Source: Blautia parvula
GTDB taxonomy: Bacteria; Bacillota; Clostridia; Lachnospirales; Lachnospiraceae
Length of the DNA: 64,000 nt
NCBI RefSeq assembly: GCF_020215665.1
Contig: NZ_CP084061.1
Span: forward strand, 62,001 to 126,000
Direction: 5' to 3'
In this document: positions 1-64,000 of the stretch, in pieces
Layout of the letters: each line of letters starts with the position of its first letter
Position numbering within the stretch: position 1 is the stretch's first letter
Position numbers and translations under genes: made by a program
The notes under the pieces: generated by a model
Told to the model about the DNA's origin: nothing
What the model saw: only the letters and a program-made list of their open reading frames with translations
Database searches by the model: none

Positions 1-629
1 TTACTGGAAACCTTTTGCAGTTTCGCTTTTCCGACATTCAGTTTCGCCCAGAATTGTCCCAATTCCTGCCCCTCGCCAGAGTAGATATAACCGCCACATT
101 CATAGCGTCCTTTATTTTCTTTGACAAAGGCTCTTGCACCAGAGAAAACTTCGTCCTGTGTTGCCTTTGGAATTTCATCATAAGAAGCTCGCACGTTATC
201 ACATTGCCAGCCAAGATGTACGCTCAATCTCTGCCAGACAACACATTGTTCCAACAGATAAACTTGTTTATAGTTCAATTCCTTGTGAGCTTCGCCATAC
301 TGTTTGACATACTCTAAGGATAACGCCACATCTGAAATCTGGTCGGCACTCATGCGTGAGCTTGCGTCAGCTCTGGTCTTGTAGCCGTTCTTAAAATCTG
401 TATTGATGTCAATACAGTAAGCGTCCTCTCCCTCAACGGTCAAATGTCCCTCATTAAAGGTAGAACCAATCGAACCGTCATTCATTACTTTTTCAACGAT
501 ACCGACACGCTCTTTTGACTCAGTCCAGTATTGTTTACTTTCTGCATGAACGGGTGTAGTCGGTAAAGCAGTAACGACAGTTGCAAGAGCTAAGAAGCCC
601 GTACACAATCGTTTCCATGTCTTTTTCAT
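1..629 (-). CDS. Thioester-domain surface adhesin, N-terminal part (runs off window)
   Basis: The frame starts at ATG 629 behind an AAAGGAG site and stays open to the window edge, so only the first 209 residues are visible. It begins with a Sec signal peptide (KKTWKR, hydrophobic core, cleavage near VHAES). After it come the two hallmarks of a thioester domain: a cysteine in AYCIDIN near residue 79, and a glutamine-containing LLEQCVVWQ segment near residue 130. This resembles the N-terminus of the large sortase-anchored VaFE/SpaA-type adhesins common on integrative conjugative elements of gut Firmicutes. Later repeats and an LPXTG anchor are expected but lie outside the window. Host-surface or cell-cell attachment is inferred from the family. 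Confidence 0.65.
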   Translation of the reverse strand, partial: MKKTWKRLCTGFLALATVVTALPTTPVHAESKQYWTESKERVGIVEKVMNDGSIGSTFNEGHLTVEGEDAYCIDINTDFKNGYKTRADASSRMSADQISDVALSLEYVKQYGEAHKELNYKQVYLLEQCVVWQRLSVHLGWQCDNVRASYDEIPKATQDEVFSGARAFVKENKGRYECGGYIYSGEGQELGQFWAKLNVGKAKLQKVSS

Positions 630-947
630 AAATCTAATGCTCCTTTCATTTTGGGTAATAAAATAGCCGTCCAATAAGAACGACTGAAAATAGAAAAGGA
701 ACGTCATTTTAGGCGTTCCATAGTCTATGAAATATTCAATTTTTTCTTGTTTTAATACTGATGTGCTGTACCATATCTTTGCATATCTAGGAAAACCTGC
801 GTATCAAGGCTCATTCGTTAGTAGTAAATAAGTAGTAAATTGATGTGTTTGTTTCCTTGAAAATGCTGATAGATACTGTGTTTTAGCGGATAATCAGATT
901 TTTATTGTGTTTTTATCAAAAAAATCATGAAAGCGAGGAACTTACAT
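630..947. other. Intergenic leader region with one hairpin
   Basis: About 318 bases without a gene, between the divergent adhesin and phage lysis genes. It holds the adhesin ribosome site and a small hairpin (GGAACG at 698-703 with CGTTCC at 714-719) in what would be the adhesin 5' leader. I see nothing else I can name. Confidence 0.4.
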
Positions 948-1205
948 GTGACAGAATGGGAAGTATTTGGCGTTATTGTCGCTCTTATAGCCTTTGCAAT
1001 ATCCATAGGGACGCCAATAGTGAAGCTAAACACATCAATCACCCGGTTAATTGACCGGTTAAATATGCTGGATGAGGGGATGGATGAACTGACAGCCAGA
1101 AATAGCAAATCCCATGAGAGGCTGTGGAAGCACAATGAAGAGCAGGATGATAAGCTGCATGACCACGAAACACGAATCACTATATTAGAGAAAAAGGAGA
1201 AATGA
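948..1205 (+). CDS. Phage XhlA-like membrane/coiled-coil protein
   Basis: This protein of about 85 residues has one N-terminal membrane helix (VFGVIVALIAFAISIG) followed by a charged, heptad-like tail, the layout of XhlA/haemolysin-type accessory proteins of phage lysis modules. I prefer GTG 948 (M-TEWEVFG...) because AGGAA lies 8 bases upstream; ATG 927 has no visible ribosome site. The stop overlaps the following gene region, and a holin and lysin follow directly, so this is gene one of a lysis cassette. The family call rests on architecture and context rather than a strong motif. Confidence 0.6.
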   Translation: MTEWEVFGVIVALIAFAISIGTPIVKLNTSITRLIDRLNMLDEGMDELTARNSKSHERLWKHNEEQDDKLHDHETRITILEKKEK

Positions 1206-1207
1206 AC

Positions 1208-1513
1208 ATGGATTTAAGCTTTTTGACAAACTACATTAACCCGGTAATTTTGGGCATCTGCTTGTTAGTGGGGTATGTGATCAAGACCGCGATACCGGCA
1301 ATCAAAAATAGGTACATCCCACTTGCCGCTCTTACGATGGGCACCATTATTGCAATACTTATCAACATGAGCAGTGGCATTAATGCAGAGGTGATTATAA
1401 GCGGTATGACTTCAGGTTTGGCAAGTACGGGCCTTTATGAAATGCTGCGAAATTTGGTTGATAAAGACGGAAAGAAAAAAGCAGAAAATGGACCAGGAGA
1501 AGAGGGCGAGTAA
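1208..1513 (+). CDS. Phage holin
   Basis: This is a protein of about 101 residues with three hydrophobic segments (NPVILGICLLVGYVI, LAALTMGTIIAILINM, VIISGMTSGLASTGLYEM) and a charged C-terminal tail. That is the pattern of small Gram-positive phage holins, which form membrane lesions that release the lysin. ATG 1208 sits 8 bases after AAGGAG and is preferred over ATG 1202, which is too close. It lies 27 bases before the lysin gene and is probably co-transcribed with it. Confidence 0.75.
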   Translation: MDLSFLTNYINPVILGICLLVGYVIKTAIPAIKNRYIPLAALTMGTIIAILINMSSGINAEVIISGMTSGLASTGLYEMLRNLVDKDGKKKAENGPGEEGE

Positions 1514-1540
1514 TCGCTCTCTTTTTATGAAAGGAGCAAT

Positions 1541-3097
1541 ATGGGCGTATTGATAATGGGCAGGGCATCTGCATCCGTGAAGCAGATGCAAAAATATATC
1601 AAGAGTAAAAATCCAGGTGTGGAACAGACCGTACTGGATATGATACCGCTATATCTGACAGAGGGTGAAGTAGAGGGAGTAAAAGGAGATATAGCATTTG
1701 CGCAATCATGTTTGGAGACAGGAAATTTTACCTTCGCCGGATCTGCAGTCAACCTGAGGCAGAATAATTTTTGCGGAATGGGTGTGATGAAAAATGGAGA
1801 GAAAGGTAACAATTTTCCCAGCCCACAATTGGGAATCCGCGCACAGGTCCAGCACCTAAAAGCCTATGCCTGTAACCAACCGCTTAAACAGGGATGTGTA
1901 GACCCGCGTTTTCATTTCGTGAAGCGCGGGATGGCGGAATATGTGGAGTGGCTGGGAATACAAGAAAATCCGAATCACACAGGATGGGCGGCAGGTAAAG
2001 GATACGGAGAAAAAATCTTGAAGATACATCGGGATATTTTAAATGTGGAAAGTGAGGAAGAAGGAATGAGAATCAATGTACATGCAGGACATAACTTTAA
2101 GGTTCCAGGAGCGGCTGGGGTATTTTCTGAAACAACGGAAGACCGGAAGGTGAAAGACCTGGTGATTCGTAAGCTGCAGGCAGCAGGCCATACAGTCTAT
2201 GACTGTACGGATGAAAATTCCGGAAGTGTAAGCGGAAACCTTGCAGCTATCGTAGCAAAATGTAATGCCCATGCAGTTGATCTGGATGTATCCATTCATT
2301 TTAACTGTTATAATGGCGCGGCACATGGAACAGAGGTATTTATATATAATTGGGGCACGGCGGCAGAGCCTTACGCCCAGAGGATTGTAGACAAAATAGG
2401 GGAGCTGGGATACACCAAAAGAGGTGTAAAGACAAACTCCAGCCTTTATGTGTTACGGCATACAGCAAGTCCGGCGCTCCTGGTGGAATGTTGTTTCTGT
2501 GACAGCGCAGAAGATGCCGGGAAATATACTGCGGAAAAGATGGCGAATGCTATTGTTTCCGGTATTACAGGAAGTGCGATGTCCGGCAATACTCCATCCG
2601 GCGATACTAAAGATTGGCTGTCCAGAGGCGATACCGGAGCAGAAGTGACAGAATGGCAGAAAAAACTGAACATCTTTGGCAGTGGAGTACATGTGGACGG
2701 AGAGTTTGGACCGGACACAGAGACACAGACTATCCGGGTGCAGCGCCTTGTGGGTGTGAATCCTGATGGATGCGCAGGTGAGAAGACAAGGGTAGCCGTA
2801 GATACATACCTGAAAAAGAATAACTGGATACAGGTCCGCGATGGCCGCTGGTGGTACCGCCATGCAGACGGCGGATATGTAAAAAACGATTGGGAGAAGA
2901 TTGGGGGTGTATGGTTCTTCTTTGATGGCAGCGGCTGGATGAAAACCGGCTGGATTGAATGGAAAAAGAATTGGTATTACCTCAAAGCCAATGGTGCTAT
3001 GGTATCTGATAACCTGGTCCGTACCGACGGAAAGGTCTACTATGTGGACAAGTCAGGAAAGATGTGCTACACAGATTCTTCCGGTGCGCTCAAATAA
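1541..3097 (+). CDS. Modular phage lysin: glucosaminidase + amidase_3 + PG-binding + wall-binding repeats
   Basis: A 518-residue peptidoglycan hydrolase with no signal peptide, as expected for a holin-released lysin. Residues ~20-170 resemble a glucosaminidase fold (AQSCLETGNF, NNFCGMGV). Residues ~178-345 are an Amidase_3 zinc amidase: HAGHN, then a Glu in SETTEDRK, the His of SIHFN, and the catalytic-type Glu of LLVECCFCD. Residues ~358-425 are a PG_binding_1 module (LSRGDTGAEVTEWQKKLN). Residues ~430-510 are Trp/Gly-rich wall-binding repeats (GGVWFFFDGSGWMKTGW). ATG 1541 follows AAAGGAG. Two catalytic domains in one chain is common in clostridial phage lysins. No capsid or tail genes are adjacent, so the cassette is a prophage remnant or has been borrowed by an ICE. 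Confidence 0.85.
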   Translation: MGVLIMGRASASVKQMQKYIKSKNPGVEQTVLDMIPLYLTEGEVEGVKGDIAFAQSCLETGNFTFAGSAVNLRQNNFCGMGVMKNGEKGNNFPSPQLGIRAQVQHLKAYACNQPLKQGCVDPRFHFVKRGMAEYVEWLGIQENPNHTGWAAGKGYGEKILKIHRDILNVESEEEGMRINVHAGHNFKVPGAAGVFSETTEDRKVKDLVIRKLQAAGHTVYDCTDENSGSVSGNLAAIVAKCNAHAVDLDVSIHFNCYNGAAHGTEVFIYNWGTAAEPYAQRIVDKIGELGYTKRGVKTNSSLYVLRHTASPALLVECCFCDSAEDAGKYTAEKMANAIVSGITGSAMSGNTPSGDTKDWLSRGDTGAEVTEWQKKLNIFGSGVHVDGEFGPDTETQTIRVQRLVGVNPDGCAGEKTRVAVDTYLKKNNWIQVRDGRWWYRHADGGYVKNDWEKIGGVWFFFDGSGWMKTGWIEWKKNWYYLKANGAMVSDNLVRTDGKVYYVDKSGKMCYTDSSGALK

Positions 3098-3203
3098 ACA
3101 AAAGGTCCAGGTTTTATCACCAGGGCCTTGAAAATCAAGTTTTATGCTGTTATAATTTAGTTGCTGGGGGAGCGGTGGCAAGCCCGCCCTCCCTTGGTAT
3201 TCT

Positions 3204-3452
3204 CTAAGCTATTTTCTTTTTTAATTCGTCTACTTCTTTTTGCAAGTCTTTAATCATCTGCAAAAGCAGGCTCGTGTTTTCGTTTTCAAGCTTGTTGATT
3301 CTGTAGTATTGCTTGATTTCTTCCATGTTTGATTCCACCATATTTATCTTATCCGTAAGCCGCGTCTGGACATTGTCAAGTTCAGATAGAATCATGTTTG
3401 TTTGTGAGTTAAGTAAATCTGCAATTGATTTTAAATCTTTTTCATCTAACAT
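3204..3452 (-). CDS. Small coiled-coil protein of unknown function
   Basis: 82 residues, highly charged, with heptad spacing over most of its length (DNVQTRLTDKINMVESNMEE, LLLQMIKDLQKEVDELKKKI). There is no signal peptide or membrane helix. The start at 3452 follows GGAGGT. It is the last of three minus-strand genes after two XRE repressors in an AT-rich patch. I do not recognise a specific family; similar coiled-coil proteins are common in phage and ICE regulatory regions. Confidence 0.6.
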   Translation of the reverse strand: MLDEKDLKSIADLLNSQTNMILSELDNVQTRLTDKINMVESNMEEIKQYYRINKLENENTSLLLQMIKDLQKEVDELKKKIA

Positions 3453-3533
3453 TTTAAGACCTCCATATTTGATTTGTTAAAGACACTTGCCCTTCTTTAA
3501 CTGTCTTTATTTCATCGCTTTTAAAAGTGATAA

Positions 3534-3785
3534 TCAAGCTTTTGAAGAGAACTTTGATAAAAGATTTTTCTTTTCCTCCTCATTTTCCACATACATGATG
3601 ATATCTTTTGGTTGCATATCTAAAATGGTACATACCTTGTTTAGAGAATCCAAAGAAATACTTGTATCTTCATTTTTTATCTTTTTAAGGGTGTTTTGAC
3701 TTAAAACTTTTGTGGTTTTTGCTTTATACATATTTAAGCCAGCACGTTCTAATGCTTCTCCCACATTAAATTTGTATTTTAACAT
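3534..3785 (-). CDS. Small XRE/Cro-type repressor
   Basis: 83 residues that are almost entirely one helix-turn-helix of the Cro/C1 HTH_26 type. The visible core is VLSQNTLKKIKNEDTSISL, followed by LNKVCTILDMQPKDIIMYVE, the typical end of this fold. It is a clear paralogue of the gene at 3899-4117 (both share LDMQP.(D/N)II.YVE). A strong AAAGGAGG site precedes the start. Its promoter reads TTGACT, 17 bases, TACTCT on the minus strand. As a stand-alone DNA-binding domain it probably represses its own promoter and a neighbour's. Confidence 0.8.
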   Translation of the reverse strand: MLKYKFNVGEALERAGLNMYKAKTTKVLSQNTLKKIKNEDTSISLDSLNKVCTILDMQPKDIIMYVENEEEKKNLLSKFSSKA

Positions 3786-3860
3786 ATGGCATGACCTCCT
3801 TTATTAAAGAGTAACACATGCCTCATAGTTAGTCAATAAAATATCATCTTAAAAAGTTAT

Positions 3861-3876
3861 AAACTATTTTTAGTTT
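3861..3876. promoter_or_regulatory. 16-bp dyad, candidate XRE operator 1
   Basis: AAACTATTTTTAGTTT is a perfect 6-4-6 dyad in the gap between the two XRE genes. It matches the pattern AAAC-N8-GTTT also found at 4145-4160 and 4208-4223, so it is a candidate operator for one or both repressors. Confidence 0.45.
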
Positions 3877-3898
3877 AATACCAAGAAACTAATTAAAC

Positions 3899-4117
3899 TT
3901 ATTTTGGTTTATTTTCGCTTTCCACATATTTGATAATATTTCCAGGTTGCATATCCAGTAATTCACATAATTGTTCAAGTGTTTTAATTCCGACCATATC
4001 CCCCTTTCTTAACTTTTGCATTGCAGACTGGCTCAATATGTTTTCTTTTAATATGCGCGTGCTGTTATACCCTGATTCTTTCAAGGTGTCAATAACATTG
4101 ATTTTATAAACAAGCAT
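3899..4117 (-). CDS. Small XRE/Cro-type repressor (paralogue)
   Basis: 72 residues forming a single Cro/C1-like helix-turn-helix: ENILSQSAMQKLRKGDMVGI, then LEQLCELLDMQPGNIIKYVE. It is the paralogue of the XRE gene at 3534. It is transcribed away from the promoter and peptide gene at 4200-4371, giving a divergent repressor/target layout like a miniature lysogeny switch. Its own promoter (4140-4168) contains a 16-bp dyad between -35 and -10, which suggests autoregulation. The start at 4117 follows AAAAGGAGG. Confidence 0.8.
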   Translation of the reverse strand: MLVYKINVIDTLKESGYNSTRILKENILSQSAMQKLRKGDMVGIKTLEQLCELLDMQPGNIIKYVESENKPK

Positions 4118-4139
4118 TTAGAATACCTCCTTTTCTTAT

Positions 4140-4168
4140 ATTGTAAAACTACCTCGTTTTAATGTCAA
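4140..4168 (-). promoter_or_regulatory. Promoter of XRE gene with internal dyad
   Basis: On the minus strand TTGACA (4168-4163) and TACAAT (4145-4140) are separated by exactly 17 bases. The spacer carries AAAACTACCTCGTTTT (4145-4160, plus-strand reading), a dyad of the same AAAC-N8-GTTT form as the neighbouring sites. A repressor bound there would occlude RNA polymerase. Confidence 0.6.
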
Positions 4169-4199
4169 TAAAATAATCCAAAAAAAGTTTAAAAATCCA

Positions 4200-4228
4200 T
4201 TGACAATAAACCAAATATGGTTTATAAT
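4200..4228 (+). promoter_or_regulatory. Consensus sigma-A promoter with XRE-type operator in the spacer
   Basis: TTGACA (4200-4205), 17 bases, TATAAT (4223-4228): a perfect consensus promoter. The spacer contains the perfect 6-4-6 dyad AAACCAAATATGGTTT (4208-4223). It drives the 38-residue peptide gene and diverges from the XRE gene at 4117. A promoter this strong with a built-in operator implies tight repression and a strong burst when relieved. Confidence 0.7.
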
Positions 4229-4254
4229 GTAATCATAGAAAGGAGGTGAGAACA

Positions 4255-4371
4255 ATGGGAAAGAAAAAGAAAAGCGGCAATGAGAAACGGCTCGCAACCA
4301 TCCTTCTCATTACCGCAACACTTAATCTAATCCAAGCCCTGATTGATTTAATCAATCATCTGCTAGATTAG
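4255..4371 (+). CDS. 38-residue basic/hydrophobic membrane peptide
   Basis: ATG 4255 has an ideal AAAGGAGGTGAG ribosome site and a consensus promoter, and the frame closes at TAG 4369. The peptide starts with a lysine cluster (MGKKKKSGNEKR), continues with one hydrophobic helix (LATILLITATLNLIQALIDL) and ends INHLLD. A GGGGC-GAAA-GCCCC hairpin follows at once. I do not recognise a family. The shape fits a type I toxin-like or phage/ICE signalling peptide. Promoter, ribosome site and hairpin together make it a convincing gene despite its size. Confidence 0.6.
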   Translation: MGKKKKSGNEKRLATILLITATLNLIQALIDLINHLLD

Positions 4372-4435
4372 GGGGCGGGGGCGAAAGCCCCTTCCCTTAA
4401 AATAAGGATATCGTTTTCTTTGCCCATTGTCAAGT

Positions 4436-4528
4436 ATGGCAACCATAGAAATTATATTAGATGTCGTGCAGATTATTGTTAGCACAGGAATCATTGTGGT
4501 GTTACTCAAAGACCGGAAATGCAAATAG
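4436..4528 (+). CDS. 30-residue membrane peptide, copy 1 of a two-copy family
   Basis: The frame encodes M-A-T followed by IEIILDVVQIIVSTGIIVVL and a short charged tail (LKDRKCK). It is one membrane helix with an acidic entry and a basic exit. A second copy lies at 32322-32408. Over the 27 shared codons the two encode the identical peptide while differing at 8 nucleotides, all synonymous, which points to selection on the protein. The 3' flank with a GC-rich hairpin is also conserved. No obvious ribosome site precedes ATG 4436. It may be translated with, or follow, the 38-residue gene. Function unknown. Confidence 0.6.
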   Translation: MATIEIILDVVQIIVSTGIIVVLLKDRKCK

Positions 4529-4539
4529 GAACCACCGGA

Positions 4540-4561
4540 CCGGCGCCCGGTTATGCGTCGG
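4540..4561 (+). terminator. Hairpin after peptide copy 1
   Basis: CCGGCGC (4540-4546) pairs with GCGTCGG (4555-4561). The same hairpin follows peptide copy 2 at 32420-32441. No long T-run follows, so it may protect the 3' end rather than terminate transcription. Confidence 0.45.
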
Positions 4562-4572
4562 TAAAAAGATAA

Positions 4573-5058
4573 AAGCATTATACATCCGTTTCAGGGGACG
4601 AATTAAAGGCATTTAAGAACCACCTAGAAAAAATCGAGGTGGTCAAAAATAGGACTTCTCACCTATACCTCTGGACAGAAAAAGGTGCCCTCCTCCACGC
4701 CAAGTCCCTTAACACTGACAAGGCGTGGGAGGTGTATGATTATCTGGTGGATTTCTATTTCCGAGCGCAGAATGAGATAAAGGTGGGTAATCAAATAACA
4801 GGTCTAGTCACAACGGCAAAACAGCAGACGTTGCAGGTGGTAAATATCATGGACAATGATGAAGCGCAAAAATTGATTATTAATCTTAAAAAGGGTATGG
4901 CAACGCTGGAGGTATTAATAGATGGTTGTAACAAGCGCATAGAAAGAAGTAAGTATGAAAACCTTAAATCAGCGATTGCCGAAGTAACGATGACGGTTGC
5001 AAACAATGCGAGCAAATTAGCATTGTTGGAACCAGGGCCGATGGAACAGTGGTATTAA
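4573..5058 (+). pseudogene. 5'-truncated phage antirepressor (ORF6N/KilA-like) fragment
   Basis: An open frame from a TAA at 4570 to 5058 reads GDELKAFKNHLEKIEVV, then LYLWTEKGALLHAKSLNTDK and a YDYLVDFYFRAQNE segment, the signature end of ORF6N/antirepressor DNA-binding domains. A linker and a helical C-terminal part follow. The usual first ~60 residues of the domain are missing and no ribosome site precedes any start (GTG 4639 is internal to the domain), so I read it as a truncated remnant. It fits the neighbouring phage lysis cassette. Confidence 0.6.
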
Positions 5059-5279
5059 AATAAGACTGTTGAACGGATGGGCCGCTGCTAATAAATGAAT
5101 TTTAAACCATTGATAACCTCAATGTGCCCATTCCTCAGTACCTGCCTCATCATCGGTTTTACACCCATGGAGAGAAGATAAAGATAGCAGCAGTCACAGA
5201 GAGATGTTATACTGAAAGAAGAATACAAAAAGAAAATTACCCATTGTCAAAAACAGAGACACACGGGAGGAAAGAGAAT

Positions 5280-5831
5280 ATGTACAAAACAGAAACTTAT
5301 ACAGCAGTGGTACCGGTGGAGGACTACATAGAAGGCTATGTGGATGTGGACACATTTCTGGAGTGCTGCAGGGCATGTCCGAATTATGAAAAGGTATGGT
5401 CCTGCCCATCTTATGATTTTGATGTTCTGTCATACTGGAGGAAATACGAGACCCTGGAACTGACAGCCGTTAAAATAATCTTTGATGAGGAGTTTGCAGG
5501 GAAGGCATTTACAAAGGCGGAGCAGGATAAAATCCTTGGACAGTCCCTCCGTGTGGAGAAGGAAAAGCTGTCGGAAATGCTCTGGGAGAAGGAAAAACAA
5601 TATCCGGGAAGTATCAGCCTGTCAGCAGGCTCCTGTATTTTGTGCGAAGGAAACTGTACCAGACCGGATAAAAAAGCGTGTCGATTTCCGGAAAAGATGC
5701 GTTATTCCATAGAATCCATCGGAGGCAATGTGGGACTGACACTTAGCAAGCTGATGGGAATAGAACTGGAATGGATGGAAGAGGGAAGGCTGCCCCATTA
5801 TTTTGTTCTGGTATGCGGGCTTTTGAAGTAA
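5280..5831 (+). CDS. DUF2284 cysteine-rich metal-binding protein
   Basis: 183 residues. The start is ATG 5280 behind GGGAGGAAAG; a longer upstream frame to 5124 lacks a ribosome site. It matches the DUF2284 family: an N-terminal cysteine group (CCRACPNYEKVWSCPSYDF, residues ~30-48) and a C-terminal group (CILCEGNCTRPDKKACRFPE), followed by RYSIESIGGNV. The cysteine pattern suggests an iron-sulfur or other metal site. No biochemical role is known to me. It stands alone, between mobile-element debris and the ROK operon. Confidence 0.8.
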   Translation: MYKTETYTAVVPVEDYIEGYVDVDTFLECCRACPNYEKVWSCPSYDFDVLSYWRKYETLELTAVKIIFDEEFAGKAFTKAEQDKILGQSLRVEKEKLSEMLWEKEKQYPGSISLSAGSCILCEGNCTRPDKKACRFPEKMRYSIESIGGNVGLTLSKLMGIELEWMEEGRLPHYFVLVCGLLK

Positions 5832-5935
5832 ACAATATATGGAAGAAAAAGGAAGTTGACAGAGAAAGATATTTGCTGTACACTTTTATCATAAACTTAT
5901 AAAAGTATCTGATAAAAGTGAAAAGGAGAATGCAT

Positions 5936-6988
5936 ATGGACACTCTGACTGCCAGACCAAGAGTATTGAAACAGGCAAATCTTTCCCTCATACGAAAAGT
6001 CCTGAAAGCAAAAGGAACTGCCACCAGGGCAGAGATTGCCTATGAGACGAAGATCAGTTCCACCACAGTCCGTTCTCTGCTGTCTGAAATGATGCAGAAC
6101 GGAGAAATCGAGAGTGTTGGATACGATGAATCCAGCGGAGGAAGAAAAGCAGAGCGCTATGGGTTCCGGCCCAACCGGTATTACGGCGCGGCTTTCTGCA
6201 TCACAGGAGACCAGATCTACGGTCTGCTGATCAATGTCTGCGGAGAGATCGTGGAAAAAACAAGGCTGGAGGCAGCAAACGGAGATTTTGAAAGCGCCAT
6301 CACCGCTTGGATGGATGAACAGATAAAAAAAAGAGAAATCAAGTCTATAGGCATTGGCGTACCCGGCGCGGTGGAAGGGAAAGGGTACTGGAGAACAAAT
6401 GAGGCGGACGGGAAATTATATAAAATAGATATTGGCGACAGCCTTGAAAAGCGGTACAAGATTCCTGTGGTGCTGGAAAATGACCTGAATGCCACTGCCA
6501 TCGGATTCGGACGGTGTTACGCAAAGGAGTTTCCTTGTGAGAATCCGGAGAACACGAATATGGCTTTTCTCTACTTTGAAAAGGGCTGTGTAAGTGCCGG
6601 TTTTATCTCAGGGGGCAGAGTTGTACGCGGACATCATAATTTTGCAGGGGAGCTGGGTCTGCTGCCCATGGAAGACGGAAAGACGCTGGATGCGTGCATG
6701 GCAGAGCCTATGGAGGATGTCAGATATGTTGATCTGGTGGTTCGGGTCATCAGTTTTATCTGCGGGATTCTGAATCCGCAGTATGTGGTCCTTGGCGGCC
6801 CGAGTCTGCAAAAGGACTGTATCGGGCCTATCGGTGACGGGCTTTCCGCCTTCCTGCCTAAACACCTGCTGGCAGAGATTCTCTACTCCCCGGATGTGTG
6901 GCATGATTATTTTGACGGGATGGCAAGTCTGACCGCTGCAAAGATGTTTGATGAGGTACAGTTTATAAAGGAGCAGCCATGTTTATGA
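5936..6988 (+). CDS. ROK-family transcriptional regulator
   Basis: About 350 residues: an N-terminal winged helix (residues ~10-65; RAEIAYETKISSTTVRSLLS) and a ROK sugar-kinase-like domain (IGIGVPGAVEG, VVLENDLNATAIG, a FAGELGLLPM segment). ATG 5936 lies 7 bases after AAAGGAG. The ROK zinc site (usually CXCGXXGC) is absent: GELGLLPMEDGKTLDACMAE replaces it, so this is a divergent member, perhaps without zinc. It overlaps the MFS gene by 10 bases and heads a three-gene operon with a PHP protein. It probably senses a sugar or sugar phosphate. Confidence 0.8.
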   Translation: MDTLTARPRVLKQANLSLIRKVLKAKGTATRAEIAYETKISSTTVRSLLSEMMQNGEIESVGYDESSGGRKAERYGFRPNRYYGAAFCITGDQIYGLLINVCGEIVEKTRLEAANGDFESAITAWMDEQIKKREIKSIGIGVPGAVEGKGYWRTNEADGKLYKIDIGDSLEKRYKIPVVLENDLNATAIGFGRCYAKEFPCENPENTNMAFLYFEKGCVSAGFISGGRVVRGHHNFAGELGLLPMEDGKTLDACMAEPMEDVRYVDLVVRVISFICGILNPQYVVLGGPSLQKDCIGPIGDGLSAFLPKHLLAEILYSPDVWHDYFDGMASLTAAKMFDEVQFIKEQPCL

Positions 6989-8268
6989 AGCGGAGAGAGA
7001 AAATTCTGGATACCGGGCCACGGATCTGCTTTTTTGTGCAGACAGCATTTGGAACGGCGTTTTCGTATCTGACCAGCGGCGTGTTTTTAAGTGGCCTTGC
7101 GCTTCTTATGGGAGCAGGGGATGTGCTGGTCAGTTATCTGAGCGTGATCGTGAATATCTGCGGGGTGCTGATCCTTGGATTTGCGGCATATCTGGAGCGG
7201 TTTCAGAGCCGTAAGCGGCTGACTGTTATATTTACGGCACTTTCCAGAATCGCCACGCTTTTCATTGTACTCATACCGGCTGTGGTGCCGAACCGGATGC
7301 AGATCGCCGTCTTTGTCCTGGCGGTGGTCATGGCTTTTACGCTTCAGGCCCAGACGACGGTAGTGCTGAACCAGTGGATGATGGGGTTTATGGATGAAAA
7401 GAAAAGCGGACGTTACATATCACTGAGACAGACGCTGACACTGGGCGTTACGGTCCTGTTATCTGTGGCTGGCGGTTTCTGGATGGACCATATGCAGGGG
7501 GAATACCTGGGATTTGCCGTTCTGTTCGGGGCAGCGGCGGTGATGAGTATCTGTGAAGTCATGCTTCTGATGCGGACACCTGACAGCGCGCCGTACCGGC
7601 CTTTGAAAATAAATTGCGGACTTGGGGATGCACTGAAGATACCTCTGAAAGACAGGAAGTTTGTGGGATTTGTGGTTTATATCCTGGCTTTTTATCTGCT
7701 TCTCAATATTTCAGACAGCTTTACCATGGTGTATATGATGAAATATCTGGCACTTCCCTATAAAACGGTGACGGCTATGTATATGATCATATCCCTGCCC
7801 CAGATCGTGCTTCTGGGCTTATGGGGGAGGATCAGCGATAAGCGGGGACATGAATTTGTTTTGAAAACCTCCATCTGGCTTTTTGCAGGTGAGACATTGT
7901 TTATGTCTTTTGCGGCGCCGAAGAACTGCCTGTTGTTTATTCCGGCTGCGTTTCTTATATCTTCCGTTGCAAATGCCGGTTTTGTAGTCGCTGTGTTTAA
8001 CAGACGGTATGAGCTGATGCCGAAAGACAACAGGATCATGTATGATAATTTTTATACGGCAGTTATTGGACTCGGGTTTATTTTAGGCCCCATGATCGGA
8101 GGGGCAGTGAAAGGATTTCTGGAGGCAGGCGCAGCAGTGAAATCCACTGCTGCCATAAACGGAATTCACTGCCTGTATCTGATATCTACGGCAGGCATTC
8201 TGCTGCTGCAGGTCATTTATTACCGTGTGCAGGGAAGAAGGGAGGTGTGTGTCCATGTCAAGGGTTGA
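6979..8268 (+). CDS. MFS transporter
   Basis: 429 residues with about 12 hydrophobic segments and a typical cytoplasmic loop motif between the second and third (YLERFQSRKRL). It starts at ATG 6979 inside the end of the ROK gene, with AAAGGAG 5 bases upstream, and its end overlaps the start of the PHP gene, so translation is coupled. The substrate is unknown; the ROK partner suggests a carbohydrate or derivative. Confidence 0.8.
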   Translation: MFMKRREKILDTGPRICFFVQTAFGTAFSYLTSGVFLSGLALLMGAGDVLVSYLSVIVNICGVLILGFAAYLERFQSRKRLTVIFTALSRIATLFIVLIPAVVPNRMQIAVFVLAVVMAFTLQAQTTVVLNQWMMGFMDEKKSGRYISLRQTLTLGVTVLLSVAGGFWMDHMQGEYLGFAVLFGAAAVMSICEVMLLMRTPDSAPYRPLKINCGLGDALKIPLKDRKFVGFVVYILAFYLLLNISDSFTMVYMMKYLALPYKTVTAMYMIISLPQIVLLGLWGRISDKRGHEFVLKTSIWLFAGETLFMSFAAPKNCLLFIPAAFLISSVANAGFVVAVFNRRYELMPKDNRIMYDNFYTAVIGLGFILGPMIGGAVKGFLEAGAAVKSTAAINGIHCLYLISTAGILLLQVIYYRVQGRREVCVHVKG

Positions 8269-9154
8269 TCTTCATATCCATACAAAGTTCAGTGATGACG
8301 GGGAGTTTTCTCCGGAAGAGATCATCAGGCAGTGTGAGGCATGCGGGATGGAGTGGATTGCCGTAACAGACCACAATAGTGTCCGTGGCGTGGCCGAGGC
8401 TTTAAAAGCAGCCGTTAAAGTCAGGGTTATCCAGGGTGTGGAGCTGGACTGTGTGTATAGAGGACAGAATTTTCACCTGTTGGGATATGGCATTGATGTG
8501 AACCGTGAAGAATTTGCAGCCGTGGAACAAGATATTTTACAACAGGAGAGAAGGGCGGCAGAGGAAAAAATCCGGCTTTTCCGGCAGGCAGCAGGTATTG
8601 TGGTGGATGCGGATGAAATTCTTGCCGGGGCAGATAACGGCGTTGTGACCGGGGAACAGATTGCTGAACATGTCTTAAAACGCGGGGATGCAGACCGGTA
8701 TGAAATACTGGCCCCCTACCTTCCGGGCGGGGAGAAAAGTGATATGCCAAATGTGCGGTTTTACTGGGATTTTTTTGCAAAGGGAAAGCCGGCCTATGTG
8801 GAGATATCCTATCTATCCCTTCCTGATGCTGCGGCCCTGATACACAGCGCGGGCGGTGCGGCGGTTCTTGCGCATCCGGGGCAGAATCTGGGCGGAGATG
8901 ATGAACTGCTGGATCAGATCACGGAGGAGAAGATTGACGGCATTGAAGTATTTTCTTCCTACCACAGCAGGGAGCAGGCACTGCATTATCTGGAAGCCGC
9001 GGAACAAAAAGGCCTGTTTGTCACCTGCGGCAGCGATTTCCATGGCAAAAATAAGCCGAACATCGTACTGGGAGGTCATAATGCCCTGTGGAGCGATGAA
9101 AGACTTACATCAGAATTGAAAAAATGCTCCTTATGGAAACTGCCTGTTCTATAG
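8255..9154 (+). CDS. PHP-domain phosphoesterase
   Basis: 299 residues from ATG 8255 (GGAGGT 8 bases upstream; the start lies within the MFS gene). Metal-binding PHP motifs are in order: VDLHIHTKFSDDGEFSPEEI, then VTDHNS, a later IQGVEL, LAHPGQN, and GSDFHGKNKP. This is the YciV/RNase AM-like single-domain PHP group, which hydrolyses phosphate esters with two or three metals. Its tie to the ROK/MFS pair suggests it acts on a phosphorylated product of the imported compound, which is inference. The last codons lie inside a large terminator hairpin. Confidence 0.8.
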   Translation: MSRVDLHIHTKFSDDGEFSPEEIIRQCEACGMEWIAVTDHNSVRGVAEALKAAVKVRVIQGVELDCVYRGQNFHLLGYGIDVNREEFAAVEQDILQQERRAAEEKIRLFRQAAGIVVDADEILAGADNGVVTGEQIAEHVLKRGDADRYEILAPYLPGGEKSDMPNVRFYWDFFAKGKPAYVEISYLSLPDAAALIHSAGGAAVLAHPGQNLGGDDELLDQITEEKIDGIEVFSSYHSREQALHYLEAAEQKGLFVTCGSDFHGKNKPNIVLGGHNALWSDERLTSELKKCSLWKLPVL

Positions 9155-9179
9155 CAGAACAGGCGGTCCCATAAGGAGC
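9126..9179. terminator. Bidirectional terminator between PHP and GH120 genes
   Basis: A 54-base near-perfect hairpin: GCTCCTTATGG (9126-9136) pairs with CCATAAGGAGC (9169-9179), and CTGCCTGTTCT (9140-9150) with AGAACAGGCGG (9156-9166). The PHP stop codon sits in the loop, so the terminator is partly coding. It serves the convergent GH120 gene as well. Confidence 0.75.
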
Positions 9180-9187
9180 GGTAAGAA

Positions 9188-11197
9188 TTATAATACATCC
9201 TCTATTTCACATCCGCAGGCAAAAGGACCTGCAAGCGGCATCATATCGCGCTTTCTTCCAAAGTAATCCCGGTCAAATACAATAGGAGTTCCGTCAGGTG
9301 CTTCAAATTTCTGTTCCGGCTCAAATGCCTCACCCAGCAGTTCTGTGCTTACAAACGGAGTCTCAAATTTTGGCAGGTAATCATACAGATTGGTCTCCAG
9401 ACGGTATTCTCCGCCTTCCTCTTTTAATTCCAGCGTGATCTTGTGTTCCTCATCCACTTTATAATTTTCCTCTGCATCACACGGTTTGGCGCCGTTAAAG
9501 TATACATTGCCTCCGGTGTAGATGGGAAGATGGTCATAATAGATGTCTTTGTTGTCATGGTCCACAGCAGTCTCTGCGTTGAAGCGTCCAAAGTACGTCT
9601 CTGCCGTGGGATATCCGTCGTACGGTTTTGTTCCGCAGATAAACTGGTATTTATCCATGGTGCCCATGCCCTCAGATTCCGCATAGGCAGCCAGGTCCCG
9701 GCGGATTTCCTTCTGCACGAATATATTGTTGTAGAAACGTGCATCACCGTGAAGGATCGTCATAAATCCGGCAACCTCTGTGCGGTGCGGTACGTGATAT
9801 GGCGTATACCTCGGGGATGGCAGATATTGTCCGCCGTTATCTACACCGGCGCCTACCCAGGTAAAGGAACCTGCGATCAGGTTGTGTACAAGAGCGGTGC
9901 CCTGTGTGCTGATGCGGCATGCGCAGTCGGACAGAAGCAGATTGTTGTCAACCAGTGTGGGACCGTGGGAAACCTCGATAAAAATGTCCTCAGCCAGAGC
10001 CAGACCATTGGCAATCTCTGTTCCTTTTGGCGGAACATTGTCGTGGAACAGATTCTGTGTGACACGGGTCCCCTGTGCCTGCCAATCCAGCCACAGGCCG
10101 CGGGTGCAGTGGTGGAAATGGTTGCGGCGGATGATCACGTCAATGGCAGCATGCATTTTGATACCGCCGATCTCTGCGCCTGCCAGGTCCTGTTTATTGT
10201 TGATATGGTGAATGTGGTTGTCCTCGATCACAGAGAACACGCCGCCTAAATGTCCTACAATACCGGTCTGTCCGCAGTCGTGGATGTTGCAGCGGCGGAC
10301 AATGTGGGAACCGATGTTCTCTTTTGTCCATCCCTCAATCTGTGCCTGGCAGATGGCGTCACGTTCTGTCTGGGTTCCGTCTTTATAGAATCTGGTGGTC
10401 CACTTGTTTTCATTGTTCGGCTGCAGATATTTTCCCAGGGAGATACCGGAGCATTTGGAATCGGAAACCTCACAGTCCTCAATGATCCAGCCCTTTGACC
10501 AGTGGGGGCCGATCATGCCTTCCTGGTAAGCAGTGGGCGGTGCCCATGTGGTAGCTGCCTGTTTTACCGTGAAGCCTGACAGCGTGATATAATTAACGCC
10601 TGTCTTATCCGGGTAGAAGCAGTTGCGCCGCACATTGATCTCCACATTTTCCTTGTTGGGGTCAGCACCCTGGAAGTTGGCGTAGATGACAGTGAAGCCG
10701 TCTTCCTGTTTTGTGTACCATTTGTAGAGGGTAAAATCCGGGTCCCAGGAACCTTTGTAAATGGATGGGTTTGTGACATCCTCCAGTGAAAATGCCTCAT
10801 ACATGGATTTGCCGTTTATGTATACCTCACCGGTATGCACCGGTTCCGGAGCACGGTACCAGTCACCTGCAATGACTGTGGTGTAGGGGTTATAGCAGCC
10901 GAAGATACCGTTGGGAATACGGGCTGTCCAGACATTGCCCTGATACTGTGTCCAGTTTTTTACAGGTTCCGCGCCGGTAATGACAGCGGCCAGCGGCTCC
11001 TCTGAGCGGTAGACAATACGATTGTTTTCGTCTGTACCGCCGTTTTTCGGATTTACATATTCCCGGTAAATACCCGGAGCTACCAGGACTTCGTCTCCTG
11101 CGCGGGCGGCAGCGGCTGCCTCACTGATGGTCTGAAACGGTTTTTCCTTAGTACCGCATCCGTTTCTGGGAGCATTTGCGGCTACATAATAAATCAT
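9188..11197 (-). CDS. GH120 beta-xylosidase
   Basis: 669 residues, no signal peptide, so cytoplasmic. It starts YYVAANAPRNGCGTKEKPFQ and has the right-handed beta-helix layout of GH120. Known family hallmarks are present: GGIKMHAAIDV, then LWLDWQAQGTRV, whose Asp corresponds to the nucleophile, and DIFIEVSHGPTLVDNN, whose Glu corresponds to the acid/base. GH120 enzymes release xylose from xylo-oligosaccharides. The start at 11197 follows AAAGGAGGA. The gene is divergent from an AraC-type regulator 193 bases away, a common local-control arrangement. No xylose transporter or isomerase is in the window, so substrate entry must come from elsewhere. Confidence 0.8.
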   Translation of the reverse strand: MIYYVAANAPRNGCGTKEKPFQTISEAAAAARAGDEVLVAPGIYREYVNPKNGGTDENNRIVYRSEEPLAAVITGAEPVKNWTQYQGNVWTARIPNGIFGCYNPYTTVIAGDWYRAPEPVHTGEVYINGKSMYEAFSLEDVTNPSIYKGSWDPDFTLYKWYTKQEDGFTVIYANFQGADPNKENVEINVRRNCFYPDKTGVNYITLSGFTVKQAATTWAPPTAYQEGMIGPHWSKGWIIEDCEVSDSKCSGISLGKYLQPNNENKWTTRFYKDGTQTERDAICQAQIEGWTKENIGSHIVRRCNIHDCGQTGIVGHLGGVFSVIEDNHIHHINNKQDLAGAEIGGIKMHAAIDVIIRRNHFHHCTRGLWLDWQAQGTRVTQNLFHDNVPPKGTEIANGLALAEDIFIEVSHGPTLVDNNLLLSDCACRISTQGTALVHNLIAGSFTWVGAGVDNGGQYLPSPRYTPYHVPHRTEVAGFMTILHGDARFYNNIFVQKEIRRDLAAYAESEGMGTMDKYQFICGTKPYDGYPTAETYFGRFNAETAVDHDNKDIYYDHLPIYTGGNVYFNGAKPCDAEENYKVDEEHKITLELKEEGGEYRLETNLYDYLPKFETPFVSTELLGEAFEPEQKFEAPDGTPIVFDRDYFGRKRDMMPLAGPFACGCEIEDVL

Positions 11198-11228
11198 AGA
11201 TGTTATCCTCCTTTGGCTGTTTAAAACT

Positions 11229-11277
11229 AGTTACTATTCACAGTCCTGCAAAAAGCGCAGTTCTGTGAACAGTAACT
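11229..11277. repeat. Inverted repeat in the GH120/AraC divergent intergenic region
   Basis: AGTTACTATTCACAG (11229-11243) and CTGTGAACAGTAACT (11263-11277) pair 14 of 15 around a 19-base loop. It could be an AraC operator pair or a structured 5' leader of the GH120 mRNA. Its TAACTGTTC-like arms resemble dispersed repeats at 39426 and 62591. Confidence 0.5.
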
Positions 11278-11390
11278 TTTCTATTGACCTTCCCGGTCTT
11301 GTGATAATATAATTATACTGTGGATTTAGGGATATATAAATAATCATACTGCCTGAAAATATAAGAATCCTGCCATATACGGAGGTCGCT

Positions 11391-12323
11391 ATGGTACAAT
11401 TCAGAAAATTGGATATGGACGGAAGAAAAAAGGAAAAAATCGTTTATCAGAATCAGATGCTTCACTATGGCTTATATGTGCCGAGACCGGAGGCGTATTT
11501 CTTCGGGGATATTCCGTGGCACTGGCATGATGAATTTGAGTTCGGACATATTTTGGGCGGAAGTATGCAGTATAAGACCAATCATCATGAATTCATACTG
11601 CATGAGGGGGACGGAATATTTGTCAATTCCGGGGTTCTGCATTATCTGCATCCTCTGGAGCCTGTGGAGGAGGTAAGGCTGCAGTCACAGTTCTTTGACC
11701 GTTCTTTTCTGGCAGGCGCATCGGGAAGCATTCTGGATATCAAATATATTGTTCCTGTGCTGGAACAGAAACAACTGGACGCAGTGCCCCTTTACTGTTC
11801 CGATACGGGAAGCGCGGAGTTTCTGGAAAAAATGAGGGAAGGGGCAGAACTGAGCAGCAAGGGGGAGCCATTTTTTGAGCTTCGTCTGCGGAATCTTTTC
11901 TCAAAGCTCTGGGAGATGGTGTATTCCTGGGCAATGGATGAGAAGAAAAGCGGGACAGGTTTCAACGCCCTGGAGGATGAACGAATCAAACAGATGCTGT
12001 CCTATATTCAGGAACATTACAGTGAGAAGATCACGGTGCAGGATATTGCATCCAGTATACATATCAGTGAGCGGGAGTGCTACCGTCTGTTTCAGACGAG
12101 TCTTGGGGAGACACCTGTGGAGTTCATGATCTCCCTGCGTCTGCAGAAGGCACAGGAGCTGCTGCGTTATACGGATAAAAGTGTTCTGGAGGTGGCTGTG
12201 GAGACCGGATTCGGGACCAGCAGCTATTTTGGAAAAATATTTAAACAATATCATCATATTACACCGAAACAGTATAAGAAGCTTAATTTTGACAGGAAAG
12301 AACATCCCGAAAAGGAGACCTGA
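11391..12323 (+). CDS. AraC-family regulator with cupin sensor
   Basis: 310 residues. An N-terminal cupin (PWHWHDEFEFGHILGG, GDGIFVNSGVLHYLHP; residues ~35-100) is followed by two helix-turn-helix motifs (ITVQDIASSIHISERECYRL and VLEVAVETGFGTSSYFGKIF) and the closing HHITPKQYKK. ATG 11391 follows GGAGGT. The arrangement with GH120 suggests it activates that gene in response to xylose or a xylo-oligosaccharide. Confidence 0.85.
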   Translation: MVQFRKLDMDGRKKEKIVYQNQMLHYGLYVPRPEAYFFGDIPWHWHDEFEFGHILGGSMQYKTNHHEFILHEGDGIFVNSGVLHYLHPLEPVEEVRLQSQFFDRSFLAGASGSILDIKYIVPVLEQKQLDAVPLYCSDTGSAEFLEKMREGAELSSKGEPFFELRLRNLFSKLWEMVYSWAMDEKKSGTGFNALEDERIKQMLSYIQEHYSEKITVQDIASSIHISERECYRLFQTSLGETPVEFMISLRLQKAQELLRYTDKSVLEVAVETGFGTSSYFGKIFKQYHHITPKQYKKLNFDRKEHPEKET

Positions 12324-12324
12324 A

Positions 12325-12366
12325 ACGTGTGCGGCTGTCTGCGGAAACGCAAACAGCCGCACACGT
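12325..12366. terminator. Bidirectional terminator between AraC and MATE genes
   Basis: ACGTGTGCGGCTGT (12325-12338) pairs perfectly with ACAGCCGCACACGT (12353-12366), in the gap between two convergent genes. Confidence 0.8.
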
Positions 12367-12370
12367 TGCT

Positions 12371-13756
12371 TTACGCCGGAAGTTCTCCGTCTGCGGGCAT
12401 CCGCCTTATCTCTTTCCGGACCAGAAGAACTGCCAGGATACCGGCAGCCGCGTCCGCAATAGGACCGGCATACATGACTCCGTCAATTCCCATAAAGAGG
12501 GGGAAGATCAGGATCATGGGGATCAGGAACAGAATCTGTCTTGTCATGGAAAGCACAATACCGCGGGTGGCTTTGCCGATGGAAGTGAAAAAGTTAGCGG
12601 TCACCGGCTGCAGGCCGTTCAGGAAGGTACAGAACATAAAAATGCGGAAATACTTCTGGGCAAACTGATAATAAAGCTTGTCTCCGGAACCGAAAAGGCT
12701 GACGATCTGCCTGGGGAAGATCTGGAAACATATAAATGCAGTCACAGCCAGAATAGTTGCTGTTCCGGCTGCGCACAGATACGTCTTTTTCACCCGGGAA
12801 TAGTTTTTGGCGCCGTAATTAAATCCCACGATCGGCTGTGAACCCTGGGCGATCCCGATGACAATGGACAGGAATACCATATTCACCTTGGCTACGATCC
12901 CTACCACCGCAAGGGGAATGTCGCTTCCGTAGACGGAGTGGGAACCATAGTGGCGAAGCACATTGTTCATGGTTATCTGGACCACGGTAAGGGCCAGCTG
13001 ATTGAAGCAGGAGGCCATTCCGAGGGACGCGATAGCTTTGATACAGTGAGACCGGGGAATGAGATTTTTAAGCTTCAGCTCCACGGTTTTATACCGGGGC
13101 AGATAGAAGAGGACCAAACAGGCGGAGAATACCTGGCCGGTCACCGTTGCCCATGCAGCTCCGGCAATACCCCAGCCGAAGGTAAAAATGAACAGGGGGT
13201 CCAGCACAGTATTGATCAGAGCGCCGGAGACCATGGATATCATGGAATAGGTAGGACTGCCGTCCGCCCGGATCAGATGGTTGCCGCCTGTTGTCAGCAT
13301 AAAAAACGGAATGCCCCAGGTGGTGATCCCCACATAGGTCATGGAATAGGGCAGAACCTTGGGGGTAGCGCCGAAGGCCAGGATCAGCGGCTTCAGGAAC
13401 AGGCGGATCAAAATGACCAGGATGAGGCCGCACAGGATGAGGCTGCCGAAACCTGTGCCTGCAATATGCTTTGCCTTTTCTTCATGTTTACGTCCAAGTT
13501 CCAGATTAAAATTGGAGGCGCCTCCGATTCCTATGAGGAGAGCGATAGCTGTAGTTATGGTGGTAATGGGAAAAGCCACGTTTGTCGCGGCATTTCCGTA
13601 CATGCCCACGCCCTGCCCGATGAAGATCTGGTCCACAATATTATACAGCGCGTTGACCAGCATGCTGATGATAGCCGGTACCGCGAATTTGGGCAGTAAT
13701 TTACCGATGGGGCTGAAGCCCAGCGGGTTTTCTTTTATCTGTTGCGTATTCTCCAT
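12371..13756 (-). CDS. MATE-family efflux transporter
   Basis: 461 residues with 12 predicted membrane segments in two related halves. Typical MATE elements are visible: the start LPKFAVPAIISMLVNALYNI, VDQIFIGQGVG, and later AQGSQPIVGFNYGAKNYSRV. It is a Na+ or H+ antiporter of the DinF/NorM-like clostridial group that exports drugs or metabolites; the substrate cannot be told from sequence. Transcribed alone, convergent with the AraC gene. Confidence 0.85.
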   Translation of the reverse strand: MENTQQIKENPLGFSPIGKLLPKFAVPAIISMLVNALYNIVDQIFIGQGVGMYGNAATNVAFPITTITTAIALLIGIGGASNFNLELGRKHEEKAKHIAGTGFGSLILCGLILVILIRLFLKPLILAFGATPKVLPYSMTYVGITTWGIPFFMLTTGGNHLIRADGSPTYSMISMVSGALINTVLDPLFIFTFGWGIAGAAWATVTGQVFSACLVLFYLPRYKTVELKLKNLIPRSHCIKAIASLGMASCFNQLALTVVQITMNNVLRHYGSHSVYGSDIPLAVVGIVAKVNMVFLSIVIGIAQGSQPIVGFNYGAKNYSRVKKTYLCAAGTATILAVTAFICFQIFPRQIVSLFGSGDKLYYQFAQKYFRIFMFCTFLNGLQPVTANFFTSIGKATRGIVLSMTRQILFLIPMILIFPLFMGIDGVMYAGPIADAAAGILAVLLVRKEIRRMPADGELPA

Positions 13757-13851
13757 ATGAGTTCTCCATCCTTTCTGATTTTATTTTAAGCCATCTGAAG
13801 AAGAAATCCAATACAGAAATTTGATGAATCTGAAAAAAAGAGAAAATAGTA

Positions 13852-13910
13852 TTGACAGACAGGATAATACTTTGTATATTATATATGAACATATGAATAT
13901 GTATTCATAT
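13852..13910 (+). promoter_or_regulatory. Promoter with ArsR/SmtB-type palindromic operator
   Basis: TTGACA (13852-13857), 17 bases, TATATT (13875-13880), then ATATGAATA-TG-TATTCATAT (13891-13910), a perfect 9-2-9 palindrome over the transcription start. The TGAATA...TATTCA core is the type recognised by ArsR/SmtB/CzrA metal-responsive repressors. It precedes a metal-binding protein and a P-ATPase, so metal-induced derepression is the natural reading. No ArsR gene is in the window. Confidence 0.65.
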
Positions 13911-13944
13911 GAAAACAAGATGAACGGAAAAGGAGAAAGTAAAT

Positions 13945-14166
13945 ATGAGAAAAACATTTAAACTGGTAGATTTAGACTGTGCACACTGTGCTGCAAAAAT
14001 TGAGGACTCTGTAAGGAAGATGGAAGGTGTAACCGGAGTAGAAGTGAACTTTCTGAGTCAGAAGATGGTTCTGGAGGCATCTGAGGAGTATTTTTCTGAG
14101 ATTGCGGACAAAGTGGTGAAACGGATTCGGAAAATTGAGCCGGATGTCACAGTGAAAAAAATTTAA
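13945..14166 (+). CDS. HMA-domain metal-binding protein
   Basis: 73 residues that are just one HMA fold (beta-alpha-beta-beta-alpha-beta). The metal motif is DLDCAHCAAK, CXXC at residues 12-15. The Asp directly before the first Cys is typical of the Zn/Cd (ZntA/CadA) group rather than copper chaperones. It is followed by the P-ATPase gene, which lacks its own N-terminal HMA domain, so this protein probably acts as the detached metal-binding domain or chaperone of the pump. Confidence 0.8.
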   Translation: MRKTFKLVDLDCAHCAAKIEDSVRKMEGVTGVEVNFLSQKMVLEASEEYFSEIADKVVKRIRKIEPDVTVKKI

Positions 14167-14170
14167 GATC

Positions 14171-14204
14171 ATTGCGGCAGGGGGAACTGCCTGCCGCCGC
14201 AATT
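14171..14204 (+). terminator. Intra-operon hairpin between HMA protein and ATPase
   Basis: ATTGCGGCAGG and CCTGCCGCCGCAAT form a strong stem with no T-run. It may cause partial termination or stabilise the HMA part of the transcript, making more small protein than pump. Confidence 0.5.
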
Positions 14205-14222
14205 TATGAAAGGAAGAGAATT

Positions 14223-16118
14223 ATGACAAAAAAACAGAAAAAACAATTATACCGCATACTCACATCCATTCTCATTTTTCTGCCGGTCTTATGGCTGCCT
14301 CTGAATGAAACAGGAAAATTCATAGGATTTCTTGTCTGTTATGCCGTGATTGGGTGGGATATTATCTGGAAAGCTGTCACCAACATTCTGCATGGTCAGG
14401 TATTCGATGAAAATTTTCTGATGACCGTTGCCACTGTGGGAGCCATGTGTCTGGGGGACTATAAAGAAGGTGTGGCAGTCATGCTGTTTTATCAGGTGGG
14501 AGAACTGTTTCAGTCCTATGCTGTCAGCAAATCACGCCGTTCCATTGCAGGACTGATGGATATACGCCCGGACTATGCCAACGTTGTGAGGGATGGAAAA
14601 GAGACCAGGGTGGAACCGGATGAAGTTCTTGTTGGAGATGTGATTCTGGTCAAACCGGGAGAACGCATACCCCTTGACGGAATCGTTCTGGAGGGCAGCT
14701 CCACTCTGGACACCTCTGCACTGACAGGGGAATCCATGCCAAGGGAAACCGGGGCAGGGGCGGAGGTCATCAGCGGATGCATTAATCAGACAGGAACCCT
14801 GAGAATCCGCGTATCCAGGCCCTACGGGGAATCCACAGTTTCTAAAATATTGGATCTGGTGGAGAACGCCAGCAGCAAAAAATCAAAGTCCGAGGCATTT
14901 ATCACACGTTTTGCCAGATACTACACACCCTCAGTTGTGGCAGCAGCAGCACTGCTTGCCATATTGCCGCCTCTTATTACCGGGCAGGCGTTTGCCCCCT
15001 GGATACACAGGGCGCTGACCTTCCTGGTGATCTCCTGCCCGTGTGCGCTAGTAATCTCTGTTCCGCTGAGTTTCTTCGGCGGCATCGGCGGAGCTTCAAA
15101 GTGCGGTGTGCTGATCAAGGGAAGCAATTACCTGGAGGCACTGGCAAAAGCAGAGACTGTTGTGTTTGACAAGACAGGTACTCTGACGAAAGGGTCTTTT
15201 GCAGTGACGCGATGCTATCCCCGGGGAATCACCGGTGAAAGATTACTGGAACTGGCAGCCTGTGCAGAAAAAGACTCCAATCACCCCATTTCCAGGTCTA
15301 TTGTGAGGGCATACAGAAAGAATACCGAACAGTTTACAGTTTCTGATGTACAGGAGATCCCGGGACACGGTATCTCTGTCACTCAGAATGGAAAAAATGT
15401 ACTGGCAGGAAATGCAAAGCTGATGAAAAGCAGAAAAATCACGTTTCAGCCAGTGAAAGAAGCAGGTACCGTTGTCTACGTGGCGGAAGACGGGAAATAC
15501 CGCGGTGCTGTCCTGATCGAGGATGAGATCAAGGAGGACGCAGCCTTTGCTGTCAGCGAACTGAAAAAAGCAGGGGTGCAGAAAACGGTTATGCTCACCG
15601 GAGACACAAAGGCAGTGGGCGAAAAGGTAGCAGGGAAATTAGGGCTGGATCTGGTCTATACAGAACTGCTTCCCGCGGATAAAGTGGCACACATGGAAGA
15701 ACTGCTGGCCAGGACAAGTGAAAAAGGCAGGCTGGCTTTTGTGGGAGACGGGATCAATGATGCGCCGGTGCTCGCAAGAGCAGATATAGGAATCGCTATG
15801 GGTGGACTTGGTTCCGATGCGGCAATTGAGGCGGCAGACATTGTCATCATGACAGATGAACCGTCAAAGATAGCGGCAGCTATGCGGATTTCCAGAAAGA
15901 CACTGGCAATCGTGCGCCAGAATATAGTTTTTGCTCTGGGAGTGAAGGCCGTTGTTCTGCTTCTGGGAGCACTTGGAATTGCATCTATGTGGGCAGCAGT
16001 CTTTGCAGATGTGGGTGTTGCTGTCATTGCCATATTAAATGCAGTCCGCGCGCTCCGAGTGCCGAAGGAGGAGAAGGTGTTGAGAAAAGAAAATTTCCGG
16101 GAGGCGCCGGCAGGGTGA
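14223..16118 (+). CDS. Zn/Cd/Pb-type heavy-metal P1B ATPase
   Basis: About 631 residues from ATG 14223 (AAAGGAAGAG upstream). It carries the actuator TGES, the membrane CPC motif (ISCPCALVISVPLSFFGGIG), the phosphorylation site DKTGTLTKG, the SNHPIS His-Pro motif and GDGINDAPVLARADIGIAMG. CPC with this flanking sequence fits the ZntA/CadA zinc, cadmium and lead exporters. The N-terminus has no CXXC domain; the separate HMA protein just upstream supplies it. It probably gives metal-efflux resistance, controlled by the palindrome at 13891. Confidence 0.88.
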   Translation: MTKKQKKQLYRILTSILIFLPVLWLPLNETGKFIGFLVCYAVIGWDIIWKAVTNILHGQVFDENFLMTVATVGAMCLGDYKEGVAVMLFYQVGELFQSYAVSKSRRSIAGLMDIRPDYANVVRDGKETRVEPDEVLVGDVILVKPGERIPLDGIVLEGSSTLDTSALTGESMPRETGAGAEVISGCINQTGTLRIRVSRPYGESTVSKILDLVENASSKKSKSEAFITRFARYYTPSVVAAAALLAILPPLITGQAFAPWIHRALTFLVISCPCALVISVPLSFFGGIGGASKCGVLIKGSNYLEALAKAETVVFDKTGTLTKGSFAVTRCYPRGITGERLLELAACAEKDSNHPISRSIVRAYRKNTEQFTVSDVQEIPGHGISVTQNGKNVLAGNAKLMKSRKITFQPVKEAGTVVYVAEDGKYRGAVLIEDEIKEDAAFAVSELKKAGVQKTVMLTGDTKAVGEKVAGKLGLDLVYTELLPADKVAHMEELLARTSEKGRLAFVGDGINDAPVLARADIGIAMGGLGSDAAIEAADIVIMTDEPSKIAAAMRISRKTLAIVRQNIVFALGVKAVVLLLGALGIASMWAAVFADVGVAVIAILNAVRALRVPKEEKVLRKENFREAPAG

Positions 16119-16198
16119 ATTTTACTAAATTGAACCGCTTATTTTCGGCAATTATTTACGAAATCCATTCACTGTGGTAGAATTATTCTATAATTGTA

Positions 16199-16250
16199 TT
16201 GACAGAAAAAGAAAAAAGAATATAATGAACTTATCACTTGTCCTACAAGT
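16199..16250 (+). promoter_or_regulatory. Promoter and operator of the GntR regulator
   Basis: TTGACA (16199-16204), 16 bases, TATAAT (16221-16226), then ACTTGTCCTACAAGT (16236-16250), a dyad of the FadR/GntR form (TTGT...ACAA) just past the expected start of transcription. It fits negative autoregulation. Confidence 0.7.
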
Positions 16251-16269
16251 TGAGACGAAGGGAAGATAT

Positions 16270-16938
16270 ATGAAAATAAAACGTGTCAATGTAACCAGCC
16301 AGGTGGTGGATTATCTGAAGAAGAATATTGAATCCGGAAACTGGACAGTTGGTGAGAAGATACCGTCAGAAAACCAGATGACAGAGGAGCTGGGCGTGAG
16401 CCGTTCCAGTATCAGAACGGCGCTGCAGTATCTGATTGGCCTTGGTGTCCTGGAAAGTGTGCATGGCAAAGGGACTTATCTGATCAACAGCCGTGTGGAG
16501 AACTGGGATGAGACGGAGAACAAGATCACATCCGAGGACTGCAGGGATATTGAAAAGGTATTGGAATTCAGAAAAATACTGGAACCAGATGCCTGCAGAC
16601 TGGCAGTGGAAAAATGTACGCCCAAGATCATCACCGCTCTGGAGACATATCTGGAGCAAATGCAGATGTTCCAGGGAAATCGGGAAAAGTTTGTAAATGC
16701 AGACCTGAAATTCCATGAAGTTATCTGCCGTTCTACAGGCAACGCCCTGCTGGAAAAAAGCCTGCACAAGGTTTTCCAGGAGACCAGGCAGAATCATGAA
16801 CAGATGAATGAACTGTTTGGCTATGATTCAGGGATCCATTACCATGCGCAGATTCTGGATGCATTTAAGAATGGCGATGCGGATGCAGCTCATGATATTA
16901 TGTATGAACATCTGGACGCAGCTATGAAAAAGCTGTGA
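16270..16938 (+). CDS. GntR/FCD-family transcriptional regulator
   Basis: 222 residues. Winged helix with GEKIPSENQMTEELGVSRSS at ~30-50 and LGVLESVHGKGTYL, then an all-helical FCD domain (RDIEKVLEFRKILEPDACRL, DLKFHEVICRSTGNALL, HYHAQILDAFKNGDADAA) with the Asp/His metal-binding positions of the family. FCD regulators usually sense sugar acids such as hexuronates or aldonates. ATG 16270 is chosen because GGAAGATAT precedes it and the HTH starts right after. Similar dyads lie in front of this gene and of the next operon. Confidence 0.85.
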   Translation: MKIKRVNVTSQVVDYLKKNIESGNWTVGEKIPSENQMTEELGVSRSSIRTALQYLIGLGVLESVHGKGTYLINSRVENWDETENKITSEDCRDIEKVLEFRKILEPDACRLAVEKCTPKIITALETYLEQMQMFQGNREKFVNADLKFHEVICRSTGNALLEKSLHKVFQETRQNHEQMNELFGYDSGIHYHAQILDAFKNGDADAAHDIMYEHLDAAMKKL

Positions 16939-16953
16939 ATCAGATTCTTACAG

Positions 16954-16984
16954 AACTGCCTGTTTCCCGTGGGAACGGGCAGTT
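16954..16984 (+). terminator. Hairpin after the GntR gene
   Basis: AACTGCC (16954) pairs with GGGCAGTT (16977-16984), with an inner GTTTCCC/GGGAAC stem. The T-run is poor, so termination may be partial. Confidence 0.5.
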
Positions 16985-17015
16985 ATATGGAAAATGACAA
17001 TGTTTTTATATTCTA

Positions 17016-17037
17016 ACTTGTATGATGAGTAACAAGT
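17016..17037 (+). promoter_or_regulatory. Candidate GntR operator before the sugar-acid operon
   Basis: ACTTGTATGATGAGT (17016-17030) matches the GntR-gene operator at 10 of 15 positions, and ACAAGT at 17032-17037 gives a wider ACTTGT...ACAAGT dyad. It lies right before the ribosome site of the operon's first gene. Confidence 0.5.
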
Positions 17038-17052
17038 AATAGGAGGAGAGAG

Positions 17053-18300
17053 ATGTCAGTTAAAATTCAGGACATACGGGTCATATGTACAGCGCCGGAG
17101 GGCATTAACCTTGTCGTAGTCAAAGTGGAGACAAATCAGCCGGGATTGTACGGCCTGGGCTGTGCTACATTTGCTTACCGCCATCTGACGGTAAAGCACC
17201 TGATCGAGGAATATTTAAAACCGCTTCTTGTGGGGCGGGACGCTGAGAATATTGAGGAATTATGGCAGCTTATGCACCAGAACGGCTACTGGAGAAACGG
17301 CCCTATTGAAAATAATGCGATTTCAGGCATTGATATGGCGTTGTGGGATATCAAAGGCAAGATGGCAGATATGCCGGTGTATCAGCTGTTCGGAGGAAAA
17401 GTAAGGGAAGGGATTCCGGTATACCGCCATGTGGACGGAAAAGATATCGGGGAAATCTGTGAAAATATTCAAAGATTCCAGGAGATGGGAATTACGCATC
17501 TGCGCTGCCAGTGCGGCGGCTACGGCGGGGCACCTTACGGACAGACACCTGAGACAGCGCCGGAAGGGGCACATGACGGGATGTATCTGGACTCCAGGAA
17601 GTATATTCGTGACACAGTAAAACTTTTTGGAGAAATCCGTGACAGAATCGGATATGATATGGAATTGGTACATGATGTACATGAGCGCATCGCTCCTGTG
17701 GAAGCTATCAAACTGGCAAAGGAGCTGGAACCCTTTGATCTGTTTTTCCTGGAGGACCCGGTTCCGCTGGAGCAGACAAACTGGCTGAGAAACTTGCGGG
17801 AACAGACCAGCATCCCCATTGCCCAGGGAGAGCTTTTCAACAATCCTAAAGAGTGGAAAACTCTCATAGCAGAGCAGCTGATTGATTTTATCCGTGTACA
17901 TATCAGTCAGATAGGAGGCATCACACCAGCCAGAAAACTTCAGATTTTCGCGGAGCAGTTTGGTGTGCGCACCGCATGGCATGGGCCGGGTGATATGTCA
18001 CCCCTGGCTCACGCGGCAAATATCCATATTGATCTGGCGGCACCTAATTTCGGAGTGCAGGAGTGGTCAGGAATCGAACCGCCTAATTTTGTGATACAGG
18101 ATCTGAAGGGGCCGCATGGCGCGCTGCTGGAAGTCTTTCAAGGTCTTCCCGAATTTCGCAGGGGTTATGTGTATGCCAATGATAAACCGGGTCTGGGTGT
18201 GGATATTGATGAGAAGGAAGCAGCAAAATATCCGTGTGAGAAGACAGTCACCACATGGACGCAGACGAGATTGAGAGACGGTTCTCTGCAGACACCGTAA
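17053..18300 (+). CDS. rspA: Enolase-superfamily sugar-acid dehydratase (mannonate dehydratase / RspA group)
   Basis: 415 residues with the ManD-subgroup layout: an N-terminal capping domain and a barrel with HDVHERIAP, FFLEDPVPLEQ, PIAQGELFNN and WHGPGDMSPLAHAANIH. These hold the Asp/Glu/Glu magnesium ligands and the catalytic His pair of D-mannonate / D-gluconate dehydratases. The product would be 2-keto-3-deoxygluconate. Known RspA proteins act with RspB, an L-gulonate 5-dehydrogenase, and the equivalent gene lies four genes downstream. First gene of the operon, with AGGAGGAG before ATG 17053. Confidence 0.8.
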   Translation: MSVKIQDIRVICTAPEGINLVVVKVETNQPGLYGLGCATFAYRHLTVKHLIEEYLKPLLVGRDAENIEELWQLMHQNGYWRNGPIENNAISGIDMALWDIKGKMADMPVYQLFGGKVREGIPVYRHVDGKDIGEICENIQRFQEMGITHLRCQCGGYGGAPYGQTPETAPEGAHDGMYLDSRKYIRDTVKLFGEIRDRIGYDMELVHDVHERIAPVEAIKLAKELEPFDLFFLEDPVPLEQTNWLRNLREQTSIPIAQGELFNNPKEWKTLIAEQLIDFIRVHISQIGGITPARKLQIFAEQFGVRTAWHGPGDMSPLAHAANIHIDLAAPNFGVQEWSGIEPPNFVIQDLKGPHGALLEVFQGLPEFRRGYVYANDKPGLGVDIDEKEAAKYPCEKTVTTWTQTRLRDGSLQTP

Positions 18301-18312
18301 AGGGAGGGTAAC

Positions 18313-19314
18313 ATGAAGGTAAGAAAACTGGCAGCATTGTCCATAGCGGGAATACTCGCAGCACTGGCTATGGCGGGATGCGGCAAAGACAGCAGTATTT
18401 ATGATGAAAACGGAAAAGTGAGCCTGAGAATGGCACAGACATCAGCAGCAGACGGAGCCATTGGAATCTCCATGGAGGAGTTTGCCGAGAATGTAAAAGA
18501 AAAATCAGAGGGCAGAATTGAGATATCTGTTTTCCACAACGGACAGCTCGGCTCAGAGAGAGATAATATCGAGGCATGTGAACTGGGCAATCTGGATATA
18601 GCAGTGGTAAATCAAAGTGTGCTGGCGAATTTCATTCCTGAGATCGCAGCGTTTGACCTGCCCTATGTGATCGAGGGTACAGAGCATGCGGATAAGGTGT
18701 TTATGGGAGAAATCGGGCAGGACTTTCTCAAAAGACTGGGTAAGGTGGAGCTGAAAGGATTAGGAATCTGGGAATCCGGGTTCCGTAATCTGACCAATTC
18801 CAAGAAAGAGATCAACAGTGCCGAGGATGTGAAGGGACTGAGAATCCGTGTTATGGAAAATGAAATCCATCAGAAGCTCTGGAAAGCGCTGGGGGCGGAT
18901 CCGGTGCCCATGGCCTGGAGTGAGGCATATACCGCAATGCAGCAGGGCGCCATTGACGGACAGGAAAACCCTGCTACGGTCATTGACAAAAATAATGTGG
19001 TGGAAGTAAATAAGCATATGGCCATTACAGAACATGTGTATTCCACGGTGTATGTTCTGATGGCGCCCAAAACATGGAATTCCCTCACAGATGAGGACCG
19101 GCAGGTCATTGCGGAGTGTATGGAGGAAGCCAACCTTGCGGAGCGGGAACTGAGCCGGAAGATGGATGCGGAGGCTGTTTCCACACTGGAGGAACAGGGA
19201 ATGAAGGTGACTTATCCGGATAAGACAGAACTGATTGCAGAGACACAGAGTGTCAGGGATACTTACGGTGCAGACTACAAAGAGACTCTTGACAGGATAG
19301 CAGCAGCAAAATAG
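18313..19314 (+). CDS. dctP: TRAP transporter substrate-binding lipoprotein (DctP family)
   Basis: 333 residues. Lipoprotein signal with lipobox LAMAGCG (Cys 23), then a DctP fold: SMEEFAENVKEKSEGRIEIS, FHNGQLGSERDNIEACELGN, and the conserved GLRIRVMENEIH arginine segment that grips a carboxylate. Its position between a sugar-acid dehydratase and DctQ/DctM predicts a hexonate or hexuronate ligand. It starts 12 bases after the previous gene, with GGGAGGG. Confidence 0.88.
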   Translation: MKVRKLAALSIAGILAALAMAGCGKDSSIYDENGKVSLRMAQTSAADGAIGISMEEFAENVKEKSEGRIEISVFHNGQLGSERDNIEACELGNLDIAVVNQSVLANFIPEIAAFDLPYVIEGTEHADKVFMGEIGQDFLKRLGKVELKGLGIWESGFRNLTNSKKEINSAEDVKGLRIRVMENEIHQKLWKALGADPVPMAWSEAYTAMQQGAIDGQENPATVIDKNNVVEVNKHMAITEHVYSTVYVLMAPKTWNSLTDEDRQVIAECMEEANLAERELSRKMDAEAVSTLEEQGMKVTYPDKTELIAETQSVRDTYGADYKETLDRIAAAK

Positions 19315-19329
19315 CAAAGGAGAAGGAAG

Positions 19330-19830
19330 ATGGAGAAAGCAAAGCAGGTTTTTAGCAGGCTGCAGGGTGCTGTGAATGCATTGACTGCGGTTATACTGGT
19401 GGCAATTATGGTGATCATACTGGTGCAGACTTTTACCAGATACGTTATTTTTTACAGCATACCCTGGTCTGAGGAGGCATCCAGGTATCTGTTCGTGGCA
19501 ATGATCCTTCTGGGAATCAATATGGGTATATCCCAGAATCTCATGGTACGCATTGACATTATAGATAATTTTCTGCCGTCCGGAGTGAAAAAGGCCTTTG
19601 AGATAGGAAGGCAGGTTCTGGCACTGGCTATATCTGCTGTGTTTTTTTACAGCACTTTTGGTATGCTGCGCATTGGAGGATACCAGTTGAGTCCGGCCAT
19701 GAGGATTCCCATGAATGTTATGTACGGAATCCTGTGTCTCGGATTTGGACTTGCAGTGATTTCCGTAATCTTTAAACTGCAGGAAACCGTAACAATGAAA
19801 ACAACCGAAGAGAAAGGGGGAAATAACTGA
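19330..19830 (+). CDS. dctQ: TRAP transporter small permease (DctQ)
   Basis: 166 residues with four hydrophobic segments and the DctQ signature FTRYVIFYSIPWSEEASRYL. It pairs with DctM in the membrane. The stop overlaps the DctM start by one base. The substrate follows from DctP. Confidence 0.85.
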   Translation: MEKAKQVFSRLQGAVNALTAVILVAIMVIILVQTFTRYVIFYSIPWSEEASRYLFVAMILLGINMGISQNLMVRIDIIDNFLPSGVKKAFEIGRQVLALAISAVFFYSTFGMLRIGGYQLSPAMRIPMNVMYGILCLGFGLAVISVIFKLQETVTMKTTEEKGGNN

Positions 19831-21113
19831 TGTCAGCTTCCGCAGCAGCTTTGATCGTTGTACTGATTGTTCTCATGCTTCTCGGCCTGCCGATTACCTG
19901 GGCCCTGGGAGGTGCATGCATCTGTGCTATATTTTTAGACCCGGCATTATCACTGGCCATGATCACCCAGAAGATTTTTACGGGGTGTGATAACTTTTCC
20001 ATGCTGGCTCTGCCCGCGTTCTTTCTGGCAGGTGATATCATGTCAAAGGGCGGTCTTTCCAAAAGGCTGGTGGCCTTTGCAGATTCCTTTGTAGGCTGGA
20101 TCTCAGGAGGAATTTCACTTGTATCTATTGTGGCGTGTACCTTTTTTGCGGCAATTTCCGGCTCCTCTGTTGCGACAACAGCGGCTATCGGCGGTCTGAT
20201 GTACCCGGAAATGGTAAAAAGAGGATATCCCAAGGATTATGCGGCAGCCGTACAGGCAATTGGCGGAACACTGGGAATCGTCATTCCGCCGTCCACAGTA
20301 TTTGTTATTTATGGTAATATTACCGGTGTATCTGTGGCAAAACTGCTGATGGCAGGTGTTCTGCCGGGTATCCTGTGCGGAATCCTGCTCTGTGTATATG
20401 CCTTTTATAAAGCAAAAAAATGTAATTTTCCAAAAGAGGCGGGATTTTCCTTCAGGAGATTTCTTCTTTCCTTCAAGGATGCAATCTGGGCATTGATCAT
20501 GCCCATCGTGATCCTGGGCGGCATTTACGCAGGTATTTTTACTCCGACGGAATCCGCAGTGGTTGCAGTGTTCTACGGATTTCTGGTGTGCATTGCTATC
20601 TACAGGGAGATCAGCGGAAAAGATGTATGGGAGATTCTGAAAGGAACTGCTGTCAGCACTGCAAACCTAATGTTCCTGGTTGTTACGGCACAGATGTTCG
20701 GATATCTGATCACTTATTATAAGATTCCGGTTGCGGTCACCAATGCATTCATGGCAGTGGCAAGTAATAAATATGTGTTCCTGGCACTGATCATTGTGCT
20801 GCTTCTTATCTGCGGTATGTTTCTGGAGGTGGGCGCCACCAATTTGATCCTCGGTCCGATTCTGGCACCGATCGCAGTGGCATTCGGCGTGGACCCGGTT
20901 CATTTTGGTATGCTGTTCGTATTTCTGTTGGCACTTGGCCAGGCGACACCGCCATTTGGGACGACTATGTTTGTGGCCTGTGGATTTTCGGAGCAGCCGG
21001 TCAGCAAAGTGGCAAAGAATCTAATTCCTTTTGTGGCGGTGGAAGTAGTTTGTGCAATTATTTTTGCCTATGTTCCGGCACTCTCCACACTGCTGCCGAA
21101 TCTGGTTTCCTGA
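19830..21113 (+). CDS. dctM: TRAP transporter large permease (DctM)
   Basis: 427 residues, strongly hydrophobic, with DctM family landmarks: LLGLPITWALGGA, LPAFFLAGDIMSKGG, AISGSSVATTAAIGGLMYPE and GTLGIVIPPSTVFVIYG. This is the sodium-coupled membrane part that takes ligand from DctP. It starts ATG 19830 with AAAGGGGGAA. Confidence 0.88.
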   Translation: MSASAAALIVVLIVLMLLGLPITWALGGACICAIFLDPALSLAMITQKIFTGCDNFSMLALPAFFLAGDIMSKGGLSKRLVAFADSFVGWISGGISLVSIVACTFFAAISGSSVATTAAIGGLMYPEMVKRGYPKDYAAAVQAIGGTLGIVIPPSTVFVIYGNITGVSVAKLLMAGVLPGILCGILLCVYAFYKAKKCNFPKEAGFSFRRFLLSFKDAIWALIMPIVILGGIYAGIFTPTESAVVAVFYGFLVCIAIYREISGKDVWEILKGTAVSTANLMFLVVTAQMFGYLITYYKIPVAVTNAFMAVASNKYVFLALIIVLLLICGMFLEVGATNLILGPILAPIAVAFGVDPVHFGMLFVFLLALGQATPPFGTTMFVACGFSEQPVSKVAKNLIPFVAVEVVCAIIFAYVPALSTLLPNLVS

Positions 21114-21153
21114 CAGAGAGATGATACTGAATTTTAATTAAGAATATGAAATA

Positions 21154-21177
21154 CTGCCCGGAATTCATTTCGGGCAG
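21154..21177 (+). terminator. Hairpin between DctM and dehydrogenase genes
   Basis: CTGCCCG (21154-21160) pairs with CGGGCAG (21171-21177). No T-run follows, so it is more likely a processing or partial-attenuation hairpin inside the operon than a full terminator. Confidence 0.45.
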
Positions 21178-21203
21178 GGGGATTACCCGGAAAGGAAAGA
21201 AAA

Positions 21204-22238
21204 ATGAAGAATACAATGAAGGAAGTAGTGGTTGTAAGGCCGCATCAGGTAGAAGTGCGTGAAGTCCCGGTTCCCGTTCCCGGTGATGATGAGGTTTTGA
21301 TTCAGATGAAGGCAGCAGGCGTATGCGGAAGTGACCATCACATTTATCACGGCGCAAATCCCTGTTCTACATATCCTCGTATCCCGGGCCATGAAAATGC
21401 GGGGATTGTTGTGAAGGCAGGAAAAAATGCAGCAAATGTAAAAGAAGGAGACCATGTGATCGTAGACCTGATCCACACATGCGGAGAATGTTATCAGTGC
21501 AGGATCGGCAGAAAAAATGTATGTGAAAAGGTAATGGTCAGAGGCTCCGGGATGGACGGCGGCTGGAGAGAATATTTTACGGCACCGGCAAATGAAGTTT
21601 ATAAGATTGATGACAGCGTGTCATGGGAGGACGCGGCTCTTGTGGAACCCTACGCTATCGGTGCGCACTGTACAGCCAGAGGACGTGTAGTACCGGAAGA
21701 TACTGTCCTGATTCTGGGAACAGGAACCATCGGTGCCATAATCCTGCAGACCTGTAAAGCAAAGGGGTGCAAAACAGTGATCTGCTGTGACATCAGCGAC
21801 AGCTCCCTGGAACGTGCAAAGGGATACGGCGCAGATTATGTGATCAATACAAAGAAAGAAAATCTGGCGGAAGCAGTCCGGAACATCACAGACGGCCATG
21901 GAGTCACCATCGCGTTTGATTCAGCCTGCTTTCCCGGTTCCCTCACAATGATCATGCAGCCGGGGATCGTCTGCAACGCAGGGCGTGTGGTCCCGCTGGG
22001 ATTTTGTACGAAACCGGAGGAAATCACACAGGCCATGATCAATCAAAGGGAACTGGACATTATAGGAACCAGGATGTCCTGTTATAAATTTGAACCGACC
22101 ATTGCGTGCATGGAGAAGAAGCAGTTTAACACAGAAGGAATCGCTACTACATTTATAAAATTCAGTGAGATTGAAAAAGTATTTCATTATATGGATAATC
22201 CGGAACCGTCGGTAAAGAAAATGGTAATTATGTTTTAG
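21204..22238 (+). CDS. Zinc-dependent medium-chain dehydrogenase, L-gulonate/L-idonate 5-dehydrogenase type
   Basis: 344 residues. Catalytic zinc ligands in VCGSDHHIYHG and IPGHENAG; structural zinc cysteines in CGECYQCRIGRKNVC; nucleotide-binding LILGTGTIGAIILQ. The overall form matches RspB / L-idonate dehydrogenase-like enzymes that oxidise C5 of hexonates. Together with the RspA-like dehydratase it fits the known L-gulonate route (gulonate to fructuronate to mannonate to 2-keto-3-deoxygluconate). Substrate is inferred from context. Confidence 0.82.
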   Translation: MKNTMKEVVVVRPHQVEVREVPVPVPGDDEVLIQMKAAGVCGSDHHIYHGANPCSTYPRIPGHENAGIVVKAGKNAANVKEGDHVIVDLIHTCGECYQCRIGRKNVCEKVMVRGSGMDGGWREYFTAPANEVYKIDDSVSWEDAALVEPYAIGAHCTARGRVVPEDTVLILGTGTIGAIILQTCKAKGCKTVICCDISDSSLERAKGYGADYVINTKKENLAEAVRNITDGHGVTIAFDSACFPGSLTMIMQPGIVCNAGRVVPLGFCTKPEEITQAMINQRELDIIGTRMSCYKFEPTIACMEKKQFNTEGIATTFIKFSEIEKVFHYMDNPEPSVKKMVIMF

Positions 22239-22262
22239 CTACAGCATACATTCAGGTTTTTG

Positions 22263-22301
22263 AAAGGAGGGCAGGATCCGGTATCCTGCAGCACAGACAT
22301 G
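22263..22301 (+). promoter_or_regulatory. Shine-Dalgarno separated from its ATG by a hairpin
   Basis: AAAGGAGG (22263-22270) is 28 bases from the only sensible start, ATG 22299. Between them GCAGGAT (22271-22277) and ATCCTGC (22283-22289) form a 7-bp stem with loop CCGGT. Folding removes 19 bases and leaves 9 between SD and ATG, an ideal distance. T4 gene 38 is a known case of such hairpin bridging. Confidence 0.55.
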
Positions 22302-23069
22302 AAGGGAAATGAATTATTTAACATAGAAGGAAAAAAAGCGATCGTGACAGGCGGAACAAGAGGTCTTGGATACGGAATGGCAGAAGGCCTTATGGAGGCC
22401 GGCTGTGAGGTGGTCATTGTGGGAACATCCCATAAGGTCCATGAAACAGCGAAACAGTTTCAGGAAAGAGGCTACAAGTGTCATGGTGTAAAAGCCAATC
22501 TGGCAGTGCGTGAGGAAGTGTACCGCTGTTTTCAGGAATGTGTGGAAAAGCTGGGAAATGATCTGGACATTCTTGTGACTGCCCATGGCATTCAGAGGCG
22601 CCACAGCGCGGAAGTGTTCCCTGTTGAGGAATGGGATGAGGTTCTGAATGTGAATCTGAATTCCGTATTTATCCTCTGCCAGGAGGCAGCTAAAATCATG
22701 CTGGAAAAAGGATATGGGAAGATCATCAATATTGCCTCCATGGTATCCTGGTTTGGAGGACAGACCGTTCCTGCCTATACAGCGGCAAAAGGCGGAGTGA
22801 CACAGCTTACAAAGGAACTGAGCAATGACTGGATCGCAAGAGGAATTAACGTAAACGCCATTGCACCGGGATATATGGCAACAGAGATGAATGCTGCCCT
22901 TCTGGATAAGGAAAATCCCAGATATCAGCAGATTACAGACAGGATTCCTGCAAACCGCTGGGGAACAGGGGATGATATGAAAGGAGCCTGTATTTTCCTG
23001 GCCTCCCATGCCAGTGATTATCTGGGCGGAGCCATTATTCCCGTAGACGGAGGATATCTTGTAAAATAA
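22299..23069 (+). CDS. Short-chain dehydrogenase/reductase of the sugar-acid operon
   Basis: 256 residues. Classical SDR: TGGTRGLGYGMAEGL nucleotide site, NIASMVSWFGG, catalytic YTAAKGG (Tyr-X3-Lys) and the ending GGAIIPVDGGYL. Closest in style to gluconate 5-dehydrogenase / 2-deoxygluconate dehydrogenase proteins. In the proposed gulonate route it could reduce fructuronate to mannonate, linking the dehydrogenase and dehydratase, because no UxuB-type enzyme is present. That assignment is inference. ATG 22299 is chosen as discussed under its ribosome site. Confidence 0.8.
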   Translation: MKGNELFNIEGKKAIVTGGTRGLGYGMAEGLMEAGCEVVIVGTSHKVHETAKQFQERGYKCHGVKANLAVREEVYRCFQECVEKLGNDLDILVTAHGIQRRHSAEVFPVEEWDEVLNVNLNSVFILCQEAAKIMLEKGYGKIINIASMVSWFGGQTVPAYTAAKGGVTQLTKELSNDWIARGINVNAIAPGYMATEMNAALLDKENPRYQQITDRIPANRWGTGDDMKGACIFLASHASDYLGGAIIPVDGGYLVK

Positions 23070-23097
23070 AATACAGGAGAAGTATGCTGTGATGTCA

Positions 23098-23108
23098 GGG
23101 GGGGGGGG
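23098..23108 (+). repeat. Run of 11 G
   Basis: An uninterrupted tract of 11 guanines in the gap after the SDR gene, 144 bases before the zinc-ribbon gene. Such tracts slip during replication and are also prone to sequencing error. No reading frame spans it. Confidence 0.7.
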
Positions 23109-23251
23109 TGAGCAAAAGGATGAACGGCTGTATTACATTGTCCTGATAAATTTTCTGATAAGGAAGAATGTCTTGTTTTAAAGAAAAATAGGGGATACAA
23201 TAGAAGATGAAAACTTATATCAGAAAGCATGTGTATCAGGAGGTGAAAAAT

Positions 23252-23446
23252 ATGGCAGTTTTAGACGGATGTGAAAGCAAATACAGAACCCCGGTATCGG
23301 AAGACCGGATATGTCCAAAATGCGGTGAGGAAGTGGAAGTTTTTACTGTAAGAGGCAGAGTTGTGGAGGAGACCAGTTGTTCCTGCGGATATGTATTTCA
23401 GGCGGAGGAAGTGGAACCTCTGAAGACGGAAAAAGAAGAGAAGTAA
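23252..23446 (+). CDS. Small zinc-ribbon protein
   Basis: 64 residues from ATG 23252 (AGGAGGTGAAA upstream; a longer frame to 23207 lacks a site). It contains one CPKCGEEVEVF ... TSCSCGYVFQ pair, a four-cysteine zinc ribbon. Function unknown; it may be a nucleic-acid-binding or redox accessory. Followed by a clear terminator, so it is a separate unit from the sugar-acid operon. Confidence 0.65.
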   Translation: MAVLDGCESKYRTPVSEDRICPKCGEEVEVFTVRGRVVEETSCSCGYVFQAEEVEPLKTEKEEK

Positions 23447-23461
23447 TAGAAAGTTTAGAAG

Positions 23462-23507
23462 TACCCGGAAGCGGCAGACAGAATAAATGCGGCTTCCGGG
23501 TATTTTT
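23462..23507 (+). terminator. Rho-independent terminator
   Basis: TACCCGGAAGC (23462-23472) pairs with GCTTCCGGGTA (23492-23502), followed by TTTTTA. Confidence 0.85.
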
Positions 23508-23586
23508 ATAAAGGAAAATTATTTCCGGCATAACAAAATTTCTGTTTCCGCATACTCTATTATAAGGAGTCATCAGGGGATGTTAT

Positions 23587-23772
23587 GTGGGAAACAGTAT
23601 GGAAAAGAGCAATTTTTTGCAGCAGGAAAATGTACATAGGATTGCGTTGACTAAGGAGCAGCAGAAGAATTTCAGCAGGCAGCTGAAGCGGGGAATCTGC
23701 AGGGAACTCCATGCGCAGAGTCTGCTGACAGATGAGCAGCTCGGCATATTGCTGAATGAGCTGGAAGAATGA
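23587..23772 (+). CDS. Small recombinase-associated protein
   Basis: 61 residues (GTG 23587; ATG 23599 is an alternative). The C-terminal half, FSRQLKRGICRELHAQSLLT followed by DEQLGILLNEL, looks like the short SHOCT-like helical ORFs often found directly before large serine recombinases of mobile elements. It is 111 bases upstream of recombinase 1. A role as excision or directionality helper is a guess from position. Confidence 0.55.
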   Translation: MGNSMEKSNFLQQENVHRIALTKEQQKNFSRQLKRGICRELHAQSLLTDEQLGILLNELEE

Positions 23773-23883
23773 GAGTATATGGCTGTTGGAATATGTTTCC
23801 GGCGGCCTTATATTTTTATTTCCTGTTTTGGCGTATAAGTCCGGCATACAGGAATTTTAATATAGAAGTTGGAGGCTTTACAG

Positions 23884-25494
23884 GTGGGAAATAAAGTGAG
23901 GGCGGCTGCGTACGGAAGAGTATCGACGGAGAAGGATGATCAGGCAAATTCCCTTAAAAGCCAGCGAAAATATTTTTCCGATTACATCAGTCAGCATGAG
24001 GACTGGGAGCTGACAGGTATTTATTATGATGAGGGAATCAGCGGAACCCAGACTGCAAAACGAAAAGGGTTCAATCAAATGATCCAGGATGCCATGGCAG
24101 GCAGGATAGATTTGATCCTCACAAAAGAAGTGTCCAGGTTTGCCAGAAATACGGTGGATACCCTGTCTTTTGTCAGAAAGTTGAAGGCAAAAGGCGTCCG
24201 GGTTATTTTTACGATAGATAATATTGATACAATGGACGGAGATGGGGAACTGCGTCTGTCCATCATGGCTACCCTTGCCCAGGATGAAAGCAGGAAGACT
24301 TCCGAACGTGTAAAGTGGGGACAGAAACGCAGAATGGAGCAGGGTGTGGTATTCGGAAGGGACCTTCTCGGATATACGGTGAAGCAGGGCAGGATGTTTG
24401 TGAATGAGGAGGAGGCAGAGATTGTCAGAAGCATATTTCATAAATATACAAATGAGCAAAAAGGTACCCATATCATTGCAAGGGAACTGCAGGAAGAAGG
24501 AATACAGCCGAATCGGGGCACTATGTGGTCAAATACTATGATCCTGAAAGTATTGAAAAATGAAAAATACGCAGGTGACTTGTGTCAGAAAAAGACGATC
24601 ACTCCGGATTACCTGTCCCACAGGAAAAAGAAGAATGAGGGTGAGGAGGAAATGGTTTACCTGAAAAACCATCATACCCCTATAATTGACAGAGTGCTGT
24701 GGGAAAGAACTCAGAAGGAGCTGGAAAGAAGGTCTTTATCCTATCACAAGGCTTCACAGTGCAGCCGTTATTGGTGCAGTGGAATGGTGAAGTGTGGTGA
24801 ATGCGGGGCCGGCTTTGTGGTCCGTACAAAAAAACGAAGGGACGGAAGTATCTACAGGGCATGGAGATGCTATCATCATGCGAACTATGGAAAGAGGAAG
24901 GAAGTTGGGGAAGGGGCAGAATACGGATGTGACAACACTGCGGTCAGTGATCTGGCGCTGCGCACCTGTGTGCATTATGCAGTAAAACAGGTGGACTTTG
25001 ACTGGGATGCCGTGGAAACAGAAATTCTCTGGCGCATTAAAAATTTGAGGCAGGCAGATACATATGCAGAGGATACTGCCGTGATTGAGAAAAAAATAGA
25101 GGAAATCCAGACAAAAAAGAAAAAATGTGTTGATCTGGCTTTGGAGGGGATTTTAAGTGCCGATGAACTGACAGAGCAGAAGGAATGGTATGACGGGCAG
25201 AAGGAGAGACTGGAGAGAAAACTTCTGAGAGCCAGAAAGGAAGAAGAGACAGAGAAGAAGAGAAGGTCCTGCTTTGAGAGATATGTGGGGGCGGTTGATA
25301 AGATATTGCATTTTAATGTGGAGGAAGAGTCTCTTTACCGGGAATTAGTGGATGAGATTATTGTATATCCCGGTCAGATCGTGTGTGTATGGCTGAAATA
25401 CATACCGTTTGGGATACAGATGAGGATTCATAGCTGTGGAAGACGTGACCGTTATCAAACGGAAATTTTAGAGTCGGTTTTGGTGGGGAAGTGA
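23884..25494 (+). CDS. Large serine recombinase 1
   Basis: 536 residues from GTG 23884, 8 bases after GGAGG. Resolvase catalytic domain with Ser in AAAYGRVSTEKDDQANSLKS and Arg in VSRFARNTVDTL; a recombinase domain (FNQMIQDAM..., IVRSIFHKYTNEQKGTHIIA); a zinc ribbon (CGECGAGFVVRT ... CYHHANYGKRKEV); and a C-terminal coiled coil rich in Lys/Glu. Its 3' end lies 57 bases from the point where the cotJC reading frame breaks off at codon 62, the usual place for an integrase relative to its attachment site. It probably integrated the DNA to its left into cotJC. Confidence 0.88.
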   Translation: MGNKVRAAAYGRVSTEKDDQANSLKSQRKYFSDYISQHEDWELTGIYYDEGISGTQTAKRKGFNQMIQDAMAGRIDLILTKEVSRFARNTVDTLSFVRKLKAKGVRVIFTIDNIDTMDGDGELRLSIMATLAQDESRKTSERVKWGQKRRMEQGVVFGRDLLGYTVKQGRMFVNEEEAEIVRSIFHKYTNEQKGTHIIARELQEEGIQPNRGTMWSNTMILKVLKNEKYAGDLCQKKTITPDYLSHRKKKNEGEEEMVYLKNHHTPIIDRVLWERTQKELERRSLSYHKASQCSRYWCSGMVKCGECGAGFVVRTKKRRDGSIYRAWRCYHHANYGKRKEVGEGAEYGCDNTAVSDLALRTCVHYAVKQVDFDWDAVETEILWRIKNLRQADTYAEDTAVIEKKIEEIQTKKKKCVDLALEGILSADELTEQKEWYDGQKERLERKLLRARKEEETEKKRRSCFERYVGAVDKILHFNVEEESLYRELVDEIIVYPGQIVCVWLKYIPFGIQMRIHSCGRRDRYQTEILESVLVGK

Positions 25495-25544
25495 GAGCAG
25501 GGATATGAAAAGATGAGGACAGAAAGCGGAGGGGGTAATAGCGG

Positions 25545-25652
25545 TTACGATATACCTATATCATTCAGGGTACCCATGGCAATGCGGTTCGGCATGGCAA
25601 AACGCTGTGACAGGTAACGCATGGAAGCGGCGATTTCGCCATCCGGTCCACC
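25545..25652 (-). pseudogene. cotJC: cotJC middle fragment (codons ~32-62)
   Basis: Read on the minus strand, the sequence gives GGPDGEIAASMRYLSQRFAM, then PNRIAMGTLNDIG, a perfect CotJC (manganese-catalase-like spore-coat protein) segment containing the first metal-ligand Glu region. It runs into ISstop at 25545. The N-terminal part of the same gene is 6.8 kb away at 32470-32583. The C-terminal ~130 codons are absent from the window. The fragment is the host DNA left between two recombinase elements. Confidence 0.85.
25548..25562. other. Junction of element 1 with cotJC
   Basis: Homology to cotJC ends at codon Gly62 (plus-strand ACC TAT ATC). The sequence here, GATATACCTATATC (25549-25562), is itself palindromic around CC, as expected for a serine-integrase crossover site. 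The matching other end of element 1 was not found in the window. Confidence 0.55.
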
Positions 25653-25673
25653 GGAGTGCAGTAACCTATAATA
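25642..25673. other. Attachment site, left end of the 6.8-kb element
   Basis: Core TCCGGTCCACC (25642-25652), followed on the element side by AGTGCAGTAACCTATAATA. The core is repeated at the right end (32486-32496), and the flanking arm is inverted there. Confidence 0.8.
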
Positions 25674-25745
25674 GTGCTTCAAACCCGCTGTTTATGCGGG
25701 TTCCGGGCATTTTTTAAGTGGCAAAATTGTTACAAAAGTATTAAA

Positions 25746-27188
25746 CTAAGAAATTATGATATCAAAATAGAGTTTGCCGGAAACCTTGTCATAAACGATC
25801 TGGTTGACGATAGTACGGATAAACATGCCCTTTGTTTCATAGTCATTTTCTGGATCCCGAACGATTTCGTAGACATTCCTTATTTCCTCTACTACATCTT
25901 TTTTCTCTGGCTGCTCGGTATTTTGAAAGATATTTTCCAATGAAGCAATCTCTTTCATGAGATACTCCCTTTGGGCATTTAAGCGTTTCCTGTTTTCTTT
26001 GTACTCTTCCAGAGTGTCTATCTCATTTTCATAGGCAGCCCGTACACGCTGCTCTTTGATGGTGATGCGGTCCAGCTCATGCTTTAAGTTATCCAGTTCG
26101 GATGTATCCGTTGAGGATATATTATCACCTTTGTAGGTATATGTAAAATCCTCTCCATTCACGATTTTTTCCAGATAATCAATGACTGCCGTTTCAACCT
26201 TCTTTACAGAAATACTGACAGATGTCTTATGGAACCCTTTGGCATATTTCCAACATTGAAAATATGGACAGGCCTGGTTGCCGGTATAGGAGAGCGTAGC
26301 ACCGCAAATAGAGCATTTTAACAGACCTGAGAGCCAATGCTTGCAGGCAGACACATTCCGGTTCTTGGCGGGGCGTCTACGGGCATTCATGAGTCTAAGG
26401 CGTTTTTTGTAACGTTCTTTTGAAAGACGAGCTTCATGTGTACCCTCAAATTCAGTTCCATTCCAGATTACGGTTCCGGTATAAAAAGGGTTTTTTAAAA
26501 TAAAGTCAATGTTTCTCCGTTCAAAGAGATTTCCCCGCTTGGTCCGATATCCCAGATCATTGCATTTCCGCGCAATCGCTGTGGTGTCAACATTATAATT
26601 GTCGTACTGATCCATAATGTAATCTATGATTCGGTATTCTTTTTCGTTAATAATGAATGGCTGGCCGTTTCCTACGGCATCATATCCGAGGCATGGAGTA
26701 GCCTGATATCCGTTCTTTAGAGCTTTTTCCTTCATGCCACGAAGAACTTCGCCGGACAAACGGATGGAATAGTATTCATCCATCCATTCAATGATTCTTT
26801 CTATGAGTGTTCCAAACGGACCGTCAATGAGTGGTTCGGAAACACTGATGACCTCCACACCATCTTTTTTCAACATACTTTTGTAAACAATGGATTCCTC
26901 CTGGTTCCTGGCAAAACGGCTGTATTTCCATACCAGAATGACGTCAATGGGGTGGCTTTCCTGCTTGGCAGTGGCAATCATCTTTTGAAACTCAGGCCTC
27001 TTCTGGGCCCGGCGGCCGGAAACACTTTCCATGTAAACAAAATCATTGGATATGACAATGTTATTCTTTTTGGCATAATCCAGAAGGAGACGTTTCTGTG
27101 CGTCCGGGGACAGCTCTGCCTGATCAGCGGTGCTGACGCGGATGTAGAGGGCACCGGTCCGTAGTTGTTTTGTATCATTTTCGGACAT
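25746..27188 (-). CDS. Large serine recombinase 2 (element integrase)
   Basis: 480 residues. Catalytic Ser in ALYIRVSTADQAELSPDAQK and Arg in VWKYSRFARNQEES; recombinase domain with AIARKCNDLGYRTKRGNLFE and NPFYTGTVIWNG; zinc ribbon SGLLKCSICGATLSYTG ... CPYFQCW; and a long coiled coil near residues 350-440. Its 3' end lies 94 bases from the left attachment core, so it is the integrase of the 6.8-kb element. It belongs to a different branch from recombinase 1 (little similarity outside the catalytic motifs). Start 27188 follows GAGGTGATAA. Confidence 0.9.
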   Translation of the reverse strand: MSENDTKQLRTGALYIRVSTADQAELSPDAQKRLLLDYAKKNNIVISNDFVYMESVSGRRAQKRPEFQKMIATAKQESHPIDVILVWKYSRFARNQEESIVYKSMLKKDGVEVISVSEPLIDGPFGTLIERIIEWMDEYYSIRLSGEVLRGMKEKALKNGYQATPCLGYDAVGNGQPFIINEKEYRIIDYIMDQYDNYNVDTTAIARKCNDLGYRTKRGNLFERRNIDFILKNPFYTGTVIWNGTEFEGTHEARLSKERYKKRLRLMNARRRPAKNRNVSACKHWLSGLLKCSICGATLSYTGNQACPYFQCWKYAKGFHKTSVSISVKKVETAVIDYLEKIVNGEDFTYTYKGDNISSTDTSELDNLKHELDRITIKEQRVRAAYENEIDTLEEYKENRKRLNAQREYLMKEIASLENIFQNTEQPEKKDVVEEIRNVYEIVRDPENDYETKGMFIRTIVNQIVYDKVSGKLYFDIIIS

Positions 27189-27365
27189 TATTTTATCACC
27201 TCTTATATATAATATTGATTTTTAGGTACAAAAATAACAGCCAGCGAACTTTTGTTCCGCTTGCGTGGCTGCTCCGGAGATGATACAATATCAGTGTCTA
27301 AGTAATAAGTATGCATCTTCGGATGTATGGCCGGTCTCTGTTGGCGCAGGGGCCGGTTTTACTAT

Positions 27366-27393
27366 TTGACATTTCGGTATATTTTGCTATAAT
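27366..27393 (+). promoter_or_regulatory. Promoter of the antitoxin RNA
   Basis: TTGACA (27366-27371), 16 bases, TATAAT (27388-27393): consensus on both boxes, with no reading frame downstream. It points at the 3' end of the opposing toxin gene. Confidence 0.75.
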
Positions 27394-27399
27394 ATACTT

Positions 27400-27509
27400 A
27401 ACAAGACAGCCGACAGGTAGGTGCACGCTACCCGTCCCGGCGAAATATAGTTACACTATTTAAAAATAGCCGTTCCTAAACTTTGACGAGAGCAGGACGG
27501 CTATTTTTT
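27400..27509 (+). ncRNA. Candidate antitoxin RNA of a type I toxin-antitoxin pair
   Basis: About 110 bases from the promoter at 27366 to a strong terminator (AAAAATAGCCGT 27462-27473 paired with ACGGCTATTTTT 27497-27508). The 3' part is antisense to the end of the toxin mRNA, overlapping its stop codon. A GGTAG/CTACC hairpin lies near the 5' end. This is the arrangement of the TxpA/RatA class. The terminator stem is symmetrical and can also end the toxin transcript. Confidence 0.7.
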
Positions 27510-27587
27510 ATGTATCTGAACAATCAGTGCGATTATACCTGTTATCATGATGATAAAGGTAAAGAGGTCACTATAAGTCACGTACAT
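27501..27587 (-). CDS. Hol_Tox-type small membrane toxin
   Basis: 28 residues: MYVTYSDLFTFIIMITGI, then a hydrophobic stretch and a QIHKK tail. It closely fits the 'putative holin-like toxin' peptides (Hol_Tox, related to TxpA/BsrG) that damage membranes when unrepressed. AAAGGGGTGG precedes the ATG at 27587. An opposing RNA gene overlaps its 3' end. Within a mobile element such a pair would act as a maintenance (addiction) module. It was below the usual ORF-length cutoff. Confidence 0.75.
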   Translation of the reverse strand: MYVTYSDLFTFIIMITGIIALIVQIHKK

Positions 27588-27668
27588 AAGCACCACCCCT
27601 TTCCGCAAGACTCGGAACGGGATAGAGGGCCGCCTGTTCGGCTGCCTGGGTGAGTATATTATTTTTGT

Positions 27669-27700
27669 GGCCCCTGCTGTTGGGGCAGGGGCCGGTTGTT
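27669..27700. terminator. GC-rich hairpin upstream of the toxin
   Basis: GGCCCCTGC (27669-27677) pairs with GCAGGGGCC (27685-27693), followed by GGTTGTTTT. A related but weaker GGCCGG...GGCCGG structure with the same flanks lies near 27330-27356, suggesting a duplicated module. Confidence 0.6.
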
Positions 27701-27765
27701 TTGTATGATGGAATATTTAACATTTGGACAAAACCGCGTAAATATAGGTATCATATTCGTTGGAT

Positions 27766-28449
27766 TTAATTCAAATTAGCTATCGCATAATCGGCTTCTT
27801 CAGCAGTAAACTGTTCGCCATACTCTGAAGTAAGCTGGTCACGTATGGCTTCGGGAGACATATCCATTGTATCCTGATAGTTCTTTGCTGTTGCTAAAGC
27901 ATTTGCATTCCAGTCAGCTTCTATGGTGTCGACAGCATACTGGGCTTCTTCTGGAGTAAATTGTTCTCCATTTTCTGATACAAGTTGATTGTATAGACCC
28001 ATTTTAGACATATGCATGGTTTCGTTGTAGTTTTCAGCTGTTGCCAATGCATTTGCATTCCAGTCAGCTTCTATGGTGTCGACAGCATACTGGGCAGCTT
28101 CAGCAGAAAATTTTTCACCGTATTCTGAGGTGAGCTGGTCATAAAGGCCTGCTTTAGACATATGCATGGTTTCGCTATAGCTTTTGGCTTTATTAAGTGC
28201 AGATTTGTACTCCTTGGGGACCTGATCATCTTTGGAATTATCGGTAGCAGACTGCTCCTCTTTGGGTTCAGTAGATTTATCTTGTTCTTCAGTCTTTTCT
28301 GTTGATGCGGCTGTTTTTTTGGTCGTGTTTTGGGCCTTGTCTTTGTCACCGCCTATTGTTGAACCGATTCCTCCTATTATTGCGAGTGCAAGAACAATTA
28401 TAAGTAATGTTTTAAGACAGCTCCCTTTCTTTTTTCCTTCTTTAGACAT
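27766..28449 (-). CDS. Ltp-family membrane-anchored protein, three repeats
   Basis: 227 residues. A cytoplasmic basic start (MSKEGKKKGSCLK) and one membrane helix (LLIIVLALAIIGGIGSTIGG) are followed by a charged linker and three ~48-residue PF07553-type repeats (TMHMSKAGLYDQLTSEYGEK, AQYAVDTIEADWNANALATA and two near copies). Ltp proteins of phage TP-J34 and relatives block entry of DNA from incoming phages, so a superinfection-exclusion role is likely. There is a cysteine in the leader, but no proper lipobox. Start 28449 follows AAGGAGGAAA. Confidence 0.75.
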   Translation of the reverse strand: MSKEGKKKGSCLKTLLIIVLALAIIGGIGSTIGGDKDKAQNTTKKTAASTEKTEEQDKSTEPKEEQSATDNSKDDQVPKEYKSALNKAKSYSETMHMSKAGLYDQLTSEYGEKFSAEAAQYAVDTIEADWNANALATAENYNETMHMSKMGLYNQLVSENGEQFTPEEAQYAVDTIEADWNANALATAKNYQDTMDMSPEAIRDQLTSEYGEQFTAEEADYAIANLN

Positions 28450-28483
28450 GTAGATTTCCTCCTTAACTTATACGAATATAGAA

Positions 28484-29323
28484 TCATTGGTCAATTTTAT
28501 CAACATATACTCCAGGGATAGTAATGGTTCCTCCTAAAGTTGATTTATAGCTGATTGTACCAACAGAAGTTCCATATATCGTTATATGGTCATCTTCTAA
28601 TATCCTAGAGGAAACTATACTTTTTGAATATTCTGCAAGTAAAACTGTATCATAATCATCGTTGACTGCTAGGCGGATCTGGGTACTAGTATCGCCCTCC
28701 ATGACTTGAATTACTTTACCTGAAAATTTAACTTTTTTTGAAAGATAATCATCAGGAGTTCTGGCTAACTGGTCATATGAAATACCAGTTTCGTAACCTT
28801 GGGCCTCCTCCTCAGCAGCAGCCTGTTCCTGAGCGGATAATGAGGCATCAGCCGCTTGAACTGCCTGCATTAGTTCATTTTTTTTGGTTTCATCAGTTAA
28901 AGTATTAACCTTGGCTAAGGCATCATTATATAATTCTCTAGTAGCCCCGGATACCAACGTACCATTAGCAAAATCCCATATTTTATTTACGGCATCAGTA
29001 GCGGCAGTTTGATTTTGTGATTCCTTTTGGGCGGCTTCAGCTTCAGCCTTTTTTTGTTCAGCTTCGGCCGCTTCCATTTCCTCAAATGGCTTCATTTTTT
29101 CTTTGTACTTATCAAACTCTGATTTTAGTGAATCATAATCAGACTGCAATGCTATAAGGTCAGATTTTGATTTTTCAAGTTCGTCTTTTGAATCTTCTAA
29201 TTGAGATTCCAGTTTGCTGTTTTTTTCTTTGGCAGAGTTATAATCAGCTTCATTGATTCCGCATGATGTGAACGTCAAGGACATTGACATTGCAAGTAAT
29301 AGTGCTGCCATTTTTTTCTTCAT
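28484..29323 (-). CDS. Coiled-coil lipoprotein with OB-fold-like domain
   Basis: 279 residues. Lipoprotein signal with lipobox LTFTSCG (Cys 21); a coiled coil over residues ~25-110 (KSKSDLIALQSDYDSLKSEF, then an Ala/Glu/Gln-rich stretch); and a C-terminal ~90-residue beta domain (YLSKKVKFSGKVIQVMEGDT, DDHITIYGTSVGTISY) resembling tRNA_anti-like OB folds of annotated 'toxin regulator' lipoproteins. It sits just upstream of the Ltp gene on the same strand. Function unknown; surface location is clear. Confidence 0.7.
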   Translation of the reverse strand: MKKKMAALLLAMSMSLTFTSCGINEADYNSAKEKNSKLESQLEDSKDELEKSKSDLIALQSDYDSLKSEFDKYKEKMKPFEEMEAAEAEQKKAEAEAAQKESQNQTAATDAVNKIWDFANGTLVSGATRELYNDALAKVNTLTDETKKNELMQAVQAADASLSAQEQAAAEEEAQGYETGISYDQLARTPDDYLSKKVKFSGKVIQVMEGDTSTQIRLAVNDDYDTVLLAEYSKSIVSSRILEDDHITIYGTSVGTISYKSTLGGTITIPGVYVDKIDQ

Positions 29324-29648
29324 AAGTTTTTCCCCCAGTACATTATAATATTTATTAATACGCCGAAGCGGATTAATCTACATCTGCTCATCAGGTAATA
29401 TGTTAAGTGTGCGGTCGTTGGTTAGAGATAATATTCCATTCACCTCCTAGATGGTGGCAGTTGAACTATCTTGCATCATAAGTGGTATAAACGTTATAGT
29501 GTACATGTACTTCGTTTCTCTGATTGATATACCTAAACCCTTAAGACTAGCTGTTAAATCTCCTATAAAATATTGATATGAAAAATCAAGTACTAAAACT
29601 TCATAATCATCTTCTGGTTTTGTTTTTTTATTCTCACTCCCTATTGAG

Positions 29649-29855
29649 TCAATATATTGGTCTTTTCTTCGATAGATCATCTGACATAGCCCAACACAGG
29701 GCATATAACTCAGAGCACAGATATCTTGCTCGTTCGTACGTAAATACTTTAAATCCGTAGTATTCAAAGACAGCGATATAATCAAATGGGAAGTCTTTAA
29801 TTCCACATTCTGTACAGACTTCTCAGACTTTTTTATGTAGTTTTTCAGGATTCAT
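29649..29855 (-). pseudogene. Decayed ImmA/IrrE-type metallopeptidase
   Basis: From ATG 29855 the frame reads MNPEKLHKKV, an in-frame TGA, then EVCTECGIKDFPFDYIAVFE, YYGFKVFTYERARYLC and ALCWAMSDDLSKK before another stop. This resembles the N-terminus of ImmA/IrrE peptidases that cleave the cognate XRE repressor. The HEXXH-bearing part is not seen. It lies 14 bases after the XRE gene, the usual partner position. A 119-residue open frame (29447-29806) overlaps in another phase and is probably a shadow. Confidence 0.5.
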
Positions 29856-29869
29856 TTTGTTCTCCAGAA

Positions 29870-30196
29870 TTACTCAATTCTTTCGGACAAAAGTTGTATC
29901 AGGTGCAATTTCTGCTCTTTTGACATTTGTTTCCCATTTCTGGCAATGAGGCGTTCGACATCATCATATGACGGCTCATGTTTTGAGATGTCTTCATCAG
30001 TGTCACAAAAATATTCAGCGTCTACGCCAAGTTCTTTAGCAAGCTTAAAGAGAACTTCTATATCTGCTTTTTTACTGTCGCGTCTAATCATAGAATAAAT
30101 AGTGGTAGGAGCAACTCCAATATTTTGTGCTAATTCATTTGCATTCATGTTTCTTTTTTTTAGTAACTTCTCCAGTTTGGCTCCAATTCCCATCAT
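29870..30196 (-). CDS. XRE-family repressor of the element
   Basis: About 108 residues. Helix-turn-helix LEKLLKKRNMNANELAQNIG-VAPTTIYSMIRRDSKKADIEVL, then DAEYFCDTDEDIS and a short helical tail (MSKEQKLHLIQLLSERI). The tail style is common in phage and ICE repressors that are cleaved by ImmA peptidases; the decayed partner follows. Start ATG 30196 or 30193, after AAAGGCGGTGAT. Confidence 0.8.
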   Translation of the reverse strand: MMGIGAKLEKLLKKRNMNANELAQNIGVAPTTIYSMIRRDSKKADIEVLFKLAKELGVDAEYFCDTDEDISKHEPSYDDVERLIARNGKQMSKEQKLHLIQLLSERIE

Positions 30197-30492
30197 ATCA
30201 CCGCCTTTCATATAAATATATGATAACACATTTAAATAAGTAAGTAAATGAAAGAATGCGCAAATGCGTAAAAAACATTGAAATATTACTCATTTAGGAT
30301 TGATGTATGGTTATGAATGACGCATTTGAATATAAGTGGGAATGTAAGGGGGTACTTGAATCTAAAAGCAGAGATGGCAAAGAAGGGAATAATCTTTGAA
30401 AATGTAGCACAATTATAGACAGGAAATAGTGGAAAATCAATAAGTATCCCAGACAACCCCAGTTACATACCATAATCAGAGAGGGTGATGGC

Positions 30493-30645
30493 ATGAAAAT
30501 AGAAGTAGTACCCCGTTTTCGTATAGAAGGGAAATACTATACGATGGACCAGTTACCAGAAGAACAGGTGAGGGAGATTGTCATAGAGAAGCTTGACCTG
30601 GCAATGGCCGCATTGAAATACGAGAGGAAAAGAGCCGCCAAATAA
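30493..30645 (+). CDS. 50-residue ORF of ICE type
   Basis: ATG 30493 (GAGGGTGATGGC upstream) to TAA 30643. Soluble, charged: MKIEVVPRFRIEGKYYTMDQ ... and a Lys/Arg end. The form resembles small accessory ORFs of clostridial conjugative elements. Divergent from the XRE gene, so possibly its target. Function unknown. Confidence 0.5.
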   Translation: MKIEVVPRFRIEGKYYTMDQLPEEQVREIVIEKLDLAMAALKYERKRAAK

Positions 30646-30671
30646 GGCGGTAAGAAGGAGAGGAAAAGTTC

Positions 30672-30787
30672 ATGCACTATGAAACCATAAAAGACGCAGC
30701 CTTATGTACCGCTCTTGCTACATCAACCAGATTTTAGCAGCCACGGGACTGGGAAAGACAGATAAAAAAGAGTTAATTATGGGATAG
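30672..30787 (+). pseudogene. Remnant of a small ICE regulatory ORF
   Basis: Two short frames overlap: MHYETIKDAALCTALA... (30672-30737) and another from 30701 (ILAATGLGKTDKKELIMG). MHYETIK is a typical beginning of small helix-turn-helix ORFs in conjugative transposons. The break between phases suggests decay. Confidence 0.35.
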
Positions 30788-30826
30788 ATGCGAATAGATG
30801 TACGTCCTTATTATATGACTTTCACA

Positions 30827-31006
30827 TTATTTTTTTGTGAATTTAATGATTGGTTTGTTCTTTATCTTATTCCATATAAATAGTAACAGTCCAATAATTG
30901 CAATAATAAAACCGTGTATAGGCTTTGTAACAACAAGATAAGCAACTACCAGCCAAAAAATAAGGGATAATAAAGCTTTAAAAAAATCTTTTTTCTTTTT
31001 AGTCAT
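30827..31006 (-). CDS. 59-residue membrane protein
   Basis: Start at 31006 behind AGAGG, stop TAA at 30827. Basic N-terminus (MTKKKKDFFKA), two hydrophobic helices (LLSLIFWLVVAYLVV and GFIIAIIGLLLFIW) joined by TKPIH, and a Lys-rich tail. No family recognised. Plausible as an element-encoded membrane protein. Confidence 0.5.
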   Translation of the reverse strand: MTKKKKDFFKALLSLIFWLVVAYLVVTKPIHGFIIAIIGLLLFIWNKIKNKPIIKFTKK

Positions 31007-31379
31007 AAGTCAACCTCTTTTTCTTTTCATTATACTCCTATGGTAGGAGAAAATCCAGATTAGTGTAATGTTGTGCTTATAAAGAAGGAGGGCCGGGTCA
31101 GCAGGCCCGGCAGTATGAAAAAGAAAAGTCTATATGAAAAAGGTTATTGCCCTTTGTTGAGTATTACTATACCGGGAAAATGTGATGAAACTGTGGTAAA
31201 AAGATAAAAGAAATGTAAAGAGTTTTTGAAAGATTTATGAAAGCAGATGTGAGGTGATGACGATGGATAAGAAGACGTTCCCTTTACTGAGGTGCGGACG
31301 TCTGTACATATAGATGAGTCGAAAGAGACTGACGAGATTGACCGGCGGCTGTGGATAGGAAAGAGAGGGGGGATGGAGT
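31007..31379. other. Non-coding or decayed stretch
   Basis: About 370 bases with only short interrupted frames. The last part probably holds the decayed beginning of the ISL3-type transposase. I see no promoter or RNA I would name. Confidence 0.4.
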
Positions 31380-31696
31380 TTGAAGAGTTTATATCGTTTG
31401 CAGGCTGTCTTGGAATATGGAAATGTCATTGGTGTTGATGACTTTGCATTTAAAAGCGGCACACATACGGTACAATCATTGTAAATCAGGCTACCCATAG
31501 GCCGGTTGCGGTACTTGATGGACGTGATGGAATGACCCTAAAGGAATGGCTTAAGAACAATAAGCATATTAAAGCAGTTACACGAGACAGGAGAAGTGCC
31601 TATGCGTCTGCTATTCAGGAAATACTGTCCGATGCTATGCAGATAGCGGATAGATATCATCTCCACCAAAACCTTCTGGAAGCCATTAAGGTATGA
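31380..31696 (+). pseudogene. ISL3-family transposase fragment
   Basis: Two frames separated by a one-base shift near 31466 read LQAVLEYGNVIGVDDFAFKS and then YGTIIVNQATHRPVAVLDGR, MTLKEWLKNNKHIKAVTRDR and AMQIADRYHLHQNLLEAI. This is the DDE core of ISL3 transposases (GVDDFAF, TRDR...Y, IADRYHL). No start codon, no inverted repeats and no second half, so it is dead. Confidence 0.75.
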
Positions 31697-32275
31697 CAGT
31701 TGAAGGGGATGATGGTAAAAAGTATCATATCCGCTCAGTTGGAATGGTGAAATCTGCAGATAGTATCACTGCTACGACACCCTGCTTTGATTGAAGGTGA
31801 ATTTGATCTTGATAGTTGGTAGTTCACACACTTAGAAACGGAGAATTAGAAGATGAAGACCAGGAAAATTATGAATTTATGTCTTTTTGAGGAAGGCGGT
31901 GACGGCAGCCAGACAAGCTCCGGAAATGTGATATTGGACAGAAGCAGACCACAAAACAGGTATGGGATAAGAAATTTATCACGGTAGAAGAAATCGCAGT
32001 CATTGTGCCGGACCCGAATCCGTGCTGGATAACTCTGACTATGATATCTGGGGCAAAGTTAAGCTCAGAATTGTGGAAGTATTTGGTCAAAAAAATGGCG
32101 GGCCGTATTTTTTGATGTAGATAAGCCGTCTACATGGAGAGATGGCGTTGTTGCTACAGCAACAAAAGGGGTTCTGCAGTTGATTTTGGAGAATCTGATA
32201 ATCTGTATGAGAAAATTATGGGTGAGGACGGTGCGATTGCGAAGGGCGGAGCATTCCGGCTTTTTTGTTAATGGG
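31697..32275 (+). pseudogene. Multiply frameshifted phage/ICE-like remnant
   Basis: Pieces in shifting frames: KYHIRSVGMVKSADSIT, VWDKKFITVEEIAVIV, then DYDIWGKVKLRIVEVFGQKN, FFDVDKPSTWRDGVVATATK and EKIMGEDGAIAKGGAFRLF. They look like a single ancestral protein broken by at least three indels. I do not recognise the family. Confidence 0.4.
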
Positions 32276-32321
32276 CATATAGCTGATATCTCTATGAAAG
32301 CGGAGCTCAGAGGTTTGGGGG

Positions 32322-32408
32322 ATGATAGAAATTATATTAGACGTGGTGCAGATCATTGTCAGCACAGGAATCATTGTAGTGCTGCTCAAAGACCGGAAAT
32401 GCAAGTAA
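32322..32408 (+). CDS. 28-residue membrane peptide, copy 2 of a two-copy family
   Basis: M followed by the same IEIILDVVQIIVSTGIIVVL and LKDRKCK as copy 1 at 4436-4528. All 8 sense-codon differences between the copies are silent. The 3' flank, including the CCGGCGC/GCGCCGG hairpin, is shared. The surrounding DNA is decayed, yet this frame is intact, which is evidence of selection or of recent arrival. GGGGG lies just before the ATG. Confidence 0.6.
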   Translation: MIEIILDVVQIIVSTGIIVVLLKDRKCK

Positions 32409-32419
32409 GAACTACCGGA

Positions 32420-32441
32420 CCGGCGCCCGGTTATGCGCCGG
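32420..32441 (+). terminator. Hairpin after peptide copy 2
   Basis: CCGGCGC (32420-32426) pairs perfectly with GCGCCGG (32435-32441). Copy 1 has the same hairpin with one G.T pair. Confidence 0.5.
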
Positions 32442-32467
32442 ATCTATTCGATTTTACTATGAATTTT

Positions 32468-32496
32468 TATTATAGGTTATTACACTCCGGTCCACC
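32468..32496. other. Attachment site, right end of the 6.8-kb element
   Basis: Element arm TATTATAGGTTATTACACT (32468-32486), then core TCCGGTCCACC (32486-32496), then host cotJC DNA. The arm is the inverted counterpart of the left-end arm. Confidence 0.8.
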
Positions 32497-32583
32497 ATAC
32501 TGACTCATAATAAACAAAGCAGCCTTGGCATTCGGCGTTTTAATATTTATCGGATACTGTAATCTCTTCTCATAATTCCACAT
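32470..32583 (-). pseudogene. cotJC: cotJC 5' fragment (codons 1-32)
   Basis: ATG 32583 behind AAAGGAGGGAG begins MWNYEKRLQYPINIKTPNAK and continues to SQYGGP, the N-terminus of CotJC. The element adds E-C-N-N-L-stop. Without the element, GGP would continue to DGEIAAS at 25652. As it stands no functional coat protein can be made unless the element excises. Confidence 0.88.
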
Positions 32584-32601
32584 ACTCTGACTCCCTCCTT
32601 T

Positions 32602-32862
32602 CTATTCCCAAGGCCACGGCTGCATCACCCAGTCCCATGAGGTGCTGCAGTCATCATCAGCAGTTGCAATGGTAAGCGGGCCATAATACATGGCGTATTC
32701 TTTCAGTGCCTCTTCACGGATGCGAATCTTATCTGTCATAAATTCCATGGCACATTTGTCATCCGGATGGGTGTCGAGGTAGAGGTTCATATCGTTGACA
32801 GCGAAGCTGACCTCATTGATCAGCTGCATTAACTGCGCTTTGCTGCGTCTGCATTCTTTCAT
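32602..32862 (-). CDS. cotJB: Spore-coat protein CotJB
   Basis: 86 residues from ATG 32862, which overlaps the cotJA stop (ATGA). KAQLMQLINEVSFAVNDMNL, YLDTHPDDKCAMEFM and YYGPLT are CotJB family features; the tail is rich in Trp and Pro (WDWVMQPWPWE). It is made in the mother cell and helps load CotJC on the spore coat. Intact even though cotJC is split. Confidence 0.88.
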   Translation of the reverse strand: MKECRRSKAQLMQLINEVSFAVNDMNLYLDTHPDDKCAMEFMTDKIRIREEALKEYAMYYGPLTIATADDDCSTSWDWVMQPWPWE

Positions 32863-33146
32863 CGACAGCCACCTCTCTTTCCACAGAATGGTTTGCACAG
32901 TTCAGGGAAGATGGTTCCCATCTGCAGTGCTTTACACAGTTCAAAGGTGGTTTTAAATTTCTGCATTGGCACATATGCCATGGTAAGCGGCAGCTTATCA
33001 GCATGTTCGTAGATTGAGGTGTTGTCTACCATATCGCAGTTACAGCCGCAGGGTGTACGGCGGCCGCAGTTGTTCCGTGCCGGCATTTCCCTGTTCGGCG
33101 GAGAATACGGACGGACGCCCTGATAATTCATTCGACATTTTTCCAT
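32859..33146 (-). CDS. cotJA: Spore-coat associated protein CotJA
   Basis: 95 residues from ATG 33146 (AAAGGA upstream; a longer frame lacks a site). The conserved part is LPLTMAYVPMQKFKTTFELC ... MGTIFPELCKPFCG. The N-terminal stretch is Cys/Arg/Pro rich. First gene of cotJABC, which is normally under mother-cell sigma-E control. A clear sigma-E promoter could not be assigned by eye. Confidence 0.88.
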   Translation of the reverse strand: MEKCRMNYQGVRPYSPPNREMPARNNCGRRTPCGCNCDMVDNTSIYEHADKLPLTMAYVPMQKFKTTFELCKALQMGTIFPELCKPFCGKRGGCR

Positions 33147-33251
33147 ATCTGGTTTTCCTTTATATTTACTTATACAGTAATATCTTATGAAAGACTGCAT
33201 AAAATGTTAAATATTCTTTACGCTGAAGCGCTAAAATGGTATAATAACAAA

Positions 33252-33328
33252 AACGGGCCGATGCGGGGCAGAACCCGGCGGCAGGTGTTTCGGGGCAAAG
33301 GTATGGAAAGGTCCGGAATGCCGTTTTA
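33252..33328 (+). promoter_or_regulatory. Possible structured leader of the paaK gene
   Basis: After a TATAAT (33238-33243 region), AAAACGG near 33251 can pair with CCGTTTT near 33320-33326, enclosing GC-rich hairpins (CGGGGCAGAACCCG). It does not match a riboswitch class I know. Low confidence. Confidence 0.3.
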
Positions 33329-33359
33329 GAGTAAAATGGATGGAAAGGAATTTACAGCA

Positions 33360-34661
33360 ATGGAGAATTATTATCAGCCGGAAGTCGAATGTGCCTCAAG
33401 AGAGCAGATTCGCAAGTGGCAGGACGAGCGCCTGGCAAAACAGGTAAAGCACGTATATGACAACGTGCCCTATTACAGAGCAAAAATGGAGGAAAAGGGC
33501 ATTGTGCCTGAGGATATCAAATCCGTGGACGACCTACATAAGCTTCCCTTCTTGACAAAAGAAGATCTGCGTGAAGCGTATCCCTACGGACTGCTGGCAG
33601 TCCCCCTTTCTGACTGTGTGCGTATTCAGTCTACAAGCGGCACCACGGGCAGAAGAGTGGTGGCATTTTATACACAGCACGATCTGGATCTGTGGGATGA
33701 CTGCTGCGCCAGAGCTATCATGGCAGCAGGCGGAACGAAGGACGATGTGGTACATGTGTGTTACGGATACGGACTGTTTACAGGAGGTCCGGGACTCAAC
33801 GGCGGTTCCCACAAAGTGGGTTCCCTGACACTTCCCATGTCTTCCGGTAATACAGACAGACAGATCCAGTTTATGTGCGACCTCGGCTCCACGATCCTCT
33901 GCTGTACCCCTTCTTATGCGGCATACCTGGCGGAGACCATCTGCGAGAGAGGTCTCAGGGACAAGATTAAGCTGAAAGCAGGTATCTTCGGCGCTGAGGC
34001 ATGGAGTGAAGAGATGCGCCGTGATGTGGAGGAGAAGCTTGGAATCCGTGCGTATGACATTTATGGCCTTACCGAGATTTCCGGTCCCGGTGTCTCCTTT
34101 GAGTGCAGCGCCCAGGGCGGCATGCATATCAATGAGGACCATTTTATAGCTGAGATCATTGACCCGGCCACAGGCGAAGTGCTGCCGGACGGAGAGAAGG
34201 GCGAACTGGTATTTACCAGCATTACAAAAGAGGCATTCCCGCTTCTCCGTTACAGGACAAGAGATATCTGCGTACTGAACCGTGAAAAATGCTCCTGCGG
34301 CAGAACGCATGTGCGCATGTCCAAACCAATGGGCAGAAGTGATGATATGCTCATCGTCAAGGGCGTCAATGTATTCCCGAGCCAGATTGAAACGGTGCTT
34401 CTCAATAAGGGCTACCCGGCTAACTACCAGATCATCGTAAGCCGCGAGAAGAACAGTGACAAGCTGGAGGTTCAGGTGGAGATGACACCGGAAATGTTCT
34501 CTGACTCCATCCGCGAGATTGAAGTGAGAGAGCGCGAGCTGATTGAGGCTCTGAAGTCCATGCTGGGCATTTATGCAGTAGTGAAACTGGTTGCGCCGAA
34601 GACCATCGCACGAAGCGAAGGCAAGGCAAAACGCGTGATCGATAACCGTAATCTTTACTAG
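33360..34661 (+). CDS. paaK: Phenylacetate-CoA ligase family protein (PaaK)
   Basis: 433 residues. Adenylate-forming enzyme: IQSTSGTTGRRVVAFYT phosphate loop, YDIYGLTEISGPGVSFEC, the acid TRDICVLN segment, and MLIVKGVNVFPSQIE near the C-terminal lid. It forms CoA thioesters of aryl acids such as phenylacetate or indoleacetate. ATG 33360 follows GGAAAGGA; ATG 33336 has no site. It is followed by an ACT-domain gene, a pairing often seen next to indolepyruvate oxidoreductase in anaerobes that ferment aromatic amino acids. Confidence 0.88.
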   Translation: MENYYQPEVECASREQIRKWQDERLAKQVKHVYDNVPYYRAKMEEKGIVPEDIKSVDDLHKLPFLTKEDLREAYPYGLLAVPLSDCVRIQSTSGTTGRRVVAFYTQHDLDLWDDCCARAIMAAGGTKDDVVHVCYGYGLFTGGPGLNGGSHKVGSLTLPMSSGNTDRQIQFMCDLGSTILCCTPSYAAYLAETICERGLRDKIKLKAGIFGAEAWSEEMRRDVEEKLGIRAYDIYGLTEISGPGVSFECSAQGGMHINEDHFIAEIIDPATGEVLPDGEKGELVFTSITKEAFPLLRYRTRDICVLNREKCSCGRTHVRMSKPMGRSDDMLIVKGVNVFPSQIETVLLNKGYPANYQIIVSREKNSDKLEVQVEMTPEMFSDSIREIEVRERELIEALKSMLGIYAVVKLVAPKTIARSEGKAKRVIDNRNLY

Positions 34662-34678
34662 AAAAAGGGGGGATTTTT

Positions 34679-35116
34679 ATGACAGTAAAACAGATTTCCG
34701 TATTTGTGGAAAATAAACCGGGTATGCTGGCAGAGCTGGCAAATGCGCTGAATGAGAATAAGATCAATATGAGGGCATTGTCTCTGGCCGAGACAAAGGA
34801 TTTCGGTATTATCCGCCTAATCCTGGATGATCCCTTCAATGCAGTCAGAGTATTGAAAGACTGCGGATATGTATGCTCCATCACAAAGGTACTGGCAATC
34901 GCCATTTCCAATCAACCGGGAAGCCTTGGAAAAGTCATGCAGATCCTGGGAGACAACCAGATCAATGTGGAATACACTTATGCCTTCACCGCAGGCGTGA
35001 AAGACAAGGCATGCATGATCTTAAGGGTAGGGGACAATGAAAAAGCCATTGAAGCCCTGACGAAAAATGGTGTAAAACCTCTCTGCCAGGACGATCTGGA
35101 TGAGCTGTACAGATAA
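34679..35116 (+). CDS. Tandem ACT-domain protein
   Basis: 145 residues made of two ACT domains (QISVFVENKPGMLAELANAL and LAIAISNQPGSLGKVMQILG). Such proteins bind amino acids and regulate neighbouring enzymes. It follows paaK by 17 bases with AAAAGGGGGG before ATG, so they form an operon. Aromatic or branched amino-acid sensing is the likely role. Confidence 0.85.
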   Translation: MTVKQISVFVENKPGMLAELANALNENKINMRALSLAETKDFGIIRLILDDPFNAVRVLKDCGYVCSITKVLAIAISNQPGSLGKVMQILGDNQINVEYTYAFTAGVKDKACMILRVGDNEKAIEALTKNGVKPLCQDDLDELYR

Positions 35117-35173
35117 AAAAGTCTGCTGCACCCGGAAACTGTCTGCATAGGACATGCTTCTGCGAAAAAAAGA

Positions 35174-35212
35174 TGCCGCTGAATCACCGAAAAAGTGATC
35201 AGCGGCATTCTT
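35174..35212. terminator. Terminator after the ACT gene
   Basis: TGCCGCTGAATCAC (35174-35187) pairs with GTGATCAGCGGCA (35195-35207), followed by TTCTTT. The minus-strand gene that ends at 35214 can use it too. Confidence 0.8.
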
Positions 35213-35213
35213 T

Positions 35214-35738
35214 CTATACTTCCACAAGCATTCCCTGTACCTTGTCGTACCGGCAGTATTTTCCGTTTTCTGATATGAATGGAAAATAATCCCCGGTGCG
35301 GATATTCTTTATGTACACGATCTTGGTGGCTTTCATATAGACAAAGGAAAATCTTTCGTTAGGTGAGGAAATCCATTCAAAGAGATTCTGTTTCCCATCC
35401 TCAGCCAGTACAAGGGAGTAACCGCCCTCACAGGCATCCAGATGGAAATAGCTCCTCTTCTGTTCACTGTCCTCTGTAAATACATGGCCGTAAATATAGT
35501 CGGAAAATGTATTTTCTACAAATTTTCGGAAACTTTTGAGATTTAAAACATCTCCGGAAGCCTCCACAGTAATTCTGTCGCCCCGTTCCAGACGCGCACG
35601 GAAAATCCCCAGAATTTCAACGGCCTGGTTTAAAAAAGAAATACTGCTGTACTCCAGTGATTCCAACAAAGTATCGGTTACTTCCTTTGACAGGACAGGA
35701 GATTCCTTGGCCTGTGTATACAATTCATCTGGTGTCAT
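35214..35738 (-). CDS. Conserved hypothetical protein
   Basis: 174 residues from ATG 35738 (GGAGGG upstream). Soluble; no signal peptide or membrane helix. Mixed alpha/beta, with LESLEYSSISFLNQAVEILG in the first half and beta-rich stretches (FSFVYMKATKIVYIKNIRTG) in the second. I recognise no family. It stands alone between two plus-strand units. Confidence 0.6.
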   Translation of the reverse strand: MTPDELYTQAKESPVLSKEVTDTLLESLEYSSISFLNQAVEILGIFRARLERGDRITVEASGDVLNLKSFRKFVENTFSDYIYGHVFTEDSEQKRSYFHLDACEGGYSLVLAEDGKQNLFEWISSPNERFSFVYMKATKIVYIKNIRTGDYFPFISENGKYCRYDKVQGMLVEV

Positions 35739-35920
35739 AACGTTACCCTCCACTACATGTTTTTAACTACCTAAATTTATTATAATATAGAGGTTGAGAA
35801 AGTCAAGGTGAAAAGAATTATTTGTATACTTGTGTTATGGGTATAATATTTGTTAAAATAAAAGAAACAGCCAGCGCGGCATCTGTGGGCTGACAGAATC
35901 AGAGGCGGGAAGTGACAGGC

Positions 35921-37741
35921 ATGAAACAGATTTTCAGAAGTATGTGGAGAGCAGTAAAAAAGAATATGGTCAGTCTTTTGCTTTTTGAGACAGGTTACAG
36001 AACGGCTTCCTTTCTGCTGGTAATGCATGCTGTCTCCGCTGCGGTCGATTACTCTTTGAAAGCGCAGAACTTCAGTTATCTGACGGCTGAAAACTATCTG
36101 AAATTTCTTGCAAGCCCCCTGTCTGTTGTGCTGCTTCTGGGGATTCTGATACTTATCTTACTGCTGTTTCTTATAGAGATTTCCGCCCTTTTATCCTGTT
36201 TCAGGCATTCCTACCAGGGACGGAAAATTTATACCAGCGACATGCTCATTGAGGGTGTGAAACGGTCCTGGGATTTTCTGAAAAACAGCCATGTATCCTG
36301 GTTCTGGTGTATTATTCTGGCCGCCCCCTTTTTGTCCATATATTTTCTTATCCGGGAAATTTCCTATATCAGAGTCCTGGAATTTACGGCCAGACAGATT
36401 TATAAAATAGTCAGTCCCCACTGGATTTTATACGGTCTTATAGGAATTATACTTCTCTTCTCCTTCTTATTCATCTTTTCCCTGCCCTATTGCCTTTTGG
36501 AAGAGCAGAAGAGTCGGAAGGGAATGAAAGACGGCCTGAAACTGCTGAAAAGGCAGTGGAAAAAGACGCTTCTGGGATTTGTCCTGCTTCATATAGGAAT
36601 GCTGGTGTTTATTGCCCTGGTCTATGTGTTGGTGCTGGCAGGCATGACGGGCATCGCCATGCTGACAAAATCCGGTTCTTCGGTAGTCAGCTCAGTGCTC
36701 ATATACAGCAGTTGGATCGACATGGGGCTTGGAATCTTTGCCGGTGCGGTGCAGTTGATCTGCAGCCTGGCATTTGTGTACGTGGTATATGCCAGATTTC
36801 ATGTGCAGCCCCGGACAGAGGCTGCCATGGAAGCCATTATCCGTAACCATATCTGGTTTTCAAAAGTGGGCAGGCGGAAGATCGCGGCAGCCCTTACCCT
36901 GCTGCTGCTTCTGGGAGAGGGGACGTATCTTGTAGTCCTGGCCTCCTCACACGACAGCGCGGTGAACAGCCTGCTCACCACCATGGGCGTCACGGCTCAC
37001 CGGGGAGGCGCGCTGATGGCACCGGAGAATACCATAAGTTCTCTGGGATACACCATAGACAGCGGCGCAGACTTCGCGGAGATTGACGTGCAGGAGACAA
37101 AGGACGGGGAATTGGTGCTGCTTCATGACAATTCCCTGAAGCGGACAGCCGGTGTCAATAAAAATGTGTGGGAGATGGAATATGCGGAGATAGAGAAACT
37201 GGATGCCGGTTCCAGTTTCCACAAAAAGTTCCGGGGTGAAAAAATCCCCACACTGGACGAGGTTTTAAAATTTTGTAAAGGAAGACTGGACTTAAATATA
37301 GAGATTAAGTATAATGGTAAAAATAAGGGCATTGTAAAAAAAGTGGTCAGGGTCATAGAACAGAATGGATTTGAGGACCACTGTGTCATAACTTCCATGA
37401 ATTACGGATTTCTGCAGCAGGTGAAAAAGGCAAACCCCAATATCCGTACCGGCTACATCATGACAATGACTTACGGAAGTATTTCACGGATCACAGCGGC
37501 AGATTTTTTCAGTGTGAAATACACATACATTGATGAAGAATTTGTCAGGGAGGCCCATTCCTTAGGTAAAGAAGTCCATGCCTGGACCGTCAATTACCGC
37601 GGTGACATCAAGCGGATGATCGATGTGGGAGCGGACAATATCATCACTGATAATCCGGTGCTGGTGCGTAAGGTAATGAACCGGGAAAGTGAGACGGAGA
37701 CTGGCTTCTGGGAGCTTATGAAGTATGCCCTGAGAATATAA
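35921..37741 (+). CDS. Membrane-anchored glycerophosphodiester phosphodiesterase
   Basis: 606 residues. The N-terminal ~340 residues hold about 7-8 membrane helices of the GPDPase membrane-domain type. The C-terminal ~245 residues are a GDPD barrel: VTAHRGGALMAPENTISSLG, FAEIDVQETKDGELVLLHDN, LNIEIKYNG, HAWTVNYRGDIKRMI and NIITDNPVL. The catalytic His pair and Glu/Asp metal ligands are present. It hydrolyses glycerophosphodiesters from lipids or teichoic acid at the membrane surface. ATG 35921 preferred; GTG 35912 is possible. Just before ftsW, perhaps co-transcribed. Confidence 0.87.
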   Translation: MKQIFRSMWRAVKKNMVSLLLFETGYRTASFLLVMHAVSAAVDYSLKAQNFSYLTAENYLKFLASPLSVVLLLGILILILLLFLIEISALLSCFRHSYQGRKIYTSDMLIEGVKRSWDFLKNSHVSWFWCIILAAPFLSIYFLIREISYIRVLEFTARQIYKIVSPHWILYGLIGIILLFSFLFIFSLPYCLLEEQKSRKGMKDGLKLLKRQWKKTLLGFVLLHIGMLVFIALVYVLVLAGMTGIAMLTKSGSSVVSSVLIYSSWIDMGLGIFAGAVQLICSLAFVYVVYARFHVQPRTEAAMEAIIRNHIWFSKVGRRKIAAALTLLLLLGEGTYLVVLASSHDSAVNSLLTTMGVTAHRGGALMAPENTISSLGYTIDSGADFAEIDVQETKDGELVLLHDNSLKRTAGVNKNVWEMEYAEIEKLDAGSSFHKKFRGEKIPTLDEVLKFCKGRLDLNIEIKYNGKNKGIVKKVVRVIEQNGFEDHCVITSMNYGFLQQVKKANPNIRTGYIMTMTYGSISRITAADFFSVKYTYIDEEFVREAHSLGKEVHAWTVNYRGDIKRMIDVGADNIITDNPVLVRKVMNRESETETGFWELMKYALRI

Positions 37742-37764
37742 GACAGCTCAAGCGGAGGAAACAG

Positions 37765-38979
37765 ATGGCATTAAATATGGCTAAAAAAGCCGGAACAGCG
37801 AAAAAGAGAAAAAGAGGCCAGCCTGTAGGCAGGTTTGCAAACAGAGTGCGCTACTATGATTTTAATCTGGTGGCAGTGGTACTGCTTCTCACCTGCTTCG
37901 GTCTGGTAATGCTTTACAGTACCAGTTCCTATCTGGCACAGGTAAAGAGGGGCAGTGACATGGCTTACTTTGGGAAACAGGCACTCATCAGCGCAGTCAG
38001 CATAGGATTCGCGCTGTGGCTGTCAAGGTTTGACTATCATGTGCTGTTTCACCTGTCACCCTTTATCTATGTGGCGGCCATGTTTTTAATGTGTCTGGTG
38101 CCTACACCTCTGGGTGTTACGGTCAACGGTGCGAAGCGGTGGCTGAAGTTCGGCCCGTCGTGGACACAGTTCCAGCCTTCTGAGATTGCCAAGATAGCTG
38201 TTATCACCTTCATTCCCTGTCTGATCATCAAGATAGGGAGGAAGATAAAGCAGTGGCAGTCCATGGTACTGCTTCTGGCGGTGGGCGGCGTGCTGGCCCT
38301 GGGCGCTTTCCTCTTGACAGATAACCTGAGTACAGGTATTATAATCGGAGCTATCACTGTACTGCTGATCTTTATGGCGCATCCCAAAATGAAACCGTTT
38401 CTCATCGGAGGAGCCATACTGGGCGGTGTGCTGGTGACTGTGATCGTCATCCTGCATATGACACTGGGAAGCGGTGTGGGGAACATTGAGGATTTCCGTC
38501 TCCGCCGTATTATGGTGTGGCTGCAGCCTGAGCATTATTCCAAGGACGGCGGCTATCAAATTATGCAGGCACTGTATGCCATCGGTTCCGGAGGATTTTT
38601 CGGAAAAGGGCTGGGCAACAGTGTACAGAAGCTGGGGCCTGTTCCGGAGGCACAGAATGATATGATCTTTTCGATCATCTGTGAGGAGCTGGGAGTGTTT
38701 GGGGGGATGATCGTACTGGCATTGTTCGGATATCTTTTATACAGGCTGTTTTTTATTGCGCAGAATGCGCCGGACCTGTACGGTTCCATGATTGTGAGCG
38801 GAATCTTCTTCCACATTGCCCTTCAGGTCATCTTGAATATCTGCGTAGTCATCAACCTGATTCCCACCACCGGAATCACACTGCCGTTTGTCAGTTACGG
38901 AGGTACATCCATTCTCTTTCTTATGATAGAAATGGGAATTGCTCTGAGCGTATCAAAACAGATAAAGTTTGAAACCTAG
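37765..38979 (+). CDS. ftsW: FtsW/RodA/SpoVE peptidoglycan polymerase
   Basis: 404 residues with ~10 membrane helices and a basic cytoplasmic start (KKRKRGQPVGR). SEDS motifs: VNGAKRWLKFGPSWTQFQPS, GGYQIMQALYAIGSGGFFGK, PEAQNDMIFSIICEELG and GITLPFVSYGGTSILFLMI. SEDS glycosyltransferases build septal or elongation peptidoglycan with a class B PBP; none is adjacent. FtsW versus SpoVE cannot be settled from this sequence. Confidence 0.87.
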   Translation: MALNMAKKAGTAKKRKRGQPVGRFANRVRYYDFNLVAVVLLLTCFGLVMLYSTSSYLAQVKRGSDMAYFGKQALISAVSIGFALWLSRFDYHVLFHLSPFIYVAAMFLMCLVPTPLGVTVNGAKRWLKFGPSWTQFQPSEIAKIAVITFIPCLIIKIGRKIKQWQSMVLLLAVGGVLALGAFLLTDNLSTGIIIGAITVLLIFMAHPKMKPFLIGGAILGGVLVTVIVILHMTLGSGVGNIEDFRLRRIMVWLQPEHYSKDGGYQIMQALYAIGSGGFFGKGLGNSVQKLGPVPEAQNDMIFSIICEELGVFGGMIVLALFGYLLYRLFFIAQNAPDLYGSMIVSGIFFHIALQVILNICVVINLIPTTGITLPFVSYGGTSILFLMIEMGIALSVSKQIKFET

Positions 38980-38987
38980 GAGTACCC

Positions 38988-39029
38988 GGCAAAATCCTAT
39001 CGCAAAGGTGAGGATACATGGATTTTGCC
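38988..39029. repeat. Dispersed palindromic repeat, type A
   Basis: GGCAAAATCC (38988-38997) and GGATTTTGCC (39020-39029) enclose CTATCGCAAAGGTGAGG-like sequence. The same unit, inverted, is at 62618-62659. It lies after ftsW. Confidence 0.5.
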
Positions 39030-39068
39030 TTTGATCGCAAGACATGAACGGCTGCACATAGAAAAGGG

Positions 39069-39112
39069 TTGACAAATGGTGGTAAAGAAGATATACTTTG
39101 GTCATCAAAGTA
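39069..39112 (+). promoter_or_regulatory. fab operon promoter with FabT-like operator
   Basis: TTGACA (39069-39074), 17 bases, TATACT (39092-39097). TACTTTGGTCATCAAAGTA (39094-39112) is an almost perfect dyad overlapping the -10, of the TTTGA-like type used by the MarR-family fatty-acid repressor FabT. It fits acyl-ACP feedback repression. The fabT gene is not in the window. Confidence 0.6.
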
Positions 39113-39191
39113 TTTCAAAAAAATCAAATCAGAAAAACAAATTCACAAGATGGATTTGAATAAGATGTATTTTAAAGGAGAATAAGAAATC

Positions 39192-39425
39192 ATGTTAGAA
39201 AAAATGAGAGAAATCATTGCAGAGCAGTTAAATTGTGAAGAAAGCGAAATCAATCCGGAAACAAATTTCAAGGATGATTTAGGAGCAGATTCTCTGGATT
39301 TATTCGAACTGGTTATGGCACTTGAGGATGAGTATTCTGTAGAAATTCCTGCTGAGGAATTACAGGAGCTGACAACTGTGGGCGCTGTTATGGATTATCT
39401 GAAAAATAAAGGCGTTGAAGAATAA
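39192..39425 (+). CDS. acpP: Acyl carrier protein
   Basis: 77 residues, acidic, with the phosphopantetheine serine in LGADSLDLFELVMALED. Start ATG 39192 after AAAGGAGAAT. First gene of the fatty-acid operon; activated by a phosphopantetheinyl transferase such as that at 60780. Confidence 0.95.
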   Translation: MLEKMREIIAEQLNCEESEINPETNFKDDLGADSLDLFELVMALEDEYSVEIPAEELQELTTVGAVMDYLKNKGVEE

Positions 39426-39475
39426 TAACTGTTCAGCCGGTCTGTGCATGTAACTGCGAAGAGATTGGACAGTTA
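39426..39475. repeat. Dispersed palindromic repeat, type B
   Basis: TAACTGT (39426-39432) and ACAGTTA (39469-39475) enclose a GC-richer loop. Related units occur at 62591-62615 and, partly, at 11229-11277 and 44921-44928. It starts right at the acpP stop codon. Confidence 0.5.
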
Positions 39476-39643
39476 CATCAGATAGGTCCACACTCTGAGA
39501 AGTTTCGAGTATGGATGGAAACAAAGAAAGTGCAGATGAATGGAATCTGCCGCGGCGGTTGGCACTGCCATGGCAGGTTCTATTTTTTAAAATAATTACT
39601 TTGAAATACAAAATATTCTACAGCCAAAGGAGTTTGGGACGAT

Positions 39644-40582
39644 ATGGGAAAAACAGCATTTATATTTCCGGGCCAGGGAGCACAGTATGTGGGAATGGGC
39701 CAGGATTTTTACGATACAATGCCTGTCTGCAGACAGGTGATGGATAAAGCCGGTGAAATTACCGGCCTGGATATTCCGAAAATATGTTTTACAGAAAATG
39801 AGGAGATCCATATTACTGAGTATACACAGATTGCCATGCTGAGTGTGGAGGCAGCCATATTAAAGGCGCTTGAGCAGGAGGGGCTTGTACCTGACGTGAG
39901 CGCGGGTCTGAGCCTGGGCGAGTACGGAGCCTGCATCGCTTCGAGGGTGCTCTCTTTGGAGGATGCCTTCTTTGTTGTGCGCAAGCGCGGAATTTTCATG
40001 CAGGAGGCTGTTCCGTCAGGCGGCGCCATGTCCGCAGTCATGGGAACAGATGCGGCAGTGATCGAACAGGCCTGTCAGGAGACAGAAGGCATTGTCTCCA
40101 TAGCCAACTATAACTGCCCGGGACAGATTGTCATTACCGGGGAGGAGAGGGCAGTGGCAGAGGCTTCCGAAAAACTAAAAGAGCTTGGTGCCAGAAGAAT
40201 CGTTCCCCTGAACGTGTCAGGGCCGTTTCATTCTGCCATGCTGACAGGAGCCGGGGAAAAGCTGGCAGAAGTTCTGGAACATGTGACAGTCGGGGAGCCA
40301 AAGATTCCCTACGCTGCCAACGTGACTGCCCAGTATGTGACAGAGGCCTCCCAGGCAAAGGATTTGCTGATCAGACAGGTATCCTCCTCCGTGAAATGGC
40401 AGCAGTGTGTGGAGACAATGATCGCGGACGGAGTGGACACTTTCGTGGAGATCGGACCCGGAAAGACACTGAGCGGATTCATGCGGAAGATCTGCCGCGA
40501 TGTGAAGATGCTGAACATCCAGACAACGGAAGATTTCACAAAAGCAGTGGAAACACTGAAAAAACAGAGTACAGAAGCATAA
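39644..40582 (+). CDS. fabD: Malonyl-CoA:ACP transacylase
   Basis: 312 residues. FIFPGQGAQYVGMGQ start, catalytic Ser in GLSLGEYGA, and the substrate Arg/His region (NVSGPFHSAML). Transfers malonyl from CoA to ACP. It follows acpP by 218 bases that carry a dispersed repeat; a CAAAGGAG site precedes ATG 39644. Confidence 0.95.
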   Translation: MGKTAFIFPGQGAQYVGMGQDFYDTMPVCRQVMDKAGEITGLDIPKICFTENEEIHITEYTQIAMLSVEAAILKALEQEGLVPDVSAGLSLGEYGACIASRVLSLEDAFFVVRKRGIFMQEAVPSGGAMSAVMGTDAAVIEQACQETEGIVSIANYNCPGQIVITGEERAVAEASEKLKELGARRIVPLNVSGPFHSAMLTGAGEKLAEVLEHVTVGEPKIPYAANVTAQYVTEASQAKDLLIRQVSSSVKWQQCVETMIADGVDTFVEIGPGKTLSGFMRKICRDVKMLNIQTTEDFTKAVETLKKQSTEA

Positions 40583-40620
40583 GCGAGATGTAAATAACCG
40601 GAAAAGTGAGGGAATATAGT

Positions 40621-41361
40621 ATGTTGGAAAATAAAGTAGCCTTAGTCACCGGAGCGAGCCGCGGCATCGGCAGAGCCATTGCCATTGCCCTTGCGGCGCA
40701 GGGAGCCGCCGTGGTGATCAATTATAACGGTTCAGAAGAACGCGCCCGGGAAACAGCCGACGCCATCAAGAGCCGGGGTGGCCGGGCATCTCTGTACCGG
40801 TGCAGCGTCGGAGACTTTCAGGCCTGCCAGGAGATGATCCAGCACGTGATCAAAGAATACGGGCATCTGGACATACTCGTAAACAATGCGGGGATCACAA
40901 GAGACAGCCTGATCATGAAAATGAAGGAAGAGGATTTTGACGCGGTCATTGAGACGAACCTGAAAGGCGCTTTCAATACCATCCGCCATGTTTCACGCCA
41001 GATGTTAAAGCAGAGAAGCGGAAAGATCATCAATATATCATCTGTGTCCGGAATCCTGGGGAACGCGGGCCAGGCGAATTACGCGGCCAGCAAGGCAGGT
41101 GTCATCGGGCTTACAAAGACCATGGCAAGAGAACTGGCAAGCAGAGGGATCACAGTCAACGCAGTGGCACCCGGTTTTGTGGCAACGGAGATGACAGATG
41201 TACTCAGCGAGGAGATCAAAGAGGCAGCCTGCGGTCAGATTCCGCTTGGAAAATTCGGAAAGCCGGAAGATATTGCTGAGATGGTGGTATTTCTGGCATC
41301 AGAAAAAGCAGATTACATTACCGGCCAGGTCATCAGTGTAGACGGCGGTATGAACATATAG
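40621..41361 (+). CDS. fabG: 3-oxoacyl-ACP reductase
   Basis: 246 residues. SDR: VTGASRGIGRAIAIALA, NNAGITRDSL, ISSVSGILGNAGQANYAASK (Ser, Tyr, Lys) and GQVISVDGGMNI. Reduces 3-oxoacyl-ACP with NADPH. ATG 40621 after GAGGGAA; the frame could begin at GTG 40606, but that site is worse. Confidence 0.95.
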   Translation: MLENKVALVTGASRGIGRAIAIALAAQGAAVVINYNGSEERARETADAIKSRGGRASLYRCSVGDFQACQEMIQHVIKEYGHLDILVNNAGITRDSLIMKMKEEDFDAVIETNLKGAFNTIRHVSRQMLKQRSGKIINISSVSGILGNAGQANYAASKAGVIGLTKTMARELASRGITVNAVAPGFVATEMTDVLSEEIKEAACGQIPLGKFGKPEDIAEMVVFLASEKADYITGQVISVDGGMNI

Positions 41362-41370
41362 GAGGATTTC

Positions 41371-42606
41371 ATGAAAAGAGTAGTAGTGACAGGGATGGGG
41401 GCCATTACCCCGCTGGGATTAAATGTGGATGAATTCTGGAATGGCATAAAGGAAGGAAAGCACGGGTTTGGGGAGATCACCAAATTCGATGCTTCCGAAT
41501 ATAAGGCGCACCTTGCAGGCGAAGTAAAAGGCTTCGTGGGCAAAGAATACATGGATGTAAAAGCGGCAAAACGTATGGAACTGTTCTGCCAGTACGCAGT
41601 GGCTGCAGCAAAAGAGGCCATTGCCCAGTCAGGATATTCCCTGGAAGAAGAGGACCCGTACAGAGTGGGATGCTCTATTGGTTCCGGCATCGGAAGTCTG
41701 CAGACTGTTGAGAGAGAGCACAAGAAACTGCTGGAAAAGGGACCGAACCGTGTGAATCCCCTTATGGTTCCCATGATGATCTCCAATATGGCAGCAGGAA
41801 ATGTGTCCATCCAGTTCGGTTTAAAGGGAAAGAGCATCAATGTGGTGACAGCCTGCGCGTCCGGTACACATTGTATCGGTGAAGCTTACAGAACCATTCA
41901 GTTCGGTGATGCGGATATTATGGTGGCAGGCGGCGCGGAGTCCTGTATTACCCCGGTGGGGGTCAGCGGTTTTGCGGCTCTGACTGCCCTTTCAAAATCT
42001 ACAGACCCGGAACGCTGCTCCATTCCTTTTGACAAAGAGAGAGACGGATTTGTCATGGGAGAAGGTGCAGGTATTGTTGTTCTGGAGGAGCTGGAGCACG
42101 CAAAGAAACGCGGCGCAAAGATCCTGGCTGAGGTTGTGGGATACGGCGCAACCAGTGACGCCTACCACATCACCTCTCCGGCTGAGGACGGAGAAGGTGC
42201 GGCGAGAGCCATGAAGAATGCTGTGGATGAGGCCGATATCTCCCTGGAAGATGTGACTTACATCAATGCCCATGGCACCAGCACACACCACAACGACCTG
42301 TTTGAGACAAGAGCCATCAAGAAGCTGTTCGGGGAACATGCATATAAAATGAAAGTGAATTCCACAAAATCCATGATCGGACACCTGCTGGGAGCAGCAG
42401 GAGCCGTGGAATTTATCGCCTGTGTGAAAGAGATGGAACATAATTTCGTACACGTAACCGCAGGATACCAGGTACCGGACGAGGAGTGCGACCTGGATTA
42501 TGTGACAGGAAACGGTGTGGAGATGGAAATCCCCTATGCACTTACCAACTCACTGGGTTTTGGCGGACACAATGCCAGCCTGTTGATCAAAAAGTACGAA
42601 GACTAG
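41371..42606 (+). CDS. fabF: 3-oxoacyl-ACP synthase II
   Basis: 411 residues. Condensing enzyme with Cys in NVVTACASGTHCIGEAY and the two His residues in NAHGTSTHHNDLFE and STKSMIGHLLGAAGA. Elongates acyl-ACP with malonyl-ACP. No FabH initiator is in the operon. Confidence 0.95.
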   Translation: MKRVVVTGMGAITPLGLNVDEFWNGIKEGKHGFGEITKFDASEYKAHLAGEVKGFVGKEYMDVKAAKRMELFCQYAVAAAKEAIAQSGYSLEEEDPYRVGCSIGSGIGSLQTVEREHKKLLEKGPNRVNPLMVPMMISNMAAGNVSIQFGLKGKSINVVTACASGTHCIGEAYRTIQFGDADIMVAGGAESCITPVGVSGFAALTALSKSTDPERCSIPFDKERDGFVMGEGAGIVVLEELEHAKKRGAKILAEVVGYGATSDAYHITSPAEDGEGAARAMKNAVDEADISLEDVTYINAHGTSTHHNDLFETRAIKKLFGEHAYKMKVNSTKSMIGHLLGAAGAVEFIACVKEMEHNFVHVTAGYQVPDEECDLDYVTGNGVEMEIPYALTNSLGFGGHNASLLIKKYED

Positions 42607-42616
42607 GAGGCCGCAT

Positions 42617-43114
42617 ATGGAATTTGATAAGATCATTCAGTTAATTAAGACAGTCAGTGACTCAAACCTGACCCAGTTTTCTATGGAGGAGGGCAGTCTG
42701 AAAATCTCCATGAAGACCAACAAACAGACCAAGATCATTGCAGCACCCATGATGGCACCTGCTCCCGGACCGGATATGGGCCCGGCAGCAGGCAGCCCTG
42801 CGATGCAGAACTTCCAGTCACAGGCAGGCCCGGCCCAGACAGAGGTTACATTCCAGGAAGCTGAGGAGACCATCCTCTCCGGAAATGTGGTGAAATCCCC
42901 GCTGGTAGGCACTTTTTATAATGCGTCCTCACCGGATGCGGAGGCATTTGTAAAAGTTGGAGATACTGTAAAAAAAGGCCAGGTTCTTGGAATCGTGGAA
43001 GCCATGAAGCTGATGAATGAGATTGAGTCTGAATTTGACGGAACCGTGGAACAGATTCTGGTGGAGAATGAAGAAGTTGTAGAGTACGGACAGCCCCTGT
43101 TCGTAATCCGTTAG
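42617..43114 (+). CDS. accB: Biotin carboxyl carrier protein
   Basis: 165 residues. N-terminal helix-strand, a Pro/Ala/Gly/Met linker (~residues 40-75), and the biotinyl domain with the biotin lysine in GIVEAMKLMNEIES. Shuttles the carboxyl group in acetyl-CoA carboxylase. Confidence 0.95.
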   Translation: MEFDKIIQLIKTVSDSNLTQFSMEEGSLKISMKTNKQTKIIAAPMMAPAPGPDMGPAAGSPAMQNFQSQAGPAQTEVTFQEAEETILSGNVVKSPLVGTFYNASSPDAEAFVKVGDTVKKGQVLGIVEAMKLMNEIESEFDGTVEQILVENEEVVEYGQPLFVIR

Positions 43115-43125
43115 GAGGCGTAGAT

Positions 43126-43554
43126 ATGAAACTGAACACAAAGGAAATTATGGAGATTATCCCTCACAGACAGCCGTTTCTGCTGATTGACACCATTGAG
43201 GAGCTGGAACCCGGTGTCCGCGCGGTAGGGAAAAAGTGTGTGAGCTACAATGAACCGTACTTTGCAGGACATTTCCCGAAGGAACCGGTCATGCCCGGCG
43301 TGCTTCAGCTTGAGGCCCTGGCTCAGGTAGGTGCAGTGGCAATTCTGAGCAAACCGGAGAATAAGGGAAAGACAGCGTATTTCGGAGGCATCAGCTCCGC
43401 GAAATTCAAGACAAAAGTAGTGCCGGGTGATGTACTGACCCTGGAGCTGGAGATCATCAGGGAAAAAGGGCCTATCGGCGTGGGAAAAGCAGTTGCCAGG
43501 AATCAGGACGGCAAAATAACCACATCCGCTGAGATGACATTTGCAATCGGATAG
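43126..43554 (+). CDS. fabZ: 3-hydroxyacyl-ACP dehydratase
   Basis: 142 residues, hotdog fold, with PHRQPFLLID, the catalytic His of AGHFPKEPVMPGVLQLEAL (Glu further on) and FGGISSAKFKTKVVPGD. Dehydrates 3-hydroxyacyl-ACP. The accC ORF overlaps its end, but the likely accC start lies 10 bases later. Confidence 0.95.
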   Translation: MKLNTKEIMEIIPHRQPFLLIDTIEELEPGVRAVGKKCVSYNEPYFAGHFPKEPVMPGVLQLEALAQVGAVAILSKPENKGKTAYFGGISSAKFKTKVVPGDVLTLELEIIREKGPIGVGKAVARNQDGKITTSAEMTFAIG

Positions 43555-43564
43555 GAGATCGGAT

Positions 43565-44905
43565 ATGTTTCAGAAGATATTAATCGCAAACAGAGGAGAA
43601 ATTGCAGTCCGCATCATCCGTGCCTGCAGAGAGATGGGAATTAAGACGGTGGCAGTCTATTCAGAGGCGGACAGGGATGCCCTTCACGCGCAGCTTGCGG
43701 ATGAGGCGGTCTGCATTGGCCCGGCGGCTGCACAGGAGAGCTATCTGAACATGGAGCGCATCTTAAGCGCCACCATCGCCACAAAGGCGGAAGCCATCCA
43801 TCCGGGATTCGGCTTTTTGTCTGAGAACAGCAAGTTTGTGGAGATGTGTGAAAAATGCAATGTGACCTTTATCGGCCCCTCCGCAGCAGTCATCAACAAG
43901 ATGGGGAATAAATCAGAGGCCAGAAGGACTATGATGGAGGCAGGCGTCCCTGTGGTCCCCGGCACCAAAGAGCCGGTGTACACTGTGGAGGAAGCACTGA
44001 AGGAAGCAGAAAAGATAGGCTTTCCCATAATGATCAAGGCATCCTCAGGCGGCGGCGGTAAAGGCATGCGCATATCTGAGAGCAGAGAAGACTTTGAAGA
44101 AAATTTCAGTACGGCCCAGAGGGAGTCTGTCAATGCATTTGCTGACAATACCATGTATCTGGAACGTTACGTGGGCAGGCCGCGCCACATCGAAGTACAG
44201 ATCATCGCAGACCGGTTCGGTCAGGTGGTACAGTTAGGGGAGCGTGACTGCTCCATCCAGCGCCGCCATCAGAAAATGATCGAGGAGTCCCCTTCCTGTG
44301 CCATCTCAGAAGAGCTTCGCAGGAAAATGGGGGAGACAGCGGTGCGTGCCGCAAAAGCGGTAGGTTACGAGAGTGCTGGGACCATAGAGTTTCTGCTTGA
44401 CAAAAGCGGTGAATTTTTCTTCATGGAAATGAATACCAGAATTCAGGTGGAGCATCCGGTAACGGAATTTGTCTCCGGCGTGGACCTGGTGAAGGAGCAG
44501 ATCCGGGTGGCGGCGGGACTTCCCCTGTCTGTGAAGCAGGAAGATATCTGCATGAGAGGCCATGCCATTGAGTGCAGGATCAACGCGGAGAACCCGGCAA
44601 AGAATTTCATGCCCTGTCCCGGCGTGATTGAGAATCTGCATGTCCCGGGCGGAAACGGTGTCCGCATTGACACAGCAGTGTATAACGGCTATCAGATACC
44701 GCCAAACTATGATTCCATGATCATGAAGGTCATTGTCCACGACAAGGACAGAGCGTCTGCCATTGCGAAAATGAGGAGTACGCTGGGTGAAGTGATCATT
44801 GAAGGGGTGCAGACAAACCTGGATTTCCAATATGATATATTGAACCAGAAGGATTTTCTGGATGGGAATGTGACTACACATTTTATAGAAGAGCATTACG
44901 AGTAA
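43565..44905 (+). CDS. accC: Biotin carboxylase
   Basis: 446 residues from ATG 43565 (ATAGGAG). KILIANRGEIAVRIIRACRE, the glycine-rich ATP loop KASSGGGGKGMRI, QRRHQKMIEESPS and MNTRIQVEHPVTE. Carboxylates biotin on AccB with ATP and bicarbonate. Its last four codons plus stop (HYE-stop) are duplicated 36 bases downstream. Confidence 0.95.
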   Translation: MFQKILIANRGEIAVRIIRACREMGIKTVAVYSEADRDALHAQLADEAVCIGPAAAQESYLNMERILSATIATKAEAIHPGFGFLSENSKFVEMCEKCNVTFIGPSAAVINKMGNKSEARRTMMEAGVPVVPGTKEPVYTVEEALKEAEKIGFPIMIKASSGGGGKGMRISESREDFEENFSTAQRESVNAFADNTMYLERYVGRPRHIEVQIIADRFGQVVQLGERDCSIQRRHQKMIEESPSCAISEELRRKMGETAVRAAKAVGYESAGTIEFLLDKSGEFFFMEMNTRIQVEHPVTEFVSGVDLVKEQIRVAAGLPLSVKQEDICMRGHAIECRINAENPAKNFMPCPGVIENLHVPGGNGVRIDTAVYNGYQIPPNYDSMIMKVIVHDKDRASAIAKMRSTLGEVIIEGVQTNLDFQYDILNQKDFLDGNVTTHFIEEHYE

Positions 44906-44941
44906 CCGTTTAGGCATCTGAACAGTTATCATTACGAGTAA
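44894..44941 (+). repeat. 12-bp direct duplication of the accC end
   Basis: CATTACGAGTAA occurs at 44894-44905 (the accC stop) and again at 44930-44941, with 24 bases between them that contain CTGAACAGTTAT, part of the type B dispersed repeat. This looks like a target duplication left by a small inserted element. Confidence 0.55.
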
Positions 44942-44954
44942 GGAGCAGGCAGAT

Positions 44955-46712
44955 ATGTCCAGATTAAAGGATTTATTCAAGAAGACTACCAATGTACAGG
45001 AGCCGGAGACCGAGGAGAGTAAAGTGCCCGGGGAAGAGACACCCGGCAGTGAAAACACCCCCTCCGTCCCGGAAGGTTTATGGGTCAAATGTCCCAAATG
45101 CGGGGAACTCCTCTACAAGGAAGACGTTGTAAAAAATGATTATGTATGTCCGAAATGCAAGGGATATTTCCGGATCAAGGCCAAGACCAGAATCCGTATG
45201 GTCGCGGACAAGGGATCTTTCCAGGAATGGTGTACAGGGCTTCATACCTTTAATCCCCTGGACTATCCGGAGTATGAGGAGAAGATTGCAAAACAGCAGG
45301 AAAAGACACACCTGGAAGAGGCTATCCGCATTGGTGAGGCCAGGATTGACGGCACCAGGGTGGTGCTGGGTGTCTGCGACGCCCGTTTTCTCATGGGGAG
45401 CATGGGATACGTGGTGGGGGAGAAGATCACCCGCTCCTTTGAGCGGGCCACAGAGGAAAAACTGCCGGTTATCCTGTTCTGCTGTTCCGGCGGTGCCAGA
45501 ATGCAGGAGGGCATGGTATCCCTGATGCAGATGGCAAAGACTTCCGCAGCCATTAAAAGGCACAGTGAGGCAGGGCTTCTCTATATTCCTGTGCTCACAG
45601 ACCCCACCACAGGCGGGGTGACAGCCAGCTTTGCCATGCTGGGAGATATTATCCTGGCCGAGCCGGGAGCGCTGATTGGTTTTGCCGGCCCGAGAGTTAT
45701 TGCGCAGACCATTGGACAGAAGCTGCCGGAAGGGTTCCAGAAACCGGAATTTCTGGTAGAGCACGGCATTATTGACGGAATCGTCACAAGGAACCTGTTG
45801 AAAAAAACCTTATCAGGGCTTGTGAAGTTTCATGAAAGAAAGAACGGCTACTGCCAGTTCACCAGGATTACTCTGCCGGAAATGGCGGAGGAAGGGGAGA
45901 AGAAACACAGACGCAGAAACCGGGATAAGAACATGACTGCCTGGGAGCGGGTGGAGACGGCAAGGGATTCCAAACGCCCCACCAGCCTTGACTATATAGA
46001 GACTGTTTTTGAAGAATTTATGGAACTGCACGGAGACCGGGCATTTCGGGATGACGGTGCCATTGTGGGAGGTCTGGCTGTGCTGGACGGGCAGCCGGTG
46101 ACCGTGATCGGTGTGCAGAAGGGGAGAAATACCAAGGATAACATTTTAAGAAACTTCGGCATGCCCTCCCCGGAAGGCTACCGAAAAGCCCTGCGCCTTA
46201 TGAAGCAGGCAGAAAAATTCAACCGGCCTGTCATCAATTTCATTGACACCCCGGGTGCATTCTGCGGCATCGAGGCAGAGGAGAGAGGGCAGGGGGAGGC
46301 CATAGCCAGAAACCTGCTGGAAATGTCTGACCTGAAGGTGCCTGTGCTGAGTATCGTTATCGGCGAAGGCGGAAGCGGCGGTGCGCTGGCCCTGGGTGTG
46401 GGCAATGAGGTCTGGATGATGGAAAATGCCACATATTCTGTGCTCTCACCGGAGGGATTTGCCTCCATTCTCTGGAAGGACAGCAAGAGGGCAAAGGAAG
46501 CGGCAGAGGTCATGAAGATCACAGCCAGGGACTTGAAGAATCTGGGAATCATCGAACATGTGATACCGGAGGATATTCCTGCCTGTGCCCAGAACCTGCC
46601 GGAGATTGCCGAGGATATGAAAAACCGTATGCACCAGTTCCTTTCAGAGATGGAAGGAAAGACACCGGAAGAGCTGGCGGCCCTCCGGTATGAGCGATTC
46701 AGAAAAATGTGA
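44955..46712 (+). CDS. accDA: Fused acetyl-CoA carboxylase carboxyltransferase beta-alpha (AccD-AccA)
   Basis: 585 residues. AccD part (1-~310): a Cys4 zinc ribbon at residues 46/49/65/68 (CPKCGELL ... CPKCKGYF), [20 protein letters not shown] and [17 protein letters not shown]. AccA part (~325-585): [60 protein letters not shown] and [15 protein letters not shown]. In most bacteria these are separate chains. No stop or frameshift between them is seen, so the fusion appears genuine. Confidence 0.9.
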
Positions 46713-46730
46713 GCCAGAAAGAGTTAGAGT

Positions 46731-47780
46731 ATGAGAAAACCATTGATGATAGGTGATTTGACAGCTAAGATACCTGTGATACAGGGCGGCATGGGAGTGG
46801 GGATCAGCCTTTCCCGTCTGGCGGGCAGTGTGGCTGCCTGCGGCGGTGTAGGCGTCATATCCACCGCGCAGATCGGCTGGCGGGAGCCGGATTTTCGGGA
46901 ACATCCCTTTGAGGCCAACTACAGAGCCATAGGGAAAGAAATCCAAAAGGCCAGGGAGATCGCAGAGGGCGGCATTATCGGCGTGAACATAATGGTAGCT
47001 ACCCAGAGATATGAGGAATATGTGAAAACTGCGGTGAAGGCAGGCGTGGATCTGATCATCTCAGGCGCCGGACTGCCCATTGACCTTCCGAAATATGTGG
47101 AGGGCACGAAGACAAAGATCGCCCCTATTGTATCCTCCCTGAAGTCCCTGAACGTCATCTGCCGTATGTGGGAGAGAAAGTATAAGAAGGCGCCTGATCT
47201 GGTGGTCATTGAGGGACCAAAGGCAGGAGGCCATCTGGGATTTTCCAGGGAAGAGCTGGATACCTTTACAGATGAGTCTTATGACGGCGTGATTCGCTCC
47301 ATTATTGAAAAGGTAAAGGAATACGGTGAGAAGTTCAGCAAAAAGATTCCTGTGGTAGTGGCAGGCGGCATTTATGACAGAGCGGATATGGACCATGCGC
47401 TTTCGCTGGGCGCAGACGGAGTACAGATGGGGACCCGGTTCGTGACGACGGAGGAGTGCGACGCCGCGCCGGAATACAAACAGGCATACATCCGGGCTGA
47501 AAAAGAGGATATCTGTATTGTGCAGAGTCCTGTGGGAATGCCGGGAAGAGCGATCAAAAATGCTTTTATGGACAGGGTGAAGACGGAAAAGTGCAGAATC
47601 GAACACTGCTATCACTGCATCGTCACCTGCAGGCCCGCAGAGATACCGTATTGTATCACACAGGCACTGGTGAATGCAGCGGAGGGAAGAGTGGAGGACG
47701 CGCTTCTGTTCTGCGGCTCCAATGCCTGCCGCTCCCATAAGATTGAAAAAGTGGAAGATATCATGAAAGAGCTTGGCTGA
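46731..47780 (+). CDS. FabK-like / nitronate monooxygenase family flavoprotein
   Basis: 349 residues. FMN-dependent barrel: IPVIQGGMGVGISLSRLAGS, ARGGIIG-like segment GGIIGVNIMVATQRYEEYV, EGPKAGGHLG, IPVVVAGGIYDRADMDHALS and GADGVQMGTRFVTTEEC. A C-terminal cysteine-rich tail (CYHCIVTCRPAEIPYC) is unusual for FabK. Co-transcribed at the end of the fab operon, where no other enoyl-ACP reductase is present, so it may do that step. Classic NMO activity is the alternative. Confidence 0.7.
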   Translation: MRKPLMIGDLTAKIPVIQGGMGVGISLSRLAGSVAACGGVGVISTAQIGWREPDFREHPFEANYRAIGKEIQKAREIAEGGIIGVNIMVATQRYEEYVKTAVKAGVDLIISGAGLPIDLPKYVEGTKTKIAPIVSSLKSLNVICRMWERKYKKAPDLVVIEGPKAGGHLGFSREELDTFTDESYDGVIRSIIEKVKEYGEKFSKKIPVVVAGGIYDRADMDHALSLGADGVQMGTRFVTTEECDAAPEYKQAYIRAEKEDICIVQSPVGMPGRAIKNAFMDRVKTEKCRIEHCYHCIVTCRPAEIPYCITQALVNAAEGRVEDALLFCGSNACRSHKIEKVEDIMKELG

Positions 47781-47814
47781 AATGAGAAGGTGCCGGGATA
47801 AGAAATGAAAAAGG

Positions 47815-47861
47815 AAAGCTGCTGATATCTGCGGGAAACCGCGGAGAGGGCAGCTTTTTTG
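47815..47861 (+). terminator. Terminator of the fab operon
   Basis: AAAGCTGC (47815-47822) pairs with GCAGCTTT (47850-47857 region), followed by TTTTT; an inner GCGG/CCGC stem adds strength. Confidence 0.8.
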
Positions 47862-47869
47862 TGTTTTAA

Positions 47870-47900
47870 GAGGCCCGGCCGAATGATTCGACCGGGCCTC
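47870..47900 (-). terminator. Terminator of the minus-strand membrane-protein gene
   Basis: GAGGCCCGG (47870-47878) and CCGGGCCTC (47892-47900) form a strong stem. On the minus strand it is followed by TTAAAAC. Confidence 0.65.
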
Positions 47901-47929
47901 CCTAAAAGAGGATTTATTTTATGAAGGCT

Positions 47930-48259
47930 TTACATGTTGACCTTCATTTTATATTTTTTCTCCTGATATCTGCTTCCCTGTTCTCTGCCTTCGGTGTGCT
48001 CATTTACAGTCCCGGTGTTTTGGACACTGTGGAAATCATTCAGATGTGCACTGCCGAATTCTTCTTCCATCCAGATGTGGCGGAAGTTCTTTTTCTGCTG
48101 AATAGCCTGGCAGAATCTGCCAATCACAAAAATGGTTTTATCCCGTAACCCCGTTTCTGTTGTGCGTCTGGAAGAACGAAGCCAGTATTCCATCAAAGTC
48201 CAGCAGACTAACAGGAATCCAGCGGCAAAAATTAAAGTGACTATCAATCTTTCCAACAT
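47930..48259 (-). CDS. Small membrane protein of unknown function
   Basis: 109 residues from ATG 48259 (AAAGGGGTG upstream). One N-terminal membrane helix (LIVTLIFAAGFLLVCWTLME), then a charged soluble tail rich in Lys/Arg/His. No family recognised. It has its own terminator; it probably is a real gene because of ribosome site and position. Confidence 0.5.
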   Translation of the reverse strand: MLERLIVTLIFAAGFLLVCWTLMEYWLRSSRRTTETGLRDKTIFVIGRFCQAIQQKKNFRHIWMEEEFGSAHLNDFHSVQNTGTVNEHTEGREQGSRYQEKKYKMKVNM

Positions 48260-48389
48260 TATGAACACCCCTTTCCACGTTTTACTTGTTATCTTTATAT
48301 TAATTCTTTTGATAAAAATAGTCAATGATTAAATGGAAGAAAAATCATATTTTCTAAAAATTTAATAGTATAACAGGATTCGTTTGATT

Positions 48390-50276
48390 TTATACTACAG
48401 AGGCAGATACCATTTGACGCCAGATATTGTCACAGACCGGAGAGATAGGATGACCGTCCTTATCTGTGAGAACCGGCAGGCGTGTCTCTTCCAGCTCTTC
48501 CAGGCAGGCAATCTTTCCCTCCGCGTAGTCTGTCATGCGGGCAGCACAGCTTTTAAGGCGTTCCATCAGACCGCCCAGCCGGATATCCAGGACTTCATAT
48601 CCGAAACATTTATTTTCCGCAAACCACTGTTCCTTCAGGGCATGTTTAAATTGTTCCACAAGCCCTGCGGTTTTGATGCAGGATTCGGCAGTCGCCAGAA
48701 GAGCGGCTCTGTCTTCCGCGTCGTAGGCAGCTTTCGCATCAAGGCCCAGGGTCACTTTTCTGGCGAGCACTTCACTCAGAAGCGCAAGCGTGCCAAAAAC
48801 AGGGGCATACTCCCCGCCCTTTTCGGCAATGGCCCGAAGCTCTTTTGCACAGCGTCTGTAATGCTCCGGATAGGTCTGTGCATCCACATGGCAGTCATAG
48901 ATGCCCATGAGGACATCCTGATACAGCAGATATCTGGCGGGGGCGGCACTCATTTTACCGGGCATAGGATTATCAGGTGTCAGGTTCGGGTTGTCCAGCT
49001 TCAGAAAATCTTCCAGCACAGCGCCGGTGCAGGCCAGAAGACGGGGCGCCAGATCCCGGTCGCCGGCGGCCCGGGTATAGTTAAATTCTGCGAAGAGTGA
49101 GAGTACGGGAAGTACGGCGGACTGGGAAGCTTCACCGCCGTCATCCCCCCATCCGGTCACAAGTACATTGGTGATGCCATGTTTTTCACATTGTCTCAGG
49201 GCAAGACGGGATACCTGCATGCTGTGGCTGATAAGAGGGGCATACCCGTTCCATTTCCAGGCACCTCCGGCAAACCCCACATTTCCGGCCAGTTCCCTGT
49301 GGTATTTCATCATCTGGTCATAGGTCTCTTCGTCTCGGGAATAGTAATCCCAGTAGAGAAGCTCTACATTTGCCGGAATCTTCTTCTTGATCTCCTCTGT
49401 GATATGGAATTCTTTGCCGTAGTATTCGCCTCCGGAGATCATTTTGAAAAACATATCACTCCACATCATAGCGGTGTATCCGTATTTTTCACAGATTTCC
49501 AGGACGCGGTGCAGATGGCGTTCCATAATATCAATGCGTTCCTCATAGCCGAAACGGTTCAGGTAAGCGCCACGGCCGATCATCTCCGCTTCATCCATTC
49601 CGATGTTGATGGTACGGCTTTGAAAGGTCTCTGACCAGGTGCGTACCATGGCTTCTATCAGACTGTAAGTATCCTCGCTTCCGCACAACAGAATATCTCC
49701 CGTGTCATGTACCGGCTCAAAGGCAGGCCAGCGGAAAATCGCGTTTAAATGGGCCAGGGTCTGGATGCAGGGCACCATCTCTATACCGAGGGCTGCCGCG
49801 AATCTGTCCAGCTCCTGCAGCTCCTGTCTGCTGTACCGGCCCCTGAAATGTCCGAAATAAGGGTATCCCTCCACTTCATACGTGTCCTCTGTGTAGAGCA
49901 TGAGCCGGTCATATCCCATGAGGGAGAGTTTGATAATAAGCCTTCTCACAAAATCAGGGCTGCACACAGCGTTGCGGGAACAGTCAGCCATGTAGGTGAG
50001 ATGCTCAAAGACTGCCTGTTCTTCTTTGGCAGCGCTTTGGCGGTTTTGGGTGATCCATTCCTTGATGATCCCGAGGCCGCGGAAAAATTCAGAGGTTCTG
50101 CTGTATGTAATGCAGGCTCTATCCCCGTCCAGACGGACAGACAGGCCGCTGCCGCTTTTTTCCGAAGTGATTTCTATGCAGCGGTCCCCGGTCATATCTC
50201 TTTCCAGATATTCCGCAGCGGATAAGGCTCCGGTCATCAGAGACGGGTCTATATGTGCAAGATTAAAAATTTCCAT
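48390..50276 (-). CDS. GH20 beta-N-acetylhexosaminidase
   Basis: 628 residues from ATG 50276 behind AAAAGGAG; no signal peptide, so cytoplasmic. N-terminal accessory domain, then a GH20 barrel with LMLYTEDTYEVEGYPYFGHF, HLNAIFRWPAF and the catalytic Asp-Glu pair in NIGMDEAEMIG; C-terminal helical domain. It resembles the intracellular exo-hexosaminidases (Hex1 / GH20C type) that trim N-acetylglucosamine or galactosamine from imported oligosaccharides. The 5' leader and start match the aldo-keto-reductase leader at 62574-62600. Confidence 0.82.
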   Translation of the reverse strand: MEIFNLAHIDPSLMTGALSAAEYLERDMTGDRCIEITSEKSGSGLSVRLDGDRACITYSRTSEFFRGLGIIKEWITQNRQSAAKEEQAVFEHLTYMADCSRNAVCSPDFVRRLIIKLSLMGYDRLMLYTEDTYEVEGYPYFGHFRGRYSRQELQELDRFAAALGIEMVPCIQTLAHLNAIFRWPAFEPVHDTGDILLCGSEDTYSLIEAMVRTWSETFQSRTINIGMDEAEMIGRGAYLNRFGYEERIDIMERHLHRVLEICEKYGYTAMMWSDMFFKMISGGEYYGKEFHITEEIKKKIPANVELLYWDYYSRDEETYDQMMKYHRELAGNVGFAGGAWKWNGYAPLISHSMQVSRLALRQCEKHGITNVLVTGWGDDGGEASQSAVLPVLSLFAEFNYTRAAGDRDLAPRLLACTGAVLEDFLKLDNPNLTPDNPMPGKMSAAPARYLLYQDVLMGIYDCHVDAQTYPEHYRRCAKELRAIAEKGGEYAPVFGTLALLSEVLARKVTLGLDAKAAYDAEDRAALLATAESCIKTAGLVEQFKHALKEQWFAENKCFGYEVLDIRLGGLMERLKSCAARMTDYAEGKIACLEELEETRLPVLTDKDGHPISPVCDNIWRQMVSASVV

Positions 50277-50517
50277 AAGTGATCTCCTTTTCTTACTCTT
50301 CAAACTTATTCCGGTGTCCTTTTATTGTAAAGGAGTTTTAGGGAGGAGTCAACGAAAGAAACTTCAGCACGAAAGAAACTTCAGCAGCACGGATAAAACA
50401 ATAAAGATGCACCAGAATAATAATGTAAAAAGCATAGGTAAAAGACTATGATCATTGTTATGATAAAACTATTTTACAGCCATGAGAAAAGAGACTATAC
50501 TATGATAAAATCATAGA

Positions 50518-51108
50518 ATGAAAGCTGGTGTTTTTATGGAGAGAAAAGAAAAGATACGGATTTTGTGGAAGTTGTTTTATTCTACATTGTACCTGAGTGC
50601 TTTTACCTTTGGGGGAGGATATGTGATCATTACCCTGATGAAGAAAAAATTTGTAGATGAGTACCGCTGGATTGAAGAGGAGGAGATGCTGGATCTGGTG
50701 GCTATCGCCCAGTCTTCACCCGGACCCATTGCAGTAAACGGAGCCATTGTAGTGGGGTATAAGCTGGCGGGCATGGCGGGCGTTCTGGTCTCCATTCTGG
50801 GAACGGTACTGCCTCCATTTGTGATTCTTACGGTTGTTTCTTTCTTTTATGAAGCTTTCCAGTCTAATTTCTACGTGAAAACCATACTGGACGGCATGCA
50901 GTGCGGGGTGGCTGCAGTCATCGCCTCTGTAGTTTATGACATGGGAAAAGGTGTGATAGAGGGGAAGAGTCTGGTGTCCAATCTGATCATGGCGGCTGCC
51001 TTTACTGTCACTTTTTTCTTTCAGATGAATGTGGTCTATGTAGTGCTCATATGTATCGGACTTGGGGTGTTGAGGGTCCTGTGGGGAAGAAGAGGTGAGA
51101 AGTCATGA
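50518..51108 (+). CDS. CHR-family transporter half (ChrA N-half type)
   Basis: 196 residues, about 6 membrane segments. CHR signatures: LSAFTFGGGYVIITLMKKKF and IAQSSPGPIAVNGAIVVGYK. Short single-domain CHR proteins work as pairs of opposite orientation; the partner follows with a 4-base overlap. Chromate or another oxyanion is the family substrate. Start 50518 or 50536; neither has a strong site. Confidence 0.8.
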   Translation: MKAGVFMERKEKIRILWKLFYSTLYLSAFTFGGGYVIITLMKKKFVDEYRWIEEEEMLDLVAIAQSSPGPIAVNGAIVVGYKLAGMAGVLVSILGTVLPPFVILTVVSFFYEAFQSNFYVKTILDGMQCGVAAVIASVVYDMGKGVIEGKSLVSNLIMAAAFTVTFFFQMNVVYVVLICIGLGVLRVLWGRRGEKS

Positions 51109-51671
51109 TCTATCTGCAGTTATTCTGGAGTTTTCTCCAGATAGGATTATTTAGTTTTGGAGGCGGCTATGCGGCTATGCCCCTGATTCAGAATCAGGTA
51201 GTGGCTGTCCATGGCTGGCTGACCCAGAGAGAGTTTACCGACCTGGTCACCATTTCCCAGATGACACCCGGACCGATCGCCATTAATTCCGCTACTTTTG
51301 TAGGCTCTAAAATTGCAGGAACGGGAGGCTCTTTGGCAGCTACTATAGGCTGTATCCTGCCTTCCTGTATTATCGTGTCCCTGCTGGCTTATATGTATAT
51401 GAAGTACAGAAAACTGGACATGATGCAGGGTATCCTGAACACTCTGCGGCCTGCCGTGGTCTCCATGATCGCCACTGCCGGCATGGCAATTCTGATTACT
51501 GCCTTCTTTGGTGAAGAGGGAGTCGTGAAATTGTCAGCTATGCGCTGGGATGCGATAATCATCTTTATTCTGGCCGTGGCGGCGCTGAGGCTGAAGAAAT
51601 GGAATCCCATCCTTGTCATGGTGCTGGCCGGTGTTCTGGAACTGGCCTGGAAAGCAGTCGGCGGCCATTAA
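51105..51671 (+). CDS. CHR-family transporter half (partner)
   Basis: 188 residues with CHR motifs FSFGGGYAAMPLIQNQVV and ISQMTPGPIAINSATFVGSK. It overlaps the previous gene by 4 bases, so the two are made together and probably form a heterodimer equal to a full ChrA. Confidence 0.8.
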   Translation: MIYLQLFWSFLQIGLFSFGGGYAAMPLIQNQVVAVHGWLTQREFTDLVTISQMTPGPIAINSATFVGSKIAGTGGSLAATIGCILPSCIIVSLLAYMYMKYRKLDMMQGILNTLRPAVVSMIATAGMAILITAFFGEEGVVKLSAMRWDAIIIFILAVAALRLKKWNPILVMVLAGVLELAWKAVGGH

Positions 51672-51798
51672 ACAAGAGACTGTCTGAAGCATTCTGCCTC
51701 GGGATTTTCATGCCCTCAGTCTGAAAATACCTGGCAGGAAACTGGCATGTGGGCAGTAACAGTACAAAATCTATATTGTGTTTCCAGTTCCGTGAATA

Positions 51799-51827
51799 TT
51801 GACTTTTCGACCTGTGTATACTATACT
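51799..51827 (+). promoter_or_regulatory. Promoter of the purine-degradation operon
   Basis: TTGACT (51799-51804), 17 bases, TATACT (51822-51827), 39 bases before the riboswitch aptamer. Confidence 0.65.
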
Positions 51828-51865
51828 AAGAATAGTAATTCGCTGTAGTAATACGGTGAAAAACA

Positions 51866-51951
51866 GGACTTATATATGTTCATAATGCGGGTTGAACGTT
51901 TCTACCAGCTACCGAAATAGCTGACTATAAGTCCCCTGATAATTGGGGGCT
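51866..51951 (+). promoter_or_regulatory. Purine-class riboswitch (guanine/xanthine type)
   Basis: P1 is GGACTTATA (51866-51874) with TATAAGTCC (51926-51934). P2 pairs GTTCA with TGAAC; the J2/3 signature GTTTCTACC is present; P3 pairs AGCTA with TAGCT; J3/1 is GACTAT. C at the specificity position indicates guanine or xanthine rather than adenine. The J1/2 segment reads TATATG where the consensus has TATAAT. AGTCCCC (51930-51936), overlapping P1, pairs with GGGGGCT (51945-51951), so ligand binding would block that hairpin: an ON switch, sensible for catabolic genes. Confidence 0.75.
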
Positions 51952-52050
51952 TTGCAGTCTGGTTCCGGTGGCTGGTTTTTTATTTTCAGAAGGATTCTGA
52001 AAAGTACGGCGGCCGGATTCAGCAATCGCTCCTTGTATAGGAGGTAAAAC

Positions 52051-53352
52051 ATGAGAAAAGAAGAAAACAGAGCAGATACCTTTATATTGAAGGGAAACAT
52101 CTGCTACAGTGAGACGGCAGAGACGGTCCGGACCGTTCCAAATGCTTACCTGGTATGCCGGGAGGGCATCTGCCAGGGGGTGTTTGAGGAACTTCCGGAA
52201 GAATGGAGGGACTTCCCGTTGACAGACTGTGGGAATGCCCTGATCCTGCCGGGATTGGTGGATCTGCATCTGCACGCGCCTCAGTACGCATTTACGGGCC
52301 TTGGTATGGATATGGAGCTTCTGGAGTGGCTGGATACACGGACATTTCCCGAGGAGGGAAAGTACGGGGATATGGCATACGCGGAAAAGGCATATGGCAT
52401 ATTTACAGAAGACCTGAAAAACAGCGCAACCACCAGGGCGTGTATCTTTGCCACACGCCATGTGCCGGCAACCATTCTCCTGATGGATATGCTGGAAGGA
52501 TCGGGCCTTAAAACTATGGTGGGAAAAGTAAATATGGACCGGAACGCGCCGGATTATCTCTGTGAGGAAAGTGCGGAAAAATCAGCTCTGGACACCCGCC
52601 TGTGGCTGAAGGAGGTAAACGGAAGATACAAAAATGTCAGGCCCATCCTCACACCGCGGTTTATCCCAAGCTGTTCAGATGATCTTATGAAAATGCTCAG
52701 TGAAATCCGAAAGGAGTATGACCTTCCCATCCAGTCTCATCTCTCTGAGAATAAAGGGGAGATTGCCTGGGTGAAGGAACTGTGCCCCTGGTCCTCTTTT
52801 TACGGGGATGCCTATGAGCAGTTCGGTATGTTCGGGGGAAATTATCCGGCAGTTATGGCGCACTGCGTACATCCCACAGAGGAAGAGATAGTATTGATGA
52901 GGAAAAACGGGGTCTTTGCAGCCCACTGTCCTCACTCTAACACCGATTTATCCTCAGGGGTGGCACCGATAAGGAGATATCTGGATGAGGGTATCCATGT
53001 GGGCCTGGGAAGTGATATTGCAGGAGGCCATGTACTCTCCCTGTTTCAGGTGATGGTGGGCGCTGTGCAGGCATCCAAACTTCGCTGGCGTCTGGAGGAT
53101 GATTCGCAGAAGCCGCTCACTGTGGATGAGGTGTTCTACCTGGGCACAAAGGGAGGCGGCGCCTTCTTCGGGCAGGTGGGCAGCTTTGAAAAAGGGTATG
53201 AATTTGACGCGGTGATCATGGATGACTCCAGACTGAAAACACCCAGAAAGCTGACATTGAAAGAACGTCTGGAACGTGTGGTATACCTGTCAGATGACAG
53301 GGATGTGAGAGGAAAATATGTGGCAGGCAGAAAAATCTTTGCAGCTATTTAG
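52051..53352 (+). CDS. guaD: Guanine deaminase
   Basis: 433 residues. Amidohydrolase with LPGLVDLHLHAPQYAFTGLG (zinc HxH), PIQSHLSENKGEIAW, VMAHCVHPTEEEI, FAAHCPHSNTDLSSG and GLGSDIAGGHVLSLF. Converts guanine to xanthine and ammonia. AGGAGG precedes ATG 52051. Sits behind the purine riboswitch and before xanthine dehydrogenase, which would oxidise its product. Confidence 0.9.
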   Translation: MRKEENRADTFILKGNICYSETAETVRTVPNAYLVCREGICQGVFEELPEEWRDFPLTDCGNALILPGLVDLHLHAPQYAFTGLGMDMELLEWLDTRTFPEEGKYGDMAYAEKAYGIFTEDLKNSATTRACIFATRHVPATILLMDMLEGSGLKTMVGKVNMDRNAPDYLCEESAEKSALDTRLWLKEVNGRYKNVRPILTPRFIPSCSDDLMKMLSEIRKEYDLPIQSHLSENKGEIAWVKELCPWSSFYGDAYEQFGMFGGNYPAVMAHCVHPTEEEIVLMRKNGVFAAHCPHSNTDLSSGVAPIRRYLDEGIHVGLGSDIAGGHVLSLFQVMVGAVQASKLRWRLEDDSQKPLTVDEVFYLGTKGGGAFFGQVGSFEKGYEFDAVIMDDSRLKTPRKLTLKERLERVVYLSDDRDVRGKYVAGRKIFAAI

Positions 53353-53354
53353 TC

Positions 53355-53382
53355 AGGTCTGCGCATTTGCTGCACAGACCGT
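53355..53382. repeat. Dispersed hairpin repeat, type C
   Basis: AGGTCTGCGCATTT, then GCTGCACAGACCGT. The inverted unit at 62683-62710 matches 25 of 28 positions. AGGTCTG and CAGACC can pair. Confidence 0.5.
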
Positions 53383-53433
53383 GCACAAAAGTGGCAGCAG
53401 CGGCTGTTCACAGATGGAAAAGAGGGATGATTT

Positions 53434-55857
53434 ATGGGAGTTGGCAGTTCAAAGAATCGTGTGGATGCCTGGGAAAAAGTAACGGGGCAGGCAAAATACA
53501 CGGCGGATCTGATGCCGCAGAATCTGTATACGGCAAAAGTGGTACACAGCACCATAGCAAACGGATGGGTAAAAAGTTTTGATCTGGAAGAGGCATTAAA
53601 GGTTCCCGGCGTGGTGAAGATCGTCACCTGTTTTGATGTGCCTGATATTCAGTTTCCGACACCGGGGCACCCCTGGTCAGTGGAAAAAGCACATCAGGAT
53701 ATTAAGGACAGAAAGCTTCTGAACCGGCGGGTACGCATGTATGGGGATGACATTGCAGCCGTGATCGCGGAGGATGATATCGCAGCCAGACGTGCGGCAG
53801 ATAAGATTAAAGTGGAATATGAGGAATACCCGGTGATACTGGACCCGGAGGCATCCATGAAGGAGGGAGCACCTCTTCTGCATGAGGAAAAGCCGGGAAA
53901 TGTGATCGCGCACACCAGTTTTGTGCTGGGGGACGGAAGTTTTGAGGAGGCGGCCTGTGAGGAAGGGCTGGCCGTGATCGAGAAGGAGTACAGGACACAG
54001 CCGGTCCAGCACTGTCACATTGAGGTGCCGGTTTCCTATGCCTATATGGAGAAGGGAAGGATCGTCATAGTGACCTCCACCCAGATTCCCCATATTGTGA
54101 GGCGTGTGGTCAGCCAGGCTCTGGGGATTCCCATTGGGCAGATCCGGGTGATCAAGCCGTATATCGGCGGCGGATTCGGCAACAAGCAGGATGTGCTGTA
54201 TGAGCCGTTAAACGCGTTTTTATGTACCCAGGCAGGCGGTCACGGCGTCAGGCTGGAGCTGTCCAGGGAGGAGACTCTTGGCTGTACCCGTGTGCGCCAT
54301 GCGTTTACCTGGAAGATCAAAGGGGCAGTCAGGGAGGACGGCACACTGGTGGCGAGGAAATATGAAGCCTACTCCAACCAGGGCGCTTATGCTTCCCATG
54401 CTCACGCCATTGCAGCCAACGCAGCCAATATTTTCAAACAGCTTTACCAGGATGAGAAGGTTCTGGAGTCGGACAGCTACACGGTTTATACGAACCTGAT
54501 GACAGGCGGTGCCATGCGCGGATATGGGATTCCTCAGGGGGATTTTGTGACAGAGTGCGTGGCTGACGATCTGGCCCGCGCTGTGGGTATGGACCCCCTG
54601 GAGTTCCGGTTGAAAAACTGTGTGAAGGAAGGGTATAAAGATCCGCATCTGGGCATTGCCTTCCACTCTTACGGGCTGAAAGCCTGTATAGAAAAAGGGA
54701 GGGAATATATCCGCTGGGAGGAAAAACGAAAGGCATATGAGAACCAGTCCGGGCCCGTGAGAAGAGGCGTGGGTATGGCAATCTTCAACTATAAGACAGG
54801 GGTTTATCCCATTTCTCTTGAGACGTCATCCTGCCGTATGGTTCTGAATCAGGACGGCTCCATGCAGCTCTTTATGGGGGCAACTGAGATCGGCCAGGGA
54901 GCTGACACGGTGTTTACCCAGATGGCAGCAGAGATCACAGGCATAACGGAGGACAGGATACATATAGAGACCGTACAGGATACAGATACCACGCCTTTTG
55001 ACACAGGAGCCTATGCTTCCAGGCAGACTTATGTGAGCGGAAAAGCTGTGAAAAAGACAGGAGAATTGTTTAAGCAGAGGATTCTGGAGTATGCGGCATT
55101 TAAGCTGAAGCTGCCCTGCGGGGATATGCCTTTGGGAGAGGAAAAAAATGCAGAGGCAGGCGCAGGTGCTTCTGAAGCTGCGGAAGCATGTGCTGAATCG
55201 TCAGCGTGGAAGAGGCTGGATATCAAAGAGAATCAGGTGATCGACAAGGCCTCAGGGGAGGTGCTTCTTTCCCTGGCAGCCCTCGCGGAGGAGGCATTGT
55301 ACAGCCTGGAAAAATCTGTGCATATCACTGCTGAGACGACCAGCCACTGTAAGGAAAACTCCTTTGCCTCAGGTGTCTGCTTTGCAGAGGTGGAGGTGGA
55401 TATGCCGGTGGGTAAGATCCGCATACTGGATATCATCAATGTCCATGACAGCGGAAAACTGATTAATCCCAGCCTTGCCAAAGCGCAGGTGCACGGGGGC
55501 ATGAGCATGGGCATTGGTTATGCGCTGAGTGAAGAACTGCTGGTGGATGAAAAGACAGGAAGGCCGCTGAATGCCAACCTCCTTGACTATAAGATCCCCA
55601 CAGCTATGGACACACCGAATCTGCATACGGATTTTGTGGAGATGGATGACCCCACAGGTCCTTTCGGCAACAAAGCGCTGGGAGAACCTCCCACTATTCC
55701 TGTGGCTCCGGCTATCAGAAATGCCGTGCTGCACGCCACCGGAATTGCTTTTGATTCCCTTCCGCTGTCACCGCAGAAACTGGTGGAGCGTTTTATGAAA
55801 GAGGGAATGATCGGAGCCGAAAGCGGGAAGTTAAAAGGGGGTGAAACACATGTATGA
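53434..55857 (+). CDS. xdhA: Xanthine dehydrogenase, molybdenum-binding subunit
   Basis: 807 residues. Molybdopterin-domain motifs in order: GDDIAAVIAEDDIAARRA, IGGGFGNKQDVLYEP, GGAMRGYGIPQGDFVTECVA, GATEIGQGADTVFTQMAAEI, QTYVSGKAVKKTGE and LGEPPTIPVAPAIRNA (catalytic Glu). A stretch near residues 560-595, rich in Ala/Glu/Gly and lacking motifs, looks like an inserted linker. Hydroxylates xanthine to urate with the two small subunits. It follows guanine deaminase by 81 bases. Confidence 0.88.
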   Translation: MGVGSSKNRVDAWEKVTGQAKYTADLMPQNLYTAKVVHSTIANGWVKSFDLEEALKVPGVVKIVTCFDVPDIQFPTPGHPWSVEKAHQDIKDRKLLNRRVRMYGDDIAAVIAEDDIAARRAADKIKVEYEEYPVILDPEASMKEGAPLLHEEKPGNVIAHTSFVLGDGSFEEAACEEGLAVIEKEYRTQPVQHCHIEVPVSYAYMEKGRIVIVTSTQIPHIVRRVVSQALGIPIGQIRVIKPYIGGGFGNKQDVLYEPLNAFLCTQAGGHGVRLELSREETLGCTRVRHAFTWKIKGAVREDGTLVARKYEAYSNQGAYASHAHAIAANAANIFKQLYQDEKVLESDSYTVYTNLMTGGAMRGYGIPQGDFVTECVADDLARAVGMDPLEFRLKNCVKEGYKDPHLGIAFHSYGLKACIEKGREYIRWEEKRKAYENQSGPVRRGVGMAIFNYKTGVYPISLETSSCRMVLNQDGSMQLFMGATEIGQGADTVFTQMAAEITGITEDRIHIETVQDTDTTPFDTGAYASRQTYVSGKAVKKTGELFKQRILEYAAFKLKLPCGDMPLGEEKNAEAGAGASEAAEACAESSAWKRLDIKENQVIDKASGEVLLSLAALAEEALYSLEKSVHITAETTSHCKENSFASGVCFAEVEVDMPVGKIRILDIINVHDSGKLINPSLAKAQVHGGMSMGIGYALSEELLVDEKTGRPLNANLLDYKIPTAMDTPNLHTDFVEMDDPTGPFGNKALGEPPTIPVAPAIRNAVLHATGIAFDSLPLSPQKLVERFMKEGMIGAESGKLKGGETHV

Positions 55858-56743
55858 CATTGAAAAATATTATCAGGCCAAAGATGTGGAAGACGCTGTG
55901 AGAGCACTGGAGGAAGACGCGGATGCGGTGGTGATCTCCGGAGGAAGTGATGTGCTGATCAAGATCAGGGAAGGGAAGCTTGCCGGCTGTTCCCTGGTAA
56001 GCATACATGGGATACCGGCTCTTGAAGGAGTCAGGATGGAGGCGGACGGCACCATTGTCATAGGTCCTGCCACTACATTTTCACACATCACCTATGACTC
56101 TGTGATACAAAAATATATCCCTGCACTGGGATGGGCAGTGGATCAGGTGGGAGGCCCCCAGATCCGCAACATAGGAACCATCGGGGGAAATGTCTGTAAT
56201 GGCGTGACGAGTGCAGACAGCGCGGCTCTGCTTTTTACTCTGAATGCGGTGCTGGAGCTGACAGGTCCAAAAGGCACAAGAGAGATACCTGTTGCTGAGT
56301 TTTACACAGGTCCGGGCCGGACCCTGCGGGAACATGCAGAAATTCTGACTGCCATAAAGATCACCAGGGAGAATTACCGGGGATTTTACGGACATTATAC
56401 AAAATACGGGAAAAGAAACGCTATGGAGATTGCCACTCTCGGCTGTGCGGTACATGTGAAATTAAGTGCTGACAACATGCGGATTTCGGAGTTCCGGCTG
56501 GGATTCGGCGTGGCTGCGCCTACCCCCATACGCTGTTTTAAAACAGAGGAAACGGTAAAAGGAATGGCGGTCACAGACCCGGAACTGTATGAGAAGATAC
56601 AAGAGGGAGCAGTCTCTGAAGTGACACCCCGTTCCAGTTGGCGTGCATCCAGGGAATTCCGTCTTCAGCTGGTGCGGGAGCTGTCCGTGCGAACTGCAAA
56701 AGAAGCCATAGAAAAAGCTTCAGGAGGTGAGGCAGATGCTTAA
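55850..56743 (+). CDS. xdhB: Xanthine dehydrogenase, FAD-binding subunit
   Basis: 297 residues from ATG 55850 (AAAGGGGGTG upstream; 8 bases overlap with xdhA). FAD-site segments DADAVVISGGSDVLIKIREG and QIRNIGTIGGNVCNGVTSAD, and KYGKRNAMEIATLGCAVHVK in the C-terminal domain. Passes electrons from iron-sulfur centres to the acceptor. Confidence 0.88.
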   Translation: MYDIEKYYQAKDVEDAVRALEEDADAVVISGGSDVLIKIREGKLAGCSLVSIHGIPALEGVRMEADGTIVIGPATTFSHITYDSVIQKYIPALGWAVDQVGGPQIRNIGTIGGNVCNGVTSADSAALLFTLNAVLELTGPKGTREIPVAEFYTGPGRTLREHAEILTAIKITRENYRGFYGHYTKYGKRNAMEIATLGCAVHVKLSADNMRISEFRLGFGVAAPTPIRCFKTEETVKGMAVTDPELYEKIQEGAVSEVTPRSSWRASREFRLQLVRELSVRTAKEAIEKASGGEADA

Positions 56744-57224
56744 GATCATAACCATGACCGTCAATGGAAAAGAGACAGAACTGGCAGTGGATGACAGGGA
56801 AGCCCTGCTTGATACTTTAAGAAACCGCCTGGGACTTACCAGTGTGAAACGCGGCTGTGAGGTAGGGGAATGCGGCGCCTGTACGGTCCTTGTGGACGGC
56901 GAAGCCATTGATTCGTGTATCTATCTGACCATGTGGGCGGAGGGAAAACACATCATGACCGTGGAGGGCTTAAAGGGCAGAAATGGGGAACTTTCCCCTA
57001 TCCAGACAGCTTTTGTGGAGGAGGCTGCAGTCCAGTGCGGCTTCTGCACACCGGGTCTTATTATGAGCGCAGTGGAGATTGTGGGCACAGGGAAGAGATA
57101 CAGCAGAGAAGAACTGAAAAAACTGATCTCCGGACATCTGTGCCGCTGTACAGGGTATGAGAATATTCTGAATGCCATGGAAAGGATTGTGGAGGAGACT
57201 TACCGGACGGTAAATCGGGAATAA
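56736..57224 (+). CDS. xdhC: Xanthine dehydrogenase, iron-sulfur subunit
   Basis: 162 residues from ATG 56736, 8 bases after AGGAGG, overlapping xdhB by 8 bases. Two [2Fe-2S] sites: plant-type CEVGECGACTV + C in DSC, and CGFCTPG + CRCTGY. Relays electrons from molybdenum to FAD. Last gene of the operon. No molybdenum-cofactor maturation gene is in the window. Confidence 0.9.
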   Translation: MLKIITMTVNGKETELAVDDREALLDTLRNRLGLTSVKRGCEVGECGACTVLVDGEAIDSCIYLTMWAEGKHIMTVEGLKGRNGELSPIQTAFVEEAAVQCGFCTPGLIMSAVEIVGTGKRYSREELKKLISGHLCRCTGYENILNAMERIVEETYRTVNRE

Positions 57225-57279
57225 AAGAGAATTTCACACGCCGCTGGCCTGCGGGAACAGTAATACTTATTTTCCGCTG

Positions 57280-57305
57280 AAGTGGGAAAATTCTGTTTCC
57301 CACTT
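57280..57305 (+). terminator. Hairpin after the xdh operon
   Basis: AAGTGGGAAA (57280-57289) pairs with TTTCCCACTT (57296-57305). No T-run follows, so it may be weak. Confidence 0.5.
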
Positions 57306-57427
57306 GAAAAGTAGAAAACCTTACGGTATAATTTCAATGATATGGGGTATTTGGCCGACAATGTCCATGTACCCCTTTTTCGTGGAAAAACCAGGAGAAA
57401 AAAGGAACCGATAAGGAGATTGACAAT

Positions 57428-58888
57428 ATGAGTACCGTAAGAACAAGATTTGCCCCAAGCCCCACAGGAAAAATGCATGTGGGAAATTTGAGAACTGCTT
57501 TATATGCGTATCTGATCGCAAAGCATGAGAACGGAAGCTTTATGCTCCGTATTGAGGATACAGACCAGGAACGTTTTGTGGACGGCGCGCTGGAGATCAT
57601 TTACCGCACACTGGCAAAGACGGGACTGGTTCACGACGAAGGCCCGGATAAGGACGGCGGCTACGGCCCTTATGTCCAGAGTGAGAGAAACGCACAGGGC
57701 ATTTATCTGAAATACGCCAAACAACTGATCGAACAGGGAGATGCATATTACTGTTTCTGTACAAAAGAGCGTCTGGATTCCCTGAAAGCCAGCGTGGGAG
57801 AGGACGGCAAGGAAATTGCGGTCTATGACAAGCACTGTCTGCATCTAAGCAAAGAGGAAGTGGAGGCAAAGCTTGCTGCAGGAGAACCCCATGTGATCCG
57901 CTTCAATATGCCGGCAGAGGGAACCACAACCTTCCATGATGATATTTACGGTGACATCACTGTGCCGAACAATGAACTGGATGACCTGATCCTGATCAAA
58001 TCAGACGGCTATCCCACCTATAACTTTGCAAACGTGATCGATGATCATCTCATGGGGATCACCCATGTGGTGCGCGGAAATGAATACCTGTCCTCCTCAC
58101 CGAAATATAACAGGATCTACGAGGCATTTGGCTGGGAGATTCCCACTTATGTACACTGTCCGCTGATCACCAATGAGGAGCACAAAAAGCTGAGCAAACG
58201 CTCCGGCCACTCCTCCTATGAGGATTTGCTGGACCAGGGATTTCTCACAGAGGCAATTGTAAATTACGTGGCGCTGCTTGGATGGTGCCCGGAGGACAAC
58301 CGTGAGATCTTCAGCCTGGAAGAGCTGGTGAAAGAATTTGACTATCATCATATGAGTAAATCCCCGGCTGTGTTTGATATGACAAAGCTGAAATGGATGA
58401 ACGGAGAATACATCAAAGCGATGGATTTTGACAAGTTCTATGACATGGCGCTTCCGTTTGTGAAAGAGGCAGTCAAAAAAGATCTGAACCTTGAGAAAAT
58501 AGCGGGCATGGTAAAGACAAGGATTGAAGTTTTCCCGGATATCCCGGCTCTCATTGACTTCTTTGAGGCAGTACCGGAGTATGATGTGTCCATGTATACA
58601 CACAAGAAAATGAAAACCAACCCGGAAATCTCACTGGAGGTTCTGAATAAGGTCATACCGGTTCTGGAAGGTTTTGACAATTATACAAACGATGCGCTGT
58701 ATGAACTGCTCTGCGGTTTTGCAAAGGAAAACGGCTATAAAAACGGACAGATCCTCTGGCCTGTACGCACCGCCCTTTCCGGCAAGCAGATGACACCTGC
58801 CGGTGCTACGGAGATTCTGGAAGTGCTGGGAAAAGAGGAGTCCATGAAACGTCTGCATGCTGCAGTGGAAAAACTGGAGCAGGCATAA
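57428..58888 (+). CDS. gltX: Glutamyl-tRNA synthetase
   Basis: 486 residues. Class I signatures: [18 protein letters not shown] (HIGH region), [15 protein letters not shown] and [15 protein letters not shown] (KMSKS equivalent), with a C-terminal anticodon-binding helical domain. Attaches Glu to tRNA. A TATAAT box lies near 57324. AAGGAGA precedes ATG 57428. Confidence 0.95.
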
Positions 58889-58914
58889 ACAAATACTATT
58901 GGAGTAACCCATAT

Positions 58915-60774
58915 ATGCAGAAAAATTCCTCACAGGAACGAGCAGTATCCCACAACCGGGGCCCCATGATGCTTCTTGCAGGCCCCGGTTCCGGGAAAAC
59001 CACCACCATCACCAGGAGGGTGGCTAACTTAATAAAGGAATACCAGGTAACTCCTTCATCCATTCTGGTGGTGACGTTTACAAAAGCGGCTGCCAGGGAG
59101 ATGAAGGAGCGTTTTTTACGCCTGTGTGATATGGAAGGTATGGCAGGCCCTTACAGGGAGGTGACTTTTGGCACGTTCCATGGCATTTTTTACGGAATCC
59201 TACGCCATGCCTATCGGCTGTCCGCAAAGAACATTCTTGGGGAAGAGCGGAAATACGATATTTTAAAGGAAATCGTCTACCGCCAGAGAATGCGGATCGA
59301 CGACGAGAAGGAGTTTTTTGAGGGGCTGGTACAGGAAATCTCCATTGTAAAGAACGGCAGGATGCCCATAGAGCATTATTATTCCGCCAACTGCCCGGAT
59401 GACACATTCAGAAAGATTTACCGCTCCTATGTGGATGCCTGCAGACAGTCCAGGCTTCTGGATTTCGATGACATGCTGCTGTACTGTTATGACCTTCTGA
59501 CAGGAAGAAAAGATATCCTGGCCGGTTGGCAGAATAAGTTCCGGTATGTGCTTGTGGATGAGTTCCAGGACATCAATCAGCTTCAGTATGACATTATAAA
59601 GCTGCTGGCAGCGCCCCAGAATAACCTCTTTATCGTGGGGGATGATGACCAGTCCATCTACGCGTTCAGAGGGGCAAAGCCGGAGATTATGCTCCATTTC
59701 CCAAAGGATTTTCCGGATGCAAAGACAGAACTGCTGGCCTGTAATTACCGCTCCACAAAGCAGATCGTGGAGGCCTCCAAACGTGTGATCGGGAGAAACA
59801 AGAACCGCTATCCAAAGGAGTTTTTTACGGAAAACGGAGAGGGAAAACCGGTGGTGGTGCGTGCGTTTGAGGACGGCAAGGAGGAGGAGCTTTTCGTAAA
59901 GGAATGTATAAAAAAGGCAGTGCAGGAGGGGGAAGCCTACGAGGAGACAGCTATTCTCTACCGCACGAATCTGGGAGCCAGGTTCCTGGTGGAGACATTG
60001 ATGGAATACCAGATCCCCTTTCAGATGCGGGATGCCCTGCCGAATCTGTATGAGCACTGGATATCCAGAAATATCATTTCCTATATAAAGCTGGCCCAGG
60101 GCGACAGAAGCCGCCGGGAATTTCTGCAGGTTATGAACCGTCCAAACCGTTATATATCCAGGGACGCGCTGGACGATGCCACAGTGTCCTTTGAGGGGCT
60201 GCGCTGGTTTTATGAGGGAAAGGACTGGATGTGCGACAGAATCGACAAGCTGGAGGAAGACCTGACAACACTGAAGCGCATGACACCCTATGGGGCAATC
60301 AATTATATCCGGTACGGCATCGGGTATGAAGAGTATCTGAAGGATTACGCCTCTTACCGGAAGATCAAAGTGGATGACCTGTATGAAGTCATGGAGGAGC
60401 TGGCAGAGAGTGCCAAAGGATATAAAAGCTTCGGTGAATGGTTTGCGCATATTTCCGACTACACGGACAAGTTAAAGGAACAGGCAAAGAAACAGGATAT
60501 TGAGAAAAAAGGCGTCACAGTGTCCACTCTGCACAGCATCAAAGGCCTGGAATTTGACCGGGTGTTTCTCATGGATGTGAATGAAGGGACTATTCCCTAC
60601 CATAAAGCTGTTTCAGACAGCAGCATAGAGGAGGAGCGGCGGCTCTTCTATGTGGGCATGACAAGGGCCAGAAAAGAGCTTTACATACTTTATGCAAAAT
60701 GCAGGCACGACAAGGATTTGGAAGTGTCAAGATTTCTCAAGGAAAGCGGGCTTATACCGGAAAAGAAGGAGTAA
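58915..60774 (+). CDS. UvrD/PcrA-type superfamily 1 helicase
   Basis: 619 residues, shorter than PcrA (~730). Walker A LAGPGSGKTTTITRRVANLI; VTFTKAAAREMKER; Walker B VLVDEFQDINQLQYD; VGDDDQSIYAFRGAKPEIM; TLHSIKGLEFDRVFLMDVNE; RRLFYVGMTRARKELYILYA. Likely a 3'-5' DNA helicase in repair. It runs 26 bases after gltX. Confidence 0.9.
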   Translation: MQKNSSQERAVSHNRGPMMLLAGPGSGKTTTITRRVANLIKEYQVTPSSILVVTFTKAAAREMKERFLRLCDMEGMAGPYREVTFGTFHGIFYGILRHAYRLSAKNILGEERKYDILKEIVYRQRMRIDDEKEFFEGLVQEISIVKNGRMPIEHYYSANCPDDTFRKIYRSYVDACRQSRLLDFDDMLLYCYDLLTGRKDILAGWQNKFRYVLVDEFQDINQLQYDIIKLLAAPQNNLFIVGDDDQSIYAFRGAKPEIMLHFPKDFPDAKTELLACNYRSTKQIVEASKRVIGRNKNRYPKEFFTENGEGKPVVVRAFEDGKEEELFVKECIKKAVQEGEAYEETAILYRTNLGARFLVETLMEYQIPFQMRDALPNLYEHWISRNIISYIKLAQGDRSRREFLQVMNRPNRYISRDALDDATVSFEGLRWFYEGKDWMCDRIDKLEEDLTTLKRMTPYGAINYIRYGIGYEEYLKDYASYRKIKVDDLYEVMEELAESAKGYKSFGEWFAHISDYTDKLKEQAKKQDIEKKGVTVSTLHSIKGLEFDRVFLMDVNEGTIPYHKAVSDSSIEEERRLFYVGMTRARKELYILYAKCRHDKDLEVSRFLKESGLIPEKKE

Positions 60775-60779
60775 CGGCT

Positions 60780-61376
60780 GTGGAAAAGGTTTGGGTTTTT
60801 TACGGAAAAACAGAGGGACTGACAGGCAGAGCAGAAGCAAAAGGTGAAAAAGGAAGGCTGGAAACACGGGCCGGACGTGTTCTTCTTGCCCATGCCTTAA
60901 AAAAGCTGTACGGACTGTCCGTTCCGGATGGAGAGGAAGGGGCAGCCCAGCTTGAAAAGATGCTTGCAAAAGGAGAAAACGGAAAGCCATATCTCCACGG
61001 ATATCCTGAGATCCATTTTAATATCAGCCATTCCGGCGCATATGCGGTCTGCGCTCTGGCAGGGATTCCGGTAGGGATTGACATTCAGATCCGTCAGCCG
61101 GTGAGAGGAAAAAGGCTTCTGGAGCGGACTATGAATGCCCTGGAACAGGAAGTGATCCAAAACGCCAAAGACCCGGAAATGGCATTTGCGTTTTTCTGGG
61201 CCAGGAAGGAGAGTTATCTCAAATGGAGCGGGGAGGGAATCACCAGGGACCTTTCAAAACTGTCCATGGAAGATGCTGTCATGGAGGAAATTCCGGTGGA
61301 AGAGGGATACGTCTGTCAGGTCTGTACGGCAGTTCCGTTTTCCTTTGAAAAAATAGAATTACCGTTACAGCTTTGA
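60780..61376 (+). CDS. 4'-phosphopantetheinyl transferase (Sfp-like)
   Basis: 198 residues from GTG 60780 (AAGGAG upstream; an in-frame extension into the helicase gene lacks a site). Sfp motifs IHFNISHSGAYAVCAL, PVGIDIQIRQ and FWARKESYLKWSGEGITRDL carry the magnesium and CoA contacts. It could activate AcpP (39192) or carrier domains elsewhere. Operon partner of the helicase with 5 bases between. Confidence 0.87.
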   Translation: MEKVWVFYGKTEGLTGRAEAKGEKGRLETRAGRVLLAHALKKLYGLSVPDGEEGAAQLEKMLAKGENGKPYLHGYPEIHFNISHSGAYAVCALAGIPVGIDIQIRQPVRGKRLLERTMNALEQEVIQNAKDPEMAFAFFWARKESYLKWSGEGITRDLSKLSMEDAVMEEIPVEEGYVCQVCTAVPFSFEKIELPLQL

Positions 61377-61466
61377 AGAAAGGAAAGTCCGTTCAGAAAA
61401 AGACAGCCGCAGGCGGCACGCTTCGGCGTAGGAAGACTGCGGCGTGAAATTCTGAATTACTGCATG

Positions 61467-61530
61467 AAAAAGTCCTGCGGGCAGAAGGCGGCTGCGTTTC
61501 GACGCAGAACCCCGGCCGGCAGGACTTTTT
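61467..61530. terminator. Bidirectional terminator
   Basis: AAAAAGTCCTGC (61467-61478) pairs perfectly with GCAGGACTTTTT (61519-61530), between convergent genes. Confidence 0.85.
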
Positions 61531-61578
61531 CAAATATGGCCATACTTTGTGAAAGTACAGGGGATGGATTGAAACAGA

Positions 61579-62574
61579 TTAAAGTGCCATAGAAAGCTCG
61601 TCAATCTGTTTCAGCTCTTCTTCTGTAAACGGAGCACTTTTGAGTACTTTCAGGTTATCAAGAATCTGTTCTGCCTTGGAGGCACCTACAAGTACACTGG
61701 TCACTACGTCATCTTTCAATACCCATTTCAGCGCCATCTGCGCAAGACTTTCTCCTCTTTCGGATGCAATCCGGTTCAGACCCCGGATGCAGTCAAGACG
61801 GCTGTCTGTGAGCTGTTCTGCGTTTAGGAAACGTCCGTCTGTGACTACCCGGCTGTCCGAAGGGATTCCTTTTAGATAGCGGTCCGTCAGCATGCCCTGG
61901 GCCAGCGGGCTGAAGGAGATGATCCCTTTTTTCTCCTCCGCGCAGGCTTTCTTCAGACCGTTGTTCTCTATGGTGCGGTTGAAGATGTTGTAGGAGTTCT
62001 GGTTAATGACAAAGGGGCATTTCAGTTCCTTTAAAATAGCAGCCGCCCTCTTCATAGTCTCCCCGTCGTAGTTGGACAGTCCCACATACAGGGCTTTTCC
62101 GCTTCTCACTGCCTGATCCAGGGCACCCATGGTTTCCTCAAGGGGAGTTTCCGGGTCCATTCTGTGATGGTAGAAAATATCCACATATGCAAGGCCCATG
62201 CGCATAAGACTCTGGTCCAGGCTGGCAGTCAGATATTTTCTGCTGCCCCAGTCCCCGTAAGGACCCGGCCACATATCATAGCCTGCCTTGGTGCTGACGA
62301 TTATCTCATCCCTGTAGGCGGATAGATTTTCTTTAACGATCCTGCCGAAATTTTTCTCCGCGCTTCCCGGTTCGGGTCCGTAATTGTTTGCCAGGTCAAA
62401 GTGGGTGATGCCGTTGTCAAAGGCAGTAAAGCACAGCTTTTTCATGTTGTCATAGACTGCGGTGTCACCAAAATTGTGCCATAGTCCCAGGGAGACTGCA
62501 GGAAGCTTTAGGCCGCTGTATCCGCAGCGGTTGTATGTCATGGTTTCATATCGTTTGTCATCTGCTCTGTACAT
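61579..62574 (-). CDS. Aldo/keto reductase (YghZ/Gpr type)
   Basis: 331 residues from ATG 62574 behind AAAAGGAG. AKR barrel with FDLANNYGPEPGSAEKNFGR (catalytic Asp/Tyr), VSTKAGYDMWPGPYGDWGSR (Lys), DIFYHHRMDPETPLEETMGA (His) and VLVGASKAEQILDNLKVL. AKR14-type enzymes reduce glyceraldehyde 3-phosphate and methylglyoxal-like aldehydes. Divergent from a MerR gene, with a MerR-type promoter. Confidence 0.87.
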   Translation of the reverse strand: MYRADDKRYETMTYNRCGYSGLKLPAVSLGLWHNFGDTAVYDNMKKLCFTAFDNGITHFDLANNYGPEPGSAEKNFGRIVKENLSAYRDEIIVSTKAGYDMWPGPYGDWGSRKYLTASLDQSLMRMGLAYVDIFYHHRMDPETPLEETMGALDQAVRSGKALYVGLSNYDGETMKRAAAILKELKCPFVINQNSYNIFNRTIENNGLKKACAEEKKGIISFSPLAQGMLTDRYLKGIPSDSRVVTDGRFLNAEQLTDSRLDCIRGLNRIASERGESLAQMALKWVLKDDVVTSVLVGASKAEQILDNLKVLKSAPFTEEELKQIDELSMAL

Positions 62575-62590
62575 AAGTGATCTCCTTTTG

Positions 62591-62710
62591 TAACTGTTCA
62601 GTGTCCTCACAGTTACAGGCAAAAATCCATACAAAATCGCCTTTGGCGATGGGATTTTTGCTTGGCTGTGAAACGTTTTCTTACGGTCAGCGCAGTAAAT
62701 GCGCAGACCT
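62591..62710. repeat. Cluster of dispersed repeats in the aldo-keto-reductase leader
   Basis: Three units side by side: type B (TAACTGT 62591 / ACAGTTA 62609-62615), type A (62618-62659; the inverted copy of 38988-39029), and type C (62683-62710; inverted copy of 53355-53382). All lie in the 5' leader of the minus-strand gene. Confidence 0.55.
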
Positions 62711-62746
62711 GCTGAATAATTGTCATCTTTTTTTGTTTCTTTACAA

Positions 62747-62777
62747 AGTTTAGCACTTCAAGTATACTTGAAGTCAA
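62747..62777 (-). promoter_or_regulatory. MerR-type promoter with 19-bp spacer
   Basis: On the minus strand TTGACT (62777-62772) and TAAACT (62752-62747) are 19 bases apart, the over-long spacing typical of MerR-activated promoters. The perfect 20-bp palindrome ACTTCAAGTATACTTGAAGT (62755-62774) fills the spacer. On the plus strand TTTACA-17-TATACT for the merR gene overlaps the same operator, so one protein can control both. Confidence 0.7.
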
Positions 62778-62824
62778 TAAAGGACCTTAACTTTGTTATA
62801 TACGCCGAAAATAAGGAGGGTATT

Positions 62825-63229
62825 ATGACAACATACACAATAAAACAGGTTTCCCAGATGTTTGGGCTGCCGGCATCCACGCTCAGGTACTACGAGGAGA
62901 TTGGTCTTTTGCCTGCAGTGGAAAAGACAAAGGCAAATCAGCGCATTTATACCGAAGAGCATATCGGCCGTCTGGGCGCCATACGCTGTTTTAAGGAGAC
63001 AGGCATGTCCATGGCAAAGCTTCTGGAGTTTTTTACATACGAGGAGGAGGAACAGGAGCATATCGGGGAAATCCTCGCTCTGCTAAAGGAGCAGGACCGG
63101 CATGTGGCAGAGCAGATTGAGAAACTGCAGTCTGCCAGAAAGCAGATAAACCGTAAACTGAGATATTACAGTGACATTAAGGCGTCCATGGACAGCGGGA
63201 GTACATATCCTTTCTGGGGTGACTACTAA
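62825..63229 (+). CDS. MerR-family regulator
   Basis: 134 residues. Winged helix YTIKQVSQMFGLPASTLRYY and EEIGLLP at residues 4-30, then a long dimer helix. ATG 62825 after AAGGAGGG. There is no cysteine in the effector region, so a metal sensor is unlikely; an aldehyde or other small-molecule sensor similar to AdhR is more fitting with the aldo-keto-reductase partner. Confidence 0.85.
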   Translation: MTTYTIKQVSQMFGLPASTLRYYEEIGLLPAVEKTKANQRIYTEEHIGRLGAIRCFKETGMSMAKLLEFFTYEEEEQEHIGEILALLKEQDRHVAEQIEKLQSARKQINRKLRYYSDIKASMDSGSTYPFWGDY

Positions 63230-63323
63230 AAAAGGCTGCCGCTGTTTCCGAATGCGCGTCATAGCGTGTGAGTCTTCTCATGACCGAAAAACAGCTCTCC
63301 CTGCCGCTGCTTCCGGGTGCGTA

Positions 63324-64000
63324 TCAGAGTGTGTTGATCTTTTTCTGGTCAAAGGCTTTCCGGTACTGGGTGGGAGTCATGCCTTCAAACTGCCGGAACA
63401 GTTTCATGAAATGCTTTTCATCCGCGAATCCACACATGGAAGAAATCTGCCGAATGGTCAGGGAATGGCTGTTCAGCAGATTTTTTGATACGCTGATGCG
63501 TGTGCGGTTGATATAGGTGACAAGGGGATAACCGGTGTATTGTTTGATCAGTGCGGACAGGTAGGTAGGGTGGTACCCGAATTTTTCCGCCAGGCCGCTG
63601 ACTGTAAGGGGCTGGTCAAAATGGCTCTGCACCCATTCTATGATATCCTGCACGGCAGTCGGCAGAAGGTCCTGTCCAAAGTGCTCTGCCTGCAGATACT
63701 CACGGCTGATCTCCAGAAGCAGCAGATTCAGCGCATGGCGGCAGCTCCAGGTCCTCTGATAGCTGCTGCGCTTAGCCAGATCCAGAAGCTGGAGAAACAG
63801 GAGCTGGGAACGTTTTTCCGGGGAGATTCTGCCGTGCTCCGGAAGAAAAACCTGCTCGGCAGAGAAGGCATCTGTGAGGGGAAGGCCCCGGGCCTGCTGA
63901 TAGATTCCGGCAGAATGAGGCAGATTTTTGACCGTATCCGCAGGAGTGCCCGGCAGTGCAAAATGCACCCAGCAGTAGGAGAGATATCCATGGGAGGGCT
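63324..64000 (-). CDS. AraC-family regulator (5' end beyond window)
   Basis: The frame is open to the right edge (...PSHGYLSYCWVHFALPGTPA), so the start is not in the window and the GTG at 63968 is internal. The C-terminal ~100 residues hold two helix-turn-helix motifs (LTVSGLAEKFGYHPTYLSAL and LTIRQISSMCGFADEKHFMK) and the closing GMTPTQYRK. The visible N-terminal part is an AraC ligand-binding cupin tail. Confidence 0.82.
   Translation of the reverse strand, partial: PSHGYLSYCWVHFALPGTPADTVKNLPHSAGIYQQARGLPLTDAFSAEQVFLPEHGRISPEKRSQLLFLQLLDLAKRSSYQRTWSCRHALNLLLLEISREYLQAEHFGQDLLPTAVQDIIEWVQSHFDQPLTVSGLAEKFGYHPTYLSALIKQYTGYPLVTYINRTRISVSKNLLNSHSLTIRQISSMCGFADEKHFMKLFRQFEGMTPTQYRKAFDQKKINTL

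Follow-up and report, generated by a model that had tools for sequence, protein, structure and literature searches.

Four serine-recombinase elements within the spore-coat gene cotJC of Blautia parvula, and their possible excision in the mother cell

Can a spore-coat gene that lies in pieces on the chromosome still be put to use, or is it simply broken? The cotJ operon raises this question in the window analysed here, a stretch of 64,000 nucleotides from the Blautia parvula genome (G000). A sequence-only reading had described cotJA and cotJB as intact, which their matches to the respective Pfam families bear out, and cotJC as split by one 6.8-kb element that carries its own large serine recombinase and whose excision would restore the reading frame. 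It preferred programmed excision, with an ordinary insertion that has broken the gene as the alternative.

Anatomy of the divided gene

Instead of a single element, cotJC (633 bp) holds four (6.8, 20.4, 80.6 and 22.8 kb), and every one of them encodes a large serine recombinase of its own. They interrupt the gene at codons 30-33, 62, 65 and 134-136, and the five resulting pieces run across the arbitrary start of the contig and extend over 131,338 bp, a span for which pieces and elements account exactly (6,844 + 20,414 + 80,621 + 22,826 + 633 = 131,338 bp). Scripted joining of the pieces at the att cores yields an intact 210-codon cotJC that matches Mn_catalase (Pfam).

The element noticed earlier is element A at site 1. 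Its 11-bp core TCCGGTCCACC (+ strand) is found at window positions 25642-25652 and 32486-32496, 6,844 bp apart, and the runner-up in-register match at this junction is only 2 bp. The join is indeed in frame and reads ...MSQYGGPDGEIAAS..., but it does not make the gene whole: beyond site 1, cotJC is cut at 25553-25557 by element B (window 5139-25557), and again at 5131-5133 by prophage D, which extends leftward out of the window; the fourth cut, by element C, is outside it (Table 1). The recombinase of element A was correctly recognized, and its Resolvase, Recombinase and zinc-ribbon domains were all found with Pfam; the element further holds repressor-like and lipoprotein genes and a broken transposase-like gene. 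Element B has AGGTA (coding strand) as its core, at both 25553-25557 and 5139-5143; it is common to G000 and two other species (G007 and G008), and its gene content, as named by reading, includes sugar/TRAP-transport, MATE and cation-ATPase-like genes. Prophage D (80.6 kb) includes a nested conjugative element, and conjugation genes are present, again by reading, in element C.

Table 1. Coordinates of the cotJ locus and its elements in the window
Feature	Position	Strand	Remarks
cotJA, intact	32859..33140	-	Pfam CotJA E 1.5e-18
cotJB, intact	32602..32871	-	Pfam CotJB E 5.5e-28
cotJC piece 1	32486..32583	-	codons 1-29 + site 1 core (GGTGGACCGGA, coding strand)
cotJC piece 2	25553..25652	-	site 1 core to site 2a core (codons 30-62)
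cotJC micro-piece, 12 nt	5131..5142	-	between elements B and D; GGT ACT GAG GAA = GTEE
Element A (site 1)	25653..32485	.	resembles reduced prophage
recA (our label)	25746..27188	-	480-aa large serine recombinase, site-1 family
Element B (site 2a)	5144..25552	.	island with serine recombinase
recB (our label)	23869..25494	+	541-aa large serine recombinase, site-2a family
57-aa ORF	23599..23772	+	directly upstream of recB
Mother-cell-type promoter motif	23533..23559	+	AC-N16-CATACTCTA, upstream of 57-aa ORF and recB
Sigma-K-type promoter motif of cotJ operon	33181..33207	-	AC-N16-CATAAGATA
Prophage D (site 2b), right end	1..5130	.	continues left to genome 6,233,556

Three other readings of this anatomy were considered and abandoned. 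Joining site 2 as one element gave the residues GTDE and was dropped, because the junctions of G008 and G011 and the attP symmetry show a stacked pair; site 2 of G000 consists of two elements 12 nt apart, the true residues being GTEE, and the corresponding stretch of G007 reads GGT ACA GAG GAA. Pieces 2 and 3 are 101 kb apart, and this distance could not be taken as native chromosome or as a rearrangement, because G008 has B alone at the same site and a relative (L013) is uncut. This uncut cotJC has cotJB upstream, and the gene downstream of it resembles, by eye, the one behind piece 4. Finally, the contig start was ruled out as the replication origin, dnaA being located at 4.25 Mb.

Selection on the cut gene

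In-frame restoration is no evidence for a programme, because any site-specific integration gives it. Since precise restoration alone proves nothing, we tested for selection. If cotJC were simply broken, an intact paralogue would have taken over and the pieces would be relics, and such a cotJB-cotJC paralogue does exist at genome 5,434,074 (its cotJC is 61-62% identical), which speaks against a programme. The sequence-only reading had held that an intact second cotJC would leave only a broken gene. The second copy is there, but this consequence does not follow, because the evolution of the cut copy is still that of a working gene: it has no stop and measures 630 nt in each of the three species with element B, and G000 and G007 differ by 51 synonymous and 3 nonsynonymous substitutions (dS 0.53, dN/dS 0.011), where a neutral simulation of this pair gave a mean of 37 amino-acid changes and a minimum of 25 in 2000 runs. 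Even the 12-nt piece differs only synonymously between the two. A gene broken by an ordinary insertion is hard to reconcile with these numbers, and we regard the relic explanation as very improbable.

Among all three species, dN/dS of the cut gene ranges from 0.011 to 0.029, compared to 0-0.057 (median 0.033) in 11 pairs of uncut cotJC with dS<2. This test of shared cuts covers site 2a, plus site 1 in another pair, G006-G002 (cotJC dS 1.41, dN/dS 0.0145; recombinase dS 1.07; cotJB dS 1.37), in which the G002 pieces are on different contigs. Judged by substitution patterns, purifying selection on the joined pieces is strong where lineages have a cut in common. That the rebuilt gene is functional is inferred from this selection only.

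How long has the gene been divided? The genes of element B have a median dS of 0.69 relative to G007 (14 genes; flank medians 0.65 and 0.58 from 3 and 4 genes) and of 0.90 relative to G008 (15 genes; flank medians 0.63 and 0.78 from 3 genes each). Because these values are near those of the flanks, B was probably already present during the divergence of the three species, as far as such distances can tell. Its recombinase gene recB is itself under purifying selection (dN/dS 0.105-0.127), but has a higher dS (1.08 and 1.46) than the flanks and the rest of B, and the recombinase end of B may therefore have been exchanged. The median dS is also high for D (1.03, mosaic) and C (1.39), such that each species may have gained these two by separate and younger insertions.

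A different explanation for these data is that cotJC is merely a favoured landing site, well conserved yet dispensable, for which phages, conjugative elements and islands have evolved recombinases and which they leave only on moving. Repair of the gene would then be confined to those few cells or lineages from which the elements are lost, and the selection would date from element-free periods. The precision of restoration is inherent in site-specific integration and hence fits this explanation, as do the intact paralogue, the conjugation genes of element C, the apparently separate acquisition of D and C in G000 and G007 and the divergence of recB beyond the rest of B. Further in its favour, viral contigs include relatives of A and D, and for each of the two elements one contig carries the predicted attP. 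One of these is 99.8-100% identical to the ends of the G007 prophage D over 11.3 kb, with the ends joined as predicted; for element A, the attP predicted from both ends is identical over 45 nt in a 29-kb contig. The attP pattern of element C was not found in the viral contigs. Among 65 viral loci (3 of 68 were omitted), a cotJC piece was present behind the recombinase in 15 and an inverted repeat in 20, though some of these repeats look like terminators; 16 had neither, and 14 offered too little sequence. From the viral contigs it is clear that elements of the A and D types occur as phages, for which no sporulation is required. What a mere landing site accounts for poorly is that B, with its near-chromosomal dS, is common to three species in which cotJC is nonetheless so strongly conserved, that recB is maintained by purifying selection and has a promoter motif of the mother-cell type ahead of it in the B elements of all three Blautia species, and that three genomes of one contig each (G253, G285, G343) give no matches other than the pieces of the cut copy. 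We therefore consider it unlikely, without setting it aside.

Sites, recombinases and a proposed mechanism

A search of other genomes for further elements at the same codon had been suggested, and it was fruitful. Collinear cotJC pieces on the same contig were found in at least 64 genomes of the family Lachnospiraceae, including G240, which has one junction outside the clusters in another paralogue, and G158 with 42-43% identity. In the typed family genomes, four clusters, which correspond to five sites, account for 72 of 73 junctions, and at least 63 of these genomes are cut at the same codon clusters. These counts are lower bounds: matches occur in 250 genomes of the family, and some 110 of these were left out of the row-by-row reading. 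Typing took partial matches of 117 genomes and excluded near-full-length rows; rows resembling frameshifts or other paralogues also remained untyped (e.g., G046, rows with identities of 33-35%, and part of the rows of G279, G320, G325, G354, G375 and G389). Outside the family, same-contig site 2 cuts were seen in five genomes; among the rows of that search, G469 is a frameshift and G418 is odd. An assembly artefact, for which we found no support, can be given practically no credence in view of this recurrence, the single contig with an ORF that reads across its ends, and the presence of this structure in G007 as well and, as far as B is concerned, in G008.

Of 35 junctions joined in register by script, 29 give back the consensus protein, four are unresolved (site 2 of G228 and of G356, G253, G134), and two others, at site 2 of G000 and G007, are the stacked elements resolved by hand. 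In the typing of sites, the script's overlap limit of 25 codons left out site 4 of G359 and the G279 junction. The recombinase family is part of the basis for labelling the sites in G228 and G356 (site 2) and in G007, their cores not being independently resolved. Among the joined junctions, the two pieces are on different contigs in G002, G005, G011 and G018, and in some cases the core does not exceed the next match in length (3 and 3 bp in G011, 6 and 6 bp in G320).

Each site has its own recombinase family, since the nearest neighbour of all 37 recombinases compared is one at the same site. Resolvase, Recombinase and zinc-ribbon domains were found above Pfam cut-offs in all five recombinases scanned, one per site family. 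Some recombinases look shortened (273 aa in G149, 305 aa in G309, 402 aa in G123), and some cuts elsewhere may therefore be permanent. No rule for the orientation of the recombinases relative to cotJ emerged from the loci read.

Upstream of cotJ, a sigma-K-type motif is present in 16 of 17 loci scanned, against a background of 0.015 per 500 bp. Mother-cell control of cotJ rests on this motif and on C. difficile homologues, for which part of the source was available (PMC3789822). The motif preceding recB keeps its -10 in G007 and G008, while its -35 is AC in G000 and GC in the other two. In a search upstream of 35 recombinases from five families, the full AC/GC motif occurred only at the three Blautia B elements and the site-1 recombinase of G369; it was absent from four of seven site-2a recombinases (G356, G399, G369 and G123, all from other genera) and present in just one of 28 loci of the four non-2a families. 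The 57-aa ORF next to recB is a candidate directionality factor or regulator, its function being inferred. Small similar ORFs were recognized by eye upstream of the recombinases at site 2a (5/7 loci), site 3 (6/6) and site 4 (4/7), and none was evident by eye at site-1 and site-2b recombinases.

We consider it likely that the four elements are excised in the sporulating mother cell and that cotJC is thereby rebuilt, the timing being an inference. The earlier preference for programmed excision is strengthened by purifying selection in lineages with shared cuts and by the predicted attP in viral contigs. The gene is split by four serine-recombinase elements, and in our proposal each recombinase would recombine its attL and attR during mother-cell sporulation, probably being switched to excision by a small element-coded directionality factor. 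Only the mother-cell chromosome would lose DNA, about 131 kb through the four excisions, and the rebuilt cotJC of 210 codons would encode a coat protein of the manganese-catalase type. All elements would stay in the forespore, so that there would be no germ-line loss. The cell type, the directionality factors and the occurrence of all four events in one cell are likewise inferred. Besides the intact paralogue, it counts against the proposal that, according to the available part of one study, C. difficile insertional mutants in two CotJC-type catalase genes had lowered catalase activity and no significant coat defect (PMC11222575).

It is also fairly probable that cotJC is a recombination hub of the Clostridia, with five fixed landing sites, each belonging to one recombinase family, and with phages, conjugative elements and metabolic islands as the carriers of these recombinases. 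On this view the gene exists in Blautia parvula only as five pieces, the smallest 12 nt long, and CotJC could be made only after four separate excisions in the mother cell, a loss of about 2% of its chromosome.

Comparison with known rearrangements

Among the cases found in the literature, with sources available in part, described sporulation gene rearrangements involve one element per gene. With five fixed sites family-wide and four elements at once in Blautia parvula, cotJC could serve as a test bed for how parasites hide in genes that only a doomed cell uses, for how several recombinases act without interference and for how much DNA a mother cell deletes. Five recombinase families, each matched to a site and with its att sites defined, are a further gain from this locus, and it is a warning for annotation that a 'broken' cotJC of gut bacteria may be unbroken.

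The elements in cotJC share three structural criteria of the skin/SP-beta/vfbin/gin/yin class: four insertions lie inside a mother-cell sporulation gene, site-specific recombinases and bounding att cores are present, and scripted joining of the cores gives the exact reading frame, with the predicted attP in viral contigs for A- and D-type elements. The further traits of the class are inferred from sequence alone, with purifying selection as the sign of a functional rebuilt gene, only promoter motifs for excision specific to sporulation and the mother cell, and small ORFs as candidates for a directionality factor. What follows on these systems is confined to the available portions of the cited papers. 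Skin in sigK of B. subtilis and C. difficile is likewise a serine-recombinase element in a mother-cell sporulation gene, which its excision rebuilds (PMC5595907, PMC5025042); skin is one element in a regulator gene, whereas cotJC is a structural coat gene with four elements whose excision is inferred. SP-beta, excised from the spore-envelope gene spsM of B. subtilis during sporulation, is a prophage like D (PMC4191935, PMC5595907), but it is one prophage at one site, whereas cotJC has prophages alongside a conjugative element and a metabolic island. Gin in gerE of B. cereus ATCC10987 also interrupts a mother-cell gene; it is not a phage, carries serine recombinases, has a 9-bp core and needs a small factor, GirX, together with GirC (PMC5595907); element B is another island with another target. 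Yin in yabG of C. botulinum is prophage-like and sits in a clostridial sporulation gene (PMC10747680), yet it is one element in a different gene. The attR of phi027 in C. difficile adjoins the CotJC-type catalase gene cotG, which, according to what the sources at hand describe, lies downstream of attR and is uncut (PMC11222575, PMC12122855), whereas in Blautia parvula cotJC itself is cut.

The pieces of cotJC and the elements between them

The break in the spore-coat gene cotJC at codon 32, with the frame resuming at 25652, had been read correctly from the sequence alone: an 11-bp core, TCCGGTCCACC, is found at both places, its two copies are separated by 6,844 bp, and the joined flanks give MSQYGGPDGEIAAS. 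The sequence-only reading went astray in taking this cut to be the only one. The resumed piece stops at codon 62, and searching the genome with Pfam Mn_catalase located the remainder at two further places, on the same strand past the contig end. The contig, of which the window covers 62,001-126,000, is single (6,247,046 bp) and behaves as circular, since an ORF continues across its ends; because dnaA lies at 4.25 Mb, its start is arbitrary. From start to stop codon the distance is 131,338 bp, which is exactly the sum of four elements and the 633-bp gene, and the joined cotJC is free of stops and matches Mn_catalase. Each element has a large serine recombinase with its 3′ end at one element end, and all four recombinases contain the three expected domains.

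Features of the cut cotJC and other places named in the text (window coordinates unless marked genome or locus)
Feature	Position	Size or content	Place
Piece 1		codons 1-29 + core	first in gene direction
Core TCCGGTCCACC	25642-25652 and 32486-32496		
Element A		6,844 bp	between piece 1 and piece 2
Lipoprotein genes of A	27766-28449, 28484-29323		element A
Near copy of second lipoprotein gene	genome 6,236,581-6,237,393		prophage D
Broken transposase-like gene	about 31400-31700		element A
Piece 2		codons 30-62	between elements A and B
Element B		20,414 bp	between piece 2 and 12-nt piece
Zinc-ribbon-like ORF	23252-23446	64 aa	between sugar genes and recB of B
12-nt cotJC piece		GGT ACT GAG GAA	between element B and prophage D
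Prophage D		80,621 bp	between 12-nt piece and piece 3
Nested conjugative element	genome about 30.5-62.8 kb, ending at window about 800		D of the source genome
Element C		22,826 bp	between piece 3 and piece 4 (last cotJC piece)
Remaining cotJC	genome 6,233,310-6,233,567 and 6,210,373-6,210,531		past contig end
att cores, coding strand		GGTGGACCGGA, AGGTA, GAA, GCAGCAGA	in gene direction
Uncut cotJB-cotJC operon (L001)	genome 5,434,074		
Site-3 recombinase with DUF4368	L009:4652-6211		

Element A appears to be what is left of a prophage; besides its recombinase it holds broken genes, two lipoprotein genes and one that is repressor-like. One of the lipoprotein genes belongs to the Ltp family, which by analogy we assume to serve superinfection exclusion, while the second has, by eye, a near copy in prophage D. 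A broken transposase-like gene is presumably ISL3-like. Gene names in the other three elements come from reading translations and not from a family search. Read in this way, the genes of B include some for sugar-acid and TRAP transport, a MATE gene, a cation-ATPase-like gene and, between the sugar genes and its recombinase gene, recB, a small zinc-ribbon-like ORF; D is a tailed-phage prophage in which a second, conjugative element is nested; and C has conjugation genes. The nested element has, by reading, a tyrosine-type integrase and is mostly without a like-placed match in D of the relative G007.

In our first join, B and D were treated as one element, which was ruled out by the separate half-sites in two relatives, a single B element in G008 and a single D-type element in G011. 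G007 has the same B-D stack, its 12-nt piece reading GGT ACA GAG GAA. The attP derived from the two ends of D has 14-bp inverted arms and a central GA, and one viral contig matched this pattern. Its first 648 bases are the left end of G007's D (100%) and its bases 638-11,300 the right end (99.8%); the ends of D are joined there as predicted. The pattern for A was matched in another viral contig of 29 kb, with 45 nt identical to the prediction, and that for C found no match in viral contigs. A scan of viral contigs yielded 75 relatives of A's recombinase, and a cotJC piece stands behind the recombinase in six of the 44 that have enough sequence there.

Insertion places and recombinase families in relatives

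Within the genus, cotJC was matched in all 20 genomes searched, the source genome included. Junctions were read in seven others (G002, G005, G006, G007, G008, G011, G018), and G017 ends at the position of site 4. Across the family, a match was present in 250 of 396 genomes, and full match data were obtained for 138 of these (sets of 50, 53 and 36, with one genome in two sets). Among these 138 together with the source genome and G006, there are at least 64 family genomes in which the pieces are collinear, share a contig and are separated by a gap above 800 bp, including one (G240) that is cut at another place and in another paralogue; at least 37 further genomes have pieces only across contigs. 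Among the matches listed, the 73 same-contig junctions fall at site 1 (26), site 2 (27, at 2a or 2b), site 3 (8), site 4 (11) and elsewhere (1), with gaps of 1.55 to 117.6 kb. The consensus was restored in register at 29 of 35 junctions by script and at two more by hand, leaving four unresolved; in G011 and G320 the core length was not above the next match.

The 37 recombinases from cut loci form five families, one per site, and every one of them has its nearest neighbour at the same site, although for a few loci the site was assigned in part from the recombinase family. A site-3 recombinase carries DUF4368, a domain linked to multi-target recombinases in PMC10083194; despite this, the site-3 cuts seen in this analysis are at one place.

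A sample taken at class level had a cotJC match in 104 of 147 genomes. Outside the family, cotJC is cut at site 2 within a single contig in at least five genomes, while in at least eight others the pieces sit on separate contigs, near sites 2 or 3. Two cotJC elements in other genera (L147 in G356, L148 in G399) carry, by reading, metabolic cargo (dehydrogenase, anaerobic ribonucleotide reductase, ABC transport), and no phage genes were noticed among their longer ORFs. Two tiny elements, L141 in G309 and L145 in G149, measure 1.6 and 2.7 kb, and their recombinases are shortened; these are possibly decaying or trans-dependent cuts.

Selection on the cut gene

Since exact restoration is inherent in any site-specific insertion and is no proof of function, we looked for selection. 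The cotJC of G007 also holds B, D and C, and that of G008 holds B alone. For the B genes, the comparison with G007 gave a median dS of 0.69 (14 genes) and that with G008 one of 0.90 (15 genes). The medians of the two flanks were 0.65 (3 genes) and 0.58 (4 genes) for G007, and for G008 they were 0.63 and 0.78 (3 genes each). As the dS of B is near that of the flanks, B has, judging by sequence divergence, probably been in place throughout the divergence of the three species. Only recB is more diverged (dS 1.08 and 1.46), which counts against long residence; because it exceeds the rest of B, an exchange of the recB end is possible. D, with a median dS of 1.03, is a mosaic, C (1.39) is diverged beyond the chromosome, and for these reasons both may be separate insertions.

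The joined cotJC of the source genome and G007 differ at 54 sites, 51 synonymous and three nonsynonymous (dS 0.53, dN/dS 0.011). When 54 changes were simulated neutrally in 2000 runs, the mean was 37 amino-acid changes and the minimum 25, with a stop in 77% of runs. Against G008, dN/dS of the joined cotJC was 0.027 for the source genome and 0.029 for G007. The recB gene evolves at a dN/dS of 0.105-0.127. For uncut cotJC, the 11 of 55 genus pairs with dS below 2 gave dN/dS values of 0-0.057 (median 0.033), but these pairs have genes in common and so lack independence. A second case is the pair G006-G002, in which both copies carry a cut at site 1; it gave a cotJC dS of 1.41 and dN/dS of 0.0145, with dS of 1.07 for the recombinase and 1.37 for cotJB; the cotJC pieces of G002 are on different contigs.

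The source genome also has an uncut cotJB-cotJC operon, 61-62% identical to the cut copy, and other family members have full-length matches of about 60-67% identity alongside a cut cotJC. Given this intact paralogue, loss of the cut gene might be tolerated; its presence does not explain a dN/dS of 0.011.

The reading that we favour, and hold to be probable, is that the elements would be excised from cotJC by programme in the mother cell. The main rival is that cotJC is a favoured landing site without any excision programme, which accounts for the att sites and the phage forms, but not for the selection on a gene cut by an apparently resident island, B, nearly as old as the chromosome.

Possible control of excision and known systems

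The motif AC-N16/17-CATAnnnTA is found upstream of cotJ in 16 of 17 loci scanned, against a background of 0.015 per 500 bp in a 178-kb stretch. According to PMC3789822, sigma K has an AC in its -35 element, sigma E and K have similar -10 elements, and the C. difficile CotJC-type catalase genes cotCB and cotD are reduced in a sigK mutant. Upstream of recB the motif is present in the source genome; GC replaces AC in G007 and G008, and the -10 part is kept in all three. The motif is absent from the other four site-2a loci. One of 28 loci of other recombinase families has it (G369, site 1, GC form), and a -10-like string is common to the site-3 elements, which are themselves close relatives.

Directly upstream of recB lies a 57-aa ORF. 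Five of seven site-2a loci have an ORF that resembles it by eye, and the recombinases of sites 3 and 4 are repeatedly preceded by other small ORFs. By inference from the analogue GirX (PMC5595907), these are candidate directionality factors.

No report of elements cutting cotJC was found in a full-text search judged by titles and the starts of abstracts, with subscription papers mostly outside its coverage. PMC10083194, a mapping of the genes that large serine recombinases target, has neither "spore" nor "catalase" and "sporulation" once in the portion of its main text that was available. The nearest published case is phi027 of C. difficile, the subject of two papers; from what is accessible of these, it adjoins a CotJC-like gene and is not said to cut it, whereas the elements described here lie inside cotJC.
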